In this document: piece after piece, positions 1-64,000 of the stretch
How positions within the stretch are numbered: the stretch's first letter is position 1
Layout: every line of letters starts with the position of its first letter
Assembly (NCBI GenBank): GCA_017959005.1
Contig: JAGDBO010000004.1
Location: forward strand, 1-64,000
Source of the DNA: Bacteroidales bacterium
GTDB taxonomy: Bacteria > Bacteroidota > Bacteroidia > Bacteroidales > UBA932
DNA length: 64,000 nt
Direction: 5' to 3'
The notes under the pieces: model-generated
What the model saw: only the letters and a program-made list of their open reading frames with translations
Told to the model about the DNA's origin: nothing
Databases searched by the model: none
Made by a program: the position numbers and the translations under genes

Positions 1-275
1 GGGAACGAAAAAGGGGGTAAAACGTGCCTAGTGTCCGGAAAACAGGGACACTGGGAACGACAAAGGGGGTAAAACGTTCCCAGTGTCCGGAAAACAGGGA
101 CACTGGGAACGAAAAAGGGGGTAAAACGTGCCCGGTGTCCGGAATTTAGGGACGCTGGGAACGAAAACCGGGCAAAAGTGTGCCCAGTGTCCGGAAAACA
201 GGGACGCTGGGAACGAAAAAGGGGGTAAAACGTGCCAGGTGTCCGGAAAACAGGGACACTGGGAACGGCTGGAAA
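1..275 (+). repeat. R1 palindromic repeat array, 52-bp period, about 5 units
   Basis: The motif GTGTCCGG recurs at 31, 83, 135, 187 and 239, an exact 52-bp period. Each unit is a hairpin (left arm CGTTCCCAGTGTCC in the best copy, 9-nt loop, right arm GGACACTGGGAACG) followed by a G-rich 15-nt linker. The linker is conserved, so this is not a CRISPR array. Copies differ in the loop and by changes that keep G-T pairing in the stem. The array lies downstream of the minus-strand nagB gene and is cut by the window edge. The same family occurs at five other places in the window. Confidence 0.93.
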
Positions 276-277
276 CG

Positions 278-311
278 AAAAAGGATGGCCAACATTTTGG
301 TCATCCTTTTT
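278..311 (-). terminator. Intrinsic terminator downstream of nagB
   Basis: A perfect 10-bp inverted repeat, AAAAAGGATG / CATCCTTTTT, encloses a second small stem (CCAA/TTGG). It has A/T tracts on both sides, so it can work in both directions. It lies about 105 bp past the nagB stop. Nothing recognisable is seen in the 312-416 spacer. Confidence 0.7.
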
Positions 312-416
312 ACTCTTTCCCCAGGCTTTGCCAGTCCGGGCAACTATCATTCAGCGGCGGGCAATCGTTACTCCGCGGAGAGCAGCTATCACTCCGGGGC
401 TGGCACTCGCACTCTG

Positions 417-1220
417 TTACTCCTCGCTCAGGAGTTCACGTTTCTCAATGTCCTTGAAGTAGTTAACGGTTCCTACCTTCAGTTCAACGGTAGCAGCGTC
501 ATCACAAACAATGATGCCCTTCTTGTGCATCTGCAGAACGCTAACCGTCCACATCTGGCTGATTCCCTCCTCAATAGCGTGACGGAGAGCTCTTGCCTTG
601 TTGTGACCGTTAACCAGAATCATTACTTCCTCAGCATCCATAATTGTTCCAACTCCCACTGTAAGAGCGGTCTTAGGAACAAGGTTGATGTCATTGTTGA
701 AGAATCTTGAGTTGGCAATGATAGTATCTGTAGTCAGATATTTAAGTCTTGTTCTGGAAGTCAGAGAAGATCCAGGCTCGTTGAAAGCAATGTGACCGTC
801 CGGTCCTATACCGCCCATAAAGAGTTTGATACCGCCGTAAGACTTAATCTTTGCCTCATAGTTCTCACACTCCTTAATAAGGTCTGCAGCATTACCGTTG
901 AGAATGTTGATGTTCTCCTGAGGTATGTCTATGTGGCTGAAGAAGTTCTCTCTCATAAATGTATGGTAGCTCTCAGGATGGTTCTCCGGAATTCCCACAT
1001 ACTCATCCATATTGAAGGTTACAACATTCTTAAAGGAAATCTTGCCCTCTTTGTAGTAACGAACCAACTCTTTGTAAGTTCCTATAGGTGTTGAACCGGT
1101 AGGAAGACCCAGAACGAACGGACGCTCAGGTGTTGGATTAAACTCGTTTATTCTCTTAACAATCAGCGATGCTGCCCATTTGGACATATCTGCATAAGAC
1201 TTTTGAATAATTAATCTCAT
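417..1220 (-). CDS. nagB: Glucosamine-6-phosphate deaminase
   Basis: Cytosolic enzyme converting glucosamine-6-phosphate to fructose-6-phosphate and ammonia in amino-sugar catabolism. The 267-residue protein keeps the family pattern end to end: PTGSTP near residue 40, NMDEY with Asp72, and [13 protein letters not shown] with Asp141, His143 and Glu148, the same numbering as the catalytic residues of the E. coli enzyme. Length matches the family (about 266). It is read on the minus strand, 157 bp downstream of recN, so it may be in its own transcription unit. Function is assigned from family knowledge and the conserved residues; there is nothing odd in the frame. Confidence 0.97.
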
Positions 1221-1328
1221 AATATCTATTTTTTATTACTCTTTCAACCTTGTTTGACGGCCATCATTCAGTTCTTCTTTTCAACTCTTCTTAAGCCATC
1301 TATTCTGTAACCTGTCTGTTGAGCTTCA

Positions 1329-1367
1329 TTTGTTGCGCTTTGTTGCGCTTTGTTGCGCTTTGTTTCA
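1329..1367. repeat. 10-bp short tandem repeat between recN and nagB
   Basis: The decamer TGTTGCGCTT occurs three times in a row from 1331 to 1360, with partial copies on both sides. It lies in the 157-bp gap upstream of nagB. Such a tract can change in copy number by slippage and alter promoter or leader spacing; that role is inference. Confidence 0.8.
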
Positions 1368-1377
1368 GCTCTGTGTT

Positions 1378-2997
1378 TCAACTCTTTGCGGCCTGCAAGA
1401 GCACTTTGGCATTGGCCACTGCCTGAGGAGTGGTCTTCTGGCCGCTCAACAAACGGGCAATCTCCATCACTCTATCCTTACCTTTAATAAACGTAAAGGC
1501 GGAACGTGCGCCTCCCTTCTCCAACTCCTTGGTAACCAGCAGATGAGCCTTTCCTTTTGAAGCCACCTGAGGAAGGTGCGTAATTGCAAGAATCTGCATC
1601 TTCTCCCCCATTGCATCCAAAAGCTGTCCCACTTTATCTGCTATGCTGCCGGAAACTCCCACATCTATCTCATCAAAGAAGAGCGTAGGCATTCCTCTGT
1701 AACCAGCCATCACTTTCTTTATGCAGAGCATAATTCTGGAGAGTTCTCCGCCACTTGCAACCTTCTGCAGTTCAACCAGTTTCTCATCTCCGTTTGCAGA
1801 GAACAGGAACCTGACTCTGTCTGCACCGCTCGGAGTGTAATCCTCCGTACTCTCAACCTCTGCCTTAAATTTAGCAACCGGCATCTCCAAAGAACGGATC
1901 TCCTTAGTAAGCAGGTTCTCCAGACTGACCGCCCCCTCTTTTCTCCTCTTGGAAAGTTTTGCTGCAAGAGCATTTCTCTCCTTTGTATGTTCTTTAATCT
2001 CAGCCTCTAACTTCTCCTTCAACTCTTCAAGCATCTCCGTAGATTGGCTCTCCTCTTCCAACTTATCTCTCAAGGCAATCAGCTCACTCTCCGTAGTAAG
2101 ATTGAAACGCTTTAGCAGTGAGTAAATCGCACTTAACTTCTCCTCCACCGTAGCAAGGCGTTCCGGAGATAAGGAGATGGAACTAAGCACTCTGTCTATA
2201 TCTGAAGCGACATCTTTGCACTCAATCCTGCAACTCTCCAGCCTCTTGGCCAACTCTTCAAGTTCGGGCGCAAAGTTAGAAGACTTTTCAATAAGGCGTA
2301 TTGCCTCCTTGATATTTTGGGAAACGGAACCCTCTCCGCCCTCAAGCAGATTGGTGGCCCCGCTGCAGCTCTCAATAATCTGCTGAGCATTTTCCAGCTG
2401 AAGTTGCTCCTTCTCAAGCGCCTCAGTCTGACCCTCTTGCAAAGAAGCACTCTGCAACATCCGTAGCTCCTTTTCTCTTGCAGCACTCTCCTCTTTTGCC
2501 CTCTCTATCTTTTTTTCAACTCCCGATAGTTCACTCTTCAACTCTCTCACCTTTTCATACTCATCTTTGTAGGATGAGAGCAGAGATGTGTTGGAGGAGT
2601 ACCCGTCCAAAACACTCAGTTGAAAATCTTTGTTGTAGAGCAGAAGATGGTTGTGCTGGGCATGAATGTCCAGAAGTAAGGAGGCCGCTTCTTCCATCTC
2701 AGAAGCACTTACCGGCTCGTCATCTATAAAAAATCTGGAGCGTATGGAGGGTGCAATTACCCTCCTTAAAATCTTCTCACCATCAGCGGTTTGGAAGATT
2801 GCCTCCACTACACAGTTCTTTGAAGGATCCTTGAGTTGGGAGGCCTCAGCTTTACCCCCCATTAAAAGAGAAACGGCGCCAAGCAAAATAGACTTGCCGG
2901 CACCTGTCTCCCCAGTTATGATCACCAAGTGATCCGGGAACTCAAGTTCCAAACTCTCAATGAGAGTATAATTCTTTATGGACAGTTTACTAAGCAC
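1378..2997 (-). CDS. recN: DNA repair ATPase RecN
   Basis: SMC-like ATPase acting in double-strand break repair. The 539-residue protein has a Walker A motif GETGAGKS at residues 29-36, a long central coiled-coil region rich in Glu, Lys and Leu (about 150-350), the ABC signature SGGELSR near 412 and Walker B LFFDEIDVGVSG from about 439, which is the RecN order. Length is close to E. coli RecN. The start codon is GTG, overlapping the TAG stop of the upstream omega-like gene (TAGTG), which implies translational coupling. In several Bacteroidales I recall coaBC and a DUF4835 gene between these two; here they are absent. Confidence 0.96.
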   Translation of the reverse strand: MLSKLSIKNYTLIESLELEFPDHLVIITGETGAGKSILLGAVSLLMGGKAEASQLKDPSKNCVVEAIFQTADGEKILRRVIAPSIRSRFFIDDEPVSASEMEEAASLLLDIHAQHNHLLLYNKDFQLSVLDGYSSNTSLLSSYKDEYEKVRELKSELSGVEKKIERAKEESAAREKELRMLQSASLQEGQTEALEKEQLQLENAQQIIESCSGATNLLEGGEGSVSQNIKEAIRLIEKSSNFAPELEELAKRLESCRIECKDVASDIDRVLSSISLSPERLATVEEKLSAIYSLLKRFNLTTESELIALRDKLEEESQSTEMLEELKEKLEAEIKEHTKERNALAAKLSKRRKEGAVSLENLLTKEIRSLEMPVAKFKAEVESTEDYTPSGADRVRFLFSANGDEKLVELQKVASGGELSRIMLCIKKVMAGYRGMPTLFFDEIDVGVSGSIADKVGQLLDAMGEKMQILAITHLPQVASKGKAHLLVTKELEKGGARSAFTFIKGKDRVMEIARLLSGQKTTPQAVANAKVLLQAAKS

Positions 2998-3323
2998 TAA
3001 GAGTCAATCTTGCGCCAGTAAATCTCCCCGTCCTGGAACTCCTTAATTGCTGTTAATGTTGGTTTTGGAAGTTTCTCGTAATGACGGGAAATCTCAATCT
3101 GCTCCCTGTTCTCATAAGTCTCTTCCAATGTATCCACTACGTTGCTCTGAGAGAACTCCTCCAACTTCTCTGAGAGCTCTTTCTTAAGCTCTGCTGCTAT
3201 CTGATTTGCTCTCTTAGCAATGATAACCACTGATTCATAAATGTTTCCGGTTGGCTCAGAGAGTTTGATAATATCTCTGGTAATTGTGTTGTCCGGAACT
3301 TTTACAACTTTCTTCTCTTCCAT
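2997..3323 (-). CDS. rpoZ: RNA polymerase omega / Rpb6-like subunit
   Basis: Small acidic protein of 108 residues matching the Bacteroidota form of the RNA polymerase omega (Rpb6-like) subunit, which helps assemble and stabilise the polymerase. The core segment with SVVIIAKRANQIA (about residues 31-43) is the conserved helix that contacts the beta-prime subunit in this family. It sits between bamD (8 bp upstream) and recN (1-base overlap of stop and start), so the three genes form one minus-strand operon. The family identity rests on this helix, length and gene order; the symbol follows common annotation practice. Confidence 0.85.
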   Translation of the reverse strand: MEEKKVVKVPDNTITRDIIKLSEPTGNIYESVVIIAKRANQIAAELKKELSEKLEEFSQSNVVDTLEETYENREQIEISRHYEKLPKPTLTAIKEFQDGEIYWRKIDS

Positions 3324-3331
3324 ATAATTGA

Positions 3332-4492
3332 TTAATCTTTAGATTTTTTCTTCTTCTCTTTCTTTGACTTTTTATCTCCCTTCTCTGCAGCCTCTTTAGC
3401 CTTCTTCTCTGCATCTTGCTTAGCCTTAGCCTCTTTGTAGATTCTCAAGGCCTCCTTTCTCTCCTCTCTCTCCTTCTTGCGGTCTGCTCTCTTCTGGCTC
3501 AAGTTCTTCTCTTCCTCAAGTTTACGTGCAACCTCGTTACGGCTCTCCGCCTCCTGAACAGCTTTCTTAGCCTCCTTTATGGCGCGACGGGTATTTCTGC
3601 GGTCTGCCTTAATCTTCTGAGATGTACGCGGAGTAACACCCTCGCTCTTAGCAAGTTCTGCGGCAGCAGCAATCTGTGCGGAATCCAATCCAGTCTTGAG
3701 ACCTACAGATTTCTGAGCCCTGATGAACATATTGTCCAACTGACGTCTCTCCGGAACAGTAGGATACTCCCCGATGAAGTTGTAGTAGTCGTCTATAAAG
3801 GTCATGTACCTCTCTTTCTGCTTCTCTTTCACGCTGTTAAGAGCGTACTTGTAAGAAGACAATGCAGTATAGTAGAGGATCTGCTCTCTGTAACGGTTAT
3901 CTGAGTTGTCTCTCAAAACACCCTTAAGTGCATAGTGAGCAGCCTTATAGTCATCCATTGTGTAGTACATCTTGGCGCTCTCATAAGCCTTACGGTCAAG
4001 TCTTTCCGCAAACTCATCCATCATAGCCTTACAGATTGGATAGTACTGACTTTCCGGGTTGTCATACATAAACTCAGCAATGATTGCCATAGCCTTCTGG
4101 GTAGGAACCTGGTCCAACTCCCATCTATATGTACCCTCGTATAAACATTTGATTCTCAAGAATCTTGCCTCCTCTGCAAATTGACTGCGAGGGAATACCT
4201 CCAGGAATTTGCTGAAGTTTTGCTCCGCTGTAATGTAATCTCCGTAACGGTAGTTACTCATTGCGTTAAAGTACTGAACACTGTCCTCCAACTCCGTACC
4301 CTGAGCCAGCAGAATCATACTCTCAAACAATGCTGCAGCCTTGTGGTATTTCCCTCTGTTATAGTAATCTTGGGCTCCTCTGAAGCGAACGTAGATATCG
4401 TTGCTTCTGAAGAGGGACTCATAGTAACTCTTGCATCCCTGGAGTGAAATAAGTGTCAGCGCAAATAGTGCAAATACTTTAACTTTCTTCAT
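3332..4492 (-). CDS. bamD: Outer membrane assembly lipoprotein BamD
   Basis: Lipoprotein of the beta-barrel assembly (BAM) complex on the inner face of the outer membrane. It begins with a signal sequence and lipobox ending at Cys20 (SLQGC), then has tetratricopeptide-like helical repeats over about residues 35-250, with motifs such as FLEVFPRSQFAEEA typical of BamD. Unlike the roughly 245-residue E. coli protein, this one is 386 residues, with a C-terminal tail (about 290-386) made almost entirely of Lys, Glu, Ala and Arg, probably a charged helix. Operon with the omega-like gene and recN; only 7 bp separate it from trxB upstream. Confidence 0.93.
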   Translation of the reverse strand: MKKVKVFALFALTLISLQGCKSYYESLFRSNDIYVRFRGAQDYYNRGKYHKAAALFESMILLAQGTELEDSVQYFNAMSNYRYGDYITAEQNFSKFLEVFPRSQFAEEARFLRIKCLYEGTYRWELDQVPTQKAMAIIAEFMYDNPESQYYPICKAMMDEFAERLDRKAYESAKMYYTMDDYKAAHYALKGVLRDNSDNRYREQILYYTALSSYKYALNSVKEKQKERYMTFIDDYYNFIGEYPTVPERRQLDNMFIRAQKSVGLKTGLDSAQIAAAAELAKSEGVTPRTSQKIKADRRNTRRAIKEAKKAVQEAESRNEVARKLEEEKNLSQKRADRKKEREERKEALRIYKEAKAKQDAEKKAKEAAEKGDKKSKKEKKKKSKD

Positions 4493-4499
4493 TTTAAGT

Positions 4500-5426
4500 T
4501 TAGTTATCGGCTAGGAAACGCTCAGCCTCCATTGCCGCCTTACATCCTGAGGCAGCAGCCGTAATTGCTTGTTTATAATGTAAATCCATAACGTCACCGG
4601 CAGCAAAAACACCGGCAACGTTAGTCTTTGGAGAGTCAGGTTCTGTAAGAATGTACCCCTCGGAATTTGTATTTATCCAAGGAGCAAAGACCTCAGAGTT
4701 AGGATGGTGACCAATTGCCAAAAATACTCCCTGCACAGGAACCACCCTCTGAACTCCGCTCAGTTTATCTTCAATCTTTATGCCATTAACCCCTTTCAAG
4801 TCTCCCACAACCTCTTTTGGAAGAGAATTCCAGAGAATCTCTATGTTTTCCCTCGCTGCAACCTTCTGTTGCATAGCCTTAGAGGCGCGCATAGCATCTC
4901 TGCGAATTATCATGTAGACCTTATTGCAAAGTCCCGATAGGTAAACAGCCTCCTCACAGGCCGTATCTCCACCTCCAATCACCGCTACATCCTGCTTGCG
5001 GTAGAAAAAGCCGTCACAGGTAGCGCAGGCGGAGACCCCGCTCCCACGGAACTCGCTCTCTCCCGGAATGCCCAGGTACTTGGCGCTGGCTCCGGTAGCA
5101 ATAATCAGCGTCTCAGCCTCCACGGTAAGGTTTCCGTCTATCTCAATCTTGAAAGGACGGGCAGAAAAATCACATTTTGTAACACATCCTGTGCGAATCT
5201 GGGTTCCCAGCCTCTCTGCCTGCCTTCTCATGTTATCTACCAGCAGAGTACCGTCTACCCCCTCCGGAAAACCGGGGAAGTTCTCCACAACCGTAGTTGT
5301 TGTGAGCTGTCCACCAAGCTCCAATCCGCTGTAAATCACCGGAGAAAGGTTAGCTCTGGATGCATAGATTGCGGCTGTATAACCTGCCGGGCCGCTGCCG
5401 GCAATAAGGCATTTGATTCTCTCCAT
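4500..5426 (-). CDS. trxB: Thioredoxin reductase
   Basis: FAD- and NADPH-dependent reductase that keeps thioredoxin reduced in the cytoplasm. The 308-residue protein shows the FAD-binding GSGPAGYTAA near residue 10, the redox-active CATC at residues 134-137, a second nucleotide-binding motif GGGDTACEEA at 151-160, and a C-terminal FAD motif ending in GVFAAGDVMD. All are in the order of low-molecular-weight thioredoxin reductases. It is the first member of the trxB-bamD-rpoZ-recN run on the minus strand. No anomalies. Confidence 0.97.
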   Translation of the reverse strand: MERIKCLIAGSGPAGYTAAIYASRANLSPVIYSGLELGGQLTTTTVVENFPGFPEGVDGTLLVDNMRRQAERLGTQIRTGCVTKCDFSARPFKIEIDGNLTVEAETLIIATGASAKYLGIPGESEFRGSGVSACATCDGFFYRKQDVAVIGGGDTACEEAVYLSGLCNKVYMIIRRDAMRASKAMQQKVAARENIEILWNSLPKEVVGDLKGVNGIKIEDKLSGVQRVVPVQGVFLAIGHHPNSEVFAPWINTNSEGYILTEPDSPKTNVAGVFAAGDVMDLHYKQAITAAASGCKAAMEAERFLADN

Positions 5427-5455
5427 AACAGTTCAAAATGTGCCAGACGGCAAAT

Positions 5456-6412
5456 TTAATAAAATCTGTCTCTAATATAAAATTCCAATCGCTCTTCCCA
5501 GACAAGAATTAGCGAGCAGGCCCAGCGCATAAGCAGGATTATCCACCACACCCCTCCAACGGAGACAAAGAGCAGAAGATCTTCCAAGTTGCTGTGAGAG
5601 ATGGAGATATGTGTATTCAGAAGTTGTATGTCCCTATCGGAGATATTCCCCTTCTCCCTCTCCTGGAACATTACTGCAGCCCCGTAAGCCAGTCCCAGGG
5701 TGTTTGCAACAATCCAGAGGAAAGAGGTATCCTCTCCCAATCCAAAGAACTTAAGGGGCCATCTGAGAGCCGCCGTAAGTTTCTTCATCACTCCAAACTC
5801 GTTTATTATCTGCTGCAAAACGGAGAGAACAAGAATCAGCACGGCCATCTTCAGGCAGAGCTTCAAAAGAGAAACGAGCCAGGGCATAAAACTCTCCGCC
5901 AGGGTTATATGCTCCTCTACCACCTCTCCGGTAAAAGCCTGAGGCTCGGCCGGCCAGATACGGCTCAAAACAAATCCCAAAAAAATTCCGCTCAAGGTTC
6001 TGGTCAGAACAATTCTCAATGCGCTGCTACCGGTCTTCTTCTGCACCGCCGTCTCCACAATCATATTGTGAGAGCAGAGCACCATAATGGCCAGGATAGT
6101 CATAGATCTGGCTGAGAGATTGAGAGTTACCGCTGCAGCTATCGCGGAGTATACGTTAACAAAATAGCCGCTCACATATGCCAGTGAGGCCTCGCCTGGC
6201 AGACCCACAAAGTTCATTACCGGCTCAAGGAAGTGGCTGATATAGGGCAGAATGCCAAAGAGTTTCAGCAGATAGATCAAAACAGAAACCACCGCGGTAA
6301 TCCTGATGACCCAGAACATGGTCTTTACCGCGGAGGGAGTTGCCTCTTTGACACACCTTAACACCCGCTGCCAAAAGGTCTCCGCAACGGGTGTCTTGGG
6401 ATTATTCTGCAT
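5456..6412 (-). CDS. Gate-domain (nucleoside recognition) membrane protein
   Basis: Integral membrane protein of 318 residues with about seven to eight hydrophobic segments. It resembles the Bacteroidales proteins carrying two 'nucleoside recognition' or Gate domains, the fold also found in SpmA/SpmB, YjiH and the membrane part of FeoB. Visible family cues are repeated GLPGEASLAYVSGYF-like and SLLKLCLKMAVLILVL-like stretches, one per half, suggesting an internal duplication. The transported substrate is unknown. It lies 6 bp downstream of the rubrerythrin gene on the same strand, so the two are probably co-transcribed; a link to oxidative stress or metal handling is only inference. Confidence 0.8.
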   Translation of the reverse strand: MQNNPKTPVAETFWQRVLRCVKEATPSAVKTMFWVIRITAVVSVLIYLLKLFGILPYISHFLEPVMNFVGLPGEASLAYVSGYFVNVYSAIAAAVTLNLSARSMTILAIMVLCSHNMIVETAVQKKTGSSALRIVLTRTLSGIFLGFVLSRIWPAEPQAFTGEVVEEHITLAESFMPWLVSLLKLCLKMAVLILVLSVLQQIINEFGVMKKLTAALRWPLKFFGLGEDTSFLWIVANTLGLAYGAAVMFQEREKGNISDRDIQLLNTHISISHSNLEDLLLFVSVGGVWWIILLMRWACSLILVWEERLEFYIRDRFY

Positions 6413-6418
6413 ATTGAA

Positions 6419-6994
6419 TTAGAAGTTATCCTGGATAAGCTGGAAATAAGCTTGAGGATGAGCGCAAGCAGGGCACTTCTCCGGAGCCTTCTTAGCTCTT
6501 GTAACGTAACCGCAGTTACGGCACTGCCAGGTTACAATCTCATCTCTTTCAAACACCTTACCGCTCTTAATGTTCTTAAGCAGAGCAAGATATCTCTTCT
6601 CGTGAGCCTTCTCTGCAACTGCAACCTCCTTAAAGCACTTAGCAATCTCGTCAAACCCCTCCTCCTTTGCAATCTTTGCAAACATAGGGTAGTCATGACT
6701 CCACTCCTCGTGCTCTCCTGCTGCGGAAGCCTTCAGATTATCTGCCGTACTCCCGATGATTCCTGCAGGGAAAGAGGCCTTTACCTCAACGCAGCCGCCC
6801 TCAAGGAACTTGAAGAACTTCTTTGCGTGCTCTTTTTCATTCTCTGCAGTCTCTGTAAAGAATGCGCTTATCTGCTCGTAACCCTCTTTCTTTGCGGCAC
6901 TTGCAAAGTAGGTGTAACGGTTTCTGGCCTGGCTCTCTCCTGCAAATGCAGTGAGGAGGTTTTTCTCAGTTTTGGTACCTTTTAGACTTTTCAT
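6419..6994 (-). CDS. rbr: Rubrerythrin
   Basis: Non-haem di-iron peroxidase protecting anaerobes against hydrogen peroxide. The 191-residue protein begins with the four-helix di-iron domain, containing GESQARNRY and ETAENEKEHAKKF, two of the iron-ligating Glu/His motifs, and a second pair in EVAVAEKAHEKRY. The C-terminal rubredoxin-like domain (about residues 155-180) carries the two Cys pairs CRNC and CPAC that bind a single iron. Length is that of classical rubrerythrin. It heads a two-gene minus-strand unit with the Gate-domain protein. Confidence 0.96.
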   Translation of the reverse strand: MKSLKGTKTEKNLLTAFAGESQARNRYTYFASAAKKEGYEQISAFFTETAENEKEHAKKFFKFLEGGCVEVKASFPAGIIGSTADNLKASAAGEHEEWSHDYPMFAKIAKEEGFDEIAKCFKEVAVAEKAHEKRYLALLKNIKSGKVFERDEIVTWQCRNCGYVTRAKKAPEKCPACAHPQAYFQLIQDNF

Positions 6995-7093
6995 ATATCA
7001 GTGGATAATAGTTTCTTTGTGCGAATTTAAGCATTTTTCCCTTTGACATCAATTGATAAATTGAGTAAATTCGCAGAGATTTAATTTGATTTT

Positions 7094-7795
7094 ATGAAGA
7101 CGAATAAAACATTGGGAGTTTTGGGTGGAATGGGTCCTGCCGCCACCGCAGACTTTCTAAAGATATTGGCGGAGAAAGATCCAGCAAACTGTGATCAGGA
7201 ACATCCCAGAATGATAGTCTATGAGTACACGGAGACTCCGGACCGTACCACCTACCTTTTGGGCAAAGGACCGGACCCTCGTAAGTACCTGAGAGAGGGG
7301 CTGGAAACACTAATCGGCTGGGGAGCGGACTACCTCTGCGTAACCTGCAACACCGCCCACTTTTTCATAGACGAGTTCCGCAATGAACTCTCCCGCCCGG
7401 TAATTCACATCATAGACGAGACCATCCGCAAAGTTGCAAAGGTCTCACCTCAAGGAGCTTGGCTCACCGCAACTCTGGGAACTATGAAGACCGGCATCTA
7501 TCAGAAGCACGCCAAGGATAGCGGATACTGCTTTGACACAGCAGATTACGCCACTCAGGTGGAAATCCACGATGTAACAGACCTTGTAAAGGCAGGCAAA
7601 GTTGAAGAGGCCGGACGCAAGTTCCGCCCTATAGTTGAGGGACTTTGGAAGATAAAGGAGCAGCCGATTGTTGGCGCTTGCACGGAGATTCCCATTGCAT
7701 ACGCAGCCACGGGGCTGGATCCAAAGATGCACATCAGCTCCCTTGAAGCCCTTGCAGACGGCTGCGTCAGAGAGCTTTACGGCGTTGAGCTGTAG
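7094..7795 (+). CDS. Aspartate/glutamate racemase family protein
   Basis: Cytosolic cofactor-independent amino-acid racemase. The 233-residue protein has the N-terminal LGGMGPAAT, the first catalytic cysteine in TCNTAH (Cys85) and the second in GACTEIP (Cys196), the two-cysteine arrangement of the Asp/Glu racemase superfamily (RacD/YgeA type). Substrate (aspartate versus glutamate) cannot be told from the sequence. A DAACS-type acidic amino-acid symporter follows on the same strand 130 bp later, which favours a role in D/L-aspartate or glutamate metabolism. The last 31 bases of the gene are part of a 47-bp unit repeated three times past the stop. Confidence 0.9.
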   Translation: MKTNKTLGVLGGMGPAATADFLKILAEKDPANCDQEHPRMIVYEYTETPDRTTYLLGKGPDPRKYLREGLETLIGWGADYLCVTCNTAHFFIDEFRNELSRPVIHIIDETIRKVAKVSPQGAWLTATLGTMKTGIYQKHAKDSGYCFDTADYATQVEIHDVTDLVKAGKVEEAGRKFRPIVEGLWKIKEQPIVGACTEIPIAYAATGLDPKMHISSLEALADGCVRELYGVEL

Positions 7796-7891
7796 CCCTT
7801 CCACCCGGCCCCGTCAGAGAGCTTTACGGCGTTGAGCTGTAGCCCTTCCACCCGGCCGCGTCAGAGAGCTTTACGGCGTTGAGCTGTAGCC
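7765..7891 (+). repeat. 47-bp tandem triplication of the racemase gene 3' end
   Basis: CGTCAGAGAGCTTTACGGCG starts at 7765, 7812 and 7859, an exact 47-bp period. Each copy reproduces the last codons of the racemase, its TAG stop and the following GCCCTTCCACCCGGCC spacer; the third copy breaks off after the stop. The copies are nearly identical, so the duplication is recent or maintained. Confidence 0.95.
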
Positions 7892-7925
7892 GTTGAAAAA
7901 AAGAACGTGAAAGAATAGAAAAACT

Positions 7926-9161
7926 ATGAAGAAAATAAAGATTGCACTTCCCTGGCAGATTCTCATTGGATTGGTTTTAGGAGCTGCGTTTGGAATCCTG
8001 CTCCCTAAGTACACCCACTATATTGACTGGGCAGGGCAGATTTTCCTCAGAGCCCTGAAAATGATAATCATACCGCTGGTCTTCACCTCACTGGTTGTGG
8101 GAGTTGCAAGCCTCAATTCCTCCAAAGACCTGGGAAGACTGGCCGGCAAAACCATTGGTTTCTACCTGGTTACAACAGCCATCGCGATAGCCATAGGTCT
8201 GATTTTGGTGAACATCATCAAGCCGGGTGTGGGCGCAAATCTTCCAACTCCACAGGATGTAGACCTTTCAACTATCGGGAAATCAGGTACTTCCTTCATG
8301 GATCAAATTATTAGCATTGTCCCGGCAAACATCTTCCATGAGATGAGCATGGGCAACATCCTTCCTGTCATCTTCTTTGCAATCATCTTCGGATTCTTCA
8401 TCACAAAGTGCGCAGACAAAACCCGCACAACCCTGCTGGATCTTTGCAACGCAGTCAATGACGTCATTATGAAAATCACAATGTTCGTCATCTCACTGGC
8501 GCCTATAGGAGTCTTTGCAATCATCTCCAATATGCTTGCTAAACAGATACTTGCGGGCAACAGCATCTCACAGTTGATAGCATCCCTGGGCATCTATCTC
8601 ATAGTCGTTTGGGCCGGAATGATAATCCAGTTCTTCGGCGTCCTTCCTGCCGCAGTCTACTTTGTTGGGAAGGAACATCCTTACCGCCACATGCAGAAGA
8701 TGTCCACCGCAATCCTCACCGCCTTCTCCACCTGCTCCTCAGGTGCCGCTCTTCCAATCTCAATGAGAGACTCCGAGCAGAAGTGCGGAATCTCCAACAA
8801 GATAACCAGCTTCGTTCTCCCTTTGGGTGCAACCGTTAATATGAACGGAACCGCTCTGTATGAGGGCGTTACAGTCCTCTTCATTGCACAGGTTTACGGA
8901 GTGGATATGTCCATTGCACAGCAGCTTGTTGTTCTGGGAACCGTAATGCTCTCAGCCATAGGAACTGCCGGTATCCCGATGGCCGGATTCGTGATGCTCT
9001 CCATCGCCCTCTCGGTAGCAGGACTTCCTCTGGAGGCTATGGGACTGGTGCTTGCTATAGACCAGCTCTGCGATATGCCGCGTACTGCAACCAACTCATA
9101 CGGAGACGCTTGCGGTGCCGTAGTCATAGCAAAGAGTGAAGGCGAAACCCTCACCATCTAA
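7926..9161 (+). CDS. Dicarboxylate/amino acid:cation symporter (DAACS family)
   Basis: Inner-membrane sodium- or proton-coupled importer for glutamate, aspartate or C4-dicarboxylates. The 411-residue protein shows the family landmarks in order: serine-rich re-entrant loop FSTCSSGAALP (267-277), NMNGTALYEG (305-314) at the cation sites, and DMPRTATNSYGD (383-394), where the aspartate and arginine/threonine positions contact substrate and ions. About eight membrane helices are visible. The arginine in the last motif favours acidic amino acids over neutral ones, from family knowledge. It follows the racemase gene, suggesting a shared substrate. Confidence 0.93.
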   Translation: MKKIKIALPWQILIGLVLGAAFGILLPKYTHYIDWAGQIFLRALKMIIIPLVFTSLVVGVASLNSSKDLGRLAGKTIGFYLVTTAIAIAIGLILVNIIKPGVGANLPTPQDVDLSTIGKSGTSFMDQIISIVPANIFHEMSMGNILPVIFFAIIFGFFITKCADKTRTTLLDLCNAVNDVIMKITMFVISLAPIGVFAIISNMLAKQILAGNSISQLIASLGIYLIVVWAGMIIQFFGVLPAAVYFVGKEHPYRHMQKMSTAILTAFSTCSSGAALPISMRDSEQKCGISNKITSFVLPLGATVNMNGTALYEGVTVLFIAQVYGVDMSIAQQLVVLGTVMLSAIGTAGIPMAGFVMLSIALSVAGLPLEAMGLVLAIDQLCDMPRTATNSYGDACGAVVIAKSEGETLTI

Positions 9162-9340
9162 ACCCATACGCAGAAGAAATCGTATAAAAGCATCTGCAGG
9201 GGTAACAGCCTCAATAGCAGAGGTGCAGCCTCAGCAGCAGCACTCTTCCTTCCATCCATCCTTAATGCCGCCGATCCCTCCATATGCCGTCCCGTCCAGA
9301 CGCCTGGCCACGGTTTCATATACTTTTCGGTTCCAGCTGT

Positions 9341-9437
9341 TTCCAGCGTCCCTGTTTTCCGGACACCTGGCACGTTTTACCCCACTTTTCGTTCCCAGCG
9401 TCCCTGTTTTCCGGACACCTGGAACGTTTTACCCCCC
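9341..9437 (-). repeat. R1 palindromic repeats, 2 units, 3' of the RAYT gene
   Basis: Two units of the 52-bp family in minus orientation (GTCCCTGTTTTCCGGACACC), ending 3 bp from the RAYT stop. They lie between the convergent symporter and RAYT genes. The 9162-9340 stretch before them holds no gene that I can support. Confidence 0.93.
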
Positions 9438-9439
9438 CA

Positions 9440-10294
9440 CTAAAATTCTTCCAACAGCCTGCACACCTCTTCAAACGGCATTCCTGAAACGCGGGATAGC
9501 TGGTTAGGCTCGGATGAAAATCTATACCTAAGTTGTTTAAGAATCTCAGATTTCTGAACATCAGTCAAATCTCCAAAACTCTTTTTTCTGAAAAGAGAGA
9601 CAACTAAATCCTGCATTGCAGAAAAAATCAATTGATCTTTGAATGAAGGAGCCTCTTTTATAAGCTTAGCTTTTGACGAAGATTGAAGAAAAAAGTTCAT
9701 CCTTTTTGCCGACCTATAGAGAGATTCTACCACTTGAGTCTTAACATAAGATATAGGAGAAACAACATCATTCTCGTCTAATAGATAATTAGAAGGAAGT
9801 GATATTTTACTATGGATCAACCTTTTATTCTCTCGATAGCTCAACTCTCCGAGAGTTCGTCTCCTGATCTTGTTTTCATTGAAGAAAACTCCTCCCGTTC
9901 CCCATGGATATCCAGATGGATGTAAACAGATATTTGCTGCTACGCTGTTCATCTGAACGTACGCAATTGCTCTTTCCAAGGATTCGTCATTCGGATGTAA
10001 TTCTTTGAAATCCACCTTATTCTCTCGGAGAAACTCTTTTACAGAATATTTTTTTGAATAATACTGGGAAAAGCGTTTCTTGAAACAAGTGATGAAATCA
10101 ATAGCATCCTCTCTACTCCCACTCAGTACAAAGTGCACATGATTAGACATTAAGATGAATGCCAAAATTTGAACTGATGATGTCGCAGCAAGAATTGCTA
10201 CTTGATTCATGCCGACTTTAAAGTCTTCCTCATCCCTGAACCAAAGTCGGTCTTCTAAATGCTCAGTAGTGACTAGCCAGTAATAATTTTTCAT
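9440..10294 (-). CDS. REP-associated tyrosine transposase (RAYT, Y1/HUH family)
   Basis: Single-strand DNA nuclease-transposase of the IS200/IS605-like Y1 superfamily. The HUH metal-binding motif is in ILMSNHVHFVL (His52 and His54 from this start) and the probable catalytic tyrosine is in AIAYVQMNSVAANI (Tyr112), followed by SGYPWGT, the classical RAYT order. The frame is open to a TTG at 10336, but ATG at 10294 has a GGAG ribosome site 11 bases upstream and is preferred; this gives 284 residues. R1 repeats lie directly on both sides in the same orientation, the hallmark of a RAYT acting on REP hairpins. Confidence 0.9.
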   Translation of the reverse strand: MKNYYWLVTTEHLEDRLWFRDEEDFKVGMNQVAILAATSSVQILAFILMSNHVHFVLSGSREDAIDFITCFKKRFSQYYSKKYSVKEFLRENKVDFKELHPNDESLERAIAYVQMNSVAANICLHPSGYPWGTGGVFFNENKIRRRTLGELSYRENKRLIHSKISLPSNYLLDENDVVSPISYVKTQVVESLYRSAKRMNFFLQSSSKAKLIKEAPSFKDQLIFSAMQDLVVSLFRKKSFGDLTDVQKSEILKQLRYRFSSEPNQLSRVSGMPFEEVCRLLEEF

Positions 10295-10525
10295 ACCCAA
10301 ATCTCCATAATTTGTTTTAATAATTTCTTTTCTCAAATCTCACTCCCCGTTACTAAAACTTTCTTTCTCCCTATACTAAACCTCTCATTCTCAACACACT
10401 CTCCAATAATACTACTCAGCTCATTCACAAAGTTAGCAAAATACTTTAAACAAGCCTAACACTTGATTTAAGAAAATGAAAAATTGGTTTGAGGTGAAGA
10501 GTACATTATTCATTTGCTATGATGT

Positions 10526-10613
10526 TCCCAGCGTCCCTGTTTTCCGGACACCGGGAACGTTTTACCCCCATTTTCGTTCCCAGCGTCCCTAAATTCCGGA
10601 CACCGGGAACACT
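10526..10613 (-). repeat. R1 palindromic repeats, 2 units, 5' of the RAYT gene
   Basis: Two minus-orientation units with loops TGTTTTCCG and TAAATTCCG. Stem mismatches here are wobble type (G-T), so the hairpin is kept. The 10337-10525 spacer between these units and the RAYT gene is AT-rich and shows nothing else. Confidence 0.93.
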
Positions 10614-10639
10614 TGATAAATCAACAGAGTTCTTAACGT

Positions 10640-10690
10640 GTTTATATAGCTCTGACTGCTACTTGATTCATATCGACTTTGAAGTTGTAT
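10640..10690 (-). pseudogene. Fragment of a second RAYT gene
   Basis: On the minus strand this piece reads YNFKVDMNQVAVRAI followed by a stop. It matches the RAYT segment EDFKVGMNQVAILAA at 10195-10230, and the DNA is near-identical (TGCTACTTGATTCAT then CGACTTT in both). It sits between the 10526-10613 R1 repeats and the 14-bp array, so a second RAYT copy probably stood here and was mostly deleted. Confidence 0.6.
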
Positions 10691-10718
10691 AGCAACCGGG
10701 CGGAGGCAGCATCGGTGA

Positions 10719-10956
10719 GAATGCGCCGGAACGAATGCGCCGGAACGAATGCGCCGGAGTGAATGCGCCGGGGTGAATGCATCGGAGGGAATGCATCGAA
10801 GTGAATGCGCCAGAACGAATGCGCCGGAGTGAATGCGCCGGGGTGAATGCGCCGGGGTGAATGCGCCAGAACGAATGCATCGAAGTGAATGCGCCAGAAC
10901 GAATGCATCGAAGTGAATGCGCCAGAACGAATGCGCCGGAGTGAATGCGCCGGAGA
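10719..10956. repeat. 14-bp tandem repeat, 17 units
   Basis: GAATGCGCCGGAAC and close variants (ATCGAAGT, GCCGGGGT, GCCAGAAC) repeat with an exact 14-bp period from 10719 to 10956 (238 bp, 17 units). All three minus-strand frames stay open through it because 14 is not a multiple of 3 and no unit holds a stop; this does not indicate a gene. It lies just beyond the terminator of tRNA-Phe. Confidence 0.95.
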
Positions 10957-10982
10957 TACAGCGCCACTGGGGCATCAACAAA

Positions 10983-11010
10983 TAAGACTCGCGGTTGCGA
11001 GTCTTCTTTT
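10983..11010 (-). terminator. Intrinsic terminator of tRNA-Phe
   Basis: AGACTCGC, a 4-base loop and GCGAGTCT form a perfect stem, with T-rich flanks on both sides. It starts a few bases past the 3' end of the minus-strand tRNA. Confidence 0.75.
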
Positions 11011-11013
11011 GCT

Positions 11014-11089
11014 TGGTGGTGCCTCCGGGAGTCGAACCAGGGACACAAGGATTTTCAGTCCTTTGCTCTACCAGATGAGCTAAGGCACC
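11014..11089 (-). tRNA. tRNA-Phe (GAA)
   Basis: The minus strand folds as a complete 76-nt cloverleaf. The acceptor pairs GGTGCCT with AGGCACC, the D arm is GCTCATCTGGTAGAGC, the anticodon loop CTGAAAA gives anticodon GAA, the T arm contains GGTTCGACTCC, and CCA is encoded at the 3' end. Confidence 0.97.
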
Positions 11090-11103
11090 AGCAAATGGGA
11101 GTG

Positions 11104-11134
11104 CAAATATATGGATTATTTTTAATTTTGCAAC
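11104..11134 (-). promoter_or_regulatory. Bacteroidota-type promoter for tRNA-Phe
   Basis: On the minus strand a TATATTTG box (11104-11111; consensus TAnnTTTG) lies 15 bp upstream of the tRNA, preceded after 19 bp by GTTG (11131-11134) as the -33 element. Confidence 0.6.
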
Positions 11135-11135
11135 A

Positions 11136-13394
11136 ATGGTTGGGGAATTTAAATATGCATCTGTAATTCTCCCTGTGAAATTCTCACAGGAGATCTTCTA
11201 CTTACTACCTGACTCTCAAGTAACTGTGGGTAGCTGGGTTAAGGTGCAACTAGCCACAAAGACCTACGACGGAGTAGTTTACAGGGTGCTGTCAAAACCT
11301 CAGCTCCCGCGTTATGCTGAAGGTCTTGAGATAAAACCAATCATGGAGGTGGAAGAGCGCCCAAAGGTAGAGATTACAGAGATTAAGTTTTGGGAGACCG
11401 TTTCAAAGTACTGGCTCTGCACCATCGGGGAGGTCTTTAAGGCGGCCTATCCCGTTCAGATTCTAAAACAGGAGGAGGTTAAAGCGCACAAGACTCCTCA
11501 GGATATTTTCTCCCAAATAGATATTGAAAAGAAAGATGGAAAGAAGAGGGGGCAGTGTGAAAAGATTGAACTTTCTGAGGCACAGAAGACAGCCTATCTG
11601 GAGATAGAAAAGGCCATTGAGAGTAAGACAGTTCTGCTTGAAGGAGTTACCGGAAGTGGAAAGACAGAGGTTTATATTAAGTTGATAGATAAAGAGTTGT
11701 ATCAGGGTAAGGATGTGCTGTACATGGTTCCGGAAATTTCTATGAGCACTCAGTTGGAGGAGCGTCTTAAGAGGCATTACGGAGCAAGACTCTTTACATT
11801 CCACTCCGCGCAGACTACTGCAAAGAAGAAACTCATAAGAGAGATTCTCTCCTTCAAAGGTGCTGAGAAAAAGCCGGTTGTGGTGCTGGGAACCCGCTCT
11901 TCTGTATTCCTTCCTTTCAACAATCTGGGACTCATTGTCATAGATGAGGAGCATGATTCCAGTTACAAGCAGGAGGATCCTGCACCAAGATATAACGGCA
12001 GAGACGCTGCATTATTTTTAGCTCAGATACACAAAGCTAAAGTGCTGATGGGCAGCGCAACACCGTCATTTGAAACACTCTTTAACTGCATAAGCAGAAA
12101 GTTTGCAAGAGTCCTTCTCAAGGAGAAATATTTCACATCTCCTGCACCTGAAGTTACCGTCATTGATACTATCTGGACTCGCAAGAGTCATCAGATGAAG
12201 GGCAGTTTCTCTCAACAGCTTATCAATCTGATAGATAAGACTTTAGAAGATAAAAAGCAGGTGCTCGTTTTCCGCAATATACGCTCTTTTGCACCGGTTG
12301 TTCAGTGTGCGGATTGCGGAGAGATCATAAAGTGTCCGCACTGCAACGTGCCTATGAGTTATCACCGTTATGACAACACATTAAGGTGCCATTACTGTGA
12401 AACTAAATGGAATATGGCTCTCGCAGAGTGTCCTAAGTGCAAGGGTAAAAACCTGGAATTCAGAGGTGCCGGTACTGAGCGCATTGAGGAGGAATTGAAG
12501 GAGCTCTTCCCAAATGTAAACATTGCAAGATATGACAGGGATATTTCACTGAGCCGCAAAACCGCAGAGAAGGTTCTTAAGCAATTCTCTGAGGGGGAGA
12601 TTGATATACTGGTAGGCACTCAGATGATAAGCAAAGGTTTTGACTTCAAAAACCTTACACTTGTTGCCGTAATTCAGGCAGATACCATCCTATCTCAACA
12701 GGATTTCAGAGCAGATGAAAAGTCTATGCAACTCTTCATTCAATTGCTTGGAAGAAGCGGAAGAAGAGACGGCAAAGGTCATCTGGTTATTCAGACAAAC
12801 CAGAAGGACCATCCTGTAATTCAGGAGATTGTAGCAATGGCTCGCCGTATGGAGGAGCAAGAGAAACAGCAGGAGGAGCAACAGAGAGAGGCCTTTGACG
12901 GGGTGCAGAAGTCTGCGAAGTGGAGTGAGGCTGCCAGTCTGCAGACCATAGTTGATGGTAAGGAATCTTTAGAGAGTGAGAATCAGACAGATGGTAAAGC
13001 CGATGGCAGTGAGCAACCAATGGCAGAGAGAAAGGAAAATGTTGAGTTGAAGGTTGAAAACAGTACCAATATGATGGCTGAAAGAAGTATGTACTGCTTC
13101 CCGCCGTTTGTAAGGATGGTGAACATTACGCTCAAGCACAAGAATTTACACAAGCTCACCAGTATTGCAATGTCTCTTTCTCACGTACTCAAGAATACTA
13201 AAGCATACACGGCGATTGAGGTGAGCGGTCCGTTCACTCCTAGAATTGAGAAGGTTAGAGACGAGTATCAAATATGCTTCACTATAAAGTTTGCCCGTGA
13301 CAAGATGCTCTCTCAGAACAAGGAGGGTCTGAGAGGGGTCCTTGAAGCGCTCAAACTTCCAGTTCAGGTCAACATAGACGTTGATCCTTCATAA
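11136..13394 (+). CDS. priA: Primosomal replication-restart helicase PriA
   Basis: 3'-5' DNA helicase that reloads the replisome at collapsed forks. The 752-residue protein has the N-terminal DNA-binding domain (about 1-110), Walker A GVTGSGKT (170-177), DEEH (270-273), eight zinc-binding cysteines in four CxxC pairs (391/394, 400/403, 418/421, 432/435) and helicase motif VI LLGRSGRR (about 537-544). An unusual low-complexity stretch rich in Gln, Glu, Ser and Asp, about 75 residues (572-648), separates the last helicase motif from the C-terminal MYCFPPFVRM. Read divergently from tRNA-Phe; a TAATTTTG box at 11123 lies almost on the start codon. Confidence 0.96.
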   Translation: MVGEFKYASVILPVKFSQEIFYLLPDSQVTVGSWVKVQLATKTYDGVVYRVLSKPQLPRYAEGLEIKPIMEVEERPKVEITEIKFWETVSKYWLCTIGEVFKAAYPVQILKQEEVKAHKTPQDIFSQIDIEKKDGKKRGQCEKIELSEAQKTAYLEIEKAIESKTVLLEGVTGSGKTEVYIKLIDKELYQGKDVLYMVPEISMSTQLEERLKRHYGARLFTFHSAQTTAKKKLIREILSFKGAEKKPVVVLGTRSSVFLPFNNLGLIVIDEEHDSSYKQEDPAPRYNGRDAALFLAQIHKAKVLMGSATPSFETLFNCISRKFARVLLKEKYFTSPAPEVTVIDTIWTRKSHQMKGSFSQQLINLIDKTLEDKKQVLVFRNIRSFAPVVQCADCGEIIKCPHCNVPMSYHRYDNTLRCHYCETKWNMALAECPKCKGKNLEFRGAGTERIEEELKELFPNVNIARYDRDISLSRKTAEKVLKQFSEGEIDILVGTQMISKGFDFKNLTLVAVIQADTILSQQDFRADEKSMQLFIQLLGRSGRRDGKGHLVIQTNQKDHPVIQEIVAMARRMEEQEKQQEEQQREAFDGVQKSAKWSEAASLQTIVDGKESLESENQTDGKADGSEQPMAERKENVELKVENSTNMMAERSMYCFPPFVRMVNITLKHKNLHKLTSIAMSLSHVLKNTKAYTAIEVSGPFTPRIEKVRDEYQICFTIKFARDKMLSQNKEGLRGVLEALKLPVQVNIDVDPS

Positions 13395-13420
13395 CATCAA
13401 ATTCTTTAACGATAATATTT

Positions 13421-13636
13421 TAGTGTTCCCGGTGTCCGGTTTTTGGGGACACTGGAAACGAAAAAGGGGGTAAAACGTGCCCGGTGTCCGGTTTTTGGGG
13501 ACACTGGAAACGAAAAAGGGGGTAAAACGTTCCCGGTGTCCGGTTTTTGGGGACACTGGAAACGAAAAGGGGGGTAAAACGTTCCCGGTGTCCGGTTTAA
13601 ACGCTAAAGGTGTCCGAAAATAGGGACACCTTAAGC
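13421..13636 (+). repeat. R1 palindromic repeat array, about 4 units plus a variant hairpin
   Basis: Units with loop GGTTTTTGG and right arm GGACACTGGAAACG repeat every 52 bp between the convergent priA and phosphatase genes. The last unit runs into a related palindrome, AAGGTGTCC / GGACACCTT. The right arm GGAAACG no longer pairs fully with GTTCCC, so this is a diverged subfamily. Confidence 0.92.
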
Positions 13637-13687
13637 ATTTAGAACTAGATGGAGGGATGAGGAGAGCTGAATAGCAGGCTGCAGCAG

Positions 13688-15106
13688 TTACTTCAAAGGG
13701 GATTGGGAGAGGATGTCCTGGTAGAAGGCTTTCACCTTGTCCCACTCGTAGTAAGGGAAGTTGTCCGTCTCCACAGGGAGCGTGGCCTCGTGCTCGTTGA
13801 GGAGGACCTTGATTAGCACAGGCGCATTCTTCTTGCCGTAGAAGATGAACTGGAGGTTCCCGGCCTTAGGAATGTAATGGTTCATGTTCCAGACATTTGC
13901 AAGGTTGTCCATATTGGTTTCATAGACTCCGGCACCGTCTATGTTCATAAGTGAACAGAGAGGAAGGAGGTTGGAGTCATGACCAAAACGGAGAGTTGCA
14001 CCGCCGCAAACGGTTCCCGTTGTACCCACTGCGTTAATGACTGAGTCTGCGGTCTTTATGATGTTCTTCAGAAGGTAGGTCTGGCGGAACGGAGTAACAC
14101 GCTGACCCATATCGCTGAAGCCTGCATATCTGTAGGAACTTACATTTCTGTAAAGGTTCAAATTGTAGAGTTCATCCAGTGTAACGTACTCAAAGAGAGA
14201 AATATCCAGGTCTGTGTTAGGCAGACTTATTGCAATTTCTCCAACGTCATATACCAGAAAATCTGCCTTATACTTTCTTGTCTTCTCCGGGTTATCCTTG
14301 TAAGCATACTTCTCGTTGAATGTCTTGAAGAAAGAGGTATCCTTCAGCAGGGCAGCTGCAAGACGCTCACCGTGAATGGTTTTACTGCGGAAGTTCAGCA
14401 TAAGTTCCCTATTCTCTTCAGACGATGTGATTTTATTGAAGAAGCCGTCCGGATCCTGATTGTTCATGTAGTACATATCATGATGAGAGGCGTCATTGGT
14501 AATGTTGAGAGTTGGATTTAACTCCTTGAATCTCATGCAGGCAGCCTCCATACTGAGTATGCATCTGATGACAACCGTAGAGCGTGCATCTATGTTTGCA
14601 TTCTTCTTAAAGACCTCCGGGAAGTTCTTGTACATTCTTCCTGCAATCTCTCGATGTTGCTGAGCACCAAGCCGTGTGAGCTCTCCGTAACGCCCTTTGG
14701 CAGCAGCCGCCACAACCTCCAACTTCTTTAAAACTTCCTCACCCTGATCGGTTAACACTCCTGCCTCCTTTGCCTTCTGCAGGAAGTAAACCGGTTCAGT
14801 GTAGGTTCTGGTGCTGATTAACCATCTGGAGCCATGTCTTCCGTAATGGCTGATATAGAATGGATTATATCCCTTAGGTGCTTTGGTCAAGGCAGGAATG
14901 GAAGCCGGGTTTGCATCCGTAATAGGATAAGGGCTGTAGTCTGAAAGCACCAGGGAGAAATTCTCCTCCACCTGCTGGCGGTCCGGAACCGCATATACTT
15001 TGCTGGTTTGAGGGCCTTTATAAGGCTGTGCATTCAATGATGTCTCTGCAGAAACAACGGCCGCAAGTGCAAGAGCCGCAACTGAAAGGATATAAACTCT
15101 TCTCAT
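13688..15106 (-). CDS. Exported histidine-type acid phosphatase (possible phytase/MINPP-like)
   Basis: Secreted or periplasmic phosphomonoesterase of the histidine phosphatase superfamily, branch 2. The ATG at 15106 gives a clean signal peptide (MRRVYILSVAALALAAVVSA); an ATG at 15115 is equally possible, and the frame stays open to 15157. The catalytic RHGSR lies at residues 89-93 and the proton-donor motif GHDSN at about 375-379. Length (472 residues) and architecture fit multiple inositol polyphosphate phosphatases known from gut Bacteroidales, but the substrate is inferred. Single gene, convergent with priA. Confidence 0.85.
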   Translation of the reverse strand: MRRVYILSVAALALAAVVSAETSLNAQPYKGPQTSKVYAVPDRQQVEENFSLVLSDYSPYPITDANPASIPALTKAPKGYNPFYISHYGRHGSRWLISTRTYTEPVYFLQKAKEAGVLTDQGEEVLKKLEVVAAAAKGRYGELTRLGAQQHREIAGRMYKNFPEVFKKNANIDARSTVVIRCILSMEAACMRFKELNPTLNITNDASHHDMYYMNNQDPDGFFNKITSSEENRELMLNFRSKTIHGERLAAALLKDTSFFKTFNEKYAYKDNPEKTRKYKADFLVYDVGEIAISLPNTDLDISLFEYVTLDELYNLNLYRNVSSYRYAGFSDMGQRVTPFRQTYLLKNIIKTADSVINAVGTTGTVCGGATLRFGHDSNLLPLCSLMNIDGAGVYETNMDNLANVWNMNHYIPKAGNLQFIFYGKKNAPVLIKVLLNEHEATLPVETDNFPYYEWDKVKAFYQDILSQSPLK

Positions 15107-15406
15107 AAAAATCATCTTTATTGATTTTGGTGTATTATCTTTGTTCCCCGAAAGCAAGTTATTGTTACTGCCAAGTGGATTCTCTTCTGAGAATTCGAGG
15201 AGTTGGCTACCCTCGGCAATAGCTTGTTATTTTTATTTTTCTAAACTGTCATCTCTTAATTACTGTTCAACAAATTTAGCGGTTTTTGGTGAGATTTACT
15301 ATTCAATAAAGGAGAAGCTCTTTGATGGGGGGCTAACAAATTTAGCGGGGTTAGATTTACCGCGATTGGTGAGATTTACCTATCTTTGAAAGCAAATTAG
15401 AAAACG
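15107..15406. other. Divergent intergenic region with hairpins and a direct repeat
   Basis: No gene is seen. ATTCTC/GAGAAT forms a tight hairpin near 15180, enclosed by CAAGTTATTG / CAATAGCTTG (about 15157 and 15223). The phrases ACAAATTTAGCGG and GGTGAGATTTAC each occur twice between about 15268 and 15380. The region separates the divergent phosphatase and DUF4421 genes. Confidence 0.55.
15381..15388 (+). promoter_or_regulatory. -7 promoter box (TATCTTTG)
   Basis: Matches the Bacteroidota TAnnTTTG box 19 bp before the start codon of the DUF4421 gene. No convincing -33 element was picked out. Confidence 0.5.
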
Positions 15407-16450
15407 ATGTTCAAAAAACTCTCTCTTTTCCTGATAGTTATCTCGCTTACAGCCGCCTCTCTTAACGGACAGGGACTCTCGCACTTCCTTGGCAAGGTGG
15501 ACAACATGCTTGCACATTTGGAGTCCTCCGGCATAGATACCAACTACATAGGTGTTCACAAACACCACTGGTCAATCTTTCTAAACAGGTATCTGTCAGA
15601 TATGAACCTCAACATAGTAAGTAATCTGGATCCAGATTTCTTTGGAAGGGTTGACATTAAAATTGATACAGATCCTCAAAAACAGATGGCTATTGGTGCA
15701 TATTACAGAGGTTACGGATTCTCATACTCTTGGGATACCCAGAAAGGATACAGAAAAGATCTCTCGTTTTCCACCTACTCCTCTCCTGTTGGAATGGAGC
15801 TCAGGTATCATAAAACCAATATGATACACGGAACTATCCATGCAGGAATTCTGGATGAACTCTATAAGCAGGGACGTATTCCGGACGATACCATGAAGAT
15901 AAATTCCGGAGCCGCCAAGGTGACCTCTTTCATTCTGAATGCTTACTATCTCTTCAATACCAAGACTTTCTCTTACTCCTCCGCGATGACTTACAGCACT
16001 TACCAAAAGAAGAGTGCGGGAAGCTTCTTTGCGGGAGTGACCATACATCAGCAAAGGCTCAGTTTTAATGATGAGACTCTCTCTCGTATGGCCCAGATTA
16101 ACAGCGTAAAATCCAGACAGTTATCTTTTGGTTTGGGTTACGCATACAACTGGGTTGTGGCTCCAAGACTTCTCTTCCACGCCTCCGTGCTCCCTATGCT
16201 CCTTATTACGGACAAGCACGGCTCATACGCAAAGGACTGGGATGATAAAATGGATAAGGTGTTTGGGGACAAGACACGTGTAACGTACAACTATGTCTTA
16301 AGAGGCTCTCTCTCTTACCGTTGGGCGCATGACAGATTCCAGGTGGGAATTGCCGGACTCTATAACAACTTCAGAGTTGGTAAGAAAAAGAGTTATTACG
16401 TCTTCTCGGATGACTGGACAGTCAGAACCTTCTTCTGCGTAAGATTTTAA
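15407..16450 (+). CDS. DUF4421 family outer-membrane-type protein
   Basis: Exported protein of 347 residues with a signal peptide (about 1-22) and a series of alternating aromatic/hydrophobic strands typical of an outer-membrane beta-barrel, ending in Phe (FFCVRF), as barrel proteins often do. The sequence matches my recollection of DUF4421 proteins of Bacteroidales (for example LNRYLSDMNLNIVSN and AIGAYYRGYGFSYSW). Function is unknown. It is transcribed alone, with the minus-strand lipid kinase gene convergent downstream. Confidence 0.75.
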   Translation: MFKKLSLFLIVISLTAASLNGQGLSHFLGKVDNMLAHLESSGIDTNYIGVHKHHWSIFLNRYLSDMNLNIVSNLDPDFFGRVDIKIDTDPQKQMAIGAYYRGYGFSYSWDTQKGYRKDLSFSTYSSPVGMELRYHKTNMIHGTIHAGILDELYKQGRIPDDTMKINSGAAKVTSFILNAYYLFNTKTFSYSSAMTYSTYQKKSAGSFFAGVTIHQQRLSFNDETLSRMAQINSVKSRQLSFGLGYAYNWVVAPRLLFHASVLPMLLITDKHGSYAKDWDDKMDKVFGDKTRVTYNYVLRGSLSYRWAHDRFQVGIAGLYNNFRVGKKKSYYVFSDDWTVRTFFCVRF

Positions 16451-16535
16451 GACATCTCTGGGGTTTACCACTTATGAAGTTGGTGACAGGATTGAGGGTT
16501 TGAATCTAGAAAAGCGGGGGAGATGTTTTGGTCTG

Positions 16536-17480
16536 TTATTCCTTGTAGGAGTGGCCGACGACTACTCGGATGCTGCGGGGAACGAGCTCAAAACGGAATG
16601 GGGAGGTACCAACCGCCTCACCGTCTATCTCTATACGGGTTTCCGGAGTGGTGTTTATCTCTATGGTCTTGCACTGGCGGAAGAGAACACTCGGAAGTGA
16701 GTAGATCTTGCCTGTAAAGAGCATTTTGAATTTTCTGAGGACTTTGAACTTACTCATATGGGTTATGATGGTTAGGTCCATAAGACCGTCATCTACAGCG
16801 GCGTTTGGTGTCTGCTGCATACCGCCTCCGTTATACTTTCCAATACCAACGGCTCCGGAAAAGACCATTCCGTTGTAGAAAGGCTCTCCATCTACTTTAA
16901 TGTCAAAATGTTTGGAGGTATATTTCAGAAAAGTGTTGAATGTGCTTCTTAAATAGAGGCTTTTGCCATATTTTCCCTGGTCTTTGAGGTTGTTGTACTT
17001 CATATTGACAACGGCATCAAATCCCAGTCCTGCTACGTTTGCCATATAGCGAATATGGGGAACTCTGGTCTCAAAGAACTCCACCTTTCCCACATCCTGG
17101 AGCACTGTCCTTTTCTGAACCAGGGCATCTACTGCCTCGGAGTAGGTTGAGGAGATGCCGTACATACGGATCCAGTCGTTACCTGTACCGGCAGGAATCA
17201 CCGCCAGGTAGATATCTGTAGTTGGAACCTCTTTTTGGATGAAGATGCCGTTAACCACCTCGTGAATGGTGCCGTCTCCCCCTACTGCCACAATGTGACG
17301 GAACCCGTCATTTATGGCTTTTACAGTAAGTTCTATGGCGTGGAATTTATGTTCGGTGAATACGCAGGTAAATCTCAAACCGCTGTTATACATCTGGTTG
17401 GAGATAATGGGCCAGTCCTTAAGACCACGCCCGCTACCTGCCTTGGGGTTCACAATCACCATCCATTTTTCTGTTGTCAT
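16536..17480 (-). CDS. Diacylglycerol kinase family lipid kinase
   Basis: Lipid kinase of the DgkB/YegS/BmrU group, probably phosphorylating diacylglycerol or a sphingoid lipid at the inner membrane. The 314-residue protein has NPKAGSGRG (11-19), the nucleotide-binding GGDGTIHEVVNG (67-78) and IPAGTGNDW (95-103), and the C-terminal DGEAVG loop near residue 290. Length is standard. Bacteroidales make sphingolipids, so ceramide or sphingosine is a possible substrate, but nothing in the sequence decides this. Single gene, divergent from parA. Confidence 0.92.
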   Translation of the reverse strand: MTTEKWMVIVNPKAGSGRGLKDWPIISNQMYNSGLRFTCVFTEHKFHAIELTVKAINDGFRHIVAVGGDGTIHEVVNGIFIQKEVPTTDIYLAVIPAGTGNDWIRMYGISSTYSEAVDALVQKRTVLQDVGKVEFFETRVPHIRYMANVAGLGFDAVVNMKYNNLKDQGKYGKSLYLRSTFNTFLKYTSKHFDIKVDGEPFYNGMVFSGAVGIGKYNGGGMQQTPNAAVDDGLMDLTIITHMSKFKVLRKFKMLFTGKIYSLPSVLFRQCKTIEINTTPETRIEIDGEAVGTSPFRFELVPRSIRVVVGHSYKE

Positions 17481-17546
17481 ACGGCATGCTTTCTGAAGAC
17501 AAAGATAATAAATTAAGGAGTCTTTATTCAGTGCCGATTTTTTTGT

Positions 17547-17554
17547 TATTTTTG
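17547..17554 (+). promoter_or_regulatory. -7 promoter box (TATTTTTG) before parA
   Basis: TAnnTTTG match 18 bp upstream of the parA ATG at 17573, supporting that start over the longer open frame beginning at 17474. Confidence 0.5.
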
Positions 17555-17572
17555 TACGTTAAGCATTTTTAT

Positions 17573-18352
17573 ATGGGAAAAGTTATTGCAATAGCTAATC
17601 AGAAGGGTGGCGTGGGCAAGACAACCACCGCCATCAACCTTGCTGCATCCTTGGCCGTGCTGGAGAAAAAGACCCTGCTTATTGATGCTGACCCTCAGGC
17701 CAATGCAACATCAGGTTTGAACTTCAACCCCAACTCCACAGATAAGAAGACCATCTATGAAGTCCTTATAGGAACCAGAAAGATAGAGGATATACTTTTG
17801 GAGACTGAGATTAAGAACCTCTATGTGGCTCCCTCTCATATCAATCTGGCTGGAGCGGAGATAGAGTTGGTGGAGAATATTGAGGATGTAGAGGAGAGGG
17901 CCAATGCAATGAAGAGAGGGCTGGCCTCAGTAAGAGACAAATTTGACTACATAATCATAGATTGTGCACCGTCACTGGCAACCGTTACCATAAACGCACT
18001 GGTGGCTGCAGACTCAGTAATCATCCCTATCCAGAGTGAATTCTTTGCTCTTGAAGGTTTGGGCAAACTCCTCAACAACATCAAGTTGATACAGGGAGAA
18101 TTGAACCCGGACCTCACTATTGAGGGCTTTTTACTCACGATGTTCGACTCCCGTCTGCGCCTGGCAAACCAGGTTGCAGAAGATGTCCGCCTCCACTTTG
18201 GCAATATGGTGTTTGAGACCATCATCAACAGAAACGTCCGTCTTTCAGAGGCCCCTAGCCACGGAAAACCGGTCATTTTGTATGACGCTCTCAGCAACGG
18301 ATCAAACAATTACCTCAACCTCGCAAAGGAGGTTATAGCTAAAAACCTTTAG
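17573..18352 (+). CDS. parA: Chromosome partitioning ATPase ParA (Soj)
   Basis: Walker-type ATPase that with ParB moves the replication origin region. From the ATG at 17573 the 259-residue protein starts MGKVIAIANQKGGVGKTT, with the deviant Walker A KGGVGKTT at 11-18, and includes DADPQANAT and IIIDCAPSL. The open frame upstream to 17474 is spurious: it lacks any family similarity and crosses the -7 box. parB follows 3 bp after the stop. The parA-parB-DUF5683-mltD order is common in Bacteroidales chromosomes. Confidence 0.97.
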   Translation: MGKVIAIANQKGGVGKTTTAINLAASLAVLEKKTLLIDADPQANATSGLNFNPNSTDKKTIYEVLIGTRKIEDILLETEIKNLYVAPSHINLAGAEIELVENIEDVEERANAMKRGLASVRDKFDYIIIDCAPSLATVTINALVAADSVIIPIQSEFFALEGLGKLLNNIKLIQGELNPDLTIEGFLLTMFDSRLRLANQVAEDVRLHFGNMVFETIINRNVRLSEAPSHGKPVILYDALSNGSNNYLNLAKEVIAKNL

Positions 18353-18355
18353 TCT

Positions 18356-19255
18356 ATGTCCTCAAAGAAGAATTTTTCCAAGGGACTGGGAAGAGGGTTG
18401 GAATCTCTCCTCCCCAACGCAACCCAATCCACAATAAATCAGGAGAGAGTACCGGTCTCCCCTCTTACCTCAATAAAGGAGTTAGAACTTTCCGCGATAG
18501 TTCCTAACCCATACCAGCCTCGCAGCGCCTTTGATGAGGCCAAGCTGAAGGAGCTCTCTGAGAGCATAAAGCAAATGGGTGTGATTCAGCCTATTACGGT
18601 AAAGAAAATATCTGTCGGGAGATACCAAATCATATCGGGAGAGAGAAGATTCCGCGCAAGCAAGTTGGCGGGATTAAAGAGCATACCGGTCTATATCAAA
18701 GATGTTGAGGAAGTTGCGCTGCTGGAGATGGCGCTTGTGGAGAACATACAGAGAGAAGACCTGGATCCGGTAGACATTGCCATCAGTTTCCAAAGACTCA
18801 TCGAGGAGTGCAATCTCACTCAGGAACAGCTCTCTCCAAGGGTTGGAAAGAACAGAGCAACCATTGCAAACTACCTCCGTCTGCTCAAACTCCCTCCGGA
18901 GATTCAGATGGCTCTAAAGGAGGGAAAAATCACGATGGGTCATGCAAAAGCCATCCTCTCCCTCACCAAGGAGAAGTCACAACTCGCTCTGACAAAGAAG
19001 ATTATAGAGGAGGGCATCTCTGTAAGGGAGGCGGAAAAGATTGCACAGAAGGGAGACGCTGCTAAGGCACCGGCTCCAAAGAAGGTTGCAACAGGCTCAG
19101 AATCTGCAAAAAAGATTGCATCAATACTGGGAAGATACTTTAAGGATCAGATAAAGATTAAGCCAAAAGAGAGGGGCGGAGAGATGATTATCCGTTACAA
19201 GGATGAGAAACAGTTGGAGAACTTCCTTAAGGCTATCAAGGAACATAATTTGTAG
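18356..19255 (+). CDS. parB: Chromosome partitioning protein ParB (Spo0J)
   Basis: CTP-dependent DNA clamp that loads at parS sites. The 299-residue protein has an N-terminal basic segment, the ParB nucleotide-binding domain with PNPYQPR (50-56), GERRFRA (95-101) and ENIQRED (129-135), a helix-turn-helix in the 150-210 region, and a C-terminal dimerisation domain. An Ala/Pro/Lys-rich linker (about 230-250) precedes the C-terminal part. I did not see a convincing parS palindrome in the window. Operon with parA. Confidence 0.97.
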   Translation: MSSKKNFSKGLGRGLESLLPNATQSTINQERVPVSPLTSIKELELSAIVPNPYQPRSAFDEAKLKELSESIKQMGVIQPITVKKISVGRYQIISGERRFRASKLAGLKSIPVYIKDVEEVALLEMALVENIQREDLDPVDIAISFQRLIEECNLTQEQLSPRVGKNRATIANYLRLLKLPPEIQMALKEGKITMGHAKAILSLTKEKSQLALTKKIIEEGISVREAEKIAQKGDAAKAPAPKKVATGSESAKKIASILGRYFKDQIKIKPKERGGEMIIRYKDEKQLENFLKAIKEHNL

Positions 19256-19265
19256 AGATTTAATT

Positions 19266-20201
19266 GTGAGGTCACAGATAAGGTTCATATTAATCATTCT
19301 TGCGGCGCTGCTGCTTCTGCCAAATTTTGCAGCAGCCCAGTTCGTAAACTCCAATGCCGCAGGAACAATGAAATCCACACTCTATCAGGAAGATACAACC
19401 TACTACGAGACAGACACCACAATCAGAACCTTCTCAATTAAGAGGTTTGTCCGCTCTCTTGCTCACAAAGATTCAATGACCGTATCCAACTCCTTCTTTG
19501 GGTCAATGGTAATTCCGGGAGCGGGACAGATTTACAACAGAGATTACTGGAAAGTTCCCGTTATCTACGGAGCGTTGGGAGGATGCATTGGAGGTGCAGT
19601 TGCATACAACGTTAAGTGGAAAAAGAACGGACTTAGCAAAGATAAGGATATGCGTAACGCTCTCATTTGGGGCGCAGTAGCAACATATTGGGGGCAGCTT
19701 TTAGATGGAACGGCCTGCTACAAATCTACAGAGAGACCGCTTCCTGGAAGAGCATCCATCTACTCTGCTCTGCTTCCTGGATTGGGACAGGCCTACAACG
19801 GAGATTACTGGCATATTCCAATCTACTACGGCGGATTTATGATAAGCGGTTACTGCTGGGCATTCAACCAGAAGCAGTACAAACGTTACCGCAAGTACTA
19901 CAAAGAGTGGGGAGAGGGAACATACGAGGGACACCTTACTGAGGAGAATCTCATCTGGTACAGAGACTATTACAGACGTAACAGAGATTACTCCGTAGTT
20001 GCAACACTGCTCATCTACATCCTTAACGTTGTGGATGCCAACGTGTTTGCGCACTTTGCAAACTTTGATATATCTGATGATATAACATTCAATGTTCAAC
20101 CTGCCATTATAGAGCCTATCATTCAGGATGGAAAATTTTACACCTCCAACCCAATGTACCGGGCAAACAAGTTTGGAATGCAGATGAACATAACCTTCTA
20201 A
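19266..20201 (+). CDS. DUF5683 membrane protein
   Basis: Probable membrane protein of unknown function. The GTG at 19266 gives a start with a strong N-terminal hydrophobic segment (FILIILAALLLLPNFAAAQ) 10 bp after the parB stop; the longer frame from 19203 overlaps parB and is less likely. Two copies of a glycine/tyrosine-rich motif, PGAGQIYNRDYWKVP and PGLGQAYNGDYWHIP, each followed by a hydrophobic helix, are the mark of DUF5683. Position directly after parB is typical. Length 311 residues. Confidence 0.85.
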   Translation: MRSQIRFILIILAALLLLPNFAAAQFVNSNAAGTMKSTLYQEDTTYYETDTTIRTFSIKRFVRSLAHKDSMTVSNSFFGSMVIPGAGQIYNRDYWKVPVIYGALGGCIGGAVAYNVKWKKNGLSKDKDMRNALIWGAVATYWGQLLDGTACYKSTERPLPGRASIYSALLPGLGQAYNGDYWHIPIYYGGFMISGYCWAFNQKQYKRYRKYYKEWGEGTYEGHLTEENLIWYRDYYRRNRDYSVVATLLIYILNVVDANVFAHFANFDISDDITFNVQPAIIEPIIQDGKFYTSNPMYRANKFGMQMNITF

Positions 20202-20214
20202 AAGCAAAGAAGAT

Positions 20215-21825
20215 ATGAAGACAAGAATCTTAGCCGTGATGCTCGTTGTATTTGGCTGCATAGCCGTCACAACACCTGCATTTTCTCAAAATACCAAAAA
20301 GAGTAAAAAGGAACTTTTAAAGGAAAACGAACAACTGAGAAAGACTATTGATTCTCTCTTAAACCTTATAGGAGAGGAGATTGAGGTGTCAGATACCACC
20401 ACCGTGGGAGACACCATCAACGCCGGCACGAACGGTTTCCTCAACCCGGAGTTCTATGAGACGGTGCCGGGAGGAAATCAGGACACTCTCCTCACCCTCT
20501 GGTACTTACAAAGGCAGGCAGCAATGGCAAAAACTATCGGGGAAGATGTTCCCGATATTGAAAATGCCAACTACACCTCAGACATTCCGGATGAAGTCTA
20601 CATAGAGAACATCAAGAAGATGAACTCCTACATCCCTGTTCCATACAACAGCATTGTCAGAAACTTCATCATCCTATACACTGAGAAGATGCCAAAGAGG
20701 GCGGCTAACATCCTGGGACTCAGCACCTATTATCTTCCTATCTTTGAGAACATCTTTGACAGTTACGGCCTCCCTAAGGAGCTCTCCGCAATGGCCATCA
20801 TAGAGTCTGCACTCAACCCGTTTGCAGTCTCCAGAGCCAACGCCAAAGGAATGTGGCAGTTCATCTATTCTGCTGCAAGACAGTATGATCTGGACATTGA
20901 CTCCTACGTAGATGAGAGATTTGACCCGGAGAAGAGCTGTGACGCAGCGGCAAGATATCTGAGAGACGCATACCAGATTTTCGGAGACTGGGCCCTTGCA
21001 ATCTCCTCATACAACTGCGGTTCCGGCAACGTGAACAAAGCCATCAGAAGAGCCGGCAGCAAGGAGTTCTGGGACATCTACCCGTACCTTCCAAAGGAGA
21101 CTCGCGGATATGTTCCTTCCTTCATAGGAGCCCTCTACCTCCTCAAGTACTACAAGAACTACAACATTGTGCCTGAGAAGGTTGGCATGCCGCCTCACGT
21201 AGACACCTTCATGATCCACAAAAACCTTCATTTTGAGCAGATTTCAGAGGTTATAGGTATTCCTTTGGAGGATATCCGCCAGCTGAACCCTCAGTATCTT
21301 CACGATATTATCCCGGGCACTCAGCAGGGCATGATTCTGCGTCTGCCTTACAACTACACCGTACCGTTTGTAGACAACGAGAAGACCATCTACAGTTACA
21401 AAGATTCCATCTACTTCAACCCTATAGTTTACAACAAGTACAAAGAGGCGCAGAGTACAGACAAGATTATTTATCATAAAGTTAAGAAGGGACAGACATT
21501 GGCCTCTATAGCAAAGCGTTACGGAGTTACCACCGCACAGCTTAAGAAGTGGAACCGTCTTGGAAAGAACAGCGTCAAACCGGGAGAGACTCTTGCCATC
21601 TACCGCAAAGAGTCATCAGCTCCTCGTAACACTGCAAAGGGCAACAGCGGAAGCAAGACTCCTGCAACCGGCGGAAACTACGGCACTTATACCGTCAAAG
21701 CCGGTGACACTCTCTACGGCATTGCTAAAAAGCACAATATGAGCCTCAATGACCTGTTAAAGATTAACGGACTTACCACCAAGTCCAAGATCCACGCCGG
21801 CAAGAAGCTCAAGGTAAAGAAGTAA
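20215..21825 (+). CDS. mltD: Membrane-bound lytic transglycosylase D with LysM repeats
   Basis: Periplasmic murein hydrolase cleaving glycan strands to 1,6-anhydro products. The 536-residue protein has a signal peptide (1-24), a coiled-coil-like Lys/Glu stretch, the SLT domain with the catalytic glutamate in MAIIESALNPFA (Glu197) and AKGMWQF, and two C-terminal LysM peptidoglycan-binding repeats (about 418-462 and 490-536). It follows the DUF5683 gene by 13 bp and precedes the polyferredoxin gene by 2 bp, so it is probably in the same transcript as parAB. Confidence 0.94.
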   Translation: MKTRILAVMLVVFGCIAVTTPAFSQNTKKSKKELLKENEQLRKTIDSLLNLIGEEIEVSDTTTVGDTINAGTNGFLNPEFYETVPGGNQDTLLTLWYLQRQAAMAKTIGEDVPDIENANYTSDIPDEVYIENIKKMNSYIPVPYNSIVRNFIILYTEKMPKRAANILGLSTYYLPIFENIFDSYGLPKELSAMAIIESALNPFAVSRANAKGMWQFIYSAARQYDLDIDSYVDERFDPEKSCDAAARYLRDAYQIFGDWALAISSYNCGSGNVNKAIRRAGSKEFWDIYPYLPKETRGYVPSFIGALYLLKYYKNYNIVPEKVGMPPHVDTFMIHKNLHFEQISEVIGIPLEDIRQLNPQYLHDIIPGTQQGMILRLPYNYTVPFVDNEKTIYSYKDSIYFNPIVYNKYKEAQSTDKIIYHKVKKGQTLASIAKRYGVTTAQLKKWNRLGKNSVKPGETLAIYRKESSAPRNTAKGNSGSKTPATGGNYGTYTVKAGDTLYGIAKKHNMSLNDLLKINGLTTKSKIHAGKKLKVKK

Positions 21826-21827
21826 TA

Positions 21828-23285
21828 ATGTTAAGGAGCGTCAGAATCATTCTTGCCACAATCTTTTTTGTTGGCATCACCCTCCTGTTTCTTGGTTTGA
21901 CAGGAAACTTCCACCCCTATCTTAGTTGGATGGCAAAGGTTCAGTTCCTGCCTGCCCTACTTGCCCTCAACCTTATAATTGTTGGAGTACTGATTCTTGT
22001 AACTATCATATTTGGAAGGATTTACTGCTCCGTCATCTGTCCACTAGGCATACTTCAAGATATCTTTGGATGGATAGGACGTAGATTCAAAAAGAACCGT
22101 TACACCTACTCCAAGCCCAAGAACTGGTTAAGATTCACCATCTTAGCGCTCTTTGTAATTGCCATACTTTTAGGCATTAACACCTTTGTTGCACTGCTTG
22201 CACCATACAGCGCCTACGGAAGAATTGCACAAAATATTTTCTCTCCTGTTTCACTTTGGGCGTTTCATAAAGAGATTTATATCAGGTCAATAGGAACCTT
22301 TGCCATTGCAGCTGTTACACTGATTATCATAGCAGTTCTGGCCTTCAGAAACGGCAGAACCTGGTGCAATACCATCTGCCCGGTAGGAACAATTCTGAGT
22401 TTCTTTTCAAGGTTCCCGCTCCTAAGACCGGTCATCAACACCAGCAAGTGCGTCAACTGCACACTCTGCGCAAAAAGGTGCAAAGCCTCCTGCATCAACA
22501 CCAAAGAGCACAAGATTGATTTCTCCAGATGCGTTATGTGCGGAGACTGCATCAAGAACTGCCATAAAGGCGCAATCTCCTACACCACAAAACGTTACCA
22601 CGAGCAACCCGCTTCCGCCCAGCCATCCTGCCCTAACACTCCGGAGGCACAGCAGAAGGGTGGCATGGAGAGAAGAACGTTCCTGGCAATTGCAGGAATG
22701 ATGACTGCAGCAGTGGCAGCAGAGGCCAGAGACAAAGAACTCCCGCTTACCATCAAAAGACAAACCGTCAAACGTGAAACAGAGATAGTCCCAGCCGGAG
22801 CTATTGGCCTTAAGCGCTTTACAGAGCATTGTACAGCCTGCCAGCTCTGCGTTTCCGTATGCCCCAACAAGGTGCTCAGACCTTCCGGCAACATAATGAC
22901 GCTGATGCAGCCACACCTTACTTTTGAAAAGGGATTCTGCGCTCCGGAGTGCAACAAATGTTCTACCGTCTGCCCTACCGGAGCCATCAGGAAGATAGAT
23001 CTCTCTCAAAAGTTTTTCACTCAGATAGGACACGCCGTATGGGATGCCTCTTTGTGCATTCCTATGACAGAAGAGAGACACTGCGGAAGATGTGAAAGTC
23101 ACTGTCCTACAGGCGCTATCACACTTGTAGCAATAGACCCTTCAGATGAAGCAAGTCCAAGATTCCCGGTTGTGGATGAGGAGATCTGCATAGGGTGCGG
23201 GGCCTGTGAAAACGCCTGCCCGGTTGCTCCGCTTCCTGCCATCTACGTTGAAGGTTACCCGGAGCACAAACTCTCCCCAATGTAA
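21828..23285 (+). CDS. NapH/NapG-like membrane polyferredoxin fusion
   Basis: Electron-transfer protein of 485 residues. The N-terminal half has four or more membrane helices with the paired CPLG and CPVG motifs (IYCSVICPLG, WCNTICPVG) of NapH-type proteins, then two 4Fe-4S motifs (CVNCTLCAKRC, CVMCGDCIKNC). The C-terminal part starts with MERRTFLAIAG at about residue 280, a twin-arginine-like segment such as begins NapG, followed by further Cys clusters (CTACQLCVSVC, CNKCSTVC, CGRCESHC, CIGCGACENAC). It thus looks like NapH fused to NapG; the partner oxidoreductase is not in the window. An internal start at ATG 22665 preceded by GAAGGG is possible. Confidence 0.85.
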   Translation: MLRSVRIILATIFFVGITLLFLGLTGNFHPYLSWMAKVQFLPALLALNLIIVGVLILVTIIFGRIYCSVICPLGILQDIFGWIGRRFKKNRYTYSKPKNWLRFTILALFVIAILLGINTFVALLAPYSAYGRIAQNIFSPVSLWAFHKEIYIRSIGTFAIAAVTLIIIAVLAFRNGRTWCNTICPVGTILSFFSRFPLLRPVINTSKCVNCTLCAKRCKASCINTKEHKIDFSRCVMCGDCIKNCHKGAISYTTKRYHEQPASAQPSCPNTPEAQQKGGMERRTFLAIAGMMTAAVAAEARDKELPLTIKRQTVKRETEIVPAGAIGLKRFTEHCTACQLCVSVCPNKVLRPSGNIMTLMQPHLTFEKGFCAPECNKCSTVCPTGAIRKIDLSQKFFTQIGHAVWDASLCIPMTEERHCGRCESHCPTGAITLVAIDPSDEASPRFPVVDEEICIGCGACENACPVAPLPAIYVEGYPEHKLSPM

Positions 23286-23311
23286 CCCTTCCCCCATCCA
23301 AGACCATCACT

Positions 23312-23460
23312 GCTTAAGGTGTCCGTAAATCCGGGACACCTTTAGCACTTTTGCCCGCTTTTCGTTCCCATCGTCCCCAAATCTCGGACACCGGGAACAC
23401 TTTTGCCCGCTTTTCGTTCCCAGCGTCCCCAAATCTCGGACACCGGGAACACTTTTGCCT
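23312..23460 (-). repeat. R1 palindromic repeats, 3 units of a variant subfamily
   Basis: A first palindrome, AAGGTGTCC / GGACACCTT, is followed by two minus-orientation units with loop CCAAATCTC. The units are joined by ACTTTTGCCCGCTTTTC, a linker differing from other arrays. They lie between the convergent polyferredoxin and helix-hairpin-helix genes and run up to the latter's stop codon. Confidence 0.9.
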
Positions 23461-23462
23461 CA

Positions 23463-25235
23463 TCAGAGCAGCAGTCTCAGTGCGCCCTTCAGGGTCAGCC
23501 TCTCCCCGCGTTGTTGTACCTTAAAGTGCAAACTCAGCCATCTTGTGAACTTAGCGCTCACCATAGCAAACCAATCCACACCCCTACCGTACAGCAGATG
23601 AGAGGAGAAGGTCATAGGCAGCTCACTCTCAGGAAAGTAAATGCGCCCATCCCACCTCTTTACATCATACCCCACAGCCCCGGCAACCGCAGAAACTTTG
23701 CTCTTCAGAAAGAGAGAACGGAGGTATGCCATCACTCCGTAACAGTTGTAATTGTTCCATTCTCCTCGCCCTCCCACTGTCAGATTTGAACCCAGAGACT
23801 TCTTTCCCGCCAACCTCAGCGAGTACAACTCCACCCTCTTTGCAGGTTCTTTGTAGGTGATGTTACACCTTGTGTAGAACCTGAAGTACAGCTCGTTACG
23901 GGCAGGCGTAGTAAATCCTGCATCATCAATGGAGAGTTTAACGTACCCCTTGTACATTGCAGAAGGATAGTTCAAATGGTATCTCTCTTTAGGGTACTGC
24001 ATATACTGAAAAGAGGCGGAGAGGAGAAGTTTCTTATAGAGCGGCCCCGCTGTAACCGCCGCAAATCCCCGCTGATTAGAAGGATGGGAAAGTGAAGAGT
24101 ATGCACCGGATGTGGAAGATATGAAACTGTTTGTGTAAATGAGAGTTAGAATGTGCATACTCCACTTTCCGTATTCCGTAGAACAGCCTAATAAGAAGGC
24201 AGTTGCATTGGTCGTATAATTCCAAGCCCCCTCTCCAAAAAATCTTGTAGCCCTAATTCCCGTCTTAAAATCTGCAGAAAGAATTGGTACCTCATTCTCT
24301 TTTTGGTAATGATTCAAAGCCATCTTAAAGAGAGAGCCGTTATATGAAAGGCGGTTAACCAGAATCTTTTTCTCAAAGGCATATCCTCCTGAATATGAAA
24401 TCTTTCCAAGGGAGAGAGAAACCGCTGCGCCACGTAAAGTTTTAGTAGTATCTGAAGAGTTGTAGAGAGAAATCACCTCTCCTCTTTTTGAAAAACCGTA
24501 GTTCTCATCCACCCCGGAATATGTAAAACTGTTCCAAACGGAGAGCCCCTGCCCAAACTTTGCTGCAAAATCTCCCACCACCACTCTGTCTATTGAGAAC
24601 TTCCCGATAGTTATATCTTTAACTGACACCCCTCCCCCTATAAAACTCTCTTTAGCAACAGAGCCACTCCCGCTCCACAGTGCCGCCATCTCCACCTTCT
24701 CCGCATAAGAGGCCTTCATCCTTGCAAGATAAGTCTCCTTTGTAACACGCTGTTGTTCAATAGTTCCAGCATAGCGAGCATAGATATCTGAGGTGAAGGA
24801 AGAACGGAAACCTCGGCTCACTCTCTTTTTCTCACCCAGAAAAATAAATGGTGCAATCCTCTTAACGAGCTCCTCGCTAAAGCCATACAGCAGAGATAGT
24901 TCCGCAAAGGAGAGAATAGCGCCACTACGACCGATATACTTAAGCAGAGACTCTATCTGAAACTCCGTAAAGAGTCCGCTGCGCTGCAATTCATTCCTTC
25001 CGGCAGAGTTTATGTTCAGCGGATGCCTCTTGTAATGAGCAAGATGCACCGCTATCTCCTCCAACGCTCCCTCAACATTCGCTTCTCCGCTCTCCACAAT
25101 ATCATCCATAACATCCACTCCCTCAATCACTTCCTCAATCGTATCCCTTTGCATTTGAACTGCGCCATGCAGACCACACGGCAGAGAAAATAATAACACG
25201 GCAATAAGGCCGCATATTTGAATAAACCTCTTCAT
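23463..25235 (-). CDS. Helix-hairpin-helix outer-membrane-type protein
   Basis: Exported protein of about 590 residues from the ATG at 25235, which starts a clean signal peptide (MKRFIQICGLIAVLLFSL); the frame is open to 25280. Residues about 60-130 contain helix-hairpin-helix motifs related to ComEA (PLNINSAGRNELQRSGLF and a second unit FAELSLLYGF). The rest is rich in alternating polar/hydrophobic strands like a beta-barrel. Such HhH-plus-barrel proteins are widespread in Bacteroidota; a role in DNA binding or uptake at the envelope is possible but unproven. Confidence 0.72.
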   Translation of the reverse strand: MKRFIQICGLIAVLLFSLPCGLHGAVQMQRDTIEEVIEGVDVMDDIVESGEANVEGALEEIAVHLAHYKRHPLNINSAGRNELQRSGLFTEFQIESLLKYIGRSGAILSFAELSLLYGFSEELVKRIAPFIFLGEKKRVSRGFRSSFTSDIYARYAGTIEQQRVTKETYLARMKASYAEKVEMAALWSGSGSVAKESFIGGGVSVKDITIGKFSIDRVVVGDFAAKFGQGLSVWNSFTYSGVDENYGFSKRGEVISLYNSSDTTKTLRGAAVSLSLGKISYSGGYAFEKKILVNRLSYNGSLFKMALNHYQKENEVPILSADFKTGIRATRFFGEGAWNYTTNATAFLLGCSTEYGKWSMHILTLIYTNSFISSTSGAYSSLSHPSNQRGFAAVTAGPLYKKLLLSASFQYMQYPKERYHLNYPSAMYKGYVKLSIDDAGFTTPARNELYFRFYTRCNITYKEPAKRVELYSLRLAGKKSLGSNLTVGGRGEWNNYNCYGVMAYLRSLFLKSKVSAVAGAVGYDVKRWDGRIYFPESELPMTFSSHLLYGRGVDWFAMVSAKFTRWLSLHFKVQQRGERLTLKGALRLLL

Positions 25236-25330
25236 ATCTACAACACGTTTTAACAGAAACAAAAATAGCATCCCACTCAATAGGCAGGATGCATTTGCGT
25301 AAAAACTTTTGCAAAATTTTACTTAAGCGG

Positions 25331-25843
25331 TTAGTTGGTTTTGAAACGGAACTTCACCTCTGCAAGTTCCTTGTTGGCCTTTGCAATCTTCTCTGCTAGT
25401 TCACCTTTGAATGCAGCAAACTTTGCCTTAAGTGTCTCATCTGAGAGAGCAAGCATCTGAACTGCATAGATGGCTGCGTTCTTTGCTCCGTCAATAGCCA
25501 TTGTTGCAACCGGAATACCGGAAGGCATCTGAAGGATTGAGAGAATGGAATCCCAACCATCCATAGAATTGGAGGACTTGATTGGCACTCCAATGACCGG
25601 CAGCGTTGTAGAAGCCGCAATTACTCCCGGCAGATGAGCGGCTCCGCCCGCTCCTGCAATTATCACCTTAACTCCTCTTACTGCAGCCCCCTTTGCAAAC
25701 TCTGCTACAGCTTCCGGGGTACGGTGTGCTGAGAGTGCGTTAATCTCAAAAGGAACCTCCATTTCATCCAGGAACTTTGCAGCCGCCTCCATTACTTTGA
25801 GGTCTGAGGTGCTGCCCATTATGATACTTACAACCGGTTTCAT
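25331..25843 (-). CDS. purE: 5-(carboxyamino)imidazole ribonucleotide mutase
   Basis: Class I PurE enzyme of de novo purine synthesis, shifting the carboxylate of N5-CAIR to give CAIR. The 170-residue protein has GSTSDLKVM (10-18), the catalytic-loop SAHRTPE (38-44) and an [12 protein letters not shown] stretch near residue 64, all family signatures. It is divergent from hpt, another purine gene, across a 65-bp gap. No anomalies. Confidence 0.96.
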
Positions 25844-25878
25844 AGTGCGGTATTTTTTAAAACTTCCGCAAATTTATC

Positions 25879-25886
25879 TAAATTTG
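25879..25886 (+). promoter_or_regulatory. -7 promoter box (TAAATTTG) before hpt
   Basis: TAnnTTTG match 22 bp upstream of the hpt ATG in the divergent purE-hpt spacer. Confidence 0.45.
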
Positions 25887-25908
25887 GGTTCTATAACAAA
25901 AACTGACA

Positions 25909-26484
25909 ATGAAAAGAATCCAACTCCATGACAAAATCTTTAGGCTCTATATGCCTCACGAGGAGATACAGACAGCCGTAAAGAATGTAGCAGAAAAGAT
26001 TAATAATGACCTTAAAGATGCTGATACCCCGCTCTTTATAGGCGTATTGACGGGATCCTTTATGTTCCTCTCAGATTTGATGAAGAACATTAACTTCCCT
26101 TGCGAGATTTGTTTCATCCGCCTTGCCTCCTATGAGGGAACCTCCTCCACGGGTAAGGTTAAACAGCTTCTGGGCCTCACCCAGAACGTTAAAAACAGGA
26201 CCGTAGTGGTTGTAGAGGACATTGTGGATACCGGCGGAACTATCACGGAGTTGGATAACATCCTCAAGGATGCCGGTGCTAAGGATATCAAGTACTGCAC
26301 ATTGCTCTTAAAGCCGGATAACTACAAGGGCCATATAGATGTTCAGTACCCTGCACTCCAGATTCCAAGAGATTTCATTGTTGGTTATGGATTGGATTAC
26401 GACCAGCTGGGAAGACAGTACAAGGATATCTACGTGCTGGATGAAGATGAGACAGAGAGACGTAAGTCCATTAATGTGAGGTAA
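25909..26484 (+). CDS. hpt: Hypoxanthine phosphoribosyltransferase
   Basis: Purine salvage enzyme making IMP (and probably GMP) from PRPP and the free base. The 191-residue protein has GVLTGSFMF at the pyrophosphate loop and the PRPP-binding motif VVVEDIVDTGGT (about 105-116). The C-terminal DFIVGYGLDYD gives the base-binding Asp/Tyr region of the 6-oxopurine enzymes. Divergent from purE; R1 repeats follow its stop. Confidence 0.95.
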   Translation: MKRIQLHDKIFRLYMPHEEIQTAVKNVAEKINNDLKDADTPLFIGVLTGSFMFLSDLMKNINFPCEICFIRLASYEGTSSTGKVKQLLGLTQNVKNRTVVVVEDIVDTGGTITELDNILKDAGAKDIKYCTLLLKPDNYKGHIDVQYPALQIPRDFIVGYGLDYDQLGRQYKDIYVLDEDETERRKSINVR

Positions 26485-26532
26485 AAGCAAGCAGCAAGAA
26501 AAGTTGCATCAAGACTGGAAGGGATTGGAAGC

Positions 26533-26728
26533 GTGCCAGGTGTCCGGAAAACAGGGACACCGGGAACGAAAATGGGGGTAAAGCGTGCCAGGTGTCCGGA
26601 AATTAGGGACACCGGGAACGAAAATGGGGGTAAAGTGTGCCAGGTGTCCGGAAAACAGGGACACCGGGAACGAAAATGGGGGTAAAGCGTGCCAGGTGTC
26701 CGGAAAACAGGGACACCGGGAACACTTG
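26533..26728 (+). repeat. R1 palindromic repeat array, 4 units
   Basis: Four plus-orientation units with a 52-bp period (GCGTGCCAGGTGTCCGGAAA and so on), with linker AAAATGGGGGTAAAG. The last unit ends GGGAACACTTGG. They lie between the co-directional hpt and adk genes, the only R1 site in the window that is neither convergent nor beside the RAYT gene or window edge. Confidence 0.93.
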
Positions 26729-26762
26729 GAACTGAAAGTAGGAGAAAGAGTTAGAAGTAAGA

Positions 26763-26860
26763 GTTAGGAGAAAGAGTAAAGAGAAAACATAAAGAGAAAG
26801 AGTAAAGAGAAAGCGTAAAGAGAAAGCGTAAAGAGAAAACGTAAAGAGAAAACATAAGTA
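26763..26860 (+). repeat. 13-bp purine-rich tandem repeat upstream of adk
   Basis: GTAAAGAGAAAGC and variants start at 26776, 26789, 26802, 26815, 26828 and 26841, an exact 13-bp period of almost pure purines. It ends about 20 bp before the adk start, so it would form the adk leader or promoter region. Confidence 0.9.
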
Positions 26861-26881
26861 AAAATTTAGATAGATAGAGAA

Positions 26882-27451
26882 ATGAAGTATTACATTTTGT
26901 TTGGCCCTCCGGGTGCGGGAAAGGGAACACAGGCTAAGTTTATTGTAGAGAAGTTCAACCTTATGCATATCTCCACGGGAGATCTTCTGCGTAAGGAGAT
27001 GAAGGAGGGTACTCCGCTGGGGCTCAAGGCAAAAGAGCTCATTGAGAACGGCAATCTTGTTCCCGATGAGGTTGTTGTTGGAATGATTAAGAGCACTTTT
27101 GCAAACAATAAGAACGTGGAGGGATTTCTGTTGGACGGTTTCCCAAGGACTACCGCTCAGGCAGAGATGCTGGATAAGATGCTCCAGGAGCAGAATGAGG
27201 GAGTGGATAAGGTTATCTCACTGGCAATCAAGGACTCCACAATCTTTGAAAGAATTGCAAAGAGAGCGGAGATTGAGGGCAGAAAGGATGATGCAGACCC
27301 TGCTACAATCCAGAACAGAATAGATACCTACCATCAGAAGACAGAACCGCTGATTGACTTCTACAAGAAGCAGGACAAATATTTTGAGATCCCGGGTGAG
27401 CAAACCATAGAGGAAGTATTTGACTGCATCTGCAAGACACTCAGCAAATAG
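26882..27451 (+). CDS. adk: Adenylate kinase
   Basis: Essential cytosolic kinase interconverting ATP, ADP and AMP. The 189-residue protein has the P-loop [10 protein letters not shown] (8-17), [10 protein letters not shown] (about 31-40) and [10 protein letters not shown], the AMP-binding and lid-hinge signatures; the zinc-lid insertion of long forms is absent (short form). obg follows 7 bp after the stop, so the two are in one operon. Confidence 0.97.
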
Positions 27452-27458
27452 CAGCCCT

Positions 27459-28457
27459 ATGCCTAACACAGACTTTGTAGATTACGTCAAACTTCACCTT
27501 ACCTCCGGCTCCGGCGGTAACGGCTCTATGCACCTCCACAGGGAGAAGTACATAGACAAGGGCGGTCCGGATGGAGGAGACGGAGGCAAAGGCGGCAGCA
27601 TCATTATGCAGGGAGACAGCCAGATGTGGACCCTCATCTCCCTCAAGTACCGCAAACACATTGATGCTGAGAATGGTGGCAACGGCAGCGGAAACCTCTG
27701 CACCGGAGCGGACGCTAAGGATATCATCCTCAAAGTTCCGCTGGGAACGGTAGCAAAGGATGCTGAAACGGGAGAAATCATTGGGGAGGTAACAGAGCAC
27801 GGTCAGAAGTGCATGCTTCTGAAAGGAGGAAGAGGCGGCAAGGGTAACGCCTTCTTTAAAAGTGCAACGCGTCAGACTCCAAAGTTTGCACAGGAGGGAG
27901 AACCGGGCCAGGAGGGTTGGTTCATACTGGAGCTGAAAGTCCTTGCAGATGTGGGACTTGTGGGCTTCCCTAACGCCGGCAAATCTACACTGCTCTCTAC
28001 GGTTTCTGCAGCTCATCCAAAGATTGCAGACTACGCCTTCACAACACTTGAGCCTAGCATAGGTATTGTCCGTTACTATGATGACATGTCCTTTGTGATG
28101 GCAGACATCCCGGGAATCATTGAGGGAGCACACGAGGGCAAAGGACTGGGATATAGATTCTTACGCCACATTGAAAGAAACTCCATACTGCTCTTTCTGG
28201 TCTCTGCAGAAAATCTGGATATTGCAAAAGAGTACAAGATTCTGCTCAACGAGTTAAAGCAGTACAACCCGGAACTTCTAGATAAACAGCGCATTCTGGC
28301 CATCACCAAGTGTGACCTTCTGGGAGGAGACAAGGAGATGATTTCTGCGCTCAAGAGAAAAGTTCCAAAGAAGGTACCATACGTTTTTATTTCAAGCGTA
28401 ACAGGAGAGGGAATCAAAGAGCTGAAAGACCTTATCTGGGAGGCTCTGACAAAATAA
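27459..28457 (+). CDS. obg: GTPase ObgE/CgtA
   Basis: Ribosome-associated GTPase acting in 50S assembly and stress response. From ATG 27459 the 332-residue protein has the glycine-rich Obg fold (about 1-157; [23 protein letters not shown]) and the GTPase domain with GFPNAGKST (169-177), DIPG (216-219) and TKCD. An upstream in-frame start at 27420 lies inside adk and is not used. Part of adk-obg-PAP2-lplA. Confidence 0.96.
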
Positions 28458-28475
28458 GATTAAAAAACTCCAACA

Positions 28476-29096
28476 ATGCTGCAGCAACTGGAACACATAG
28501 ACAGAGTAGCGTCACTGGCAATAAACAGCTGTCACAGTGAGTTTTGGGACAAGGTGATGATTTTCATCTCCAAAGACTTTGGCCTGGCTCCAATTTATGT
28601 AATACTACTGGTTTACATAATCCTGCGCACCAGAGTCACCATTGGCAAAAGGGAGTACTTCAACTCCTGGATAATCAGCCTTGTAACCGTTATGGCCTGC
28701 GTAGCTACCTTCCTTATAACGGAGAACTTTGGTCACGATGTAGTAAAGCCCTACTTCCACCGTCTGCGCCCTGGCTATGACACTTACATCTGGGACCTTG
28801 TTCGTCTACCTGCCGGCAAGGGAGGACTTTACAGTTTTATAAGTCTGCACGCTGCAAACTGGGCCGGCTTTGCAACCATCTCTACTCTGCTCATTAGAAA
28901 GAAGTTCTACACGTGGTTCATCTGGATTCTGACGCTGGCAGTTTGCTACAGCAGAGTCTATCTGGGCAGACATTTCCTTGGTGACATAATCTGCGGTATC
29001 TTATTCGGCATAGTGGCCGGCTACATAGTTTACTGGATTACCAAGGCCATAATCTACTCCCTTGGAAACAGGCATCACATCAAAGAAATTCGCTAA
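28476..29096 (+). CDS. PAP2 family membrane phosphatase
   Basis: Integral membrane phosphatase of the PAP2 (phosphatidate phosphatase type 2) superfamily, 206 residues with about five to six helices. The three motifs are KPYFHRLRPG (K-x6-RP), a degenerate SLHA where the family has PSGH, and SRVYLGRHFLGD (SR-x5-H-x3-D). The substrate could be undecaprenyl pyrophosphate, phosphatidylglycerol phosphate or a lipid A phosphate. It lies 18 bp after obg and 2 bp before the lipoate ligase gene. Confidence 0.88.
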   Translation: MLQQLEHIDRVASLAINSCHSEFWDKVMIFISKDFGLAPIYVILLVYIILRTRVTIGKREYFNSWIISLVTVMACVATFLITENFGHDVVKPYFHRLRPGYDTYIWDLVRLPAGKGGLYSFISLHAANWAGFATISTLLIRKKFYTWFIWILTLAVCYSRVYLGRHFLGDIICGILFGIVAGYIVYWITKAIIYSLGNRHHIKEIR

Positions 29097-29098
29097 CA

Positions 29099-30187
29099 AT
29101 GCTCTATATCTCAGACAGTTGTACAGACCCTCAGCGTAACCTGGCAACAGAGGAGTACCTTCTCAAAAAGTTCAAAGAGCCCATCTTCCGCCTCTGGAGA
29201 AACGCCCCGTCTATCATTGTGGGCCGCTACCAGAACACCCTGGCGGAGATAGACTATAACTACGTGAAAGAGAACAACATAACCGTAGTAAGAAGACTCA
29301 CCGGAGGTGGCGCTGTCTTTCATGATCTGGGCAACCTCAACTACACTTTTGTAGAGAACAGAGCAGAAGACTCAAAGAGAGAAGAGACCAATGCTATGTT
29401 CCGCCGCTTCACAAGACCCATTATTGAAGCGCTCCAAGCAATCAACGTAAACGCCTCTCTAGAAGGACGTAATGACCTCCTGATAGATGGCCGCAAGTTC
29501 TCAGGCAATGCCATCTGCATCCATAAAAACCGCATACTCCAGCACGGAACTCTGATGTTTGACGTCTCCACAAGCAACCTCTCTTCTGCCCTTAAATCCC
29601 GCCCGGAGAAATTCCAGGACAAGGCGGTTAAGAGCAACCGTTCCAGGGTAACCAACATCAAAGAGCACCTCACTCTGGCCGGCATAAGGAAGAACCTCCT
29701 TGCCTATAACCTACTCAAAGAGCGCGCAATAGAACTGCACCACTCAGACGCCAGACCAACCCTCAAAGATGCAGACGTCATCTGGTTTATGAACTACCTG
29801 GGAACCTACATCACTACCCAAAACAAACAAACTATAACCCCATACAACTACACAAAAAAAGATAATGAGGAGATAGACTCCCTCTTCCAAAAGCGCTACT
29901 CCACAGACAAATGGAACTACGGCCACTCCCCAAGATACACCTACGGCACCATCAAAAAACTCAAGGGCGGCATAATGGAGTTCTACGTTACCGTAGATAA
30001 AGGCATCATCACCAAACTGGACATCCGCGGAGACTACTTCTTCACCAGCCCAACGGAAGAGTTTATAAAACAGATGGTTGGAACGCCTCATACAAAAGAG
30101 GAGATAGCAAAAAAAATAGGCGCTCTCAATTTGAACGCCTACTTTGCTGACACACAGCCGGAAGATATCGTTAACCTGTTCTTTTAA
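29099..30187 (+). CDS. lplA: Lipoate-protein ligase
   Basis: Attaches free lipoate to lipoyl domains of 2-oxoacid dehydrogenases or the glycine cleavage H protein. The 362-residue protein has the cofactor transferase signature RRLTGGGAVFHD (about 65-76), GRNDLLIDGRKFSGNA with the conserved Lys, and a C-terminal accessory domain (about 250-362), so it is of the long, self-sufficient type. Fourth gene of the adk-obg-PAP2-lplA run. A terminator overlaps its last codons. Confidence 0.93.
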   Translation: MLYISDSCTDPQRNLATEEYLLKKFKEPIFRLWRNAPSIIVGRYQNTLAEIDYNYVKENNITVVRRLTGGGAVFHDLGNLNYTFVENRAEDSKREETNAMFRRFTRPIIEALQAINVNASLEGRNDLLIDGRKFSGNAICIHKNRILQHGTLMFDVSTSNLSSALKSRPEKFQDKAVKSNRSRVTNIKEHLTLAGIRKNLLAYNLLKERAIELHHSDARPTLKDADVIWFMNYLGTYITTQNKQTITPYNYTKKDNEEIDSLFQKRYSTDKWNYGHSPRYTYGTIKKLKGGIMEFYVTVDKGIITKLDIRGDYFFTSPTEEFIKQMVGTPHTKEEIAKKIGALNLNAYFADTQPEDIVNLFF

Positions 30188-30203
30188 CAGGTTAACTCTT
30201 ATT
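30170..30203. terminator. Bidirectional terminator between lplA and hpf
   Basis: GTTAACCTGTT and AACAGGTTAAC form a perfect 11-bp stem with a 5-base loop. The left arm is inside the final codons of lplA and the hpf stop is 3 bp past the right arm, so it can serve both convergent genes. Confidence 0.75.
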
Positions 30204-30492
30204 TGCCGAACTTCTTTTCCTTCATTTTAACCAACTGGCCCTTAAGGACATCTACACAATCTACAACAGCATCCTCAAAACTCTTTGCATTTCTGGAAAC
30301 ATGAATATCATCTCCCGGAACCTGCAGTTTAATCTTACACTCTTTGTTCAACTGATCCGGTAGAAGACTTAGTGTTACATCTGCCTCCATAAATCCGTCA
30401 AAGAACTTTGCCAACTTCTCAACTTTCTTGTTTACAAATGCAAGAAGTTTCTCATCTGCATCAAACTTAACTGATTGGATTCTAATTTCCAT
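30199..30492 (-). CDS. hpf: Ribosome hibernation-promoting factor (short form)
   Basis: Small 97-residue protein of the HPF/RaiA family that binds the 30S decoding region in stationary phase and inhibits or dimerises ribosomes. It starts MEIRIQSVKFDADEK and has the beta-alpha-beta-beta-beta-alpha pattern of the family with the basic C-terminal helix (VLKGQLVKMKEKK). It lacks the C-terminal dimerisation domain of long HPF. Notably a perfect AAGGAGG Shine-Dalgarno sequence lies 6 bp before the ATG, which is unusual for Bacteroidota. Confidence 0.92.
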   Translation of the reverse strand: MEIRIQSVKFDADEKLLAFVNKKVEKLAKFFDGFMEADVTLSLLPDQLNKECKIKLQVPGDDIHVSRNAKSFEDAVVDCVDVLKGQLVKMKEKKFGK

Positions 30493-30498
30493 AACTAA

Positions 30499-30505
30499 CC
30501 TCCTT
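30499..30505 (-). promoter_or_regulatory. Strong Shine-Dalgarno of hpf
   Basis: Minus-strand AAGGAGG, 6 bp upstream of the hpf ATG. Most genes in this window have no such site. Confidence 0.85.
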
Positions 30506-30607
30506 AAATAATTGGTTTAACTGTATGTAAATATACAAAAAGCAGACCCAAAAAGCAAATTAAACCCCACTTAAAACAAACCCATAACATAAAAGGACAA
30601 TAATGCT

Positions 30608-30615
30608 TAACTTTG
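30608..30615 (+). promoter_or_regulatory. -7 promoter box (TAACTTTG), near-leaderless
   Basis: TAnnTTTG box ending 7 bp before the ATG at 30623. If the usual spacing to the start site holds, transcription would begin at or next to the start codon. Confidence 0.45.
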
Positions 30616-30622
30616 TCCCGAT

Positions 30623-31327
30623 ATGAGAAAAATTTTGAACACATCTTTTATCTCCTCGATGGTTTTGTTTGCCACCTTAGCTCTTTTTGCAACCTCCTGC
30701 AAATCAGACAAGACCAAGCAGGGCACCAAAACCCCTACTACGCAGAGCTCAAACTCCACCAAGCAGAACCCAGACAAACAGAACCAGACCACCACTCCCC
30801 TCAATGCCTCTATGGATATAACAGATACATCCACCGTAAACTTTGAGAACCTCCTTGGTCTGATGCAGAAACTAAAAGGAGATTGGAGTGACGAGCAGGG
30901 CAAAAAGGGAGAAGAGTTTGGTTTCAAATACCTCTTCACAGATAACAAAACTGAGGAGGGCGTTCACATCACCTACCTCTATTACGGCAAGAATGTCAGC
31001 TGGGCAGAGAAGAACTACTTTGGAACTAAGGAGATGGTTTTTGAGCCGGAAGGCCCGCACCCTTACTACTTTCTTATGGGTAAAGACGCCATGAGCGGAG
31101 CCGTTGTATTCTTCAAAGAGAAAGTAGATTACCAGAACTTCCTGGAGCAGACCAAGGCCTACGGTTACTCAGAAGACCAGGGCGGTGACTGCTACGTGCC
31201 AAAGAAGAAAACCCAAAAAGTGCAATCTGTTGAGTTCATCAAGAACCCGGAGCCCTTCCTCTGCTACTTCACCAAAGTTGGCCGCCGTAATGACTGGTGG
31301 CAAGTTATTTTCTGCCTGAACTTTTAG
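30623..31327 (+). CDS. Uncharacterised lipoprotein
   Basis: I do not recognise the family. The 234-residue product has a lipoprotein signal ending in FATSC (Cys at about residue 26) and then a Ser/Thr/Gln/Asn-rich linker (about 27-70). A globular C-terminal domain rich in Tyr, Phe and Trp follows, containing MGKDAMSGAVVFFKEKVDY. It precedes a thioredoxin-like protein gene by 12 bp, so the two are probably co-transcribed. Outer-membrane attachment is inferred from the lipobox. Confidence 0.8.
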   Translation: MRKILNTSFISSMVLFATLALFATSCKSDKTKQGTKTPTTQSSNSTKQNPDKQNQTTTPLNASMDITDTSTVNFENLLGLMQKLKGDWSDEQGKKGEEFGFKYLFTDNKTEEGVHITYLYYGKNVSWAEKNYFGTKEMVFEPEGPHPYYFLMGKDAMSGAVVFFKEKVDYQNFLEQTKAYGYSEDQGGDCYVPKKKTQKVQSVEFIKNPEPFLCYFTKVGRRNDWWQVIFCLNF

Positions 31328-31339
31328 ATTTTTTAGAAT

Positions 31340-31948
31340 ATGAAACGTGTAATCATTTCTCTTATAGCAGTTTGCATTGCAGCAACCGCATTGGCACAGC
31401 ATCCACAGCAGCACAAACAGCAACCGCCTCAGGGACCCGCAACTATGAAGGCAGCCCCACAACAGCCTAAATTCCAGGCAGATCCTCAGGCTAAAAAACC
31501 TGCACTCAAGAAGGTTTATGATGAAAACATAGATCCTCTCAAACAGATATACCAGGCCGTTTCACAGGCAAAGAGAGAGGGCAAGTACGTCATCTGCCAA
31601 CTTGGTGGCAACTGGTGCCCTTGGTGCCTCAAGTTTGCAGACTTCATCACCAAAGATAGAGAGATATCTAAACTCCTGAGACAGAACTTTGTATACATCC
31701 ACGTAAACTACAACCCTAAGCAGGCTCGTTCAAAAGATAAATCTACCGTAGACAAGGCTAAAAAACTTCTCAAACGCCTTAACTACGCCGGCAGATTCGG
31801 TTACCCTGTATTCGTTGTTTTAGACGGCAAAGGACACGTAATCCACATCCAAGACTCCAGCTTCCTGGAAGAAGGAGAGAGTTATGACCGCAGCAAAGTC
31901 CTCCGTTTCTTCAAGAACTGGACTCCGGAAGCCACCACAAAACTCTAA
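31340..31948 (+). CDS. Exported thioredoxin-family protein
   Basis: Periplasmic thiol-disulphide protein of 202 residues with a signal peptide (1-19, cleaved after ATALA), a Gln/Pro/His-rich linker (about 20-60) and a thioredoxin-like fold with the active site WCPWC (92-96). The CPWC motif is unlike the CGPC of classical thioredoxin and resembles the DUF255/thioredoxin_7 group. Partner unknown; the lipoprotein upstream is a candidate. Confidence 0.85.
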   Translation: MKRVIISLIAVCIAATALAQHPQQHKQQPPQGPATMKAAPQQPKFQADPQAKKPALKKVYDENIDPLKQIYQAVSQAKREGKYVICQLGGNWCPWCLKFADFITKDREISKLLRQNFVYIHVNYNPKQARSKDKSTVDKAKKLLKRLNYAGRFGYPVFVVLDGKGHVIHIQDSSFLEEGESYDRSKVLRFFKNWTPEATTKL

Positions 31949-32007
31949 CAGACACCCCAACCTAAAACTTTTTACGCAATTGCAAGGACATGTTCGGTTA
32001 TTATATA

Positions 32008-32065
32008 AAAAAGCGGTAGGGAGTGTTGACTCCCCCCGCAGCACGAATCCGTAGAATCGCTTTTT
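32008..32065. terminator. Nested hairpin, probable terminator or structured RNA
   Basis: An outer 8-bp stem AAAAAGCG / CGCTTTTT encloses a GC-rich inner hairpin (GCGG, AGGGAGT, loop GTTG, ACTCCC, CCGC) plus an unpaired arm. The right strand ends in five T. It lies 60 bp after the thioredoxin-like gene. The two-level fold is more elaborate than a simple terminator. Confidence 0.55.
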
Positions 32066-32181
32066 CAAATGCAAAATTAATTATCTGAAACAACTTTGCA
32101 AGCATTTTCGTAAAATCTTTTTGACCACAAAGAGATGGAATGGTTATTGTGATTCGTTGAAGCTGTTATAACAAATGACTT

Positions 32182-32796
32182 ATGAAAACAATTAAAGTCT
32201 TTACGGTTGTTGCAGTAATAGCTCTGTTATTTGTCCAAAATGCTATTGCTCAGAACATTGAGAGCAAAAGCTTATCTGGCAGAGTTTATTATAACCCAAA
32301 TATTTTGAAGGGACAGTTGAACAATCTTACTCAAGAGTTGGAAAAGGAATTGCCTGAGGCCAGAAGAAGAAAGATTGCAGAGGTGGAGAAAGAGAAGGGC
32401 AGACCGCTTACAAAAGAGGAGATTGCTGAGATTGATAATGACCTTAAGAAAGCTATGGATATGGCTATTGCAATAAAGAATGGAACCGTTGTAGCTATAA
32501 CTATGGAGTTTAAGAGTGAGACTGAAATTGTTATGAAGCCGGATATTAAGGTAAACGAGGAAGTCTTAAAAGCAGCCGGAATGGGATGGGCAAAGCGTAA
32601 GGCAATAAAGGCTGCATTGGCTGTAACTCCAAGTGAAAAAGGCAAATACACAGTTAGAGATACTGTTATCTATATGTATACCGGAACAGGAAATAAACCG
32701 GAAGACAGAGATACTATGACCCTCAGCAGAGACGGACGCTTTCTGTACGGAAAAATGGATGAGTCAACACCGTTCAAGCTAACCCGCATAAAATAA
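32182..32796 (+). CDS. Uncharacterised exported protein
   Basis: Family not recognised. The 204-residue product has an N-terminal signal peptide (about 1-23, ending AIAQ), a highly charged Lys/Glu helical segment (about 45-100) and a C-terminal part with short strands, including YTVRDTVIYMY. It may be periplasmic. It is convergent with the small XRE gene, with a single base between the two stops. It marks the left border of the accessory island. Confidence 0.75.
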   Translation: MKTIKVFTVVAVIALLFVQNAIAQNIESKSLSGRVYYNPNILKGQLNNLTQELEKELPEARRRKIAEVEKEKGRPLTKEEIAEIDNDLKKAMDMAIAIKNGTVVAITMEFKSETEIVMKPDIKVNEEVLKAAGMGWAKRKAIKAALAVTPSEKGKYTVRDTVIYMYTGTGNKPEDRDTMTLSRDGRFLYGKMDESTPFKLTRIK

Positions 32797-32797
32797 C

Positions 32798-33016
32798 TCA
32801 CACATTTACACAAATAAGTGGTTCTCCAAGAGCAACAGAAAGCTCCGCGATAGATCTTAGCGTAAGATTTTTTGCCAACTCCCTTTGAGTTATATTCTTC
32901 TCCTTTAGGATAGAATCTATCTTAGCAATAATCTCAGCAGACAATTGCATCTCCATTTTTATTTCCGGAGAAACTTTCTTTAACTTTTCTTTAAACCATT
33001 TTTGTTTGTCTTTCAT
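32798..33016 (-). CDS. XRE-like regulator lacking its recognition helix
   Basis: Product of 72 residues clearly related to the XRE protein at 47663-47944: both share the pattern ...VSP-I...QLSA-IIA-ID..L..KN-TQRELA... and end ...LTL-SIAELS-A-GEPLI. In this copy 17 residues, corresponding to KMGRSEAVISRWTTGFP in the paralogue, are missing in frame, which removes the DNA-recognition helix of the helix-turn-helix. It probably cannot bind DNA in the normal way; it is either a decayed copy or a dimerisation-only variant. Divergent from the DUF2442-HTH gene. Confidence 0.7.
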   Translation of the reverse strand: MKDKQKWFKEKLKKVSPEIKMEMQLSAEIIAKIDSILKEKNITQRELAKNLTLRSIAELSVALGEPLICVNV

Positions 33017-33061
33017 ATTTCAAAAATTAGCTTATATGCTAAGTTGCCTAACGGAACAAAG

Positions 33062-33484
33062 ATGGAAAAGATTATTAAGGTTTGGTTCAGGAATGATAGG
33101 ATATTCATAAGAACCAATCAAAACAGCATTTACAGCCGCTCTTTAAAAGCGTTTCCATTGTTAATGGATGCAACTCCCAGTCAACGTTCTCGTTACGAGA
33201 TAGGACTTGAGGGAGATGATCTTTATTGGGAAGAAATAGATGAAGACATACACATAAGCAGCTTCTACGAAAAAGATGAACTGATTAGTGAAGAAGAGAA
33301 TGAAATAGCCAAAGTATTCAAACGCTTTCCCCAGTTGAACGTTTCTGAAGTTGCGAGATCAATGGGGATAAACAAAAGCCTGCTGGCCAGATATATCTAT
33401 GGTGTAAAGAGACCTTCTGAGAAAAGAAAAAAAGAAATCTTCAATGCCCTTCGCAAACTCGGCAAAGAGCTTGCAAAACTTTAA
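33062..33484 (+). CDS. DUF2442 plus helix-turn-helix protein
   Basis: The ATG at 33062 (MEKIIKVWFRNDRIF) is preferred over the upstream in-frame start at 33002, because the DUF2442 fold begins there. DUF2442 (about 1-75) is a small domain found in antitoxin-like proteins; the C-terminal half (about 85-140) carries an XRE-like helix-turn-helix, VSEVARSMGINKSLLARY. In Bacteroidales such genes often follow a DUF4160 toxin-like gene; none is seen here, so this may be an orphan antitoxin. An R2 repeat follows the stop by 18 bp. Confidence 0.75.
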   Translation: MEKIIKVWFRNDRIFIRTNQNSIYSRSLKAFPLLMDATPSQRSRYEIGLEGDDLYWEEIDEDIHISSFYEKDELISEEENEIAKVFKRFPQLNVSEVARSMGINKSLLARYIYGVKRPSEKRKKEIFNALRKLGKELAKL

Positions 33485-33502
33485 ACGGCCTTGCCGATCT
33501 CC

Positions 33503-33573
33503 TGCATTTGAGTAAATTTTTGGTACAATCTTACGATTATCCCAAAAAATTACGCTTTTGTAAGTCGCTTATC
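33503..33573 (+). repeat. R2 palindromic repeat, copy A
   Basis: Contains GAGTAAATTTTTGGTACAAT, then CTTACGATTATCCC and TTACGCTTTTGTAAG. It lies between the convergent DUF2442-HTH and HNH genes. Confidence 0.8.
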
Positions 33574-33580
33574 TTGACGT

Positions 33581-34603
33581 TCAACAATTATCATCAAATA
33601 CATCACCACCAGTCCATTCCCGGCCTAAGGATTTTGTAAAGTATTTCTGGGCTCCATCTTCTTCGAAGAATGTGCGAATGCTCTTGTGAACGAAAAATCC
33701 GTCTTGGAAGTAAACCTCTGAGAGAGCATATTTCTTAATACCCGAATTTTCAGAAACCACGGACAGATGGGAGCCGTTTTCAGACAATGCCGCATCGTAA
33801 ACTGGAGATTCTCCCCATTGGTTTCTCGTATAGATGGCTCCCTTTTGCAAATGAGTAAGATAATCCTGCAAAGGTGTTTCCGTGATCTTTTGAGGAGTTT
33901 GCGGAAACTCTGTAGGAGTCTTCCAGTCAAGTTGTTTGGCTCCTGGGGTCAGCGAGTCTTTTAGGGCGTGTTCTTCCTCCCAGATTCTACGTTTTTCTTC
34001 TTCTATCTCGGCATTTCGTTGTGCCCAAGATTTCTTATTGTCCGAAAACACCCAGTCCCCGAGACCTTTGCCCGTACCCTGAGGCATGTTGTCCCTCTTG
34101 GTCCATTCATCAAAGTGTTTCTTGCAAGCAGCAGCTTCTTCCTTTGTGACTGTCTTCATCCAACTGATATCCGGCGGTAGAGCTTTAGTTCGGAGGATGG
34201 CTGGATTTTCGATAAACGCTTCAATACTACCGCAGAGGTAGATGATTTTCTTTCGTGTAACATCATTATTTAGAGCATTTTCCAGTCTAGTGAACCAGCG
34301 TAGATTTTCCGGCCGGTTGTTGCAACGATTGGTGTCTATATGGTCAACAACCATATGTGGCTGAGGTTCCGGCCCATGAAAGGCCGTACACACAACCTGA
34401 TGGACTCGGATGTTGCCGGTGAAAATCATATAGCCATCTGGATTTTTTGTTCCGAAACCCCAGACATTGTCCCATTTACTCGGCCGACAACCCTTTTTGG
34501 AAATGCGGCATATGGCACCATTATCACGGACAAGGTATAGACGGTCCTTGTATCCACATTCGCGGACTTCTTTGTATTGGTTTATTATATCCTCTTTATC
34601 CAT
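33581..34603 (-). CDS. HNH endonuclease-domain protein
   Basis: Protein of 340 residues with an N-terminal HNH nuclease domain: His68 in VHQVVCTAFHG, then VVDHIDTNRCNNRPENLRW (about 85-103) with His88 and Asn96/97/100, the H-N-N arrangement of homing-endonuclease-like and phage HNH proteins. The region after residue 150 is helical and Glu/Lys-rich and then unclassified; the C-terminus (about 250-340) is not recognised and could be a target-recognition or effector domain. At about 340 residues it is longer than free-standing homing nucleases. It lies 73 bp downstream of the nuclease-DUF2075 gene on the same strand. Confidence 0.8.
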   Translation of the reverse strand: MDKEDIINQYKEVRECGYKDRLYLVRDNGAICRISKKGCRPSKWDNVWGFGTKNPDGYMIFTGNIRVHQVVCTAFHGPEPQPHMVVDHIDTNRCNNRPENLRWFTRLENALNNDVTRKKIIYLCGSIEAFIENPAILRTKALPPDISWMKTVTKEEAAACKKHFDEWTKRDNMPQGTGKGLGDWVFSDNKKSWAQRNAEIEEEKRRIWEEEHALKDSLTPGAKQLDWKTPTEFPQTPQKITETPLQDYLTHLQKGAIYTRNQWGESPVYDAALSENGSHLSVVSENSGIKKYALSEVYFQDGFFVHKSIRTFFEEDGAQKYFTKSLGREWTGGDVFDDNC

Positions 34604-34676
34604 CTGTCTTATTCAGGATATGTTTTTTGTATTTCGTTAAGTTCTCACGGCAAGGCGGCGGACTAAAGCGATGGTA

Positions 34677-36818
34677 TTACAATTCTGTAATGCCTAAAGA
34701 TCTCAAATACTCGTAGGTACTATCATAGAATTCAGGAAGTCTTGTTGCATCTTCTGGGAATCCTTCAGAATTAAATCTGTCATTTCCCTCTGGAACGCAG
34801 ATTACAAGACCTTGACGAGCACGTGTTAAGAGAACTCTATAAGCATTGAGCATATACTTTTGGCTTTCTTCATTCCTCTCTGGAATCCATTTGGTTTTTC
34901 CATTGAACTTATAATAACCCCACTTACCATTTTCATATCTCATGTCTGCATCCCAAAGAACACAAGCGTAATCAAGCTCCAATCCTTGAACTTGTATTTC
35001 TGTTGCGGCCTCCTCCAAATAATTAGAAGATCTTACATCATTTTTATCTTCCAAGAACCAATGAACAGCGTTTTCATCACCTTGCCCTAATACATTAACA
35101 GCTTGCGGTTTATAGCGCGCAGCAACTTTTGTAACAAGAATACCTGTTTGTTGAGAACCACGTGCTTTATTCCTTAACCACTTGCGAGCTTTATTAATAT
35201 CTCTAGTAAGAACTATTGGATAGCCCTTCTTTGAAATCTCTTCGTACAAGGAATATGTATTTGTGGAAAGACTTAGTAGAGAATGAACAAAACTTGAAAC
35301 TGTTTCCGCCCTGAAAGAACGGAGACTTACAGCAAGATGTAGTTCATCTGAATAAGTCACATTTTTGTTGTACTGTAAGAGTTCATTAACCCGTCCTTCC
35401 GCATACTCCGCATCTGTTAGCTTGTTGGAAATAAACACTTTCCAATGCGGATAACTATTATTTAAGGCGTCTATCCATTCTGCTATTCCGGCTTCTCCTG
35501 TATTGATTTCTTGCCCTCCACCAACAAGGCAAATGATTACTGCCCAATCTTTTCTTTGATCCAAAGACCAAATTAGAAATTCCGCCTCAGAAACAGGAAA
35601 GTTTGGCACCTTAAGTTTATTGCCATAAGTTCCGCCTCGCTTGAGGTAATTTGCTAAGCGTGAATGTGTCCACGTCCTCTGAGCTTCATCAAATATTGCC
35701 ACATGCTCAACCTCACCATAACCAGAATGTTCTTGTTCAACGGCTTTCGTTGGATCAATTTCAAGAACCCCATTTTCAACTGGATTCTTAATCTTAGCAA
35801 GCATATTGTCTCTGTAACGGTGAATGATTTGGATGAATTCACGAACCTCTCTTCTTGAGTCCGACATGTTTTTATGCTTGCCTGAAGCTCTGATTTTCTT
35901 GTAATTATCTATTGCTAATGCTTCTGTAAGAACAGCAACTAGAGGACCATTTCCAGAAAGATAGACGGCTCCGTTTTCTTTGTCGAGCTCTCCATCTTTG
36001 TATGTTTGCTTGATGGCTACATCAAGTCCAACCAATGTTTTACCAGCTCCAGGAACGCCAGTTACAAAGCATATACTCTTTTGTCCTTTCTCTTTGCTAT
36101 CTTGAATGATTTCAAGTAAGTGTCTAATGGTTGCATCTGTGGAGACTTTGTCAGCTTCATGCCTAGTAATTTCTTCAACAGAATGATTGGTATACAATGC
36201 ACGAGCTGCTTCAACAATTGTTGGTGTAGGAGAATATGGACTTATTACCCATTGTCCTCCCCAACTTTCTGAAGTATAAGGAGTTTTCTTCTGCTCAATA
36301 ATTTCAGATAATAGATATTCCAAATGCTTTTCTCCAGAAATCATCGGGTTTAGAACACCATCGTCATATACTGAATTCTGAACAGATTTCGTATAACGCC
36401 CATACTCCGTAGGTACAAGAACTGGAGCAATTGGCTTATCGGCACTGAACAAATGAAAGTTTTTAAGGTCAAGAGCGTAATCTAATACTTGCTCCAGATC
36501 ATCTTGTAGAGCATCCTTTTTTCCAACCTTGAACTCTAAGCAAAAGATTATTCCCTTGAGAAGCAAAATCACATCTACTCTCTTTCCAAGTCTAGGAATA
36601 GCGTATTCAAAGATGATGTAAGCATCTTCATCTTTCCATCTTTGCAGAATCTCATGCAGAATCCTTATCTCCCCTTCCCAGGCCTCATTTGTAGTTGTTT
36701 GATCAACCCCATGAAAAGCCCTGACCATTCTTCCCAATATTGAATCTTGGCTACTTTCAAGGAAATCCTTAAAAGTAGCCACATATAAACACCTATTAGA
36801 TTTCATACTATTGTTCAT
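34677..36818 (-). CDS. PD-(D/E)XK-like nuclease fused to DUF2075 ATPase
   Basis: Large protein (713 residues; an alternative ATG lies four codons in). The N-terminal part has a restriction-like nuclease signature: LGKRVDVILLL (Asp82) then FCLEFKVG (Glu95, Lys97). The C-terminal two thirds are a DUF2075 superfamily I-like ATPase/helicase, with Walker A GVPGAGKT (254-261) and Walker B IFDEAQR (about 375-380). Motifs near the end include EIQVQGLELDYACVLWD and YRVLLTRARQGLVI. Proteins of this build occur in phage-defence islands. An R2 repeat lies upstream; AT-rich codon use unlike the housekeeping genes. Confidence 0.85.
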   Translation of the reverse strand: MNNSMKSNRCLYVATFKDFLESSQDSILGRMVRAFHGVDQTTTNEAWEGEIRILHEILQRWKDEDAYIIFEYAIPRLGKRVDVILLLKGIIFCLEFKVGKKDALQDDLEQVLDYALDLKNFHLFSADKPIAPVLVPTEYGRYTKSVQNSVYDDGVLNPMISGEKHLEYLLSEIIEQKKTPYTSESWGGQWVISPYSPTPTIVEAARALYTNHSVEEITRHEADKVSTDATIRHLLEIIQDSKEKGQKSICFVTGVPGAGKTLVGLDVAIKQTYKDGELDKENGAVYLSGNGPLVAVLTEALAIDNYKKIRASGKHKNMSDSRREVREFIQIIHRYRDNMLAKIKNPVENGVLEIDPTKAVEQEHSGYGEVEHVAIFDEAQRTWTHSRLANYLKRGGTYGNKLKVPNFPVSEAEFLIWSLDQRKDWAVIICLVGGGQEINTGEAGIAEWIDALNNSYPHWKVFISNKLTDAEYAEGRVNELLQYNKNVTYSDELHLAVSLRSFRAETVSSFVHSLLSLSTNTYSLYEEISKKGYPIVLTRDINKARKWLRNKARGSQQTGILVTKVAARYKPQAVNVLGQGDENAVHWFLEDKNDVRSSNYLEEAATEIQVQGLELDYACVLWDADMRYENGKWGYYKFNGKTKWIPERNEESQKYMLNAYRVLLTRARQGLVICVPEGNDRFNSEGFPEDATRLPEFYDSTYEYLRSLGITEL

Positions 36819-36875
36819 CTTTACAAAGATATTGCTTCTGAACGAGATAACAAAAGGCTTAAAATGGTTAAACTT

Positions 36876-36963
36876 GGGATAATTCCAGAATTATCCCAAA
36901 AATTTACGTTTTTGCAAGATATGCAAATGAGTAAATTTTTGATACAATCTTACGACTATCCCT
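36876..36963 (+). repeat. R2 palindromic repeat, copy B (longest form)
   Basis: Begins with the palindrome GGGATAAT / ATTATCCC, then TTTACGTTTTTGCA and TGCAAATGAGTAAA as near-perfect arms around a 5-nt loop, then TTTTTGATACAATCTTACGA and CTATCCC. Confidence 0.82.
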
Positions 36964-37152
36964 CATTCTTAGGCTGTGAAGTTTCTTTTTTTCTTCCTGG
37001 ATATTTGTTTTTAATGTATTAGCTTTGTCTCCAGAAACAGTGCCCTGGGAAGTAGCTGTGTCATTTCCCTCGCCCGCAAGGGTTCCAACAGTGTCTGTCC
37101 TATTGTTGGAGGCACTGTTTTTTTCTGCAAAGGAACAGCAAAGACTTGACAA
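36904..37152 (-). pseudogene. Remnant resembling the tail of a phage barnase/EndoU-like (PBECR) nuclease
   Basis: The open frame contains NSASNNRTDTVGTLAGEG and NDTATSQGTVSGDK, which I recall as the low-complexity tail after the nuclease domain of phage-encoded PBECR proteins in Bacteroidales. No nuclease domain is left upstream; the frame opens at TTG and its end runs into R2 copy B. I take it as a degraded phage-derived piece, not a working gene. Confidence 0.4.
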
Positions 37153-37164
37153 GTTTTGTCAAGT
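37144..37164. repeat. Perfect inverted repeat ACTTGACA / TGTCAAGT
   Basis: 8-bp arms around a 5-base loop at the edge of the phage-like remnant. It could be an operator or a terminator stem; a GTTGTCAAAA direct motif near 43870 is similar. Confidence 0.5.
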
Positions 37165-37191
37165 GATAAAATAATGCTGGCAGAATTCAAC

Positions 37192-37260
37192 TTACAAAAG
37201 CGTAAATCATTACAGAATTATCCTGCATTTGAGTAAATTTTTGGTACAATCTTACAATTC
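37192..37260 (+). repeat. R2 palindromic repeat, copy C
   Basis: Starts with CTTACAAAAGCGTAAAT, the reverse complement of the tail of copy A, and continues with GCATTTGAGTAAATTTTTGG and TACAATCTTAC. Confidence 0.78.
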
Positions 37261-37367
37261 GCACAAAAATCTTCAAAAAAGGCTCAAAGATAATTCCGCA
37301 AAAAGAACTATAATACTTTCGCTTTTTAATGCAGCTCCTCAGTTAAAAATTGAATTACTTAGCAGAC

Positions 37368-37537
37368 ATGAAGAAGGCAAAAAGAAAATATGAATACATT
37401 TACATCCCGCCAGAGAATACGGGCTCAGAGTTGTATCATGGTATAAAGACTTTTTTGATGATCACAACCACCATCGTAGTCATCAAGGCATCAACCATAT
37501 GGTTCCCGATAAGATCTACCTGAAAGATGTCGCATAA
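37368..37537 (+). pseudogene. C-terminal fragment of an IS3-type transposase (frameshifted)
   Basis: Translation gives KRKYEYIYIPPENTGSELYH then, after a one-base shift in a T tract near 37451-37456, FFDDHNHHRSHQGINHMVP and DKIYLKDVA with a stop. The HHRSHQGIN segment is the end of the rve/DDE integrase core of IS3-family transposases. The rest of the element is gone. No function is expected. Confidence 0.75.
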
Positions 37538-37580
37538 TATTAACTAACAACAAACAGGTAGCTGTTAAAAGACGAGATTA

Positions 37581-39014
37581 TTATAAAAGCCCTAACTTCG
37601 AAAGTTGTTGAACTACGTCTTCCTTGTCAATTTTAAAAACAGACGCGATAACGTCACTTGAACACCCTCTTTCCTCATAAAGTGTTTTTAAGAGCTTATT
37701 GTCAGCCTCCGACCAAGAAATAAACTCTAATGAATTAAATACTGGTTTAAAATCCATTGTATCCTCAATAAGGTGTAGCTCGTCCGTTCCCTCTGTATAG
37801 TTATTTTCTACAGGGCTGGTCGTTATCTCTTTGCTAATAAGAACCTCATGAGGGGAATTCTTCTTATTTGATCCAATAAAATAATTTTCCCAAGGCCTAT
37901 TTTCATTAGGAAGTCCAAACTTCAAACAAGATCCCACATTATCTAGAATAATACACTTCGTTTTACCCTCTGTAGGCCTCAACCCACGCCCAACTTGTTG
38001 AAGATATTTTACTAAAGATCTGGTCGGTCTTGCCAGTTGAATAAACTCAATATCAGGACAATCAAAGCCTTCTGAAAAAATATCTACATTTACAATGATA
38101 TCAATGAGCCCGTTTTTAAAGCGTTTGACATATAATCTTCGAATATCCCTAGGCGTTGTTGCATCAATTGCTACAATGTTAACTCCGGCCTTTTTATATT
38201 CTTCGCATATATGTTCACTATGTTTTCTACTAATAGAATAAATTATTCCTTTTTTCCCCTTCGCCAATTTTTGATAACTATCAAGTAATCTTGCGCGAAT
38301 TTGTAAAGTGTCCATTTCCCTCTCAAGTGCTGAAATTTTGTAATCTCCTTCAATGTCATATTCTTTAATTGTTGAAATTCTTTGAACTTCTATACTTTCA
38401 TTCCTCACAGAATAGAAATTATACGGAGACAACCATCCTTCAGCTATAAAAACTTTTATGGGCTCAGAAGTGATTAATTTATCAAAAATAGTAAGAAAAC
38501 CCTCACCGTTCATTCTCCATGGTGTTGCAGTTACGCCTAATTTCTTTGCACCAGGAAACAATTGCCAAAGTTTCTTATAAGAACTTGCAATTGAATGGTG
38601 GGCTTCATCTATAATGATAAAACGAATATCAAGGTCTCTTATAACACTATTATTTGTATGATGAGCTATTGTCTGTATTGAGGCAACTTGCACATATTGT
38701 CGCAAATCTCTCTTTCGTCCGCCAGCAAATATTCCATGAGAAATACTATAGCGTTGTAGGTTCTCACTAATTTGATCTATTAATTCTATTCTGTGTGCAA
38801 CTATTAAGACGCGACAATTTATTGATCTTAAGGCACTCCAGGCCTTAATATCACTTATAATAGAGGAAAATAAACGAGTTTTCCCCGTGCCCGTTGGCAT
38901 CTGAAAAAGAACATTACTACATTCACTCCAAGCAGAAAAAATCTCCTTTTTTGCTTTTTGTTGATATGGCCGCAGGGTTCTATCTTCTCGGAAAATACTC
39001 TTAAAGTCGTACAT
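37581..39014 (-). CDS. SF2 DEAD/DEAH-box helicase of the defence module
   Basis: From ATG 39014 the 477-residue product has the helicase core: RPYQQKA (Q-motif-like), MPTGTGKT (39-46), DEAH (136-139), GVTATPWR, and the C-terminal motifs FSEGFDCPDIEF and QQVGRGLRP. It resembles RadD and the translocase part of type I/III restriction enzymes. A TTG start at 39047 would overlap the upstream gene by 17 bp. Last gene of a three-gene minus-strand operon with the nuclease-DGQHR gene and the adenine methylase, so a translocase role in restriction or defence is likely (inference). Confidence 0.85.
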   Translation of the reverse strand: MYDFKSIFREDRTLRPYQQKAKKEIFSAWSECSNVLFQMPTGTGKTRLFSSIISDIKAWSALRSINCRVLIVAHRIELIDQISENLQRYSISHGIFAGGRKRDLRQYVQVASIQTIAHHTNNSVIRDLDIRFIIIDEAHHSIASSYKKLWQLFPGAKKLGVTATPWRMNGEGFLTIFDKLITSEPIKVFIAEGWLSPYNFYSVRNESIEVQRISTIKEYDIEGDYKISALEREMDTLQIRARLLDSYQKLAKGKKGIIYSISRKHSEHICEEYKKAGVNIVAIDATTPRDIRRLYVKRFKNGLIDIIVNVDIFSEGFDCPDIEFIQLARPTRSLVKYLQQVGRGLRPTEGKTKCIILDNVGSCLKFGLPNENRPWENYFIGSNKKNSPHEVLISKEITTSPVENNYTEGTDELHLIEDTMDFKPVFNSLEFISWSEADNKLLKTLYEERGCSSDVIASVFKIDKEDVVQQLSKLGLL

Positions 39015-39030
39015 ATGGAAAATACAAAGA

Positions 39031-41334
39031 CTAATCCGTTGTAGCAAACTGAGCTAAATGATCACGAATGACCCATAATTTGTCTATGTCGGATTGTGTG
39101 AGAGCGTCTTGTTTTTTACCTTTTGGACTATCAGCAACCGTCATCCAACTAAGCTTTTCTTTCCTGGTTTTAAAGGTATCTCCAATAGACATTTGGATTG
39201 AGAATGCTTCAGAGAATTTAGGACTGCTGAAGTTTTTCTCAATAATGCTCTTATAATCTGATATATCAAGATAATCTTTCCAGTCATAATTATCCAACGA
39301 GTCCGCATCATTATCACCTATTTGTTTTATTATTCTCGCCTCACAATCATTTTTTATTTGTAAAATAGAATTTTCCCAACGCTCCCCGAGCACTTCTTCC
39401 AAACAACTAAAGACCACATTTCTTAGTAAATCCTTTATTTCCAATTTTAACTTTTGGCCGGATTTTTGAAGATCTTCATCCTGAGTTTCTCTCCACTGAA
39501 CAAGTTCTTCTGGGAGATAATTCTGGTATTTTTTTGAAACCAGGTCTTGAAACAAACGGAGCCAGTATGTATCTGCGCCTTGTCCAAGCCTTCCTTTTAA
39601 ACCTCCACTTTCCACATCAGACAATTCATTAAGAGCTTGCCCCAGAGCACTAAAATATGGAGAAATAGCTTTGATTCTTTCTTGAATTGATGATCTCTTG
39701 TTAATCACATCTGTTTTAATCAGATATCGATGAATAGAGCCAACTAGGGCGATAATAGCGAAAGTAGCTCTATTAGAGAACAAGTAATCCTTTTTTTTAT
39801 CATCCTCCAAAACCTCTTCTAAAATAGAATAGGCACCATTAACAAATTGTGCTATCTTTCTCCTAGCACATTTCATCTCCTCATCACTGTTCGTGTTATT
39901 TGTGTCATAAATACAGCAATCCGTGTCTCCAATATATTTTGTTGGCGTCGCAGAAGGAATCAGACCAGATTTTCCAAAGGCTGTATCGAACGGTTTGAAT
40001 GCCAAAGTAGCTCCATCCTCTCCCACTGAAATTTTGTTATAAAGAACATAATTAGAATTTGAAGCTAATTCTTTTATTATAGAAGAACGAAGCGCTTTCA
40101 TTCTGGAATCTATTCTTGAAGCGTTCCAGTAAAGGTCCTCTTCCAAGTCCAAGCGTAAGCTAGGACTCACAGCCTTCTGATTCTCATTAATATCCATAAA
40201 AAGTTTTAACTGATCCTCTGATGGCATTTTTTCAAAAGCAACAACAGGAATAGTACTCTTATCTTTGTAGTCAGAAGCTGCATATCCATAAAGTCGGTGT
40301 TGACCGTCTATTATGTATGCTATGCCGTAAGCATTAGGTATCTGTAACATACCCAATCGAGACTTCGAATCATAGGAACGGGTTGATGGTTCAAAAGAGG
40401 TTTCCAATTTTTTTGTAGCACCACTAAAATTTATAATAATGGAATTGGGGAAGTAGCCTCCTTCGTTAATGAATTTTGTTATTCCTTTTAAACGGCTAGG
40501 CACTAAAAGTCTCTGATATGTCGGAGCCATTGAATCGTTAACTCTAGTACGATGGAGAATAAAACCAATCTTGAGAAGAGTACTTGGTTCTATTGAAAAA
40601 AGATAATACTTCTGCCCCCCCATATTACCCTGTAGTGCCGGAATGGAAATCCTATCGTTATTTATCAACTCATCTTTAAACATAAGTCCGTAAAATTGAT
40701 AGATCACAGACTCTTTATAAGATTTTATCAAATTTGATATATAGTCATATGTATTATCATTCAAGTGGAAAATTTTATTATTTCTCATTCGCCCTTGGTC
40801 TTCGTCTCCGATTCTGTAATTGCGTGTTGCAAAAATAAATCTTACCTTTTTGGATGAACCATAAATTTGGCGAAGAGCTTTTATAACCCCGTCCTTGTAT
40901 CGACACATGACATCTATCTCATCTTTAAAATGCCCACTCCTTGGGTTTTTCGCAGCTTTGCATTCAACCACAAAAATAGCATCAACTCCAACGGCTAGAA
41001 CATCTATTTGATGATGATCAGAACTATCACTGCTCCAAGGTATAGACAATTTTTCATCGCTATTCAAGCAGCGAAAACCAAGCTTATAAAACATACACCA
41101 AATGTCATCCTCAAACAAATCGCCTGTTTCTTTTGGACGACTCATTCTTACTTTCTTTTTAAGTGTGTGTATGACTTCATATCCCCGCTCCTCAAAAGCC
41201 TCACGTTCATTGTGAGGCACACTAATATTGACATTTTTCGAATTTTTTGCCTTGAATTTTGCGGCAAGCATTTCAGGATTATCTGTCATGTGTTTTTTTA
41301 ATTCAGCTACTTGAATTTCATTGAGGAATGCCAT
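39031..41334 (-). CDS. PD-(D/E)XK nuclease + DGQHR (DndB-like) domain protein
   Basis: Protein of 767 residues. Residues about 70-180 carry a restriction-like nuclease signature: HHQIDVLAVG with Asp111, then FVVECKAAKN with Glu124 and Lys126. The middle holds the eponymous IDGQHRLYGY (DGQHR at 343-347) followed by FMDINENQKAVSPS, characteristic of DGQHR proteins including DndB, the regulator of DNA phosphorothioation. The long helical C-terminus (about 450-767) is not recognised. No dndACDE-like genes are present. Operon order: methylase, this gene, helicase. I infer the nuclease subunit of a modification-linked defence system. Confidence 0.82.
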   Translation of the reverse strand: MAFLNEIQVAELKKHMTDNPEMLAAKFKAKNSKNVNISVPHNEREAFEERGYEVIHTLKKKVRMSRPKETGDLFEDDIWCMFYKLGFRCLNSDEKLSIPWSSDSSDHHQIDVLAVGVDAIFVVECKAAKNPRSGHFKDEIDVMCRYKDGVIKALRQIYGSSKKVRFIFATRNYRIGDEDQGRMRNNKIFHLNDNTYDYISNLIKSYKESVIYQFYGLMFKDELINNDRISIPALQGNMGGQKYYLFSIEPSTLLKIGFILHRTRVNDSMAPTYQRLLVPSRLKGITKFINEGGYFPNSIIINFSGATKKLETSFEPSTRSYDSKSRLGMLQIPNAYGIAYIIDGQHRLYGYAASDYKDKSTIPVVAFEKMPSEDQLKLFMDINENQKAVSPSLRLDLEEDLYWNASRIDSRMKALRSSIIKELASNSNYVLYNKISVGEDGATLAFKPFDTAFGKSGLIPSATPTKYIGDTDCCIYDTNNTNSDEEMKCARRKIAQFVNGAYSILEEVLEDDKKKDYLFSNRATFAIIALVGSIHRYLIKTDVINKRSSIQERIKAISPYFSALGQALNELSDVESGGLKGRLGQGADTYWLRLFQDLVSKKYQNYLPEELVQWRETQDEDLQKSGQKLKLEIKDLLRNVVFSCLEEVLGERWENSILQIKNDCEARIIKQIGDNDADSLDNYDWKDYLDISDYKSIIEKNFSSPKFSEAFSIQMSIGDTFKTRKEKLSWMTVADSPKGKKQDALTQSDIDKLWVIRDHLAQFATTD

Positions 41335-41354
41335 AATATATCAATTTAAAGATA

Positions 41355-42251
41355 TTATTTATAATTACGTATAACTACTTCTGTGGTCTCTTTCCTGCGG
41401 TCACCATGCGCGTTAATAAATCTTTTCGCCTTTACTCTACAACAGTCATATCCTTTATATAACTGTTCAAAATATGAAGATCCGTCTTCATTCTTACAAT
41501 CAGAGTTGCTTAACATAAAATAGCCCCCCTTACGAGATATTGTATCACAAAACTCCTTTAAATGTTCTTGCTCTTCTTTTTCAAAGGGAGAATTCGAATA
41601 TTGGCTAAAATAGGAAGTTACACTGACTGGCAAATATGGAGGATCTAGGTATACGAAAGTTTTTTGGTAATTTCGGAGGTGCTTTGTAACAATTTGATAG
41701 GGGCCACATAGAATAGAAATATCCCTTGTGTTCAATATTTGATGGTCTGCAAGAATAAGATCTTTATTGAAAATATGATTTCCTGAATAACCATAAGGCA
41801 CATTAAAACCGGAATCGGAATTAACTCGATAAAGTCCATTAAAACAAGTATGATTTAAGAAAAAGAACAATGCCGCTTGTCGTAATATGGATTTATTATG
41901 CCGATTATATGATTGTCTTATGTAATAATAGTATTGTTTCTTTTCAGCATCCCCCAAAGACATGAATTTACGATCAATTCTCTCAAGAGATTTAATTAAC
42001 TTGTCTGGATCAGACTTTATCAAACGATAGCAAGCAATAAGATCTTCGTTGATATCATTAATAATAACGCGCTTAATATTTGGATAATGATTCAAAACAT
42101 AGAATAACAGGGCTCCACCACCTACAAATGGCTCCACGTAGGTAACATTCTCTTTGCTCAAAAAAGAATGAGGTAGAAGTTTGTCAATTTGACCAAGGAG
42201 GGCTCCTTTTCCTCCCGCCCATTTAACAAAAGGTTTTGACCGATATTCCAT
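41355..42251 (-). CDS. D12-class N6-adenine DNA methyltransferase (Dam/DpnM-like)
   Basis: Methylates adenine in a short DNA target using S-adenosylmethionine. The 298-residue protein has KWAGGK (10-15), the SAM motif EPFVGGGA (40-47), and the catalytic DPPY (203-206), the order of alpha-class MTases such as Dam and M.DpnII. NHTCFNGLYRVN lies in the target-recognition region as in Dam, so GATC is a plausible target. It is the first gene of the operon, 20 bp upstream of the nuclease-DGQHR gene, and probably provides self-protection. A clear promoter and tandem inverted repeats precede it. Confidence 0.93.
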   Translation of the reverse strand: MEYRSKPFVKWAGGKGALLGQIDKLLPHSFLSKENVTYVEPFVGGGALLFYVLNHYPNIKRVIINDINEDLIACYRLIKSDPDKLIKSLERIDRKFMSLGDAEKKQYYYYIRQSYNRHNKSILRQAALFFFLNHTCFNGLYRVNSDSGFNVPYGYSGNHIFNKDLILADHQILNTRDISILCGPYQIVTKHLRNYQKTFVYLDPPYLPVSVTSYFSQYSNSPFEKEEQEHLKEFCDTISRKGGYFMLSNSDCKNEDGSSYFEQLYKGYDCCRVKAKRFINAHGDRRKETTEVVIRNYK

Positions 42252-42289
42252 TTTCAGCCTCTCTGTTCTTTGTGTTGTAGCGTTTCCGA

Positions 42290-42337
42290 AAGTTATGCTT
42301 TTATTTATAACAAAGTTATGCTTTTATTTATAACAAA
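42290..42337. repeat. 23-bp tandem duplication with inverted repeats upstream of the methylase
   Basis: AGTTATGCTTTTATTTATAA occurs twice with a 23-bp period. Each copy holds the inverted pair GTTAT / ATAAC. The duplication contains the -7 box of the operon promoter, so it may be an operator. Confidence 0.8.
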
Positions 42338-42342
42338 ACAAA
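42311..42342 (-). promoter_or_regulatory. Promoter of the methylase-DGQHR-helicase operon
   Basis: Minus strand: TTTG (42339-42342), a 20-bp spacer and TAACTTTG (42311-42318) match the Bacteroidota -33/-7 consensus. The methylase ATG lies 60 bp downstream. The second duplicate carries TAACTTTC and should be weaker. Confidence 0.65.
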
Positions 42343-42448
42343 GATTTTAATCAAAAGATTGCTGCCTTTGAGAACATGCAGACCAAATCAAATTTACAAT
42401 TAGCATTCATATCTGATTCATTCATAAGCTTATATTGAACCCATGTAT

Positions 42449-42487
42449 GGAAAGACACTAGACTCTGTCATAAGAAAGCATTTATAA
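42449..42487 (+). pseudogene. 3'-end fragment of a GIY-YIG/DUF4357 gene
   Basis: Reads GKTLDSVIRKHL and a stop, nearly the same as the last residues (GNTLDSVIRKHLKI) of the intact gene ending at 43608. The similarity continues past the stop into R2 copy D, matching the sequence past 43608 into copy E. It is the right end of a lost upstream copy. Confidence 0.8.
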
Positions 42488-42512
42488 TCTAAAGTGATTT
42501 CATACATCCTAC

Positions 42513-42562
42513 GTACAATTCCAAAATCATCCCCAAAATTTACGCTTTTGTAGGATAATTCC
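42513..42562 (+). repeat. R2 palindromic repeat, copy D; part of a ~105-bp direct repeat
   Basis: GTACAATTCCAAAATCATCC then AAAATTTACGCTTTTGTAGG. Region 42447-42553 is a direct repeat of about 43562-43669 (copy E). The rest of the 42252-42765 gap is AT-rich with no gene seen. Confidence 0.8.
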
Positions 42563-42765
42563 GGAAGTTTGGGGATATTTCTATCATAATGATATAATTA
42601 TTATAGAATGGCGTAACATCTCATAATGTCTTTTAATAATCTTTGAGTATTGCTTAGACAGTCTTTATTGAAAAAACTATTCGAACCATAGAGGTATTTT
42701 ATTACAAAGGTTGAAGCAATTATTGTTTTTCTTATTTTTACGCAGTTATAATCATTCATTTTCTA

Positions 42766-43608
42766 ATGGGAAAGACTGTTACGACTTACTTGATAAATGG
42801 AGATCCTAAAGGGACCCGTTATGTTTTTATTGGTAGTGACATATTCAGAATGTATGTTATTCCCAGAACTAAACTGGAAATACTGAACGAGGAAAAATAT
42901 CTAAAATTTTCACGGCCTGCATTGTATATACTTTTAGGAGAAAATGAAGATACTAAACCCAAAGCTTATATAGGACAAACAGAAAACTTTCGGGAACGAG
43001 TCAAAACGCATGATAATAAAAAGGACTTCTGGAACAAAGTTTTGTTGTTCATTTCCACATCTGATGCCGCTTTAACTAGTAGCTCTATAAAATACCTGGA
43101 ATATTGTGCTATTAGAGATGCGAAGAAAACAGACAATTATGTTCTTAATGAGAATAAACAGGTTCCTAAAGAACCTATTTTACCAGAACACCAAAAGGCT
43201 CCAATAGATGATTTCTATCAGGATGTCAAGTTTTTAACATCTTTTTATGGTTGTACTATCTTTGATAATACCGGTTCTAGCAAAGTAAAGTTATTCTATA
43301 CTAAAGGAAGAGGATGCGATGCCAAAGGCATTTACAATGATGAAGGCTTTACCGTTCTAAAATCTAGTATTCTCGCAGAGACTACGGTTCCGTCATTTAA
43401 GTGGGCGTCAAAACGTGAAAAGCTCCTGTCAAACTTTGCGCAAAAACGGCCAGACGGAAAATATATTCTTTTGGCTGATAAGACCTTTTCTAGTCCAAGC
43501 ACTGCAGCTGATTTCTGTATAGGAAGCTGTAATAATGGATGGCTCCTTTGGAAAGATAAAGATGGAAACACTTTAGACTCTGTCATAAGAAAGCATCTTA
43601 AAATCTAA
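42766..43608 (+). CDS. GIY-YIG nuclease with C-terminal DUF4357
   Basis: Protein of 280 residues. The GIY-YIG nuclease motif appears as ALYILLG (LYI at 53-55) and AYIGQTENFRERVKTH (YIG at 68-70), with the conserved Arg of the catalytic helix at about 76. The C-terminus (about 220-275; STAADFCIGSCNNGWLLWKD) is DUF4357, a small domain commonly paired with GIY-YIG or methylase proteins in restriction-like loci. The gene stands alone between two direct repeats (42447-42553 and 43562-43669). Codon use is AT-rich like the rest of the island. Confidence 0.88.
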   Translation: MGKTVTTYLINGDPKGTRYVFIGSDIFRMYVIPRTKLEILNEEKYLKFSRPALYILLGENEDTKPKAYIGQTENFRERVKTHDNKKDFWNKVLLFISTSDAALTSSSIKYLEYCAIRDAKKTDNYVLNENKQVPKEPILPEHQKAPIDDFYQDVKFLTSFYGCTIFDNTGSSKVKLFYTKGRGCDAKGIYNDEGFTVLKSSILAETTVPSFKWASKREKLLSNFAQKRPDGKYILLADKTFSSPSTAADFCIGSCNNGWLLWKDKDGNTLDSVIRKHLKI

Positions 43609-43628
43609 TGTGATTTCATATTTCCTTT

Positions 43629-43671
43629 GTACAATTCCAGAATCGTCCCAAAAATTTACTCTTTTGCAAGA
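43629..43671 (+). repeat. R2 palindromic repeat, copy E
   Basis: GTACAATTCCAGAATCGTCC then AAAATTTACTCTTTTGCAAG, directly after the GIY-YIG gene. Confidence 0.78.
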
Positions 43672-43760
43672 CAGATTATTCAGTCGTCCTTATGAAAGCG
43701 TAGGATTATCTGCATAATTTTCTGTATTTCAAAAGACTATAAAAAGTTTGTCCGCCAAAA

Positions 43761-43842
43761 TTGTGAAATTATCACAAAAATATACGTTTTTGCAAGATTT
43801 GCAAAAGAGTAAATTTTCGGTACAATCGTAAGATTGTACAAA
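43761..43842 (+). repeat. R2 palindromic repeat, copy F
   Basis: Contains TATACGTTTTTGCAAGATTT and GCAAAAGAGTAAATTTTCGG, and a perfect 8-bp palindrome GTACAATC / GATTGTAC. It is preceded by GTTTGTCCGCC, as at the end of the gene finishing at 44384. The 43609-43934 gap holds only copies E, F and a promoter box. Confidence 0.8.
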
Positions 43843-43890
43843 AAAAGAGTATCTGGACACCGCTTGTCAAAAGTTGTCAAAACCGGCAAA

Positions 43891-43898
43891 TATCTTTG
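43891..43898 (+). promoter_or_regulatory. -7 promoter box (TATCTTTG)
   Basis: TAnnTTTG box 36 bp before the start of the gene at 43935, set within the inverted repeat CAAA / TTTG. Confidence 0.5.
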
Positions 43899-43934
43899 CG
43901 GTTGAATAAAAGTTAATGGACATTACAAAAGAGA

Positions 43935-44384
43935 ATGAATATGATGGAGATTTATTTATCGTCTGAGAATTACAAGGAGTTTCTGCCGGTAAAGGTTGTT
44001 GCATTCACCTATGCAGAGTTTGGGGCAATGGGAGATCCGGGGAGGGTGGAGTTGATTGATGTTCAAGGAAGAGTGTTCTTGTTTTATCTGCAGGAAGATA
44101 AACTGAAGATCTCAGAGGTGGAGGAGTTTTTCCCGGAGTTTAAATCGCTGCTTTATTTTCCTAAGAAGGCTTTCTTCTGCACCAGAAACGGGTACCTGGA
44201 ATCATTCTATGAAGGTTGGTCTGAATTTGATTTGGGAATGGGCAATCATTTAATCTTCAGCGGTGTTATCAAGAAGGAGCTGACAGAAAAACTATTGAAT
44301 CTGGAGAGTTACAATCGCTTCTGCATTGCAGAAAAGACAGTTCTTAAGGCAGTTGAGGGGATGTTTGTCCGCCCTAAATTGTAA
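43935..44384 (+). CDS. Uncharacterised cytosolic protein
   Basis: Family not recognised. Product of 149 residues, acidic, without signal peptide or membrane segment; the start could be any of three near ATG codons (43935, 43941, 43944). Short strands and aromatic clusters (GRVFLFYLQEDKLKI, FPEFKSLLYFPKKAFF) suggest a compact fold. Its stop codon is embedded in an R2 half-site. The base composition is less AT-rich than the GIY-YIG gene before it. It lies 62 bp before a lipoprotein gene on the same strand. Confidence 0.7.
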   Translation: MNMMEIYLSSENYKEFLPVKVVAFTYAEFGAMGDPGRVELIDVQGRVFLFYLQEDKLKISEVEEFFPEFKSLLYFPKKAFFCTRNGYLESFYEGWSEFDLGMGNHLIFSGVIKKELTEKLLNLESYNRFCIAEKTVLKAVEGMFVRPKL

Positions 44385-44398
44385 GATTGTACAAAGAG
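44380..44398 (+). repeat. R2 half-site, copy G
   Basis: TGTAAGATTGTACAAAGAG matches the right half of copy F; it overlaps the stop codon of the gene ending at 44384. Confidence 0.6.
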
Positions 44399-44406
44399 AA
44401 AAGTGC

Positions 44407-44414
44407 TACCTTTG
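44407..44414 (+). promoter_or_regulatory. -7 promoter box (TACCTTTG)
   Basis: TAnnTTTG match 32 bp before the lipoprotein ATG at 44447. Confidence 0.5.
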
Positions 44415-44446
44415 ATTTGGAAAAGTAACAGTTAAATCACACGGCT

Positions 44447-44974
44447 ATGAAAAAGATCAATATTCTGGTTGCGACAGGTCTCTGTGTTGCAGTAGTGCTG
44501 CCTTCTTGCAAAAACTCCGGAAAGGCTCCCTCAGAAGAAGAACCTCAGGCAGTAGAGGCAGTGCAGGAGGTCCAGGCAGAACCGGAGGCAAACGACTTGT
44601 CCAGGGTGCCTTCTCACGATAACTCTGCAGAAGATGACAAGGTTATAATGGAGTTTATAAAGGAGATGTTTGCGCAGTCTGTGTATACGGATGAGGAATT
44701 TCTGAAGAAGCATTGCACGGAGAATATGCTCGCTCAGTTGAGGGCAGATTATGACTATGAGGGTGAGGGGTATGCAAACTGGGATTTCCGCTCTGAGAGT
44801 AACGACGGATTTGGAGATAACCACATAATCTGTATTGAGAAAAAAGAGGGAAGGTATTATTATGAGGGGAATGACGGGGGCACAAAGTTCCGGAACATCA
44901 TCTCTGCTTTTGTAAAAGACGGGGTGGTTATGTTTGATGGCATAACCAGGGATAAGAGTTACCAGGGGGAGTAA
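44447..44974 (+). CDS. Lipoprotein, possibly DUF3828-like
   Basis: 175-residue product with a lipobox (VLPSC, Cys at about 21), then a Glu/Ala/Val-rich spacer (about 25-60) and a domain beginning DKVIMEFIKEMFAQ. The FLKKHCTENMLAQLRADYDYE segment recalls DUF3828 and other NTF2-like lipoproteins of Bacteroidales. Function unknown; probably anchored to the outer membrane. It is convergent with a decayed fimbrillin-like fragment. Confidence 0.7.
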   Translation: MKKINILVATGLCVAVVLPSCKNSGKAPSEEEPQAVEAVQEVQAEPEANDLSRVPSHDNSAEDDKVIMEFIKEMFAQSVYTDEEFLKKHCTENMLAQLRADYDYEGEGYANWDFRSESNDGFGDNHIICIEKKEGRYYYEGNDGGTKFRNIISAFVKDGVVMFDGITRDKSYQGE

Positions 44975-44983
44975 GGGTAGCGG

Positions 44984-45148
44984 TTACTCGTCACCTGTAG
45001 ATGGGGAAGGAGCGTACCAGTCCAAATCGTATACCTTGCCGGCCTCAAAGGTGACACTTGCCTTCCTGCGACCATGCTTATGATTAGCAGTGCTTTCGGC
45101 AACTACGTGGAAATTGGTGTAGGTACCCGGGGCTTTATAAAGTTCTCT
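44984..45148 (-). pseudogene. C-terminal fragment of a fimbrillin-like protein
   Basis: On the minus strand an open stretch reads RELYKAPGTYTNFHVV, then ASVTFEAGKVYDLDWYAP and ends PSPSTGDE with a stop. It has the flavour of the last strands of fimbrillin-type proteins (an FEAGKVY-like step before the end). It directly follows the stop of the 739-residue lipoprotein but in another frame and has no start. I treat it as the remnant of a neighbouring paralogue. Confidence 0.45.
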
Positions 45149-45153
45149 GTATT

Positions 45154-47373
45154 TTATTTCCTAACAGGGCGGGCCGGGAAGTAGAGAGCTACGTTATCTC
45201 CAGTAATAGCTCCATAATCCGGTATGCCTCTGTAATCATAATTACCGGCAGATCCGTTATAGAAAGTATAGAACGGATTTAAGGCCTCTTCCGGAGTTGG
45301 GAAATGGAGGGCAGAAGCCCAATTGAACTTCCAATGCCTGTCATCTGTTCCATCCGGGTCATGTTCGTGCATGTACATGGTTGGATAATAACCTTTTGCC
45401 CAATAGTTCCAGTTGCGATGGAATTGGAGAGAGGTTCCACCAATTCTTGCAAAGAAGAGAAAATCTGAACCTGGGAAAGGAAGGAAAATGAACTTACTGA
45501 TATCGCTTGCGTCTCCAAAAATAAATCCTTTCATGCCGCAAACATTAATATTTTGATGGATATAGCAAGCTTGCTCCCAGTTAAAAGGCTCAGGAAGTTC
45601 TGAATCATAATCAAATGTTGCCTTGCTCAAACTATACAAGCCGCGATCCTCATTCCATTGATTTTCAGTAGTCCATGTCAATTCAGTGGTGGTCCAAGGA
45701 TGCGGTTCTGCACTATGCCTGTCTGAAGCAAGATTTGTTGTCCACCAAGTTTTACCAGCCAAATTCTCTACAAAGTAACCTGGACCTACCTGAATCCAGT
45801 CCACTCCACCGGCAGCAGAAATATGAGCAGCTCCGTCTCCTAAAATTGTAAGACGTGAATCATCGTCGTCTAACAAATGGTAGTATTTATTTATATAAGA
45901 CTCTGTTCTGTGAAGAGCGTAATAATGTAGTGCTGAAGGAGTTGCAACGTGCTGAGCATAAGCATAACCATTCACTATATTAAGCCAATCACCGTCATTG
46001 CCAGAGACCTCGCTTATTGAACCATCTGCATTGACAGAAGCAAAACCTATAGGTTTCAAGTTGTTACAAGCAACTTTAACACTGTTGACAAATTCCGTTA
46101 CAACATCAAAACCTGTAACTGCCGGAGTTACAAGATTAATATTTGCATTGAGTTGGAGTCTCTCTACCAGAGGATCCCCTTCCTTGATAACAGAAACAGT
46201 ATAAGGCACTTGCACCGCTGATAAATATTCAACTCCACTAATCTGACCATCAAAAGCCCACTTACCGGCTGAGTATGACGGAGTTTCTGAAGTTCTACGT
46301 TTAATCCATACCGCTGTAAGAGTTCCGTTGGTTGCAACATCCTCAACTTTAGTAGAGTTCAAATCTACAAACGAACCGTAAAGCCAATCTCCGGCACTGA
46401 TGTGAGATACGTTCCAATAACCGGTAGTAACACCCTTGAAGAATACGAATACTTTTCCCTCCCCAGCCCAATCTGCAGAACCGTTTATGGTAAAGTTGAA
46501 GTTGTACCTCAGATTGCCAAAAGTTACAGAAGGATCTGACGCTGTCTGCGTCATCCTAGCATTAACCTCGTAATAATAACCATGGTTAAAAGTGGTTGTG
46601 GTGTTTTTATCGTACTTGTAGCAGAGCAGTTCACTACCCACATATGCCTTTAACCTGAAGTAATTAAAAGTAGTGTTATACAAACTCATAGCCACATAAA
46701 TCTCATTATGCGGAACTGTCTGATCTATATTAACTTCAAGAATTCCCCTGGTTCCGGATTCTGTGTAAATATATTTCTCCACATCATTGTAGGCATCAAG
46801 AGTAATCTTTGTAGGGTAAATAGGATTGTTGAACTCATCTACCAGAGTGAATTTAACTACCGTCTGGGAAGGTGTAAAAACAAGAGGTTGATCCAGTGTA
46901 ATATTGTTTTCTCCATCAATACTTTCTATGTAGGCATCTGCCTGGCAATAATCGTAAGAAGAAGATATTGTTTCCAAAGTACCATCCTGTCCGGTGTAAT
47001 CAACACCAGATGCTGCTCTTGGAAAAGTAAAAGTCAGGTGATCGTTAACAGCCAAAGGTCCTGAAATTGTGCCACCTAGAACAGCGGAATTACCCTCTGA
47101 CTGCGGAGTAAGAGTTCCTATTACGGGATCTATCCAACTTTTGCGAACATAAACGTGCTCAGTTGTACTCCAGCTAGATCTCAAATAGTTCTTCCCTGCA
47201 ACGTCCTCTATATGAAGAGCTTTAGAGGATACCGCCTTAGTATCCTTGCCCGCTTTTACATTCAACTTGTAAACATTTTTGTCTATAGGCTTTGAAGAAT
47301 CCTCTTTGGCGCAGCCAACTGCGAACCAAAGGACTGTAATTGCCAATATATTGAGTATCAGTGATTTTCTCAT
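45154..47373 (-). CDS. Fimbrillin-like surface lipoprotein
   Basis: 739-residue lipoprotein (lipobox AVGC, Cys21). Residues about 60-270 match the N-terminal domain of the lipoprotein at 48915: both have TT-(E/D)-x-(V/I)-YV, a LTPQSE/LRPQTE step, G-TI-G, and YTGQ-GT followed by YDY. This is the fimbrillin (FimA/Mfa-like) N-terminal fold. The central and C-terminal parts differ and contain many Trp and Asn; the C-terminus (about 560-739) looks like a sulfatase-modifying/FISUMP-type globular domain (WWTTNLASDR, FNWEQACYIHQ), but this is uncertain. It probably serves adhesion or as an accessory pilin; a 43-residue ORF precedes it by 26 bp. Confidence 0.75.
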   Translation of the reverse strand: MRKSLILNILAITVLWFAVGCAKEDSSKPIDKNVYKLNVKAGKDTKAVSSKALHIEDVAGKNYLRSSWSTTEHVYVRKSWIDPVIGTLTPQSEGNSAVLGGTISGPLAVNDHLTFTFPRAASGVDYTGQDGTLETISSSYDYCQADAYIESIDGENNITLDQPLVFTPSQTVVKFTLVDEFNNPIYPTKITLDAYNDVEKYIYTESGTRGILEVNIDQTVPHNEIYVAMSLYNTTFNYFRLKAYVGSELLCYKYDKNTTTTFNHGYYYEVNARMTQTASDPSVTFGNLRYNFNFTINGSADWAGEGKVFVFFKGVTTGYWNVSHISAGDWLYGSFVDLNSTKVEDVATNGTLTAVWIKRRTSETPSYSAGKWAFDGQISGVEYLSAVQVPYTVSVIKEGDPLVERLQLNANINLVTPAVTGFDVVTEFVNSVKVACNNLKPIGFASVNADGSISEVSGNDGDWLNIVNGYAYAQHVATPSALHYYALHRTESYINKYYHLLDDDDSRLTILGDGAAHISAAGGVDWIQVGPGYFVENLAGKTWWTTNLASDRHSAEPHPWTTTELTWTTENQWNEDRGLYSLSKATFDYDSELPEPFNWEQACYIHQNINVCGMKGFIFGDASDISKFIFLPFPGSDFLFFARIGGTSLQFHRNWNYWAKGYYPTMYMHEHDPDGTDDRHWKFNWASALHFPTPEEALNPFYTFYNGSAGNYDYRGIPDYGAITGDNVALYFPARPVRK

Positions 47374-47399
47374 AATTCAAAGATTTAATGGCTGAACTA

Positions 47400-47531
47400 T
47401 TATGACCAATTCTGAATACCGCCGTCACCATAATCAGGTATGTTACCACTTAACTCAAGAATGCAGCCTTGAGTTTCAATTTTCAGAATCTCCGAATCTG
47501 GAGAGAAATACTTCTTCTTGGTAAGGATCAT
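47400..47531 (-). CDS. Small ORF (43 aa) preceding the fimbrillin-like gene
   Basis: Minus-strand ATG at 47531 encodes 43 residues: MILTKKKYFSPDSEILKIET, then QGCILELSGNIPDYG and DGGIQNWS. It has the pattern K-Y-x2-P-x-(S/A)-E-(I/L)-L of the 45-residue ORF at 48751, also ends in Trp plus a polar residue, and lies 26 bp before a fimbrillin-like lipoprotein, like that one. Not recognised beyond this; a small protein or a translational leader. Confidence 0.65.
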   Translation of the reverse strand: MILTKKKYFSPDSEILKIETQGCILELSGNIPDYGDGGIQNWS

Positions 47532-47642
47532 ATAATATCAATCTCTATGGGGTGAACTACGATACAAATATAATAAGTTTTTAAAGATGATACCTGCTAC
47601 GGGCTACCGGGCCAGCGGAACTGTTAGGTGGGAGGGGTTGAT

Positions 47643-47660
47643 GTCGTAAGATTGCACAAA
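47643..47660 (+). repeat. R2 half-site, copy H
   Basis: GTCGTAAGATTGCACAAAG matches the right half of copy F; it ends 3 bp before the XRE stop codon. Confidence 0.5.
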
Positions 47661-47662
47661 GT

Positions 47663-47944
47663 CTATCGAGAGAAAGGAATTTGGATTAGGGGTTCTCCAA
47701 TAGCAGTAGAAAGTTCTGCAATGGATTTAAGGGTGAGGTTTGGAAAACCGGTGGTCCATCTGGAAATGACAGCTTCTGAGCGGCCCATCTTTTGGGCTAG
47801 TTCCCTTTGAGTCATGTTCTTCTGTTTTAGGAGGGTGTCTATGCGGGCGATGATATCTGCAGAAAGCTGTACCTCTAACTGGATTGCTGGAGAAACTTCT
47901 GACATCTTGGACTTGAACCAGTTTTGTTTGCGTTTAGTTGCCAT
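47663..47944 (-). CDS. XRE-family transcriptional regulator
   Basis: 93-residue DNA-binding protein with a complete helix-turn-helix, MTQRELAQKMGRSEAVISRW (about 43-62), preceded by a helical segment and followed by LTLKSIAELSTAIGEPLI. This is the antitoxin-like XRE type frequent in Bacteroidales. No toxin gene is adjacent. The start overlaps by 11 bp the end of the truncated ATP-binding gene upstream. A shorter paralogue lacking the recognition helix is at 32798-33016. Confidence 0.85.
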   Translation of the reverse strand: MATKRKQNWFKSKMSEVSPAIQLEVQLSADIIARIDTLLKQKNMTQRELAQKMGRSEAVISRWTTGFPNLTLKSIAELSTAIGEPLIQIPFSR

Positions 47945-48518
47945 GTTGCAAATATATCAAAAACTTAACATATATGCTAATTATTTGAGGCGGTTTTTGG
48001 GGGCATTTTTTGGTGACATTTTTGGTGACATCTTTGGTGACATCAAAAGAAAGAATTTCACATATAAGTCGCTGTCTTTCTGTCAGTTTTTCGGTATTAT
48101 TTCTAGCAAAGGTTTTGGTGACATTTTTGGTGACATTTTCAAGGTCATTTGCTATTATCAATTTACCGGTTTTTGGGTCTATTCTGCCCCCCTTCTGAAC
48201 ACCGTAGAAAACCTCCCGTTTGATGATGACACGAACACCTCCAAATTCTTCTTCTATCGTTGGGACTTCAAGTCCTTTGGATTTGAAGGCTTCTGTGATT
48301 AGTTCGTAACCACGACCCCACGTCTCAACAAAGCCTGCCATAAAGAATGCGTTGGCTATAAGATGGTTGCGAGGATGGGAGTCATGTGGTTTAAAGATGG
48401 ATTCTGGTGTTATGCCAATGGGGAGCGAGCCTTGATTCCAGAAGGTAATGCGGTCATCAAAAACACGCAGCTGACTATCGGGACCATTGTAATCCTTGTG
48501 AATAATAGCATTATACAA
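47934..48518 (-). pseudogene. 5'-truncated AlbA_2/COG2865-type ATP-binding regulator
   Basis: The 194-residue frame begins at YNAIIHKDY, which in COG2865 proteins (Schlafen AlbA_2 plus ATPase-like domain) lies near the middle, after (R)EAL. Upstream, THRAL can be read in frame before a TGA. The HATPase-like part (PRNHLIANAFFMAGFVETWG, RGYELI) and the C-terminal NVTKNVTK / DVTKDVTK repeats typical of this family remain. The missing N-terminal half would carry AlbA_2. The truncation point lies near R2 copy I. Probably non-functional. Confidence 0.7.
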
Positions 48519-48555
48519 GGCTCTATGCGTTGCATTCCTTCATAATGAAGATTTT

Positions 48556-48632
48556 GGACAATCTTAAGATTGTGTAGAATATTTACTCTTTTGCAAGATG
48601 TGCAAATGAGTAAAAAATTGGTACAATTCTGT
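48556..48632 (+). repeat. R2 palindromic repeat, copy I
   Basis: CAATCTTAAGATTG palindrome, then TTTACTCTTTTGCA and TGCAAATGAGTAAA as 14-bp arms (one mismatch) around AGATG, then a GGTACAATTCTG half-site. Confidence 0.82.
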
Positions 48633-48651
48633 AAAAACCGGGGGTTCTTTG

Positions 48652-48659
48652 TAACTTTG
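48652..48659 (+). promoter_or_regulatory. -7 promoter box (TAACTTTG)
   Basis: TAnnTTTG box about 90 bp before the small ORF at 48751, giving a long leader. Confidence 0.5.
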
Positions 48660-48750
48660 GGGTAGGAGTCCATCGGTGACTCACTATTAATTACACACAG
48701 TTATCTATTCAAGGTCTTTTTGTTCCATTTTACCTTTTAAAACAGAAATT

Positions 48751-48888
48751 ATGAAAAATGACAGAGAAAAGTATCATCCGCCACAAGCGGAGCTGTTGCT
48801 TATTGTCCCTGAGGGCAATATGGCAGTAAGCGGTGTTTCTGCCGCAAGAGAAAACTATGGAGAGCCTGAGGAGGAGGATTGGAATTAA
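48751..48888 (+). CDS. Small ORF (45 aa) preceding a fimbrillin-like gene
   Basis: Encodes 45 residues: MKNDREKYHPPQAELLLIVP, then EGNMAVSGVSAARENYG and EPEEEDWN. No signal peptide. It shares the K-Y-x2-P-x-(A/S)-E-(L/I)-L motif and the same 26-bp distance to a following lipoprotein with the 43-residue ORF at 47400-47531. Such short ORFs occur before surface lipoprotein genes of Bacteroidales in my recollection; the function is unknown to me. Confidence 0.7.
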   Translation: MKNDREKYHPPQAELLLIVPEGNMAVSGVSAARENYGEPEEEDWN

Positions 48889-48914
48889 GTTTTAATCATT
48901 TAAAATCAATTATT

Positions 48915-50075
48915 ATGAAGTTTAATAATTTCAAAAACCAATTACTATTGGTGAGTATGCTTTTCCTCGGTGTTTTGCTTTGTTCTTGTAACAAAGAGCG
49001 AGGAAGAGAGTCTCACAAAATGTCCATTTGGGCAACCTATGGGCAGCATTCTGTAGGTGTTGGCAGTGGCGTTGGGAGTGATGTAGGCAATGTGGTGGAG
49101 TCCGGGGCGCTGGCCTTTAGCGGAACCTCACTAAACGCTTACTGGCAGACTACAGATAACATTTATGTGTTTAACAAGGGCTGGAGTGACCAGTATGGCG
49201 GTAGCCTGAGGCCTCAAACAGAGGAGATAACAACCCAACTGAAGGGAACCATAACGGGATTTGTGAACGTTGGGGACTCTCTGAAGCTGTTATATCCAAG
49301 GTCTGTATGGAGTTATACAGGGCAGAGGGGAACCATTGGTTACATTGCAGAGAACTATGATTATGCAGTTGCCGGAGTTAAGGTAACTGAAGTTGGATCT
49401 TCTCTGGCAGCTACATCCGCTACATTCAGAAACGAGCAGGCGGTGGTAAAGTTCAATCTTCAGAAGGAGGATGGAACTGAGTTGGGAGTGACAAGGCTTG
49501 TTGTAAGTGATATGAGCGGGAAGTTGGTTCAGAGCATTAGTAACGGCGTAAGAACCTACGGAGAGGTTGATGTGGATGTAGACGGAGGGGCGGGACTTGA
49601 CGTTGGAGTTGTCTACGTTGCACTAAAAGATGTAAACAACAGTTACGTAAGGCTTACCGCAACGGGTACGGACGGGAAGGTTTATACCTACTGCAGGGAG
49701 AATGCAACTTTTGAGAACGGAAAGTATTATTCCGTTACGGTAAAGATGCAATGTCTCTCCAATCCGTTAACCCTAGAGGCTACAAGTGCCGGAACTATTA
49801 CCTTTAACAATAAGGCGTCCGGTGCTGTATACTACAAGAAGAACGGAGGTGGGGAAGTTACAATTGCAGCGGGAACAAGCGGTGATATAGCTGTAAGTGC
49901 CGGAGATGTTGTTAGTTTCTGGGGAAACAATGCAACATATTCTGCTCCTTATCCAGGTGCGGACTGTTCTTTAATCTCTTGTACAGCAAGTTGCTACGTG
50001 TATGGCAACATTATGAGTCTGGTAAGCAAGGAGGGATTTTCTACGTTGACTACTTTGACGGGAACGGACAACTAG
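48915..50075 (+). CDS. Fimbrillin-like lipoprotein, N-terminal part of a split gene
   Basis: The ATG at 48915 gives a lipoprotein signal (MLFLGVLLCSC, Cys25); the in-frame start at 48879 overlaps the small ORF and is rejected. Residues about 60-290 form the fimbrillin-like domain shared with the 45154-47373 protein. The last part (about 295-386; FNNKASGAVYYKKNGGG) is the lead-in to leucine-rich repeats of the BspA type, cut by a TAG at 50073. The frame then resumes at 50080 with those repeats. So this is probably one gene of 48915-50748 broken by a frameshift. Confidence 0.75.
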   Translation: MKFNNFKNQLLLVSMLFLGVLLCSCNKERGRESHKMSIWATYGQHSVGVGSGVGSDVGNVVESGALAFSGTSLNAYWQTTDNIYVFNKGWSDQYGGSLRPQTEEITTQLKGTITGFVNVGDSLKLLYPRSVWSYTGQRGTIGYIAENYDYAVAGVKVTEVGSSLAATSATFRNEQAVVKFNLQKEDGTELGVTRLVVSDMSGKLVQSISNGVRTYGEVDVDVDGGAGLDVGVVYVALKDVNNSYVRLTATGTDGKVYTYCRENATFENGKYYSVTVKMQCLSNPLTLEATSAGTITFNNKASGAVYYKKNGGGEVTIAAGTSGDIAVSAGDVVSFWGNNATYSAPYPGADCSLISCTASCYVYGNIMSLVSKEGFSTLTTLTGTDN

Positions 50076-50079
50076 AAAG

Positions 50080-50748
50080 TTGTTTATGAACAACAGTAAC
50101 ATACGTTCTCACTCAACTAAGAAACTCTTGTTGCCTGCAACTACCGTTAGAGATTACAGTTACGCAAATATGTTTAGTGGCTGTACTAATCTGACTGTTG
50201 CACCGGATCTTCCGGCTACAACACTGAACCAGTTCTGCTATATGAATATGTTCTATAATTGTTCTTCTTTGGCAAAAGTTCCAACACTTCCTGCAAAGGT
50301 GTTGGCATCATACTGTTACCAAAAGATGTTCATGGGTTGTACCGCTATTACGGCAGGTGGCGTAATGAAAGCTGAGACTCTTGCAGAGGGCTGTTGTTCA
50401 GATATGTACAACTATTGTATTAATTTGAGTACGGCTCCTGCACTGCCAGCAACTACACTTAGTGCAAACTGTTATCAGTATATGTTCAATAATTGTACTT
50501 CATTGGAAGTGGCTCCGGTTCTGCCGGCAGAGACATTAACAGTTAAGTGCTATATGAGCATGTTTAACGGATGCAGTTCTTTGAACTATGTAAAGTGTTT
50601 GGCAAAAGAAAATTCTGCAGATAAGTGTACACAAGAGTGGCTGAATGGAGTTGCAGGGTCCGGAACGTTTGTGACACCTAGTGGAACAAGTTGGAGTTCA
50701 GGTGTTAACGGAATTCCAACAGGTTGGACAAGAAGTGCTGCAGAGTAA
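50080..50748 (+). pseudogene. BspA-like leucine-rich repeat part of the split surface protein
   Basis: Open frame without signal peptide (TTG at 50080, first ATG at 50086). It contains five to six repeats of about 23 residues of the pattern Y-x2-MF-x2-C-x-SL-x3-P-x-LPA-x-TL, the BspA/LRR_5-like repeat of Bacteroidales surface proteins, and ends with VNGIPTGWTRSAAE. In intact relatives, such repeats follow the GNIMSL segment that ends the upstream frame. It is displaced by one frame. It could be an assembly error, a true pseudogene or a phase-variable join. Confidence 0.7.
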
Positions 50749-50771
50749 GATTTTTTCTTACTCTTTTTTGT
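50742..50771 (+). terminator. Intrinsic terminator
   Basis: AGAGTAAG and CTTACTCT form a perfect 8-bp stem around a 7-nt loop, followed by TTTTTTG. The left arm includes the stop codon of the leucine-rich repeat frame. Confidence 0.85.
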
Positions 50772-50909
50772 TTGTAATTGTTGTGTGATGTGATAGTGGG
50801 GCCTATGGGCTCCTAATTTTTTACCCAAATGTTTGCATCAAAATAATCAATTTCTAACTTTGTCCTCAGAAAGAGTGCTAAACGGAGCAGCTGTGCCATT
50901 CCGTTTGCC

Positions 50910-51227
50910 TTAGGGTTCTGTTTCAATGTCACTACTGCTGGCAGAAGCACTCTTTTTTTTATATGCAGTTAGTATCCACGGATTTACTGCTTTATCCCTC
51001 AACATTTTGCTAACAATTACTTTATGTGAGTGGGAAATCAAGACTATTCGGTTACACGACTTACTCTCTACTATGGATTCGTTCAATATGTCTTGCAATA
51101 ATCCTAACACCTCGGGATGTTTACTTGAAATTTTCTTCAAACCATAAGAATCATTCCCATACACAAGAGATATTTCACCAACATCATTGTGATATAGCAC
51201 CCCAATAGCCTCTCCATCTTTTTTCAT
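50910..51227 (-). pseudogene. Remnant of a phage PBECR (barnase/EndoU/colicin E5/RelE-like) nuclease
   Basis: The 105-residue frame contains GLKKISSKHPEVLGLLQ, RIVLISHSHKVIVSK, NPWILTAYKKKSAS and SSDIETEP, the order of PBECR RNase domains carried by phage head proteins. It begins without the head-protein part, and an in-frame TAA at 50910-50912 replaces what would be a Lys codon. The frame continues GKRNGTAAPFSTLSED to a second stop near 50848. The nuclease fold itself could still be complete, but the fragment looks decayed. Confidence 0.55.
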
Positions 51228-51484
51228 TAATAAGAAAGAAATAGCATTTTGTTCATCTCCCTTAAACTGATCGTAAAATCATCCAAAAAATCTATACAAT
51301 TCCAAAAGAAATCATGGCAAAATGATCATCACCACAAAAAGAATTTACGCGAATGTTTGCTTCAAAAAATCAAATCATATACTTTTGCAATGTTCGATTC
51401 CGTAGCTATTTCTCCGCCCAACCTACCCTAACTTCTTGAATATTTTGCTATATTTGAGATGGGTTTAATGAAAAACATATAGTT
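51228..51484. other. AT-rich intergenic region at the right border of the island
   Basis: No gene is supported. A weak R2-like phrase (AAATCATCCAAAAAATC, CTATACAATTCC) occurs near 51275-51305. The remainder is AT-rich sequence leading to the lipoprotein start at 51485. Confidence 0.4.
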
Positions 51485-52069
51485 ATGAAAAAGATATTTT
51501 GGTTGGCAGTTCTTGTATTGCCGTTGTTTTTTCTCTCTTGTTCCAAGAATTCTATTAAGTCTCTCATAGATCCAGATGACGAGGTAAAAGGAACAGATTA
51601 CTCTGCTACAACCCAGTTTGTTTTGGTGGATATGGGAACCAGTGTTAAATGGGCCACAATGAACTTAGGCTCAGCAACATCCTATGATACTGGAGATTAT
51701 TTCAACTTTGGAAATCTAGGTGGAATCTATGAAAACTATCCTAGTGTTAAAAAGGCTTGGAGAGTTCCTACAAAAACAGAGTGGGAGGAACTGTATAACG
51801 CCTGTCGTTCTAAATGGGGAGATGTAAAGGGAACCAAAGGTCTGTTTCTTACCAGCACGAAGACAGGCAACACTATCTTCTTTCCTGCCAAGGGTTTCCA
51901 GGATCCTTACGGACCTATACATGTAGGTGAGAGATGTTGTTACTGGTCTACAACGCCTATTTCCGGAGGTGAATACGCTTACGGAACCAAATTCCAGCAG
52001 GGTGCACTGGGAATGGGTAGTTACCACATAACCATGAATGCACTGACAGTGAGACTTGTTTCTAATTAG
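51485..52069 (+). CDS. FISUMP-domain lipoprotein
   Basis: 194-residue lipoprotein (lipobox FFLSC, Cys19). Residues about 45-190 form a Fibrobacter succinogenes major paralogous (FISUMP) domain: VDMGTSVKWATMNLG, YDTGDYFNFG, WRVPTKTEWEELYNAC, and the closing CCYWSTTP and VRLVSN. FISUMP domains are C-type-lectin-like surface modules common in Bacteroidales. Function unknown, probably exposed on the outer membrane. Convergent with the recombinase gene, 13 bp between stops. Confidence 0.88.
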   Translation: MKKIFWLAVLVLPLFFLSCSKNSIKSLIDPDDEVKGTDYSATTQFVLVDMGTSVKWATMNLGSATSYDTGDYFNFGNLGGIYENYPSVKKAWRVPTKTEWEELYNACRSKWGDVKGTKGLFLTSTKTGNTIFFPAKGFQDPYGPIHVGERCCYWSTTPISGGEYAYGTKFQQGALGMGSYHITMNALTVRLVSN

Positions 52070-52082
52070 GCTGTCCTGTCTG

Positions 52083-53042
52083 TTACTTTTTATTTGCTCT
52101 GGGATGAGCGGTGTTATAGATCTCTTTTAGTTTCTCAAAAGAGTTGTGAGTATAGACTTCAGTGGCTGCAAGTGACGAGTGGCCAAGGACTTCCTTTATG
52201 CTGTTCAGATCTGCACCGTCGTTGAGAAGGGCGGTTGCAAAGGAGTGACGCAAGGTGTGAGGTGTCTTTTTGCCTGCAAGGTGGGCATTGGTTAACTCAC
52301 TCTTTACTACACGGTTAATAAACTCCAGGTAGATTGGTTTGCCGGTGTCCGTTAGAAAGAATGCGTCTGTTTGAGTTGTTGGCTGGTTGTCTGGTTGGAT
52401 GGTTTTGAGAAACACGGAGCGGAGAGTGAGGTAGTCCCCTATTTTTTCACAGAGCGAATCTATCAGTGGAACTGAGCGTTGTTTGTTGCCCTTTCCTATG
52501 ATGGTGATGGTTTTTCTGGAGAGGTCTATATCGCTGAGTTTAAGGGAGGTGGCCTCGGCACGTCTTAAGCCGGTATCAAAAAGGAGGGTGATGATAAGGC
52601 GGTTACGGAGGGCTTGGTATGTGTTATTTATTTGGTTGTCTGTTGCTATCGGGGAGTCTAAATATGCTTTAATTGAGTCTTCCGTAAAAAAGGAAGGGAG
52701 ACGCTTTTTCTCTTTAGGTCTTAATATATCCTTTACAGGGTTGGTTGTAAGTTGCTGCTGTTTAACAAGGTATGAGCAGAGGGTGGAGAGAGCGCTGAGT
52801 TTTAAGTTGACGGTTCTCGGGTTGAGGTTATTGTCTAAGCAGTGGGCAACGTAGCCTCTAATCAACTGGTAGTTAAGTGCGTCTATTAGGTCTTGGTCTG
52901 TTACTGGTTGTGTTGGTTGTGTTAGTTTTTCCGGGTAGACAAATTGCAGGTAATCAGTGGCGGAGTTGGTGTATAGGGCAACGGTACGCTCTGAGTATCT
53001 GCGCTTTATTCTGAGGTAATCTTTGAAGTCTTCTAACAACAT
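52083..53042 (-). CDS. XerC/D-like tyrosine recombinase
   Basis: 319-residue site-specific recombinase with an N-terminal SAM-like DNA-binding domain (about 1-110) and a catalytic domain. The catalytic set is complete: Arg160 (TGLRRAE), Lys184 (GKGNKQR), HTLRHS (His262, Arg265), GHSSLAATEVY (His288) and nucleophile Tyr297. The size and core fit the chromosomal XerC-type enzyme of Bacteroidales. There is no integron-integrase insertion and no adjacent phage gene. Whether it acts on dif or on the nearby R2 sites is open. Confidence 0.88.
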   Translation of the reverse strand: MLLEDFKDYLRIKRRYSERTVALYTNSATDYLQFVYPEKLTQPTQPVTDQDLIDALNYQLIRGYVAHCLDNNLNPRTVNLKLSALSTLCSYLVKQQQLTTNPVKDILRPKEKKRLPSFFTEDSIKAYLDSPIATDNQINNTYQALRNRLIITLLFDTGLRRAEATSLKLSDIDLSRKTITIIGKGNKQRSVPLIDSLCEKIGDYLTLRSVFLKTIQPDNQPTTQTDAFFLTDTGKPIYLEFINRVVKSELTNAHLAGKKTPHTLRHSFATALLNDGADLNSIKEVLGHSSLAATEVYTHNSFEKLKEIYNTAHPRANKK

Positions 53043-53197
53043 TGAATCATTATGATATTGATAACATCAAAAATAATTAAATAGGATTAAAGTGCAAAGA
53101 GTTGTGTGGATGGTTTGATTGGGTGGAGGGGTAGATGCAAAGTGTTGGGAAAATGTTGCGTTGGATTGTTTAATTTTTTGAAAAAAATCTGGAGTTT

Positions 53198-53232
53198 TTT
53201 GTGATAACTTTTTTTATTTTTTTGTATCTTTG
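53198..53232 (+). promoter_or_regulatory. Promoter of the susC-susD operon
   Basis: TTTG (53198-53201), a 23-bp T-rich spacer and TATCTTTG (53225-53232). The leader to susC is about 90 nt. No other feature is seen in 53043-53330. Confidence 0.55.
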
Positions 53233-53330
53233 TTATAGTTGGTTGTAAGGGACTGACTATTAACATAGTATAAGTTGATGTTTATTTAATTTATTCACAA
53301 TAAACCTAAGTACTAACTAAAAATTAATCA

Positions 53331-56300
53331 ATGAAAAAGGTCATTTTATTTGCGTTGGCATGCTTGTTCTCAACAATGGTGCTGGCACAAAACAAGGTTA
53401 CCGGTACGGTAACTGACAAAGATGATGGTAATCCTATTCCTGGAGCTAATGTTCTGGTTAAGGGTACCAAGGTGGGTACTTTTACTGACAGCAACGGTAA
53501 GTACACACTACCTAATGTTCCTTCTAACGCCGTGTTGGTATTCTCATCTATAGGGTATACCACTACGGAGGTAGCAGTAAACGGAAGAGGCGTGGTTAAC
53601 TGCCAGCTCTCTGCAGATGCTAATCTGTTGGATGAGACAATTGTCGTAGCATACGGTACGGCAAAGAAGGGTTCTTATTCAGGTTCTGCTGCCGTTGTAA
53701 AGTCAGACGCCATTAAGGACGTTCCGGTTGTAAGCTTTGAGCAGGCTTTGGCAGGTAAGGCTGCCGGCGTGCAGGCAATGTCTTATTCCGGACAGCCTGG
53801 TTCAGAGGTTGAAATCAGCGTCCGTGGTTACGGTTCATTCAATGCAAGTAACAAGCCTCTCTACGTTATAGACGGTGTGCCTGCTACTAGCGGAGACTGG
53901 AGTACCGGTAATATCTCAACAAGTGCAATGAACTACCTCAACCCTGGAGACATTGAGTCAATTACAATCTTGAAGGACGCTGCTGCTGCATCTCTTTACG
54001 GATCCAGAGCTTCTAACGGAGTTGTGTTGATTACAACTAAGAAGGGTAAGGAGGGTGACCTTGTTTCTACATTCAAGGCTAGCGTTGGTGTATCTTACTT
54101 CTCCTATAAGAAACATATGGAGATGGTATCAGATGCAGAGAACGAGGCATTGCAGAGAATGTCATTCAGAAACTATGCTGAGGCTAACCCTTCAGTATGG
54201 AAGAGCTACGGAAGCGTTGATGCTTACGTTCAGAACAGAATAGACAAGTACTATCCTGCATTTGATCGTGATACTTATATCTATAAGGACTGGGAGAAGG
54301 CAATTTTCCAGAAGGGTATAAGCCAGAACTACGAGTATAGTATCTCCGGCGGTAATGATAAGGGTAAGATTTACGCATCTGTTGCTTACACAGACCAGCG
54401 CGGTGTTGTAAAGATTGATTACCTGCAGCGTTTCACTGCAACGGTCAACGGTGAGGTTAAACTCAATGACTGGTTCAAGTTGGGAGGTATAATGCAGTAC
54501 TCCTGGCAGTACCAGGACGGTCACCAGGACGGATGGTCTTCCAAGGATAACCCTATGTTTATGTGGAAGGCCGTTTTTATTGACAGATGGCCATACGCTT
54601 ACAAAGCTACAGGAGAACTTTATGAGGGTACATTCTCTACAAGATTTAACACAATCAACCCTGTGGCTCAGTTCAAACATCAGATTAATGATGCTAAGCA
54701 GAACAGAACCATTCTCAAAGGATGGGCAGAGATCGCATTCACAGACTTCTTGAAGTTGAAGAGTACACTCTCAAGTGACTGGTTATATGTACACGATAAG
54801 TTCGGTTGGCTCTACGGTCACCCTAACTTCTATGCTTACGGAACCGGTTATGCTTCAGATAAGCACCGTAACATCAACAAGGTTGTAAGTTCAACAACTT
54901 TGAACTTTGACAAGATGTTTGATGTGCACCACGTATCTGCAATGATTGGTTGGGAGGCTGAGAGAGAGAAGTTTAACGGACTCCGTCTGGGTAAGACTGA
55001 CTTCAGCTACCTGGGTGCAACAGAGAGTGTAATGGGTACTACATTTGATGAGGGTTATGCATGGTCTCATGAGGAGGGCCTGCTTTCACTCTTCGGTAGT
55101 GCAAGTTATGACTTTGACTCTAAGTACTATATCACCGGTACATTCCGTCGCGATGGTTCATCCAGACTTGCTCCTAAGACAAGATGGGGTACATTCTGGT
55201 CAGTATCAGGAACTTGGAGATTCTCTAAGGAGAAATTCCTGGACTTTGGCTGGCTGAATGACGGTAAGTTACGTGCTTCTTATGGTACTTCCGGTACACT
55301 TCCTACAGACCTCTTTGGTTATATGTCTGTTTATGACTACTGGCAGTATGGTGACGAGGGTGCAAGTTACCCTGGCAACATTGCCAACACAGATCTGACC
55401 TGGGAGAAGAACAAGAACTACAATATTGGTGTTGACGGTACTCTCTTTGACAGATACACATTCTCCGTTGAGTACTTCAACCGTAAGACCACAGACTTGC
55501 TCTTGGATGCATCTGTAGCTTCAACCACAGGATTTAGCTCTACACTTATGAATAAGGGTAGTATGGTTAACCGCGGTTGGGAGATCTCTGCTAACGTTGG
55601 AATCATCAAGGATAAGGATATAGAACTCAGCGTAGGAGCAAACTGGAGCCGCGTTCACAACGAGGTTCTCAAACTCTCTACAGATGATGAGGCTATCAAC
55701 AGCGGATGGTTCTGGTGGAAGAAGGGATACAACTTCTATCAGTTCTACACTCGTGAGTATCTGGGAGTTAATAAGTCCAATGAGACTATTAACGGTGTAA
55801 AGCCTGGTTACCCAATGTATGCAGAAGGTTCCTTCTATCAAAAGGGAGAGATTGTAGACCAGGACGTTACAATGAGAGACGGTACCATAGTTAAAGAGGG
55901 CAGCCCAATGCCTAAGGATGGTTACAACTACGCTCCTGCAAGAAGGCAGAACTCAAGTAGTATGGTAATCCACGGAAAGAGGGCTATGCCTAAGTTCTTT
56001 GGAGGATTCAACGCAGACTTCCGCTGGAAAAACCTCAGCGTAAGCATGGCATGGACCTACAAGTTTGGACACTATCTCTGCAACTCTACTCAGGATGAGG
56101 TTGCTAACGACGGTTACAGAACCTTTGGACAGCCTATCATGAAGTCTCAGCGCAATCCTTGGACAACTGACAATCCTAACTCAGATGTTCCAATGCGTAT
56201 CTACGACAACAACCAGGGTGGTTACTACAACTCTTCACGTATGCTCGTAAGGGGCGACTTTGCAAGACTGAAGAACCTCACAATCTCTTACCATCTTCCT

Positions 56301-56474
56301 AAGAGCTTTGTACAGAGGATGTCTCTGCGCGGTGCCCGCGTATATCTCTCAGGTGCTAACCTGATGACAATTTCCAAGTGCGAAATTGAACCTGAACTCC
56401 AATCTGACGGTTACTACAACTACGGTATGCCGGCTCTGAGAACAGTTTCATTCGGCGTAGAGGTAAGTTTCTAA
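53331..56474 (+). CDS. SusC/RagA-family TonB-dependent outer-membrane transporter
   Basis: Outer-membrane importer of 1047 residues working with a SusD-type lipoprotein lid to take up glycans or peptides. It has a signal peptide (1-19), a carboxypeptidase-regulatory-like domain (about 22-110; VTGTVTDKDDGNPIPGANV), a plug domain with YGSRASNGVVLITTKKG, and a 22-strand-type barrel ending in Phe (VSFGVEVSF). The susD gene follows 19 bp downstream. There are no glycoside hydrolases, peptidases or regulators next to the pair, so the substrate cannot be inferred. Confidence 0.96.
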   Translation: MKKVILFALACLFSTMVLAQNKVTGTVTDKDDGNPIPGANVLVKGTKVGTFTDSNGKYTLPNVPSNAVLVFSSIGYTTTEVAVNGRGVVNCQLSADANLLDETIVVAYGTAKKGSYSGSAAVVKSDAIKDVPVVSFEQALAGKAAGVQAMSYSGQPGSEVEISVRGYGSFNASNKPLYVIDGVPATSGDWSTGNISTSAMNYLNPGDIESITILKDAAAASLYGSRASNGVVLITTKKGKEGDLVSTFKASVGVSYFSYKKHMEMVSDAENEALQRMSFRNYAEANPSVWKSYGSVDAYVQNRIDKYYPAFDRDTYIYKDWEKAIFQKGISQNYEYSISGGNDKGKIYASVAYTDQRGVVKIDYLQRFTATVNGEVKLNDWFKLGGIMQYSWQYQDGHQDGWSSKDNPMFMWKAVFIDRWPYAYKATGELYEGTFSTRFNTINPVAQFKHQINDAKQNRTILKGWAEIAFTDFLKLKSTLSSDWLYVHDKFGWLYGHPNFYAYGTGYASDKHRNINKVVSSTTLNFDKMFDVHHVSAMIGWEAEREKFNGLRLGKTDFSYLGATESVMGTTFDEGYAWSHEEGLLSLFGSASYDFDSKYYITGTFRRDGSSRLAPKTRWGTFWSVSGTWRFSKEKFLDFGWLNDGKLRASYGTSGTLPTDLFGYMSVYDYWQYGDEGASYPGNIANTDLTWEKNKNYNIGVDGTLFDRYTFSVEYFNRKTTDLLLDASVASTTGFSSTLMNKGSMVNRGWEISANVGIIKDKDIELSVGANWSRVHNEVLKLSTDDEAINSGWFWWKKGYNFYQFYTREYLGVNKSNETINGVKPGYPMYAEGSFYQKGEIVDQDVTMRDGTIVKEGSPMPKDGYNYAPARRQNSSSMVIHGKRAMPKFFGGFNADFRWKNLSVSMAWTYKFGHYLCNSTQDEVANDGYRTFGQPIMKSQRNPWTTDNPNSDVPMRIYDNNQGGYYNSSRMLVRGDFARLKNLTISYHLPKSFVQRMSLRGARVYLSGANLMTISKCEIEPELQSDGYYNYGMPALRTVSFGVEVSF

Positions 56475-56493
56475 CCATTAAGACTATACAGAT

Positions 56494-57930
56494 ATGAAAA
56501 AGATATTTAGCATATTACTCGTTGCTGTCCTGACAATTTCCCTTTCTTCATGTAAGGGATTCCTGGACAAGGAACCTACAGACTCCGTAGTTGCTAAGAA
56601 CGCTCTTGCAACATTGGAGGATGCCGGAGTTGCCGTTAACGGTATGTATACTCTTTTGAAGTACTATACGGTATATGGTAACTACATGATTCAGATGGGT
56701 GACATGAGAGCAGACCTGCTTGTTCCTAGTGAGGGTACTTACATCACCTACTCATATGACTATGATCCTTCACAGAACTCATACTTCACTCTGTGGAGAA
56801 ATTACTACTCTACAATCACCAGAGCAAATGCCATTATCCAGAACATAGACCAGCTGGAAGTTCCTGCAGATAAGCAGGCTACAAAGAATGACTATCTTGG
56901 ACAGGCATATGCAGTAAGAGCATTCTGCTACTTTGATCTTGCAAGATTGTACGGAAGACCATACAGATTTGATAACGGCGCTTCATTGGGAGCAGTTCTG
57001 ATTACAACTCCTGTATCACCTTCTGAGGCAAGACTTCCAAGAAGTACTGTAGCAGAGACTTACACTCAGATTGAAAATGACATAACTACAGCTTTGGGAC
57101 TCCTCTCAAAGGCTAAGAATACAGGTCACTTCAACTACTGGGCTGCTAAGTTCCTGGAGGCTAAGGTTGCTCTCTACAAGGGAGAGATGGAGCATGCATA
57201 CACTGCAGCTAAAGAGGTTATCAACCAGAGTCCTTACAACCTGATTCCTAGAGCTAACTACTTGGCTTCCTGGGCAGAGGTTGGAAATGACGAGTCTATC
57301 TTTGAGGGTCTTGTAAACCTTCAGTCTGCAATAGACGGTGATAACGGATTTGGCGGTTCATTCTACTACAGCCTCTGGTTTGGCTATACCAACACCGGAG
57401 CAAGTGTAGTTCCGACCCTTTCTTGGAGACAGCTCTTTGCTTTGACTCCTAATGATATCCGTATCAATTGGATTGCTTATGACGATCCAAATTCAGGAGA
57501 AGGAAAGCACACTGGAGAGTACTGGTTGAAGAAGTTCATTGGAAACACCGGCTTTACCGCATTCCTCAACAACCCAAGATATATGCGTCTTGCAGAGGCA
57601 TATCTTATTGCTGCTGAGGCTGGTATGAATACCGGTAAGACTGATGCAGCTCAGATGCTTCTTGCTGTTGCTCAGAGAGCGGACAACACAGTAACCTCTA
57701 TTGCTTGTACAATGGAGAACATTGAGATTCAGAGAAAGAAGGAGTTGATTGGAGAGGGCGACCGTTTCTTTGACCTTATGAGACGTAACGGTACATACGT
57801 TAAGAACGATCCTCACAACCCATTCAACACTGCTCTTACATGGTCTGATGATAGAGTAATGCTCCCTATCTCTTCAGATGAGAGAATTATCTATCCTGAA
57901 CTTGAGCAGAATCCGGGCTACAAGAAATAA
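56494..57930 (+). CDS. SusD/RagB-family nutrient-binding lipoprotein
   Basis: 478-residue lipoprotein (lipobox LSSC, Cys20) forming the ligand-binding lid of the SusC barrel. It shows the family pattern: FLDKEPTDSV, a TPR-like helical core with RAFCYFDLARLYG and YTAAKEVINQSPYNL, RYMRLAEAYLIAAEA, and the C-terminal RKKELIGEGDRFFDLMRR. Same operon as susC; a strong terminator follows. Confidence 0.96.
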   Translation: MKKIFSILLVAVLTISLSSCKGFLDKEPTDSVVAKNALATLEDAGVAVNGMYTLLKYYTVYGNYMIQMGDMRADLLVPSEGTYITYSYDYDPSQNSYFTLWRNYYSTITRANAIIQNIDQLEVPADKQATKNDYLGQAYAVRAFCYFDLARLYGRPYRFDNGASLGAVLITTPVSPSEARLPRSTVAETYTQIENDITTALGLLSKAKNTGHFNYWAAKFLEAKVALYKGEMEHAYTAAKEVINQSPYNLIPRANYLASWAEVGNDESIFEGLVNLQSAIDGDNGFGGSFYYSLWFGYTNTGASVVPTLSWRQLFALTPNDIRINWIAYDDPNSGEGKHTGEYWLKKFIGNTGFTAFLNNPRYMRLAEAYLIAAEAGMNTGKTDAAQMLLAVAQRADNTVTSIACTMENIEIQRKKELIGEGDRFFDLMRRNGTYVKNDPHNPFNTALTWSDDRVMLPISSDERIIYPELEQNPGYKK

Positions 57931-57947
57931 TCCGTTGGATTAGATGC

Positions 57948-57983
57948 AAAAAAGCAGGTCATTTTTATGACCTGCTTTTTTTA
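57948..57983. terminator. Bidirectional terminator after susD and tRNA-Pro
   Basis: GCAGGTCAT and ATGACCTGC form a 9-bp stem with a TTTT loop, flanked by A and T tracts, so it can stop both the susCD transcript and the minus-strand tRNA transcript. Confidence 0.88.
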
Positions 57984-57987
57984 TTTG

Positions 57988-58061
57988 TCGGGATGATCCG
58001 ACTCGAACGGACGACCCCTACGTCCCGAACGTAGTGCGCTAGCCAACTGCGCCACATCCCG
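57988..58061 (-). tRNA. tRNA-Pro (CGG)
   Basis: Minus-strand 74-nt cloverleaf. The acceptor pairs CGGGATG with CATCCCG, the anticodon stem CTACG/CGTAG holds the loop TTCGGGA (anticodon CGG), and the T arm contains CGTTCGAGTCG. CCA is not encoded, unlike tRNA-Phe. A TATATTTG box (58081-58088) upstream may be its own promoter. Confidence 0.96.
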
Positions 58062-58096
58062 ATCCGCAAATTGCGGGGTGCAAATATAGTAAGTTT

Positions 58097-59368
58097 TTAC
58101 AATTTGTAGCGCTTGTTGAAGGCTGTTTTGAGCTGCTTCATTGCCTGCTCAAGGGTTTTTCTAGGACAGCCAACGTTAAGACGCATAAAGCCCTCTCCGC
58201 CTGCTCCAAAGGTAGCACCGTCATTAAGAGCAAGGTGAGCTCCGTCCGTTATAAACTCTACCAGTTCCTTCTGAGTAAGGCCCAGAGCTCTGAAATCCAG
58301 GAAGATTAGGAAGGAGGCCTTTGGTCTTATCATCTTTATAAGTTGAGTCTCGGTAACCTTTGCCTCTGCAAACTCCTCATTTGAAGCGCGTACCTTCTTG
58401 CCGGTAAACTCCAGAGTTGGATGGGTGAAGTTCTCCTTGAGGAATTTTTCTACATAATCTATGTTACCCTTAATGTAATCCATTGCCTGGCTCAGCCACT
58501 CTTTTCCCTTAGGAGTGTAGAGCAGAGTTGCAGGGAGGAAGGAGTCATAGTGTCCAAAGTCAAACTCTCCGGCCTTAAGGTAATCTGCAAACTTCTTTGC
58601 AACCTCCTTACCGGTTGCTACCCACTCACTTGCACCAACTCCTGCAACGTTGAAGGTCTTGCTAGGAGCGTGGAAGGTTATGGTGTTGAGTGCCTGTTTT
58701 GCATCTACGGTTGCGAACGGAATATGCTTTTCAAAGGAGAGGTCACAGTGAATCTCATCACTGATTACAAACACCTTATTCTTAAGACAGATTTGTGCAA
58801 TTCTCTTGAGTTCCGCACGGCTCCAAACTCTACCGCCCGGGTTGTGAGGGTTGCAGAGTATCATTGCCTTACACCCCTTTATCTTCTTCTCAAGATCTTC
58901 CCAGTTAATCTCAAAGGTCTCACCCTTTGCATCTTCCTTAATTACCAGCGGGCAGTTAACAAGTTTGCAGCAGGCGTTCTCCACCTGGCAGGCAAAGGGA
59001 GGATAGACAGGAGGGAATATGAGGACCTTGTCATTAGGACGGGTGAAGCAGCGCAGAGCGTGTGCCATTCCAACAACAATTCCGGGAACGAATCCAATGT
59101 TCTCTCTCTTAATTTTCCAATTGTAGTTCTCTTTGAACCAATCAATTACAGCATCATACCATTTTTCAGGACGGCAACCGTAACCCAGTACGCCGCCGTC
59201 TATTCTCTTAATGAGTGCGTCTGAAAAGAATTTAGGGGAAGGAAAATCCATATCTGCTATCCACATTGGAAGAAGGTTTTTCTTGCCCCAGATAATTGGA
59301 GTGGAGTCCCATTTAATGCAATCCGTTCCCTTTCTACAGACTACTTTGTCAAAATTATACTTTGTCAT
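58097..59368 (-). CDS. MalY/PatB-type PLP-dependent C-S lyase/aminotransferase
   Basis: Fold-type I pyridoxal-phosphate enzyme of 423 residues. The family landmarks are MWIADMDFPSP (35-45), LCNPHNPGGRVWS (171-183), SDEIHCDL (203-210) and the PLP lysine in APSKTFNVAG (Lys237). Members act as cystathionine beta-lyases or aminotransferases; specificity is not decidable. It is about 30 residues longer than MalY, with an insertion near the C-terminus (about 325-345). tRNA-Pro follows on the same strand, 35 bp after the stop. Confidence 0.92.
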   Translation of the reverse strand: MTKYNFDKVVCRKGTDCIKWDSTPIIWGKKNLLPMWIADMDFPSPKFFSDALIKRIDGGVLGYGCRPEKWYDAVIDWFKENYNWKIKRENIGFVPGIVVGMAHALRCFTRPNDKVLIFPPVYPPFACQVENACCKLVNCPLVIKEDAKGETFEINWEDLEKKIKGCKAMILCNPHNPGGRVWSRAELKRIAQICLKNKVFVISDEIHCDLSFEKHIPFATVDAKQALNTITFHAPSKTFNVAGVGASEWVATGKEVAKKFADYLKAGEFDFGHYDSFLPATLLYTPKGKEWLSQAMDYIKGNIDYVEKFLKENFTHPTLEFTGKKVRASNEEFAEAKVTETQLIKMIRPKASFLIFLDFRALGLTQKELVEFITDGAHLALNDGATFGAGGEGFMRLNVGCPRKTLEQAMKQLKTAFNKRYKL

Positions 59369-59379
59369 ATCTATATCAT

Positions 59380-62300
59380 TTACTCTTTATTCTCGTACTT
59401 AGGAAGTGTGAATGAGAAGCGTGCGCCGCCAAGTTCAGATTTCTCATACCAGATGGTTCCGCCGCTCTGCTCAATTATGCTCTTGGAGATTGCAAGTCCA
59501 AGTCCGTTGCCGCTGCTCTTGGTTGTGAAGTTTGGCTGGAAGAGATTCTTCTGATTCTCCTCCGTTACTCCGTCTCCGTTATCATCTACATTCACACGGT
59601 AGAACTCCCCGGCATTCTCCAGAGAGATTCTTACAAAGCCCATCTGATCAGAGGATTCCAGAGCCTGAACCGCATTGGAAATAAGGTTCACCAGAACTCT
59701 TACAATCTGTCCTCTTCTGGCATTTACGGTGCAACGCTCACTCTCATAACTGAAGGAGACTCTTACCATCTCACGGTTATCAAAGAGCGTTGTCTGATCC
59801 TTAATCACCTCTGTAAGATTGAAGACCGAGTTCTCCTCCACGTAGAATTTTGCAAAACTTGAGAACTCGCTTGCAGTATTGGAGAGAATGTCTATCTGCT
59901 CCAGCAGAGACTTTGCAATATCTTCAAGTTTATCCTCCCAGCCTGGAGAGTTCTTACGCTTGAGGTTTATAAGTCTCTGAATACTAAGCTGCATTGGCGT
60001 CAGAGGGTTCTTTATCTCGTGAGCAATACGACGTGCCATCTCGCTCCAAGTCTTTTGGCGGGAATCCTCTGCAATCTTCTTTGTACTCTCCGCCAAGTCA
60101 TCCACCATCTTGTTGTAAGACTCCACTAGAGCGCCCAACTCGTCATTGCTTGAGTAGTTGATATGCTCAGGTTTTGAGGAGACGTCCATATACTTCATAC
60201 GGTTGCTTATGTTGGAGATAGGACGGGTTATTCTGGATGAAAGCAGGCTTGCAAAGAAGAGTGCTATCAGTGCCAGCAATATGCTGATATTGATGATGGT
60301 AGCCACAACGTAAGGGAGCTCTCCGCTGCGGTCTCCTCCCTTTACAAAGTATGGTATGTTTGCTATCGCGATGAGTTTACCGTTGTCATTGTAGATAGGA
60401 GTGTAGAGAGAGTAGTAGTTAAAAGAGCCTATGCTCTCCTTGTTGAAGATCTGGCTGCGCTCTTTTATCACGATATCTTCATAGGCCTGAGGGTTCATTC
60501 TGGAGGAGAGTATAAACTTCTGGAAGAGCTCCTGTTTGGTAGAACGGATCAGGCGCCCGTGAGGATCATAGAGATTTATATCTGCCTTGGTCTCATTTGC
60601 CAGACGGTCCATCACTGCGTAGATGTCATTGGTATTGGCATCTGTATAGGCCTGAACATAAGCAAAATATGAAGAGAGGGTTTTTCTTACCGTCTGTATC
60701 TTCTCCTCCATCTGCATACGGTTGGTGAAGCGATAGTTGGAGAGGTTGTACCAGATACTTCCCACTGCAAGTGCAGCAAAGGTCATTATAAGTATGGTGG
60801 AAATGAGGAAGTTAAGCCTTCTGCTCAAAGAGCGCCGGCGGGTCTTCATTGCTGCGGTGGCTTTGATGCGCGCCCGCTTCAATCTGACTATCAGGAAGAA
60901 GAAGAAACTAAAGAAGAGTACCAGATAGGAGAGAGAGACTACATAAGGGAAGACGGTTCTGCGGTGGCGGCTTATCACTACCGTGGTATCATCTGTTACC
61001 TTGTTAATTACGTGTACATAGTTGTTCTTCCTTGTTGCCTCATCCTCAATCTCTTTCTCGTGTATTGGATAGTCATAACGGCCGTTGTAGAAGACCAGTC
61101 GTCCGTTCTTATACTTTGCATATGAGTATACTCCCGGGATGTTGAGTTCATCCGGCTGGTAGTCTGAGAGACGGTCCGGATAGCCAGCCGGTTCATCCTC
61201 AAACCTGGAATTGATTTCTATATAGAGGTTTACAGTTCCGCTGGAAGTTAGATAGGTAAAGACTCCAAGGTAGCCTACTCTTCCGTTAAAGTTACTCAGG
61301 TAGAAGAAGTTGCTGCCCTCTGTAATTGGGACGGCGTCATACTGACGGAGTTTCTCATCAAAGTAATCCAGACAGCCAACCTCCACGTTAGAGACCAGAA
61401 TGGATTCGCTCGGGCGGCAGACGGAAAGATTGATCAGATATTTCTGACGTATCTGGTGGAAGTAGAGTTCAGAGAAGCGCATCTCAATAAGACGCAGATT
61501 CTCCTGAGGCAGAGATAGTAAGACGGCTGGTATAGGGTCAGCCTGGAGTTTATCCTCCACGCTTCTGAGCTCAAGTTCCAATCCCAGCTCTCTCTCCACG
61601 GAGAGCCTGCTAGAGAGAAGAGTGCTCCACTGTTTCTCCTTGTTCACGCTGAGAGAACTTATGGTAAGCAGAGTGTACAAAGAGACAATTATGGAGTAGA
61701 TTAAAATGTATCTCGGGGAGAAGAATGTCCATTCACGTCTTAAGCCAAGGATTGTTCCAACTACCTGGAGTGAGAACATAAGTGCCAGGAAAAGAAGAGC
61801 GTAGGAGAGGTAGCAGAGCAGAGTGTAGAAACTCAGTTCCGTTACCCTGTGAAGTTCCATCACTATGGAGGAGTTGGAAATCAGGCTTCTGAGAGTAAAG
61901 TTTATGTAGAGGAAAAGCAGTATTGGTACAACTACAAGCAGTGAAACCAGCAGAGGTTTCTTCCATCCGCCGCCTCTTATCAGTTCCTTTATCTTTGCCC
62001 TCATCATATAGACGGCTATTGCTACAAAACTGATATAGAGGTTGTTGAGCAATAGGTTGCCTATTGAGGTAAAGAGTCCGCGGTCTGCATAAATGATTGG
62101 CTGGAAGAAGGCGGAGTAAGGTGATAGATTTCCAAGATAGAAGCAGAGCAATCTTAAAAGAGTGATGCCAAAGAGGAAGATCAGACACCTTGTCAAGTTT
62201 CTCTTTTGGTAGTAGAAAACAAAGAGGGCAAGAAACAGGAAGATAAGAGTAAGCCAGGTGAAAGGACTTACCTTTCCCGTCTTCGCACGTGAGACGTCAT

Positions 62301-62943
62301 CTACCAGAACAAAGAGAGGTTCATTGTCCTTGGCCTTTATCTCCTGGCCGCAACTCTCAAATGTAAGAGCCTCTATGTCAAAGCCTTTGGAGAGCGAGAG
62401 GCGAGGGTTTACCTCACTGAGTCTCAGCGCCTCCGCCACCTGTTTCTCTCTCTTTATGAAGAGTCCGGCTATAACTTTCAGATTATCTTTTACGTAAGAT
62501 TTAATTACGTACCAGCTGCTGCCAATGTTCAGATACTGCTCCTTGGAAGAGAGGAAAGTAAACGGATAGTGGAAGCGGCTCTGGCCGTCCAAATAGTGTT
62601 CCGCCCTGTAAACCTGATAGATGGAGCCGGAGTTGAGATCATCGTTGGAGATTGGGAACTGGTGTACCCAGGACTGGAGAGTATCTGAGTGATAGCGGTA
62701 GATAACCATATCCGCCGGGAGGTCCGGCATCTCAAGCCACTGGTCTTCAGGCATATCCAGTGCCTTAAAGGCATATTCGTCCAAGAGGAGTTCCCTCTTC
62801 TGAAGAGAGTTCTCCAACTTCTGAGCCTCGCTCTCAAGGTCTGTGGTTCCAGTTATTACACGTGAGAGCAAAAAGGAGAGGGCTGCAGCAAGAATTGCAA
62901 CCCACATCAGGTTCTTACGGAAGAAATTTAGTGCCCTCTTCAT
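59380..62943 (-). CDS. Large NtrY-like sensor histidine kinase
   Basis: Inner-membrane sensor of 1187 residues. An N-terminal helix and long extracytoplasmic region (about 35-220) precede a cluster of about six membrane helices (about 230-420). A second extracytoplasmic region and another helix near 690 follow, then a third sensor segment closed by a helix and a HAMP domain (about 890-945). The kinase core has the phospho-accepting His975 in RRIAHEIKNPLTPMQL, an N box (NLISNAVQAL), DDNGDG and SGNGLGLA. HEIKNPLTP is the NtrY-type signature. No response regulator gene is adjacent. Start is 2 bp from the rlmH stop. Confidence 0.92.
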   Translation of the reverse strand: MKRALNFFRKNLMWVAILAAALSFLLSRVITGTTDLESEAQKLENSLQKRELLLDEYAFKALDMPEDQWLEMPDLPADMVIYRYHSDTLQSWVHQFPISNDDLNSGSIYQVYRAEHYLDGQSRFHYPFTFLSSKEQYLNIGSSWYVIKSYVKDNLKVIAGLFIKREKQVAEALRLSEVNPRLSLSKGFDIEALTFESCGQEIKAKDNEPLFVLVDDVSRAKTGKVSPFTWLTLIFLFLALFVFYYQKRNLTRCLIFLFGITLLRLLCFYLGNLSPYSAFFQPIIYADRGLFTSIGNLLLNNLYISFVAIAVYMMRAKIKELIRGGGWKKPLLVSLLVVVPILLFLYINFTLRSLISNSSIVMELHRVTELSFYTLLCYLSYALLFLALMFSLQVVGTILGLRREWTFFSPRYILIYSIIVSLYTLLTISSLSVNKEKQWSTLLSSRLSVERELGLELELRSVEDKLQADPIPAVLLSLPQENLRLIEMRFSELYFHQIRQKYLINLSVCRPSESILVSNVEVGCLDYFDEKLRQYDAVPITEGSNFFYLSNFNGRVGYLGVFTYLTSSGTVNLYIEINSRFEDEPAGYPDRLSDYQPDELNIPGVYSYAKYKNGRLVFYNGRYDYPIHEKEIEDEATRKNNYVHVINKVTDDTTVVISRHRRTVFPYVVSLSYLVLFFSFFFFLIVRLKRARIKATAAMKTRRRSLSRRLNFLISTILIMTFAALAVGSIWYNLSNYRFTNRMQMEEKIQTVRKTLSSYFAYVQAYTDANTNDIYAVMDRLANETKADINLYDPHGRLIRSTKQELFQKFILSSRMNPQAYEDIVIKERSQIFNKESIGSFNYYSLYTPIYNDNGKLIAIANIPYFVKGGDRSGELPYVVATIINISILLALIALFFASLLSSRITRPISNISNRMKYMDVSSKPEHINYSSNDELGALVESYNKMVDDLAESTKKIAEDSRQKTWSEMARRIAHEIKNPLTPMQLSIQRLINLKRKNSPGWEDKLEDIAKSLLEQIDILSNTASEFSSFAKFYVEENSVFNLTEVIKDQTTLFDNREMVRVSFSYESERCTVNARRGQIVRVLVNLISNAVQALESSDQMGFVRISLENAGEFYRVNVDDNGDGVTEENQKNLFQPNFTTKSSGNGLGLAISKSIIEQSGGTIWYEKSELGGARFSFTLPKYENKE

Positions 62944-62944
62944 A

Positions 62945-63448
62945 CTAATCGTGATGATACGGTTCCCCTTTTATAATTGTAAAGGCTCTGTACAACTGTT
63001 CCATAAAGAGCAGACGCACAATCTGATGGGAGAAGGTCATCTTGGAGAGGGAAAGTTTTTGGTCCGCCACTCCGTAGACCGTATCTGAGAATCCGTAGGC
63101 TCCCCCTATTACAAAAAAGAGTTCGTTATCCGTCTCAGAGGCCTTCTCAATCTTTGCCGCTAACTCTCTGGAAGTCAACTCCTTTCCTCTCTCATCCAAT
63201 AACACAACGGTTCGCTTTCCCTTAGGGAGAGCCTTCCCGTTTTTGTCTGCCAAGTGCAACTCTCTTAGTATAAGTTCTCCCTCACGTTCCTTTATCTGCT
63301 CCCTGGTAAGAGAGCCCACTCCCTTGAGCTGAGGAATATAGATTGCGGAGAACTTGCAATAGTGACCGAGTCTTCCGCTGTATAGTTTCTCGCCCTCATC
63401 CACAAAGGAGAAATCCGTCTTACCTACACATACAAGAGTTACCTTCAT
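62945..63448 (-). CDS. rlmH: 23S rRNA (pseudouridine1915-N3)-methyltransferase RlmH
   Basis: SPOUT-family methyltransferase modifying 23S rRNA position 1915 on assembled ribosomes. The 167-residue product has LLDERGKELTS, FVIGGAYGFSD (the SAM knot) and the closing SHQIVRLLFMEQLYRA and EPYHHD, all diagnostic of RlmH. Slightly longer than the E. coli protein (about 155). It probably shares a transcript with the kinase gene behind it. Confidence 0.96.
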   Translation of the reverse strand: MKVTLVCVGKTDFSFVDEGEKLYSGRLGHYCKFSAIYIPQLKGVGSLTREQIKEREGELILRELHLADKNGKALPKGKRTVVLLDERGKELTSRELAAKIEKASETDNELFFVIGGAYGFSDTVYGVADQKLSLSKMTFSHQIVRLLFMEQLYRAFTIIKGEPYHHD

Positions 63449-63535
63449 ATCTATGCAAAGATAGTAAATTAGTACTGATTATGGGGGGCTCGTTGGCTTG
63501 ATTTTTGCGGCAAAATTGGCGGTAATTTGAATTAT

Positions 63536-63949
63536 ATGAGAAGAATTTTTGCAACGGTTATATCACTTCTTGTTGTTTTGCCTCTGCTTTTTTCCTTCAA
63601 CAGGGCTGCTGCTCAGGGTAGCGGAGATGTATTTGTTCCAATAGCAAAGTACATCCAGAAGGGAGATGCAGATAAGTTATCCGCCTGGTTTGCAAAGAAT
63701 TTGGAGATTGAGATTTTTGGAAAGCAGACAGAGAGCTCCGCCATTCAGGCAAAGCAGATAATGAAGAGTTTCTTTGTGCAATATCCTCCAAAGAGTTTTG
63801 AGATTATCCACAAAAGCGGCAATCCGCCAATGAAATATGCAATAGGAACGCTCAACACCGGAAGTGAAGTTTTCCGTGTCGTCCTCCTTGTAAAGTTACA
63901 GCCAAAGGCTTCTCAGATACTGAGAATCAGAATAGAACGTTCTATCTAA
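63536..63949 (+). CDS. DUF4783 exported protein
   Basis: 137 residues from ATG 63536, which starts a clear signal peptide (MRRIFATVISLLVVLPLLFS); a TTG at 63527 is in frame but weaker. The mature part (VFVPIAKYIQKGDADKLSAW, FVQYPPKSF, KYAIGTL) matches DUF4783, an NTF2-like domain found next to rlmH in Bacteroidales. Function unknown, periplasmic. Confidence 0.85.
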   Translation: MRRIFATVISLLVVLPLLFSFNRAAAQGSGDVFVPIAKYIQKGDADKLSAWFAKNLEIEIFGKQTESSAIQAKQIMKSFFVQYPPKSFEIIHKSGNPPMKYAIGTLNTGSEVFRVVLLVKLQPKASQILRIRIERSI

Positions 63950-63958
63950 ATTTAGCTG

Positions 63959-64000
63959 ATGCAAAATTCACAACGTCCTTCTTGGAAATTGGGTTTCCGC
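63959..64000 (+). CDS. Start of a gene cut by the window edge
   Basis: ATG at 63959, 9 bp after the DUF4783 stop, opens a frame MQNSQRPSWKLGFR running off the window. Too short to identify. The close spacing suggests a co-transcribed gene. Confidence 0.4.
   Translation, partial: MQNSQRPSWKLGFR

Follow-up and report, generated by a model that had tools for sequence, protein, structure and literature searches.

What kind of system is encoded by a three-gene operon of a Bacteroidales genome in which a D12 adenine methylase precedes a large protein with a DGQHR motif and a superfamily 2 (SF2) helicase? A preliminary description of the 64,000-nucleotide stretch of DNA analysed here (hereinafter the window) presented the three genes as a unit with the logic of restriction-modification (R-M). 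The analysis below retains much of this logic and redraws the unit itself.

The operon and its genomic context

All three genes are encoded on the minus strand, in the order methylase, DGQHR protein, helicase, behind one promoter, and their positions and common strand are as originally placed. The single promoter that had been claimed corresponds to a promoter-like site, TTTG-N20-TAACTTTG (42311..42342, minus strand), whose end, 42342, coincides with the end given for the operon in the preliminary description. The site matches the Bacteroidota promoter consensus, TTTG-N19-21-TAnnTTTG, a pattern that occurs 7 times in the window vs. 0.96 expected, a count reached in 0 of 100 shuffles. An exact 23-bp tandem repeat (42289-42334) overlaps this site.

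The operon resides within a variable island of about 19.3 kb (32797..52081) that is absent from two genomes of the same genus, G029 and G025, in which the same flanks are present. The 19-kb island also carries the PADLOC candidates PDC-S41 and PDC-S14 and an HNH gene. Integron attC-type flanks were considered and rejected: among five repeats tested for two core-site patterns, that of L079 has one pattern and none has both.

The D12 methylase

The first gene (41355..42251, minus strand) encodes a D12 (Dam/DpnM-like) N6-adenine DNA methylase of 298 aa in which both motifs claimed for it, KWAGGK and DPPY, are present. This protein scores 264.5 bits with the dam model TIGR00571 (cut-off 114.85) and 199.6 bits with PF02086 (cut-off 22), and its best solved relative is DpnM (2dpm, E 1.6e-44). 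Given this kinship to Dam and DpnM, GATC is the putative target. Among six DNA-contact positions of EcoDam, five look conserved in the alignment of the window methylase and one, Tyr138, does not. In PADLOC, the window methylase matches PD-Lambda-5_B (66.6 bits).

Domain architecture of the composite DGQHR protein

The second gene (39031..41334, minus strand) encodes a composite protein of 767 aa that consists of a NERD-like PD-(D/E)XK domain, a DGQHR domain of the ParB/Srx type and a helical C-terminus. The predicted nuclease domain spans residues ~60-195 (40750..41157, minus strand) and includes Glu75, Asp111, Glu124 and Lys126; the site claimed previously, Asp111 and Glu124-Cys-Lys126, is numbered correctly. 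The AlphaFold model (pLDDT 90) has the alpha-beta-beta-beta-alpha-beta order of elements expected for this superfamily, with D111 and E124-K126 on successive strands. The Foldseek matches at ranks 1-7 are all PD-(D/E)XK proteins (Cdn1, VC1899, EndoMS, AF1548 and Card1 among these). The scores are weak: neither the nuclease model nor the C-terminal model has a match at E 0.001; the best match of the nuclease model, Cdn1, has E 0.006 and a TM-score of 0.25 to the target, in a table that is silent on the aligned part of the model; and the tightest early match, AF1548, covers 117 columns at 3.0 A with TM 0.46, the aligned part of the model being likewise unstated. The NERD profile gives 22.0 bits for the window protein, just under the cut-off of 22.1, and 26.7 bits for its nearest relative, L019. 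The model supports a PD-(D/E)XK fold, albeit with weak Foldseek scores. A first comparison of 7 sequences had suggested general degeneration of the nuclease motif, a view ruled out by 88 long DGQHR proteins, among which Glu75 is conserved in 84, Asp111 in 87, Glu124 in 85 and Lys126 in 82.

The DGQHR domain (residues ~229-437; 40024..40650, minus strand) contains the DGQHR motif at residues 343-347 (40294-40308, minus strand), as originally numbered, and is assigned to its family with 120.3 bits by TIGR03187 (cut-off 58.85) and 61.9 bits by PF14072 (cut-off 29.1). In the 88 proteins, the DGQHR motif, R275, F379 and N383 are invariant, and Q274 is present in 87. The motif had been considered the signature of DndB; it is not DndB-specific because this ParB/Srx-type domain is also found in DpdB and is related to the GmrS domain.

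The remainder of the protein (residues ~469-767; 39034..39930, minus strand) was overlooked in the earlier domain reading. It is all-helical and, in relatives, appears HEPN-like. When 66 C-termini of less than 80% identity were compared with Pfam (E 0.01), only 7 matched HEPN_Swt1, 5 HEPN_Apea, 3 Abi_2 and 1 RiboL-PSP HEPN, the HEPN_Swt1 scores shown (25.8, 25.4 and 15.7) all being below the cut-off of 27.5. A Foldseek search with the C-terminal model yielded no convincing HEPN fold (Csm6 at rank 5, probability 0.07). The RxxxxH motif is retained in 57 of the 88 long proteins and is absent from the aligned C-terminal stretch of the window protein.

The conserved unit is a gene pair

A D12 methylase gene is located within 1 kb of 80 of the 88 long DGQHR proteins and of none of 19 control loci, which come from the same viral scan and match in the DGQHR part only. 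In 75 of these 80 pairs, the methylase is encoded upstream on the same strand, and in 65 the gap is at most 100 bp. Among the eight unpaired proteins, two are at contig edges, L104 has a D12 methylase farther away, and L086 is accompanied instead by R.DpnII and an N6_N4 (DpnA-like) methylase. The pairwise identities of the two proteins are modestly correlated (Pearson 0.45, 74 loci). A D12-type methylase also adjoins the DGQHR gene in all 6 further loci examined, five of them new and the sixth, L173, being the contig of L081, which the set of 88 omits on account of length; in this survey, two matches appear to repeat L059 and L092, and the partial matches G1024 and G1343 were left out. Neighbourhoods were taken for the best 80 of 338 relatives. 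Excluded from the 88 were two duplicates (L019 and L020, the same records as L034 and L080) and six loci in which the DGQHR frame is truncated, interrupted or below 700 aa in length (L060, L081, L084, L085, L087, L095); near-identical rows were retained (L037/L038, L110/L113, L040/L044/L080). Judging by record titles, many of them of MAG bins, the pair occurs in Bacteroidota, Proteobacteria and Firmicutes, and the distribution of the operon is rare and patchy.

The helicase does not belong to this unit. Its gene (37581..39014, minus strand) encodes a RadD/YejH-like SF2 helicase of 477 aa when read from the ATG at 39014 (MYDFKSIFRED...), which aligns with the starts of relatives and so is the more likely start than the TTG at 39047 (488 aa); the SF2 helicase claimed initially stands, with the 39047 start the less likely one. 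The protein scores 100.9 bits with ResIII (cut-off 22.5), and its best NCBIfam model is RadD, at 149.6 bits against an equivalog cut-off of 720. A helicase gene is present in only 22 of the 88 long DGQHR loci, which rules out co-occurrence of all three genes as a unit, and maps to a single gain on the tree; it is an addition of one lineage. The conserved unit is the pair of methylase and DGQHR protein, and of the proposed three-gene co-occurrence two genes co-occur while the third fails in most relatives.

All 22 helicase-bearing members, that of the window included, lack RxxxxH, as opposed to 57 of 66 non-helicase members that have it, and all 22 keep D111 and E124-K126. By parsimony, RxxxxH was lost first and the helicase gained later; since the helicase was gained once, the association is unreplicated. 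Each of the 88 members retains at least one arm: RxxxxH is present in all 7 whose nuclease motif is non-canonical (Fisher p 0.049).

Does the methylase guard against the nuclease?

If the methylase protects against the nuclease, a change of the nuclease motif is expected where the methylase is missing. Such a change is seen in 3 of 4 methylase-less loci vs. 4 of 88 methylase-bearing ones (92 testable loci; one-sided Fisher p 0.001), with Lys-to-Arg, which may be tolerated, scored as non-canonical, the contig-edge loci L070 and L088 left out, and L086, L104 and L171 counted as methylase-bearing. On the tree, two of three independent methylase losses are accompanied by a changed motif and none shows the opposite; the four loci represent these three events (sign test p 0.5), and L062 is a counter-case, with an intact motif and no methylase. 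In L045, L092, L106 and L033, the methylase frames are short or split next to a whole DGQHR frame. Searches of plasmids, viral scans and genome samples yielded no new methylase-less loci: the plasmid searches returned the same five records each time, one viral scan recovered 7 of 9 long loci again along with short ones and another was empty, and all 6 genome loci examined bear the methylase.

Relationship to known systems

Among solved structures, the window methylase is closest to DpnM, as in DpnII-type R-M (DpnM, DpnA and R.DpnII), and the DGQHR gene itself adjoins R.DpnII (PF04556, E at most 2e-91) in two of the 88 relatives, L086 and L099, while seven loci have a DpnA-like methylase by clustering, two of these confirmed as PF01555. 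The difference is that the presumed restriction factor in the window is the composite protein with the helicase, and no R.DpnII (PF04556) was detected among the three operon and three flanking proteins scanned. With DndB, DpdB and other DGQHR proteins (TIGR03187, PF14072), the family shares the DGQHR motif, the QR pair and FxxxN, all invariant or nearly so. However, DndB and DpdB, whose models span about 350 aa, are components of phosphorothioate and deazaguanine pathways, whereas the window domain is flanked by a nuclease on one side and a HEPN-like region on the other, and the neighbouring gene encodes a base methylase. The window protein scores 33.4 bits with the DndB model TIGR03233 (equivalog cut-off 328), and no other Dnd genes were found among the six window proteins scanned.

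A fusion of this type may already have been recorded: the tag of the protein Saro_3948 points to the organism that carries L016, and the two proteins may be one and the same. A table in the 2013 HEPN survey lists Saro_3948 as a Swt1-like HEPN domain fused to ParB, a fusion that relatives of the window protein, with their HEPN-like C-termini, appear to share. The survey also describes the HEPN protein MAE_28990 in operons with ParB nuclease and DNA methylase genes, a similar neighbourhood in which, unlike here, HEPN is encoded by a gene of its own; the pertinent passages of the survey make no mention of a PD-(D/E)XK domain, the D12 pairing or the helicase lineage. GmrSD likewise combines a ParB/Srx-fold domain bearing DGQ(Q/H)R with a nuclease, but this is an HNH rather than a PD-(D/E)XK nuclease, in a type IV system with no partner methylase. 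The window methylase matches the B component of PD-lambda-5, for which its authors propose an RM+Abi character; neither the composite protein nor the helicase matches a PD-Lambda-5 partner among the PADLOC families listed. No PADLOC system model fits the operon, and the accessible text of the open-access articles searched, among them PMC4619093, PMC9519451, PMC10853773, PMC5608340 and PMC12839542, does not describe the set or the pair; the same applies to the pair in the accessible text of PMC12707154, PMC12704722, PMC3710099 and PMC4507180. The original statement that the operon matches no named system agrees with the PADLOC result and has to be tempered for the ParB-HEPN fusion, which already appears in the survey table.

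Proposed mechanism and alternatives

On balance, the operon is probably a modification-protected, R-M-like restriction system in which the methylase marks self and the composite protein restricts; it is from sequence that we infer the activities, the target site, the NTP gating and the defence role. The methylase would mark host DNA, presumably at GATC, and the DGQHR domain would be a switch that binds NTP, contacts DNA and controls the N-terminal nuclease, which may attack unmarked DNA. In most lineages, the C-terminal RxxxxH domain could serve as an RNA-cleaving second arm when DNA restriction fails; in the window lineage, where RxxxxH appears to have been lost before the RadD-like helicase was added, the helicase would take the place of that arm and presumably unwinds DNA or moves along it for the nuclease. 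The scheme builds on the observed gene pairing, motif conservation and loss, the modelled nuclease fold and, for the sequence of loss and gain, parsimony on the tree. Of the preliminary description, the methylase and nuclease-DGQHR module, which proves to be patchily distributed, and the R-M logic are upheld, in contrast to the three-gene unit and the DndB-only view of DGQHR.

An alternative that we regard as unlikely, if deserving attention, is that methylation silences the composite protein, and its loss or the failure of R-M unleashes RNA and DNA cleavage such that the cell stops or dies, as with PrrC/PrrI. The wide retention of RxxxxH and the two loci with R.DpnII fit such a guard; the same logic is proposed for R-M-tied HEPN proteins in the 2013 survey, and PD-lambda-5, whose predicted methylase matches that of the window, is described by its authors as a compacted prophage version of RM+Abi. 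The guard is at odds with the helicase-bearing members, which have dispensed with RxxxxH and yet keep the nuclease residues, and with the presence of R.DpnII in two loci only, other restriction enzymes not having been systematically covered. Recognition of phage-modified DNA by the DGQHR domain and nuclease, with the methylase as a regulator or decoy, is improbable. Such a type IV-like activity has a precedent in GmrSD, which targets glucosylated hydroxymethylcytosine DNA and whose DUF262 is reported to resemble the DGQHR domain, but a type IV system would not be expected to be paired with a methylase so consistently, and loci that lack the methylase tend to have a changed nuclease motif. Least probable of all, a DndB-like repressor of the methylase and a RadD-like repair helicase could form a regulatory or housekeeping pair without a role in defence, as the top rank of RadD among the NCBIfam models might suggest; yet the cut-offs of both RadD and DndB are far from reached, the nuclease residues are conserved, and the operon, which lies within a variable island, has a rare and patchy distribution.

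Implications

The pairing of the methylase with the composite protein in many unrelated bacteria points to a little-studied relative of R-M. A broader proposal, tentative and on present evidence doubtful, is that these proteins form a methylation-guarded immune family in which one ParB-like NTP switch would drive two interchangeable killing arms, one a DNase and the other an RNase, and no member would lose both; decay of the RNase in gut Bacteroidales would have been followed by recruitment of a translocating helicase in its place, and methylation marks would set the loading of DGQHR on DNA, as parS does for ParB. DGQHR proteins are common in annotation and hardly treated in print, the word occurring in 6 papers of the open-access library searched. 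The pair links the DGQHR domain to a methylase and so may offer a simple two-gene system in which to ask what this domain senses and whether a single protein holds both DNA-cutting and RNA-cutting immunity.

Conservation and distribution of the methylase-DGQHR gene pair

The three genes of the operon claimed in the preliminary description are all present where it placed them, on the minus strand. The methylase belongs to the D12/Dam family (TIGR00571, 264.5 bits against a cut-off of 114.85; also PF02086), and its nearest solved structure is DpnM (2dpm, E 1.6e-44). The DGQHR/DndB domain of the 767-aa composite protein scores well over the family cut-offs; the NERD match of this protein is borderline (22.0 vs. 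a cut-off of 22.1) and the score is 26.7 in its nearest relative (L019, 77% identical). The third gene encodes an SF2 helicase with the usual motifs, likely starting from the ATG at 39014; RadD yields the top NCBIfam score for this protein but falls far under the RadD cut-off. A match to the Bacteroidota promoter consensus, TTTG-N20-TAACTTTG, is located at 42311-42342 (7 matches across the window vs. 0.96 expected).

The operon had been described as a three-gene unit, a view that gives way to a smaller one: the helicase is found in the loci of only 22 of the 88 long (at least 700 aa), unbroken DGQHR proteins, and the conserved unit is the pair of methylase and DGQHR genes. A D12 methylase is encoded within 1 kb of 80 of the 88, in 75 of these 80 it precedes the DGQHR gene on the same strand, and no more than 100 bp separate the two in 65. 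Among the other eight loci, two stop at a contig edge (L070, L088), one has a D12 methylase farther away (L104), one carries R.DpnII (PF04556) and an N6_N4 methylase instead (L086), and in four (L015, L016, L062, L112) methylase is absent from the sequence stretch examined. Six of six additional loci encode a D12-type methylase, five of them new and the sixth (L173) on the contig of L081; the methylase of L171 is divergent, on the opposite strand and matched by the profile only in part, and the DGQHR frame of L147 is interrupted. As a control, none of the 19 viral-scan loci that match over the DGQHR part only contains a D12 methylase.

The composite protein is rare and patchy. Among 100 near-relative genomes, 5 (the window's own included) have any match, full-length in 3 (own, G020 and G021); in the phylum sample, 10 of 395 genomes have a match, long in 3 (own, G309 and G360). 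Two class samples gave matches in 3 of 385 and 4 of 369 genomes and one order sample in 6 of 396, centers counted. Relatives of the query are encoded in 338 stretches from 84,980 species genomes, of which the best 80 were retained, and the scan of viral contigs produced 28 relatives, 9 of them long.

Domain architecture of the composite protein

In the AlphaFold2 model (mean pLDDT 90.0, pTM 0.77, 72-row alignment), the N-terminal part follows the PD-(D/E)XK order of elements, as the proposed nuclease signature would have it, with weak Foldseek scores: the first helix carries Glu75, and two consecutive strands carry Asp111 and Glu124-Lys126, respectively (conserved in 84, 87, 85 and 82 of the 88 for Glu75, Asp111, Glu124 and Lys126). 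The seven best-ranked Foldseek matches in the PDB are entries of Cdn1, VC1899, EndoMS, AF1548 and Card1, all PD-(D/E)XK proteins; Noc, which is related to ParB, ranks eighth and McrBC ninth. No match reached E 0.001, and TM-scores were low. A sequence search of solved structures at E 1 returned no match to the family. The DGQHR pentapeptide is found in all 88 proteins together with the QR pair and the FxxxN motif, which have been given as features of the DGQHR domain (PMC4619093). Because a DndB-like protein is reported to bind ATP and GTP (PMC12704722), an NTP switch in the DGQHR domain may, by analogy, be fairly inferred.

The motif RxxxxH, often RNLWAH, is present in 57 of the 88 proteins, in the stretch aligned with residues 728-762 of the window protein, from which it is gone. 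Among 66 C-termini scanned against Pfam (single-member scans, E 0.01), 7 match HEPN_Swt1, 5 HEPN_Apea, 3 Abi_2 and 1 RiboL-PSP HEPN, with a best E of 2.7e-6; 5 C-termini also match the unrelated TetR-C family. The C-terminal model of L061 is all-helical (pLDDT 94.6), and Foldseek gave no convincing match to it. The 2013 HEPN survey describes a mostly active Swt1-like HEPN fused to ParB, Saro_3948, and a MAE_28990 HEPN family that is operonic with ParB nuclease and DNA methylase genes (PMC3710099). The C-terminal region is here termed HEPN-like in relatives of the window protein.

Proposed exchange of a putative RNase arm and the helicase

All 22 helicase-bearing members belong to a single clade of 23 (L039 being the member without helicase), a pattern that takes a single gain and a single loss on the tree. 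RxxxxH is found in none of these 22, compared to 57 of the 66 members without helicase (Fisher p 7e-14, with a single helicase gain behind the difference). Since the sisters of this clade, L047 and L068, lack both, loss of RxxxxH is placed by parsimony before the helicase gain; a second loss occurred in a different, helicase-free clade. The 7 proteins whose nuclease motif is non-canonical all retain RxxxxH, and none of the 88 is without both (p 0.049).

In 11 helicase-clade loci, a small protein (DUF7226 in the 2 scanned) is encoded between the methylase and DGQHR genes (e.g., L026, 7550-7996), and a DpnA-like methylase (PF01555 in 2 scanned, the others by BLAST clustering) is nearby in 7 loci, 5 of these in the helicase clade; neither was seen in or beside the window's operon. 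In L099 (126-5079) and L086 (5468-10406), an R.DpnII gene is immediately upstream of the DGQHR gene and a DpnA-like methylase is in the locus, so the DGQHR protein can accompany a DpnII-type R-M system.

Two plasmid loci, L015 (Agrobacterium, 4200-14588) and L016 (Novosphingobium, 7959-17275), encode a long DGQHR protein without a methylase, near a short DGQHR protein, PIN-like and ATP-binding genes (the latter HATPase in L015) and an annotated radical SAM protein whose Pfam score is under the cut-off; this gene set is possibly another DNA-modification pathway. L016 may be Saro_3948, given that the tag Saro presumably denotes the same organism.

Methylase loss and gene decay

Were the methylase to protect the host against the nuclease, methylase-less loci would be expected to tend toward nuclease loss. 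Of 92 testable loci, 4 are without methylase and 3 of these have a non-canonical nuclease motif, vs. 4 of the remaining 88 (one-sided p 0.001). Mapped onto the tree, the methylase was lost three times independently: two of the losses accompany a changed nuclease motif and the third (L062) does not, three independent pairs being too few to reach significance. Four loci (L060, L085, L087 and L095) combine a broken DGQHR gene with an intact methylase frame, the breaks in L085 and L087 being inserts that by eye resemble transposon genes; conversely, four others (L045, L092, L106 and L033) have a whole DGQHR frame and a methylase frame that is short or split. Decay thus runs both ways and its direction by itself is not decisive.

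Genomic context

The interval from lplA (29099) to a putative RND-type gene at 53331 spans 23 kb in the window vs. about 4 kb in the same-genus genomes G029 and G025, with which homology ends near 32796 and restarts near 52082; this comparison places the operon within a variable stretch of about 19 kb. A further genome, G037, has a larger part of the outer DNA in common with the window (to 33067 and from 48581), its contigs ending near there, and in G020 the operon is 77% identical and has different neighbors. The variable stretch also holds an HNH gene and two PADLOC candidates, PDC-S41 (Schlafen group 3 helicase; 34677-36818, minus strand, E 7e-241), for which a separate match to the promoter pattern lies at 36824-36854, and PDC-S14 (GIY-YIG/DUF4357, E 6e-73). 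A XerC-like tyrosine recombinase at its right edge (52083-53042, minus strand; TIGR02224, 268 bits, under the cut-off of 335) may be resident because G029 and G025 retain homologous DNA there.

The island's gene cassettes are separated by an intergenic repeat of 50-95 nt (33500-33565, 36873-36967, 37221-37269, 42509-42555, 43625-43671, 43751-43845 and 48552-48634), with an inner palindrome in some copies. The 1.8 Mb assembly contains 3 occurrences of a 33-nt core pattern (at most 3 mismatches allowed), always within the island (reversed control, 0), and BLAST of one copy (E up to 1) gave 15 matches including itself, 11 of them in the window's contig. The repeat may be a recombination site, a terminator or a regulatory element. 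Direct repeats of about 65-100 bp bracket the methylase-DGQHR pair in three other loci, L071 (about 6559-6638 and 10460-10546; the upstream copy by eye resembles a tRNA 3′ end), L066 (6985-7066 and 10966-11047) and L079 (about 6954-7018 and 11732-11795), as if the pair moved as a cassette.

Proposed mode of action

The operon was not classified as DpnII, since the scan of its three proteins and three flanking ones showed no R.DpnII, nor as DndB or RadD, both identities scoring under the cut-offs of the respective models. For PD-lambda-5, the methylase matches the B component (66.6 bits), with no partner match for the composite or helicase protein among the families listed, so that membership is not claimed. 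The proposed mode of working of the operon is R-M-like, the account that we favor with moderate confidence and that, beyond gene content, motifs and models, proceeds by inference: the Dam/DpnM-type methylase would protect host DNA and the composite protein, a putative NTP-switched nuclease, would restrict; most lineages would add an RNase arm, and the window's lineage has a helicase.
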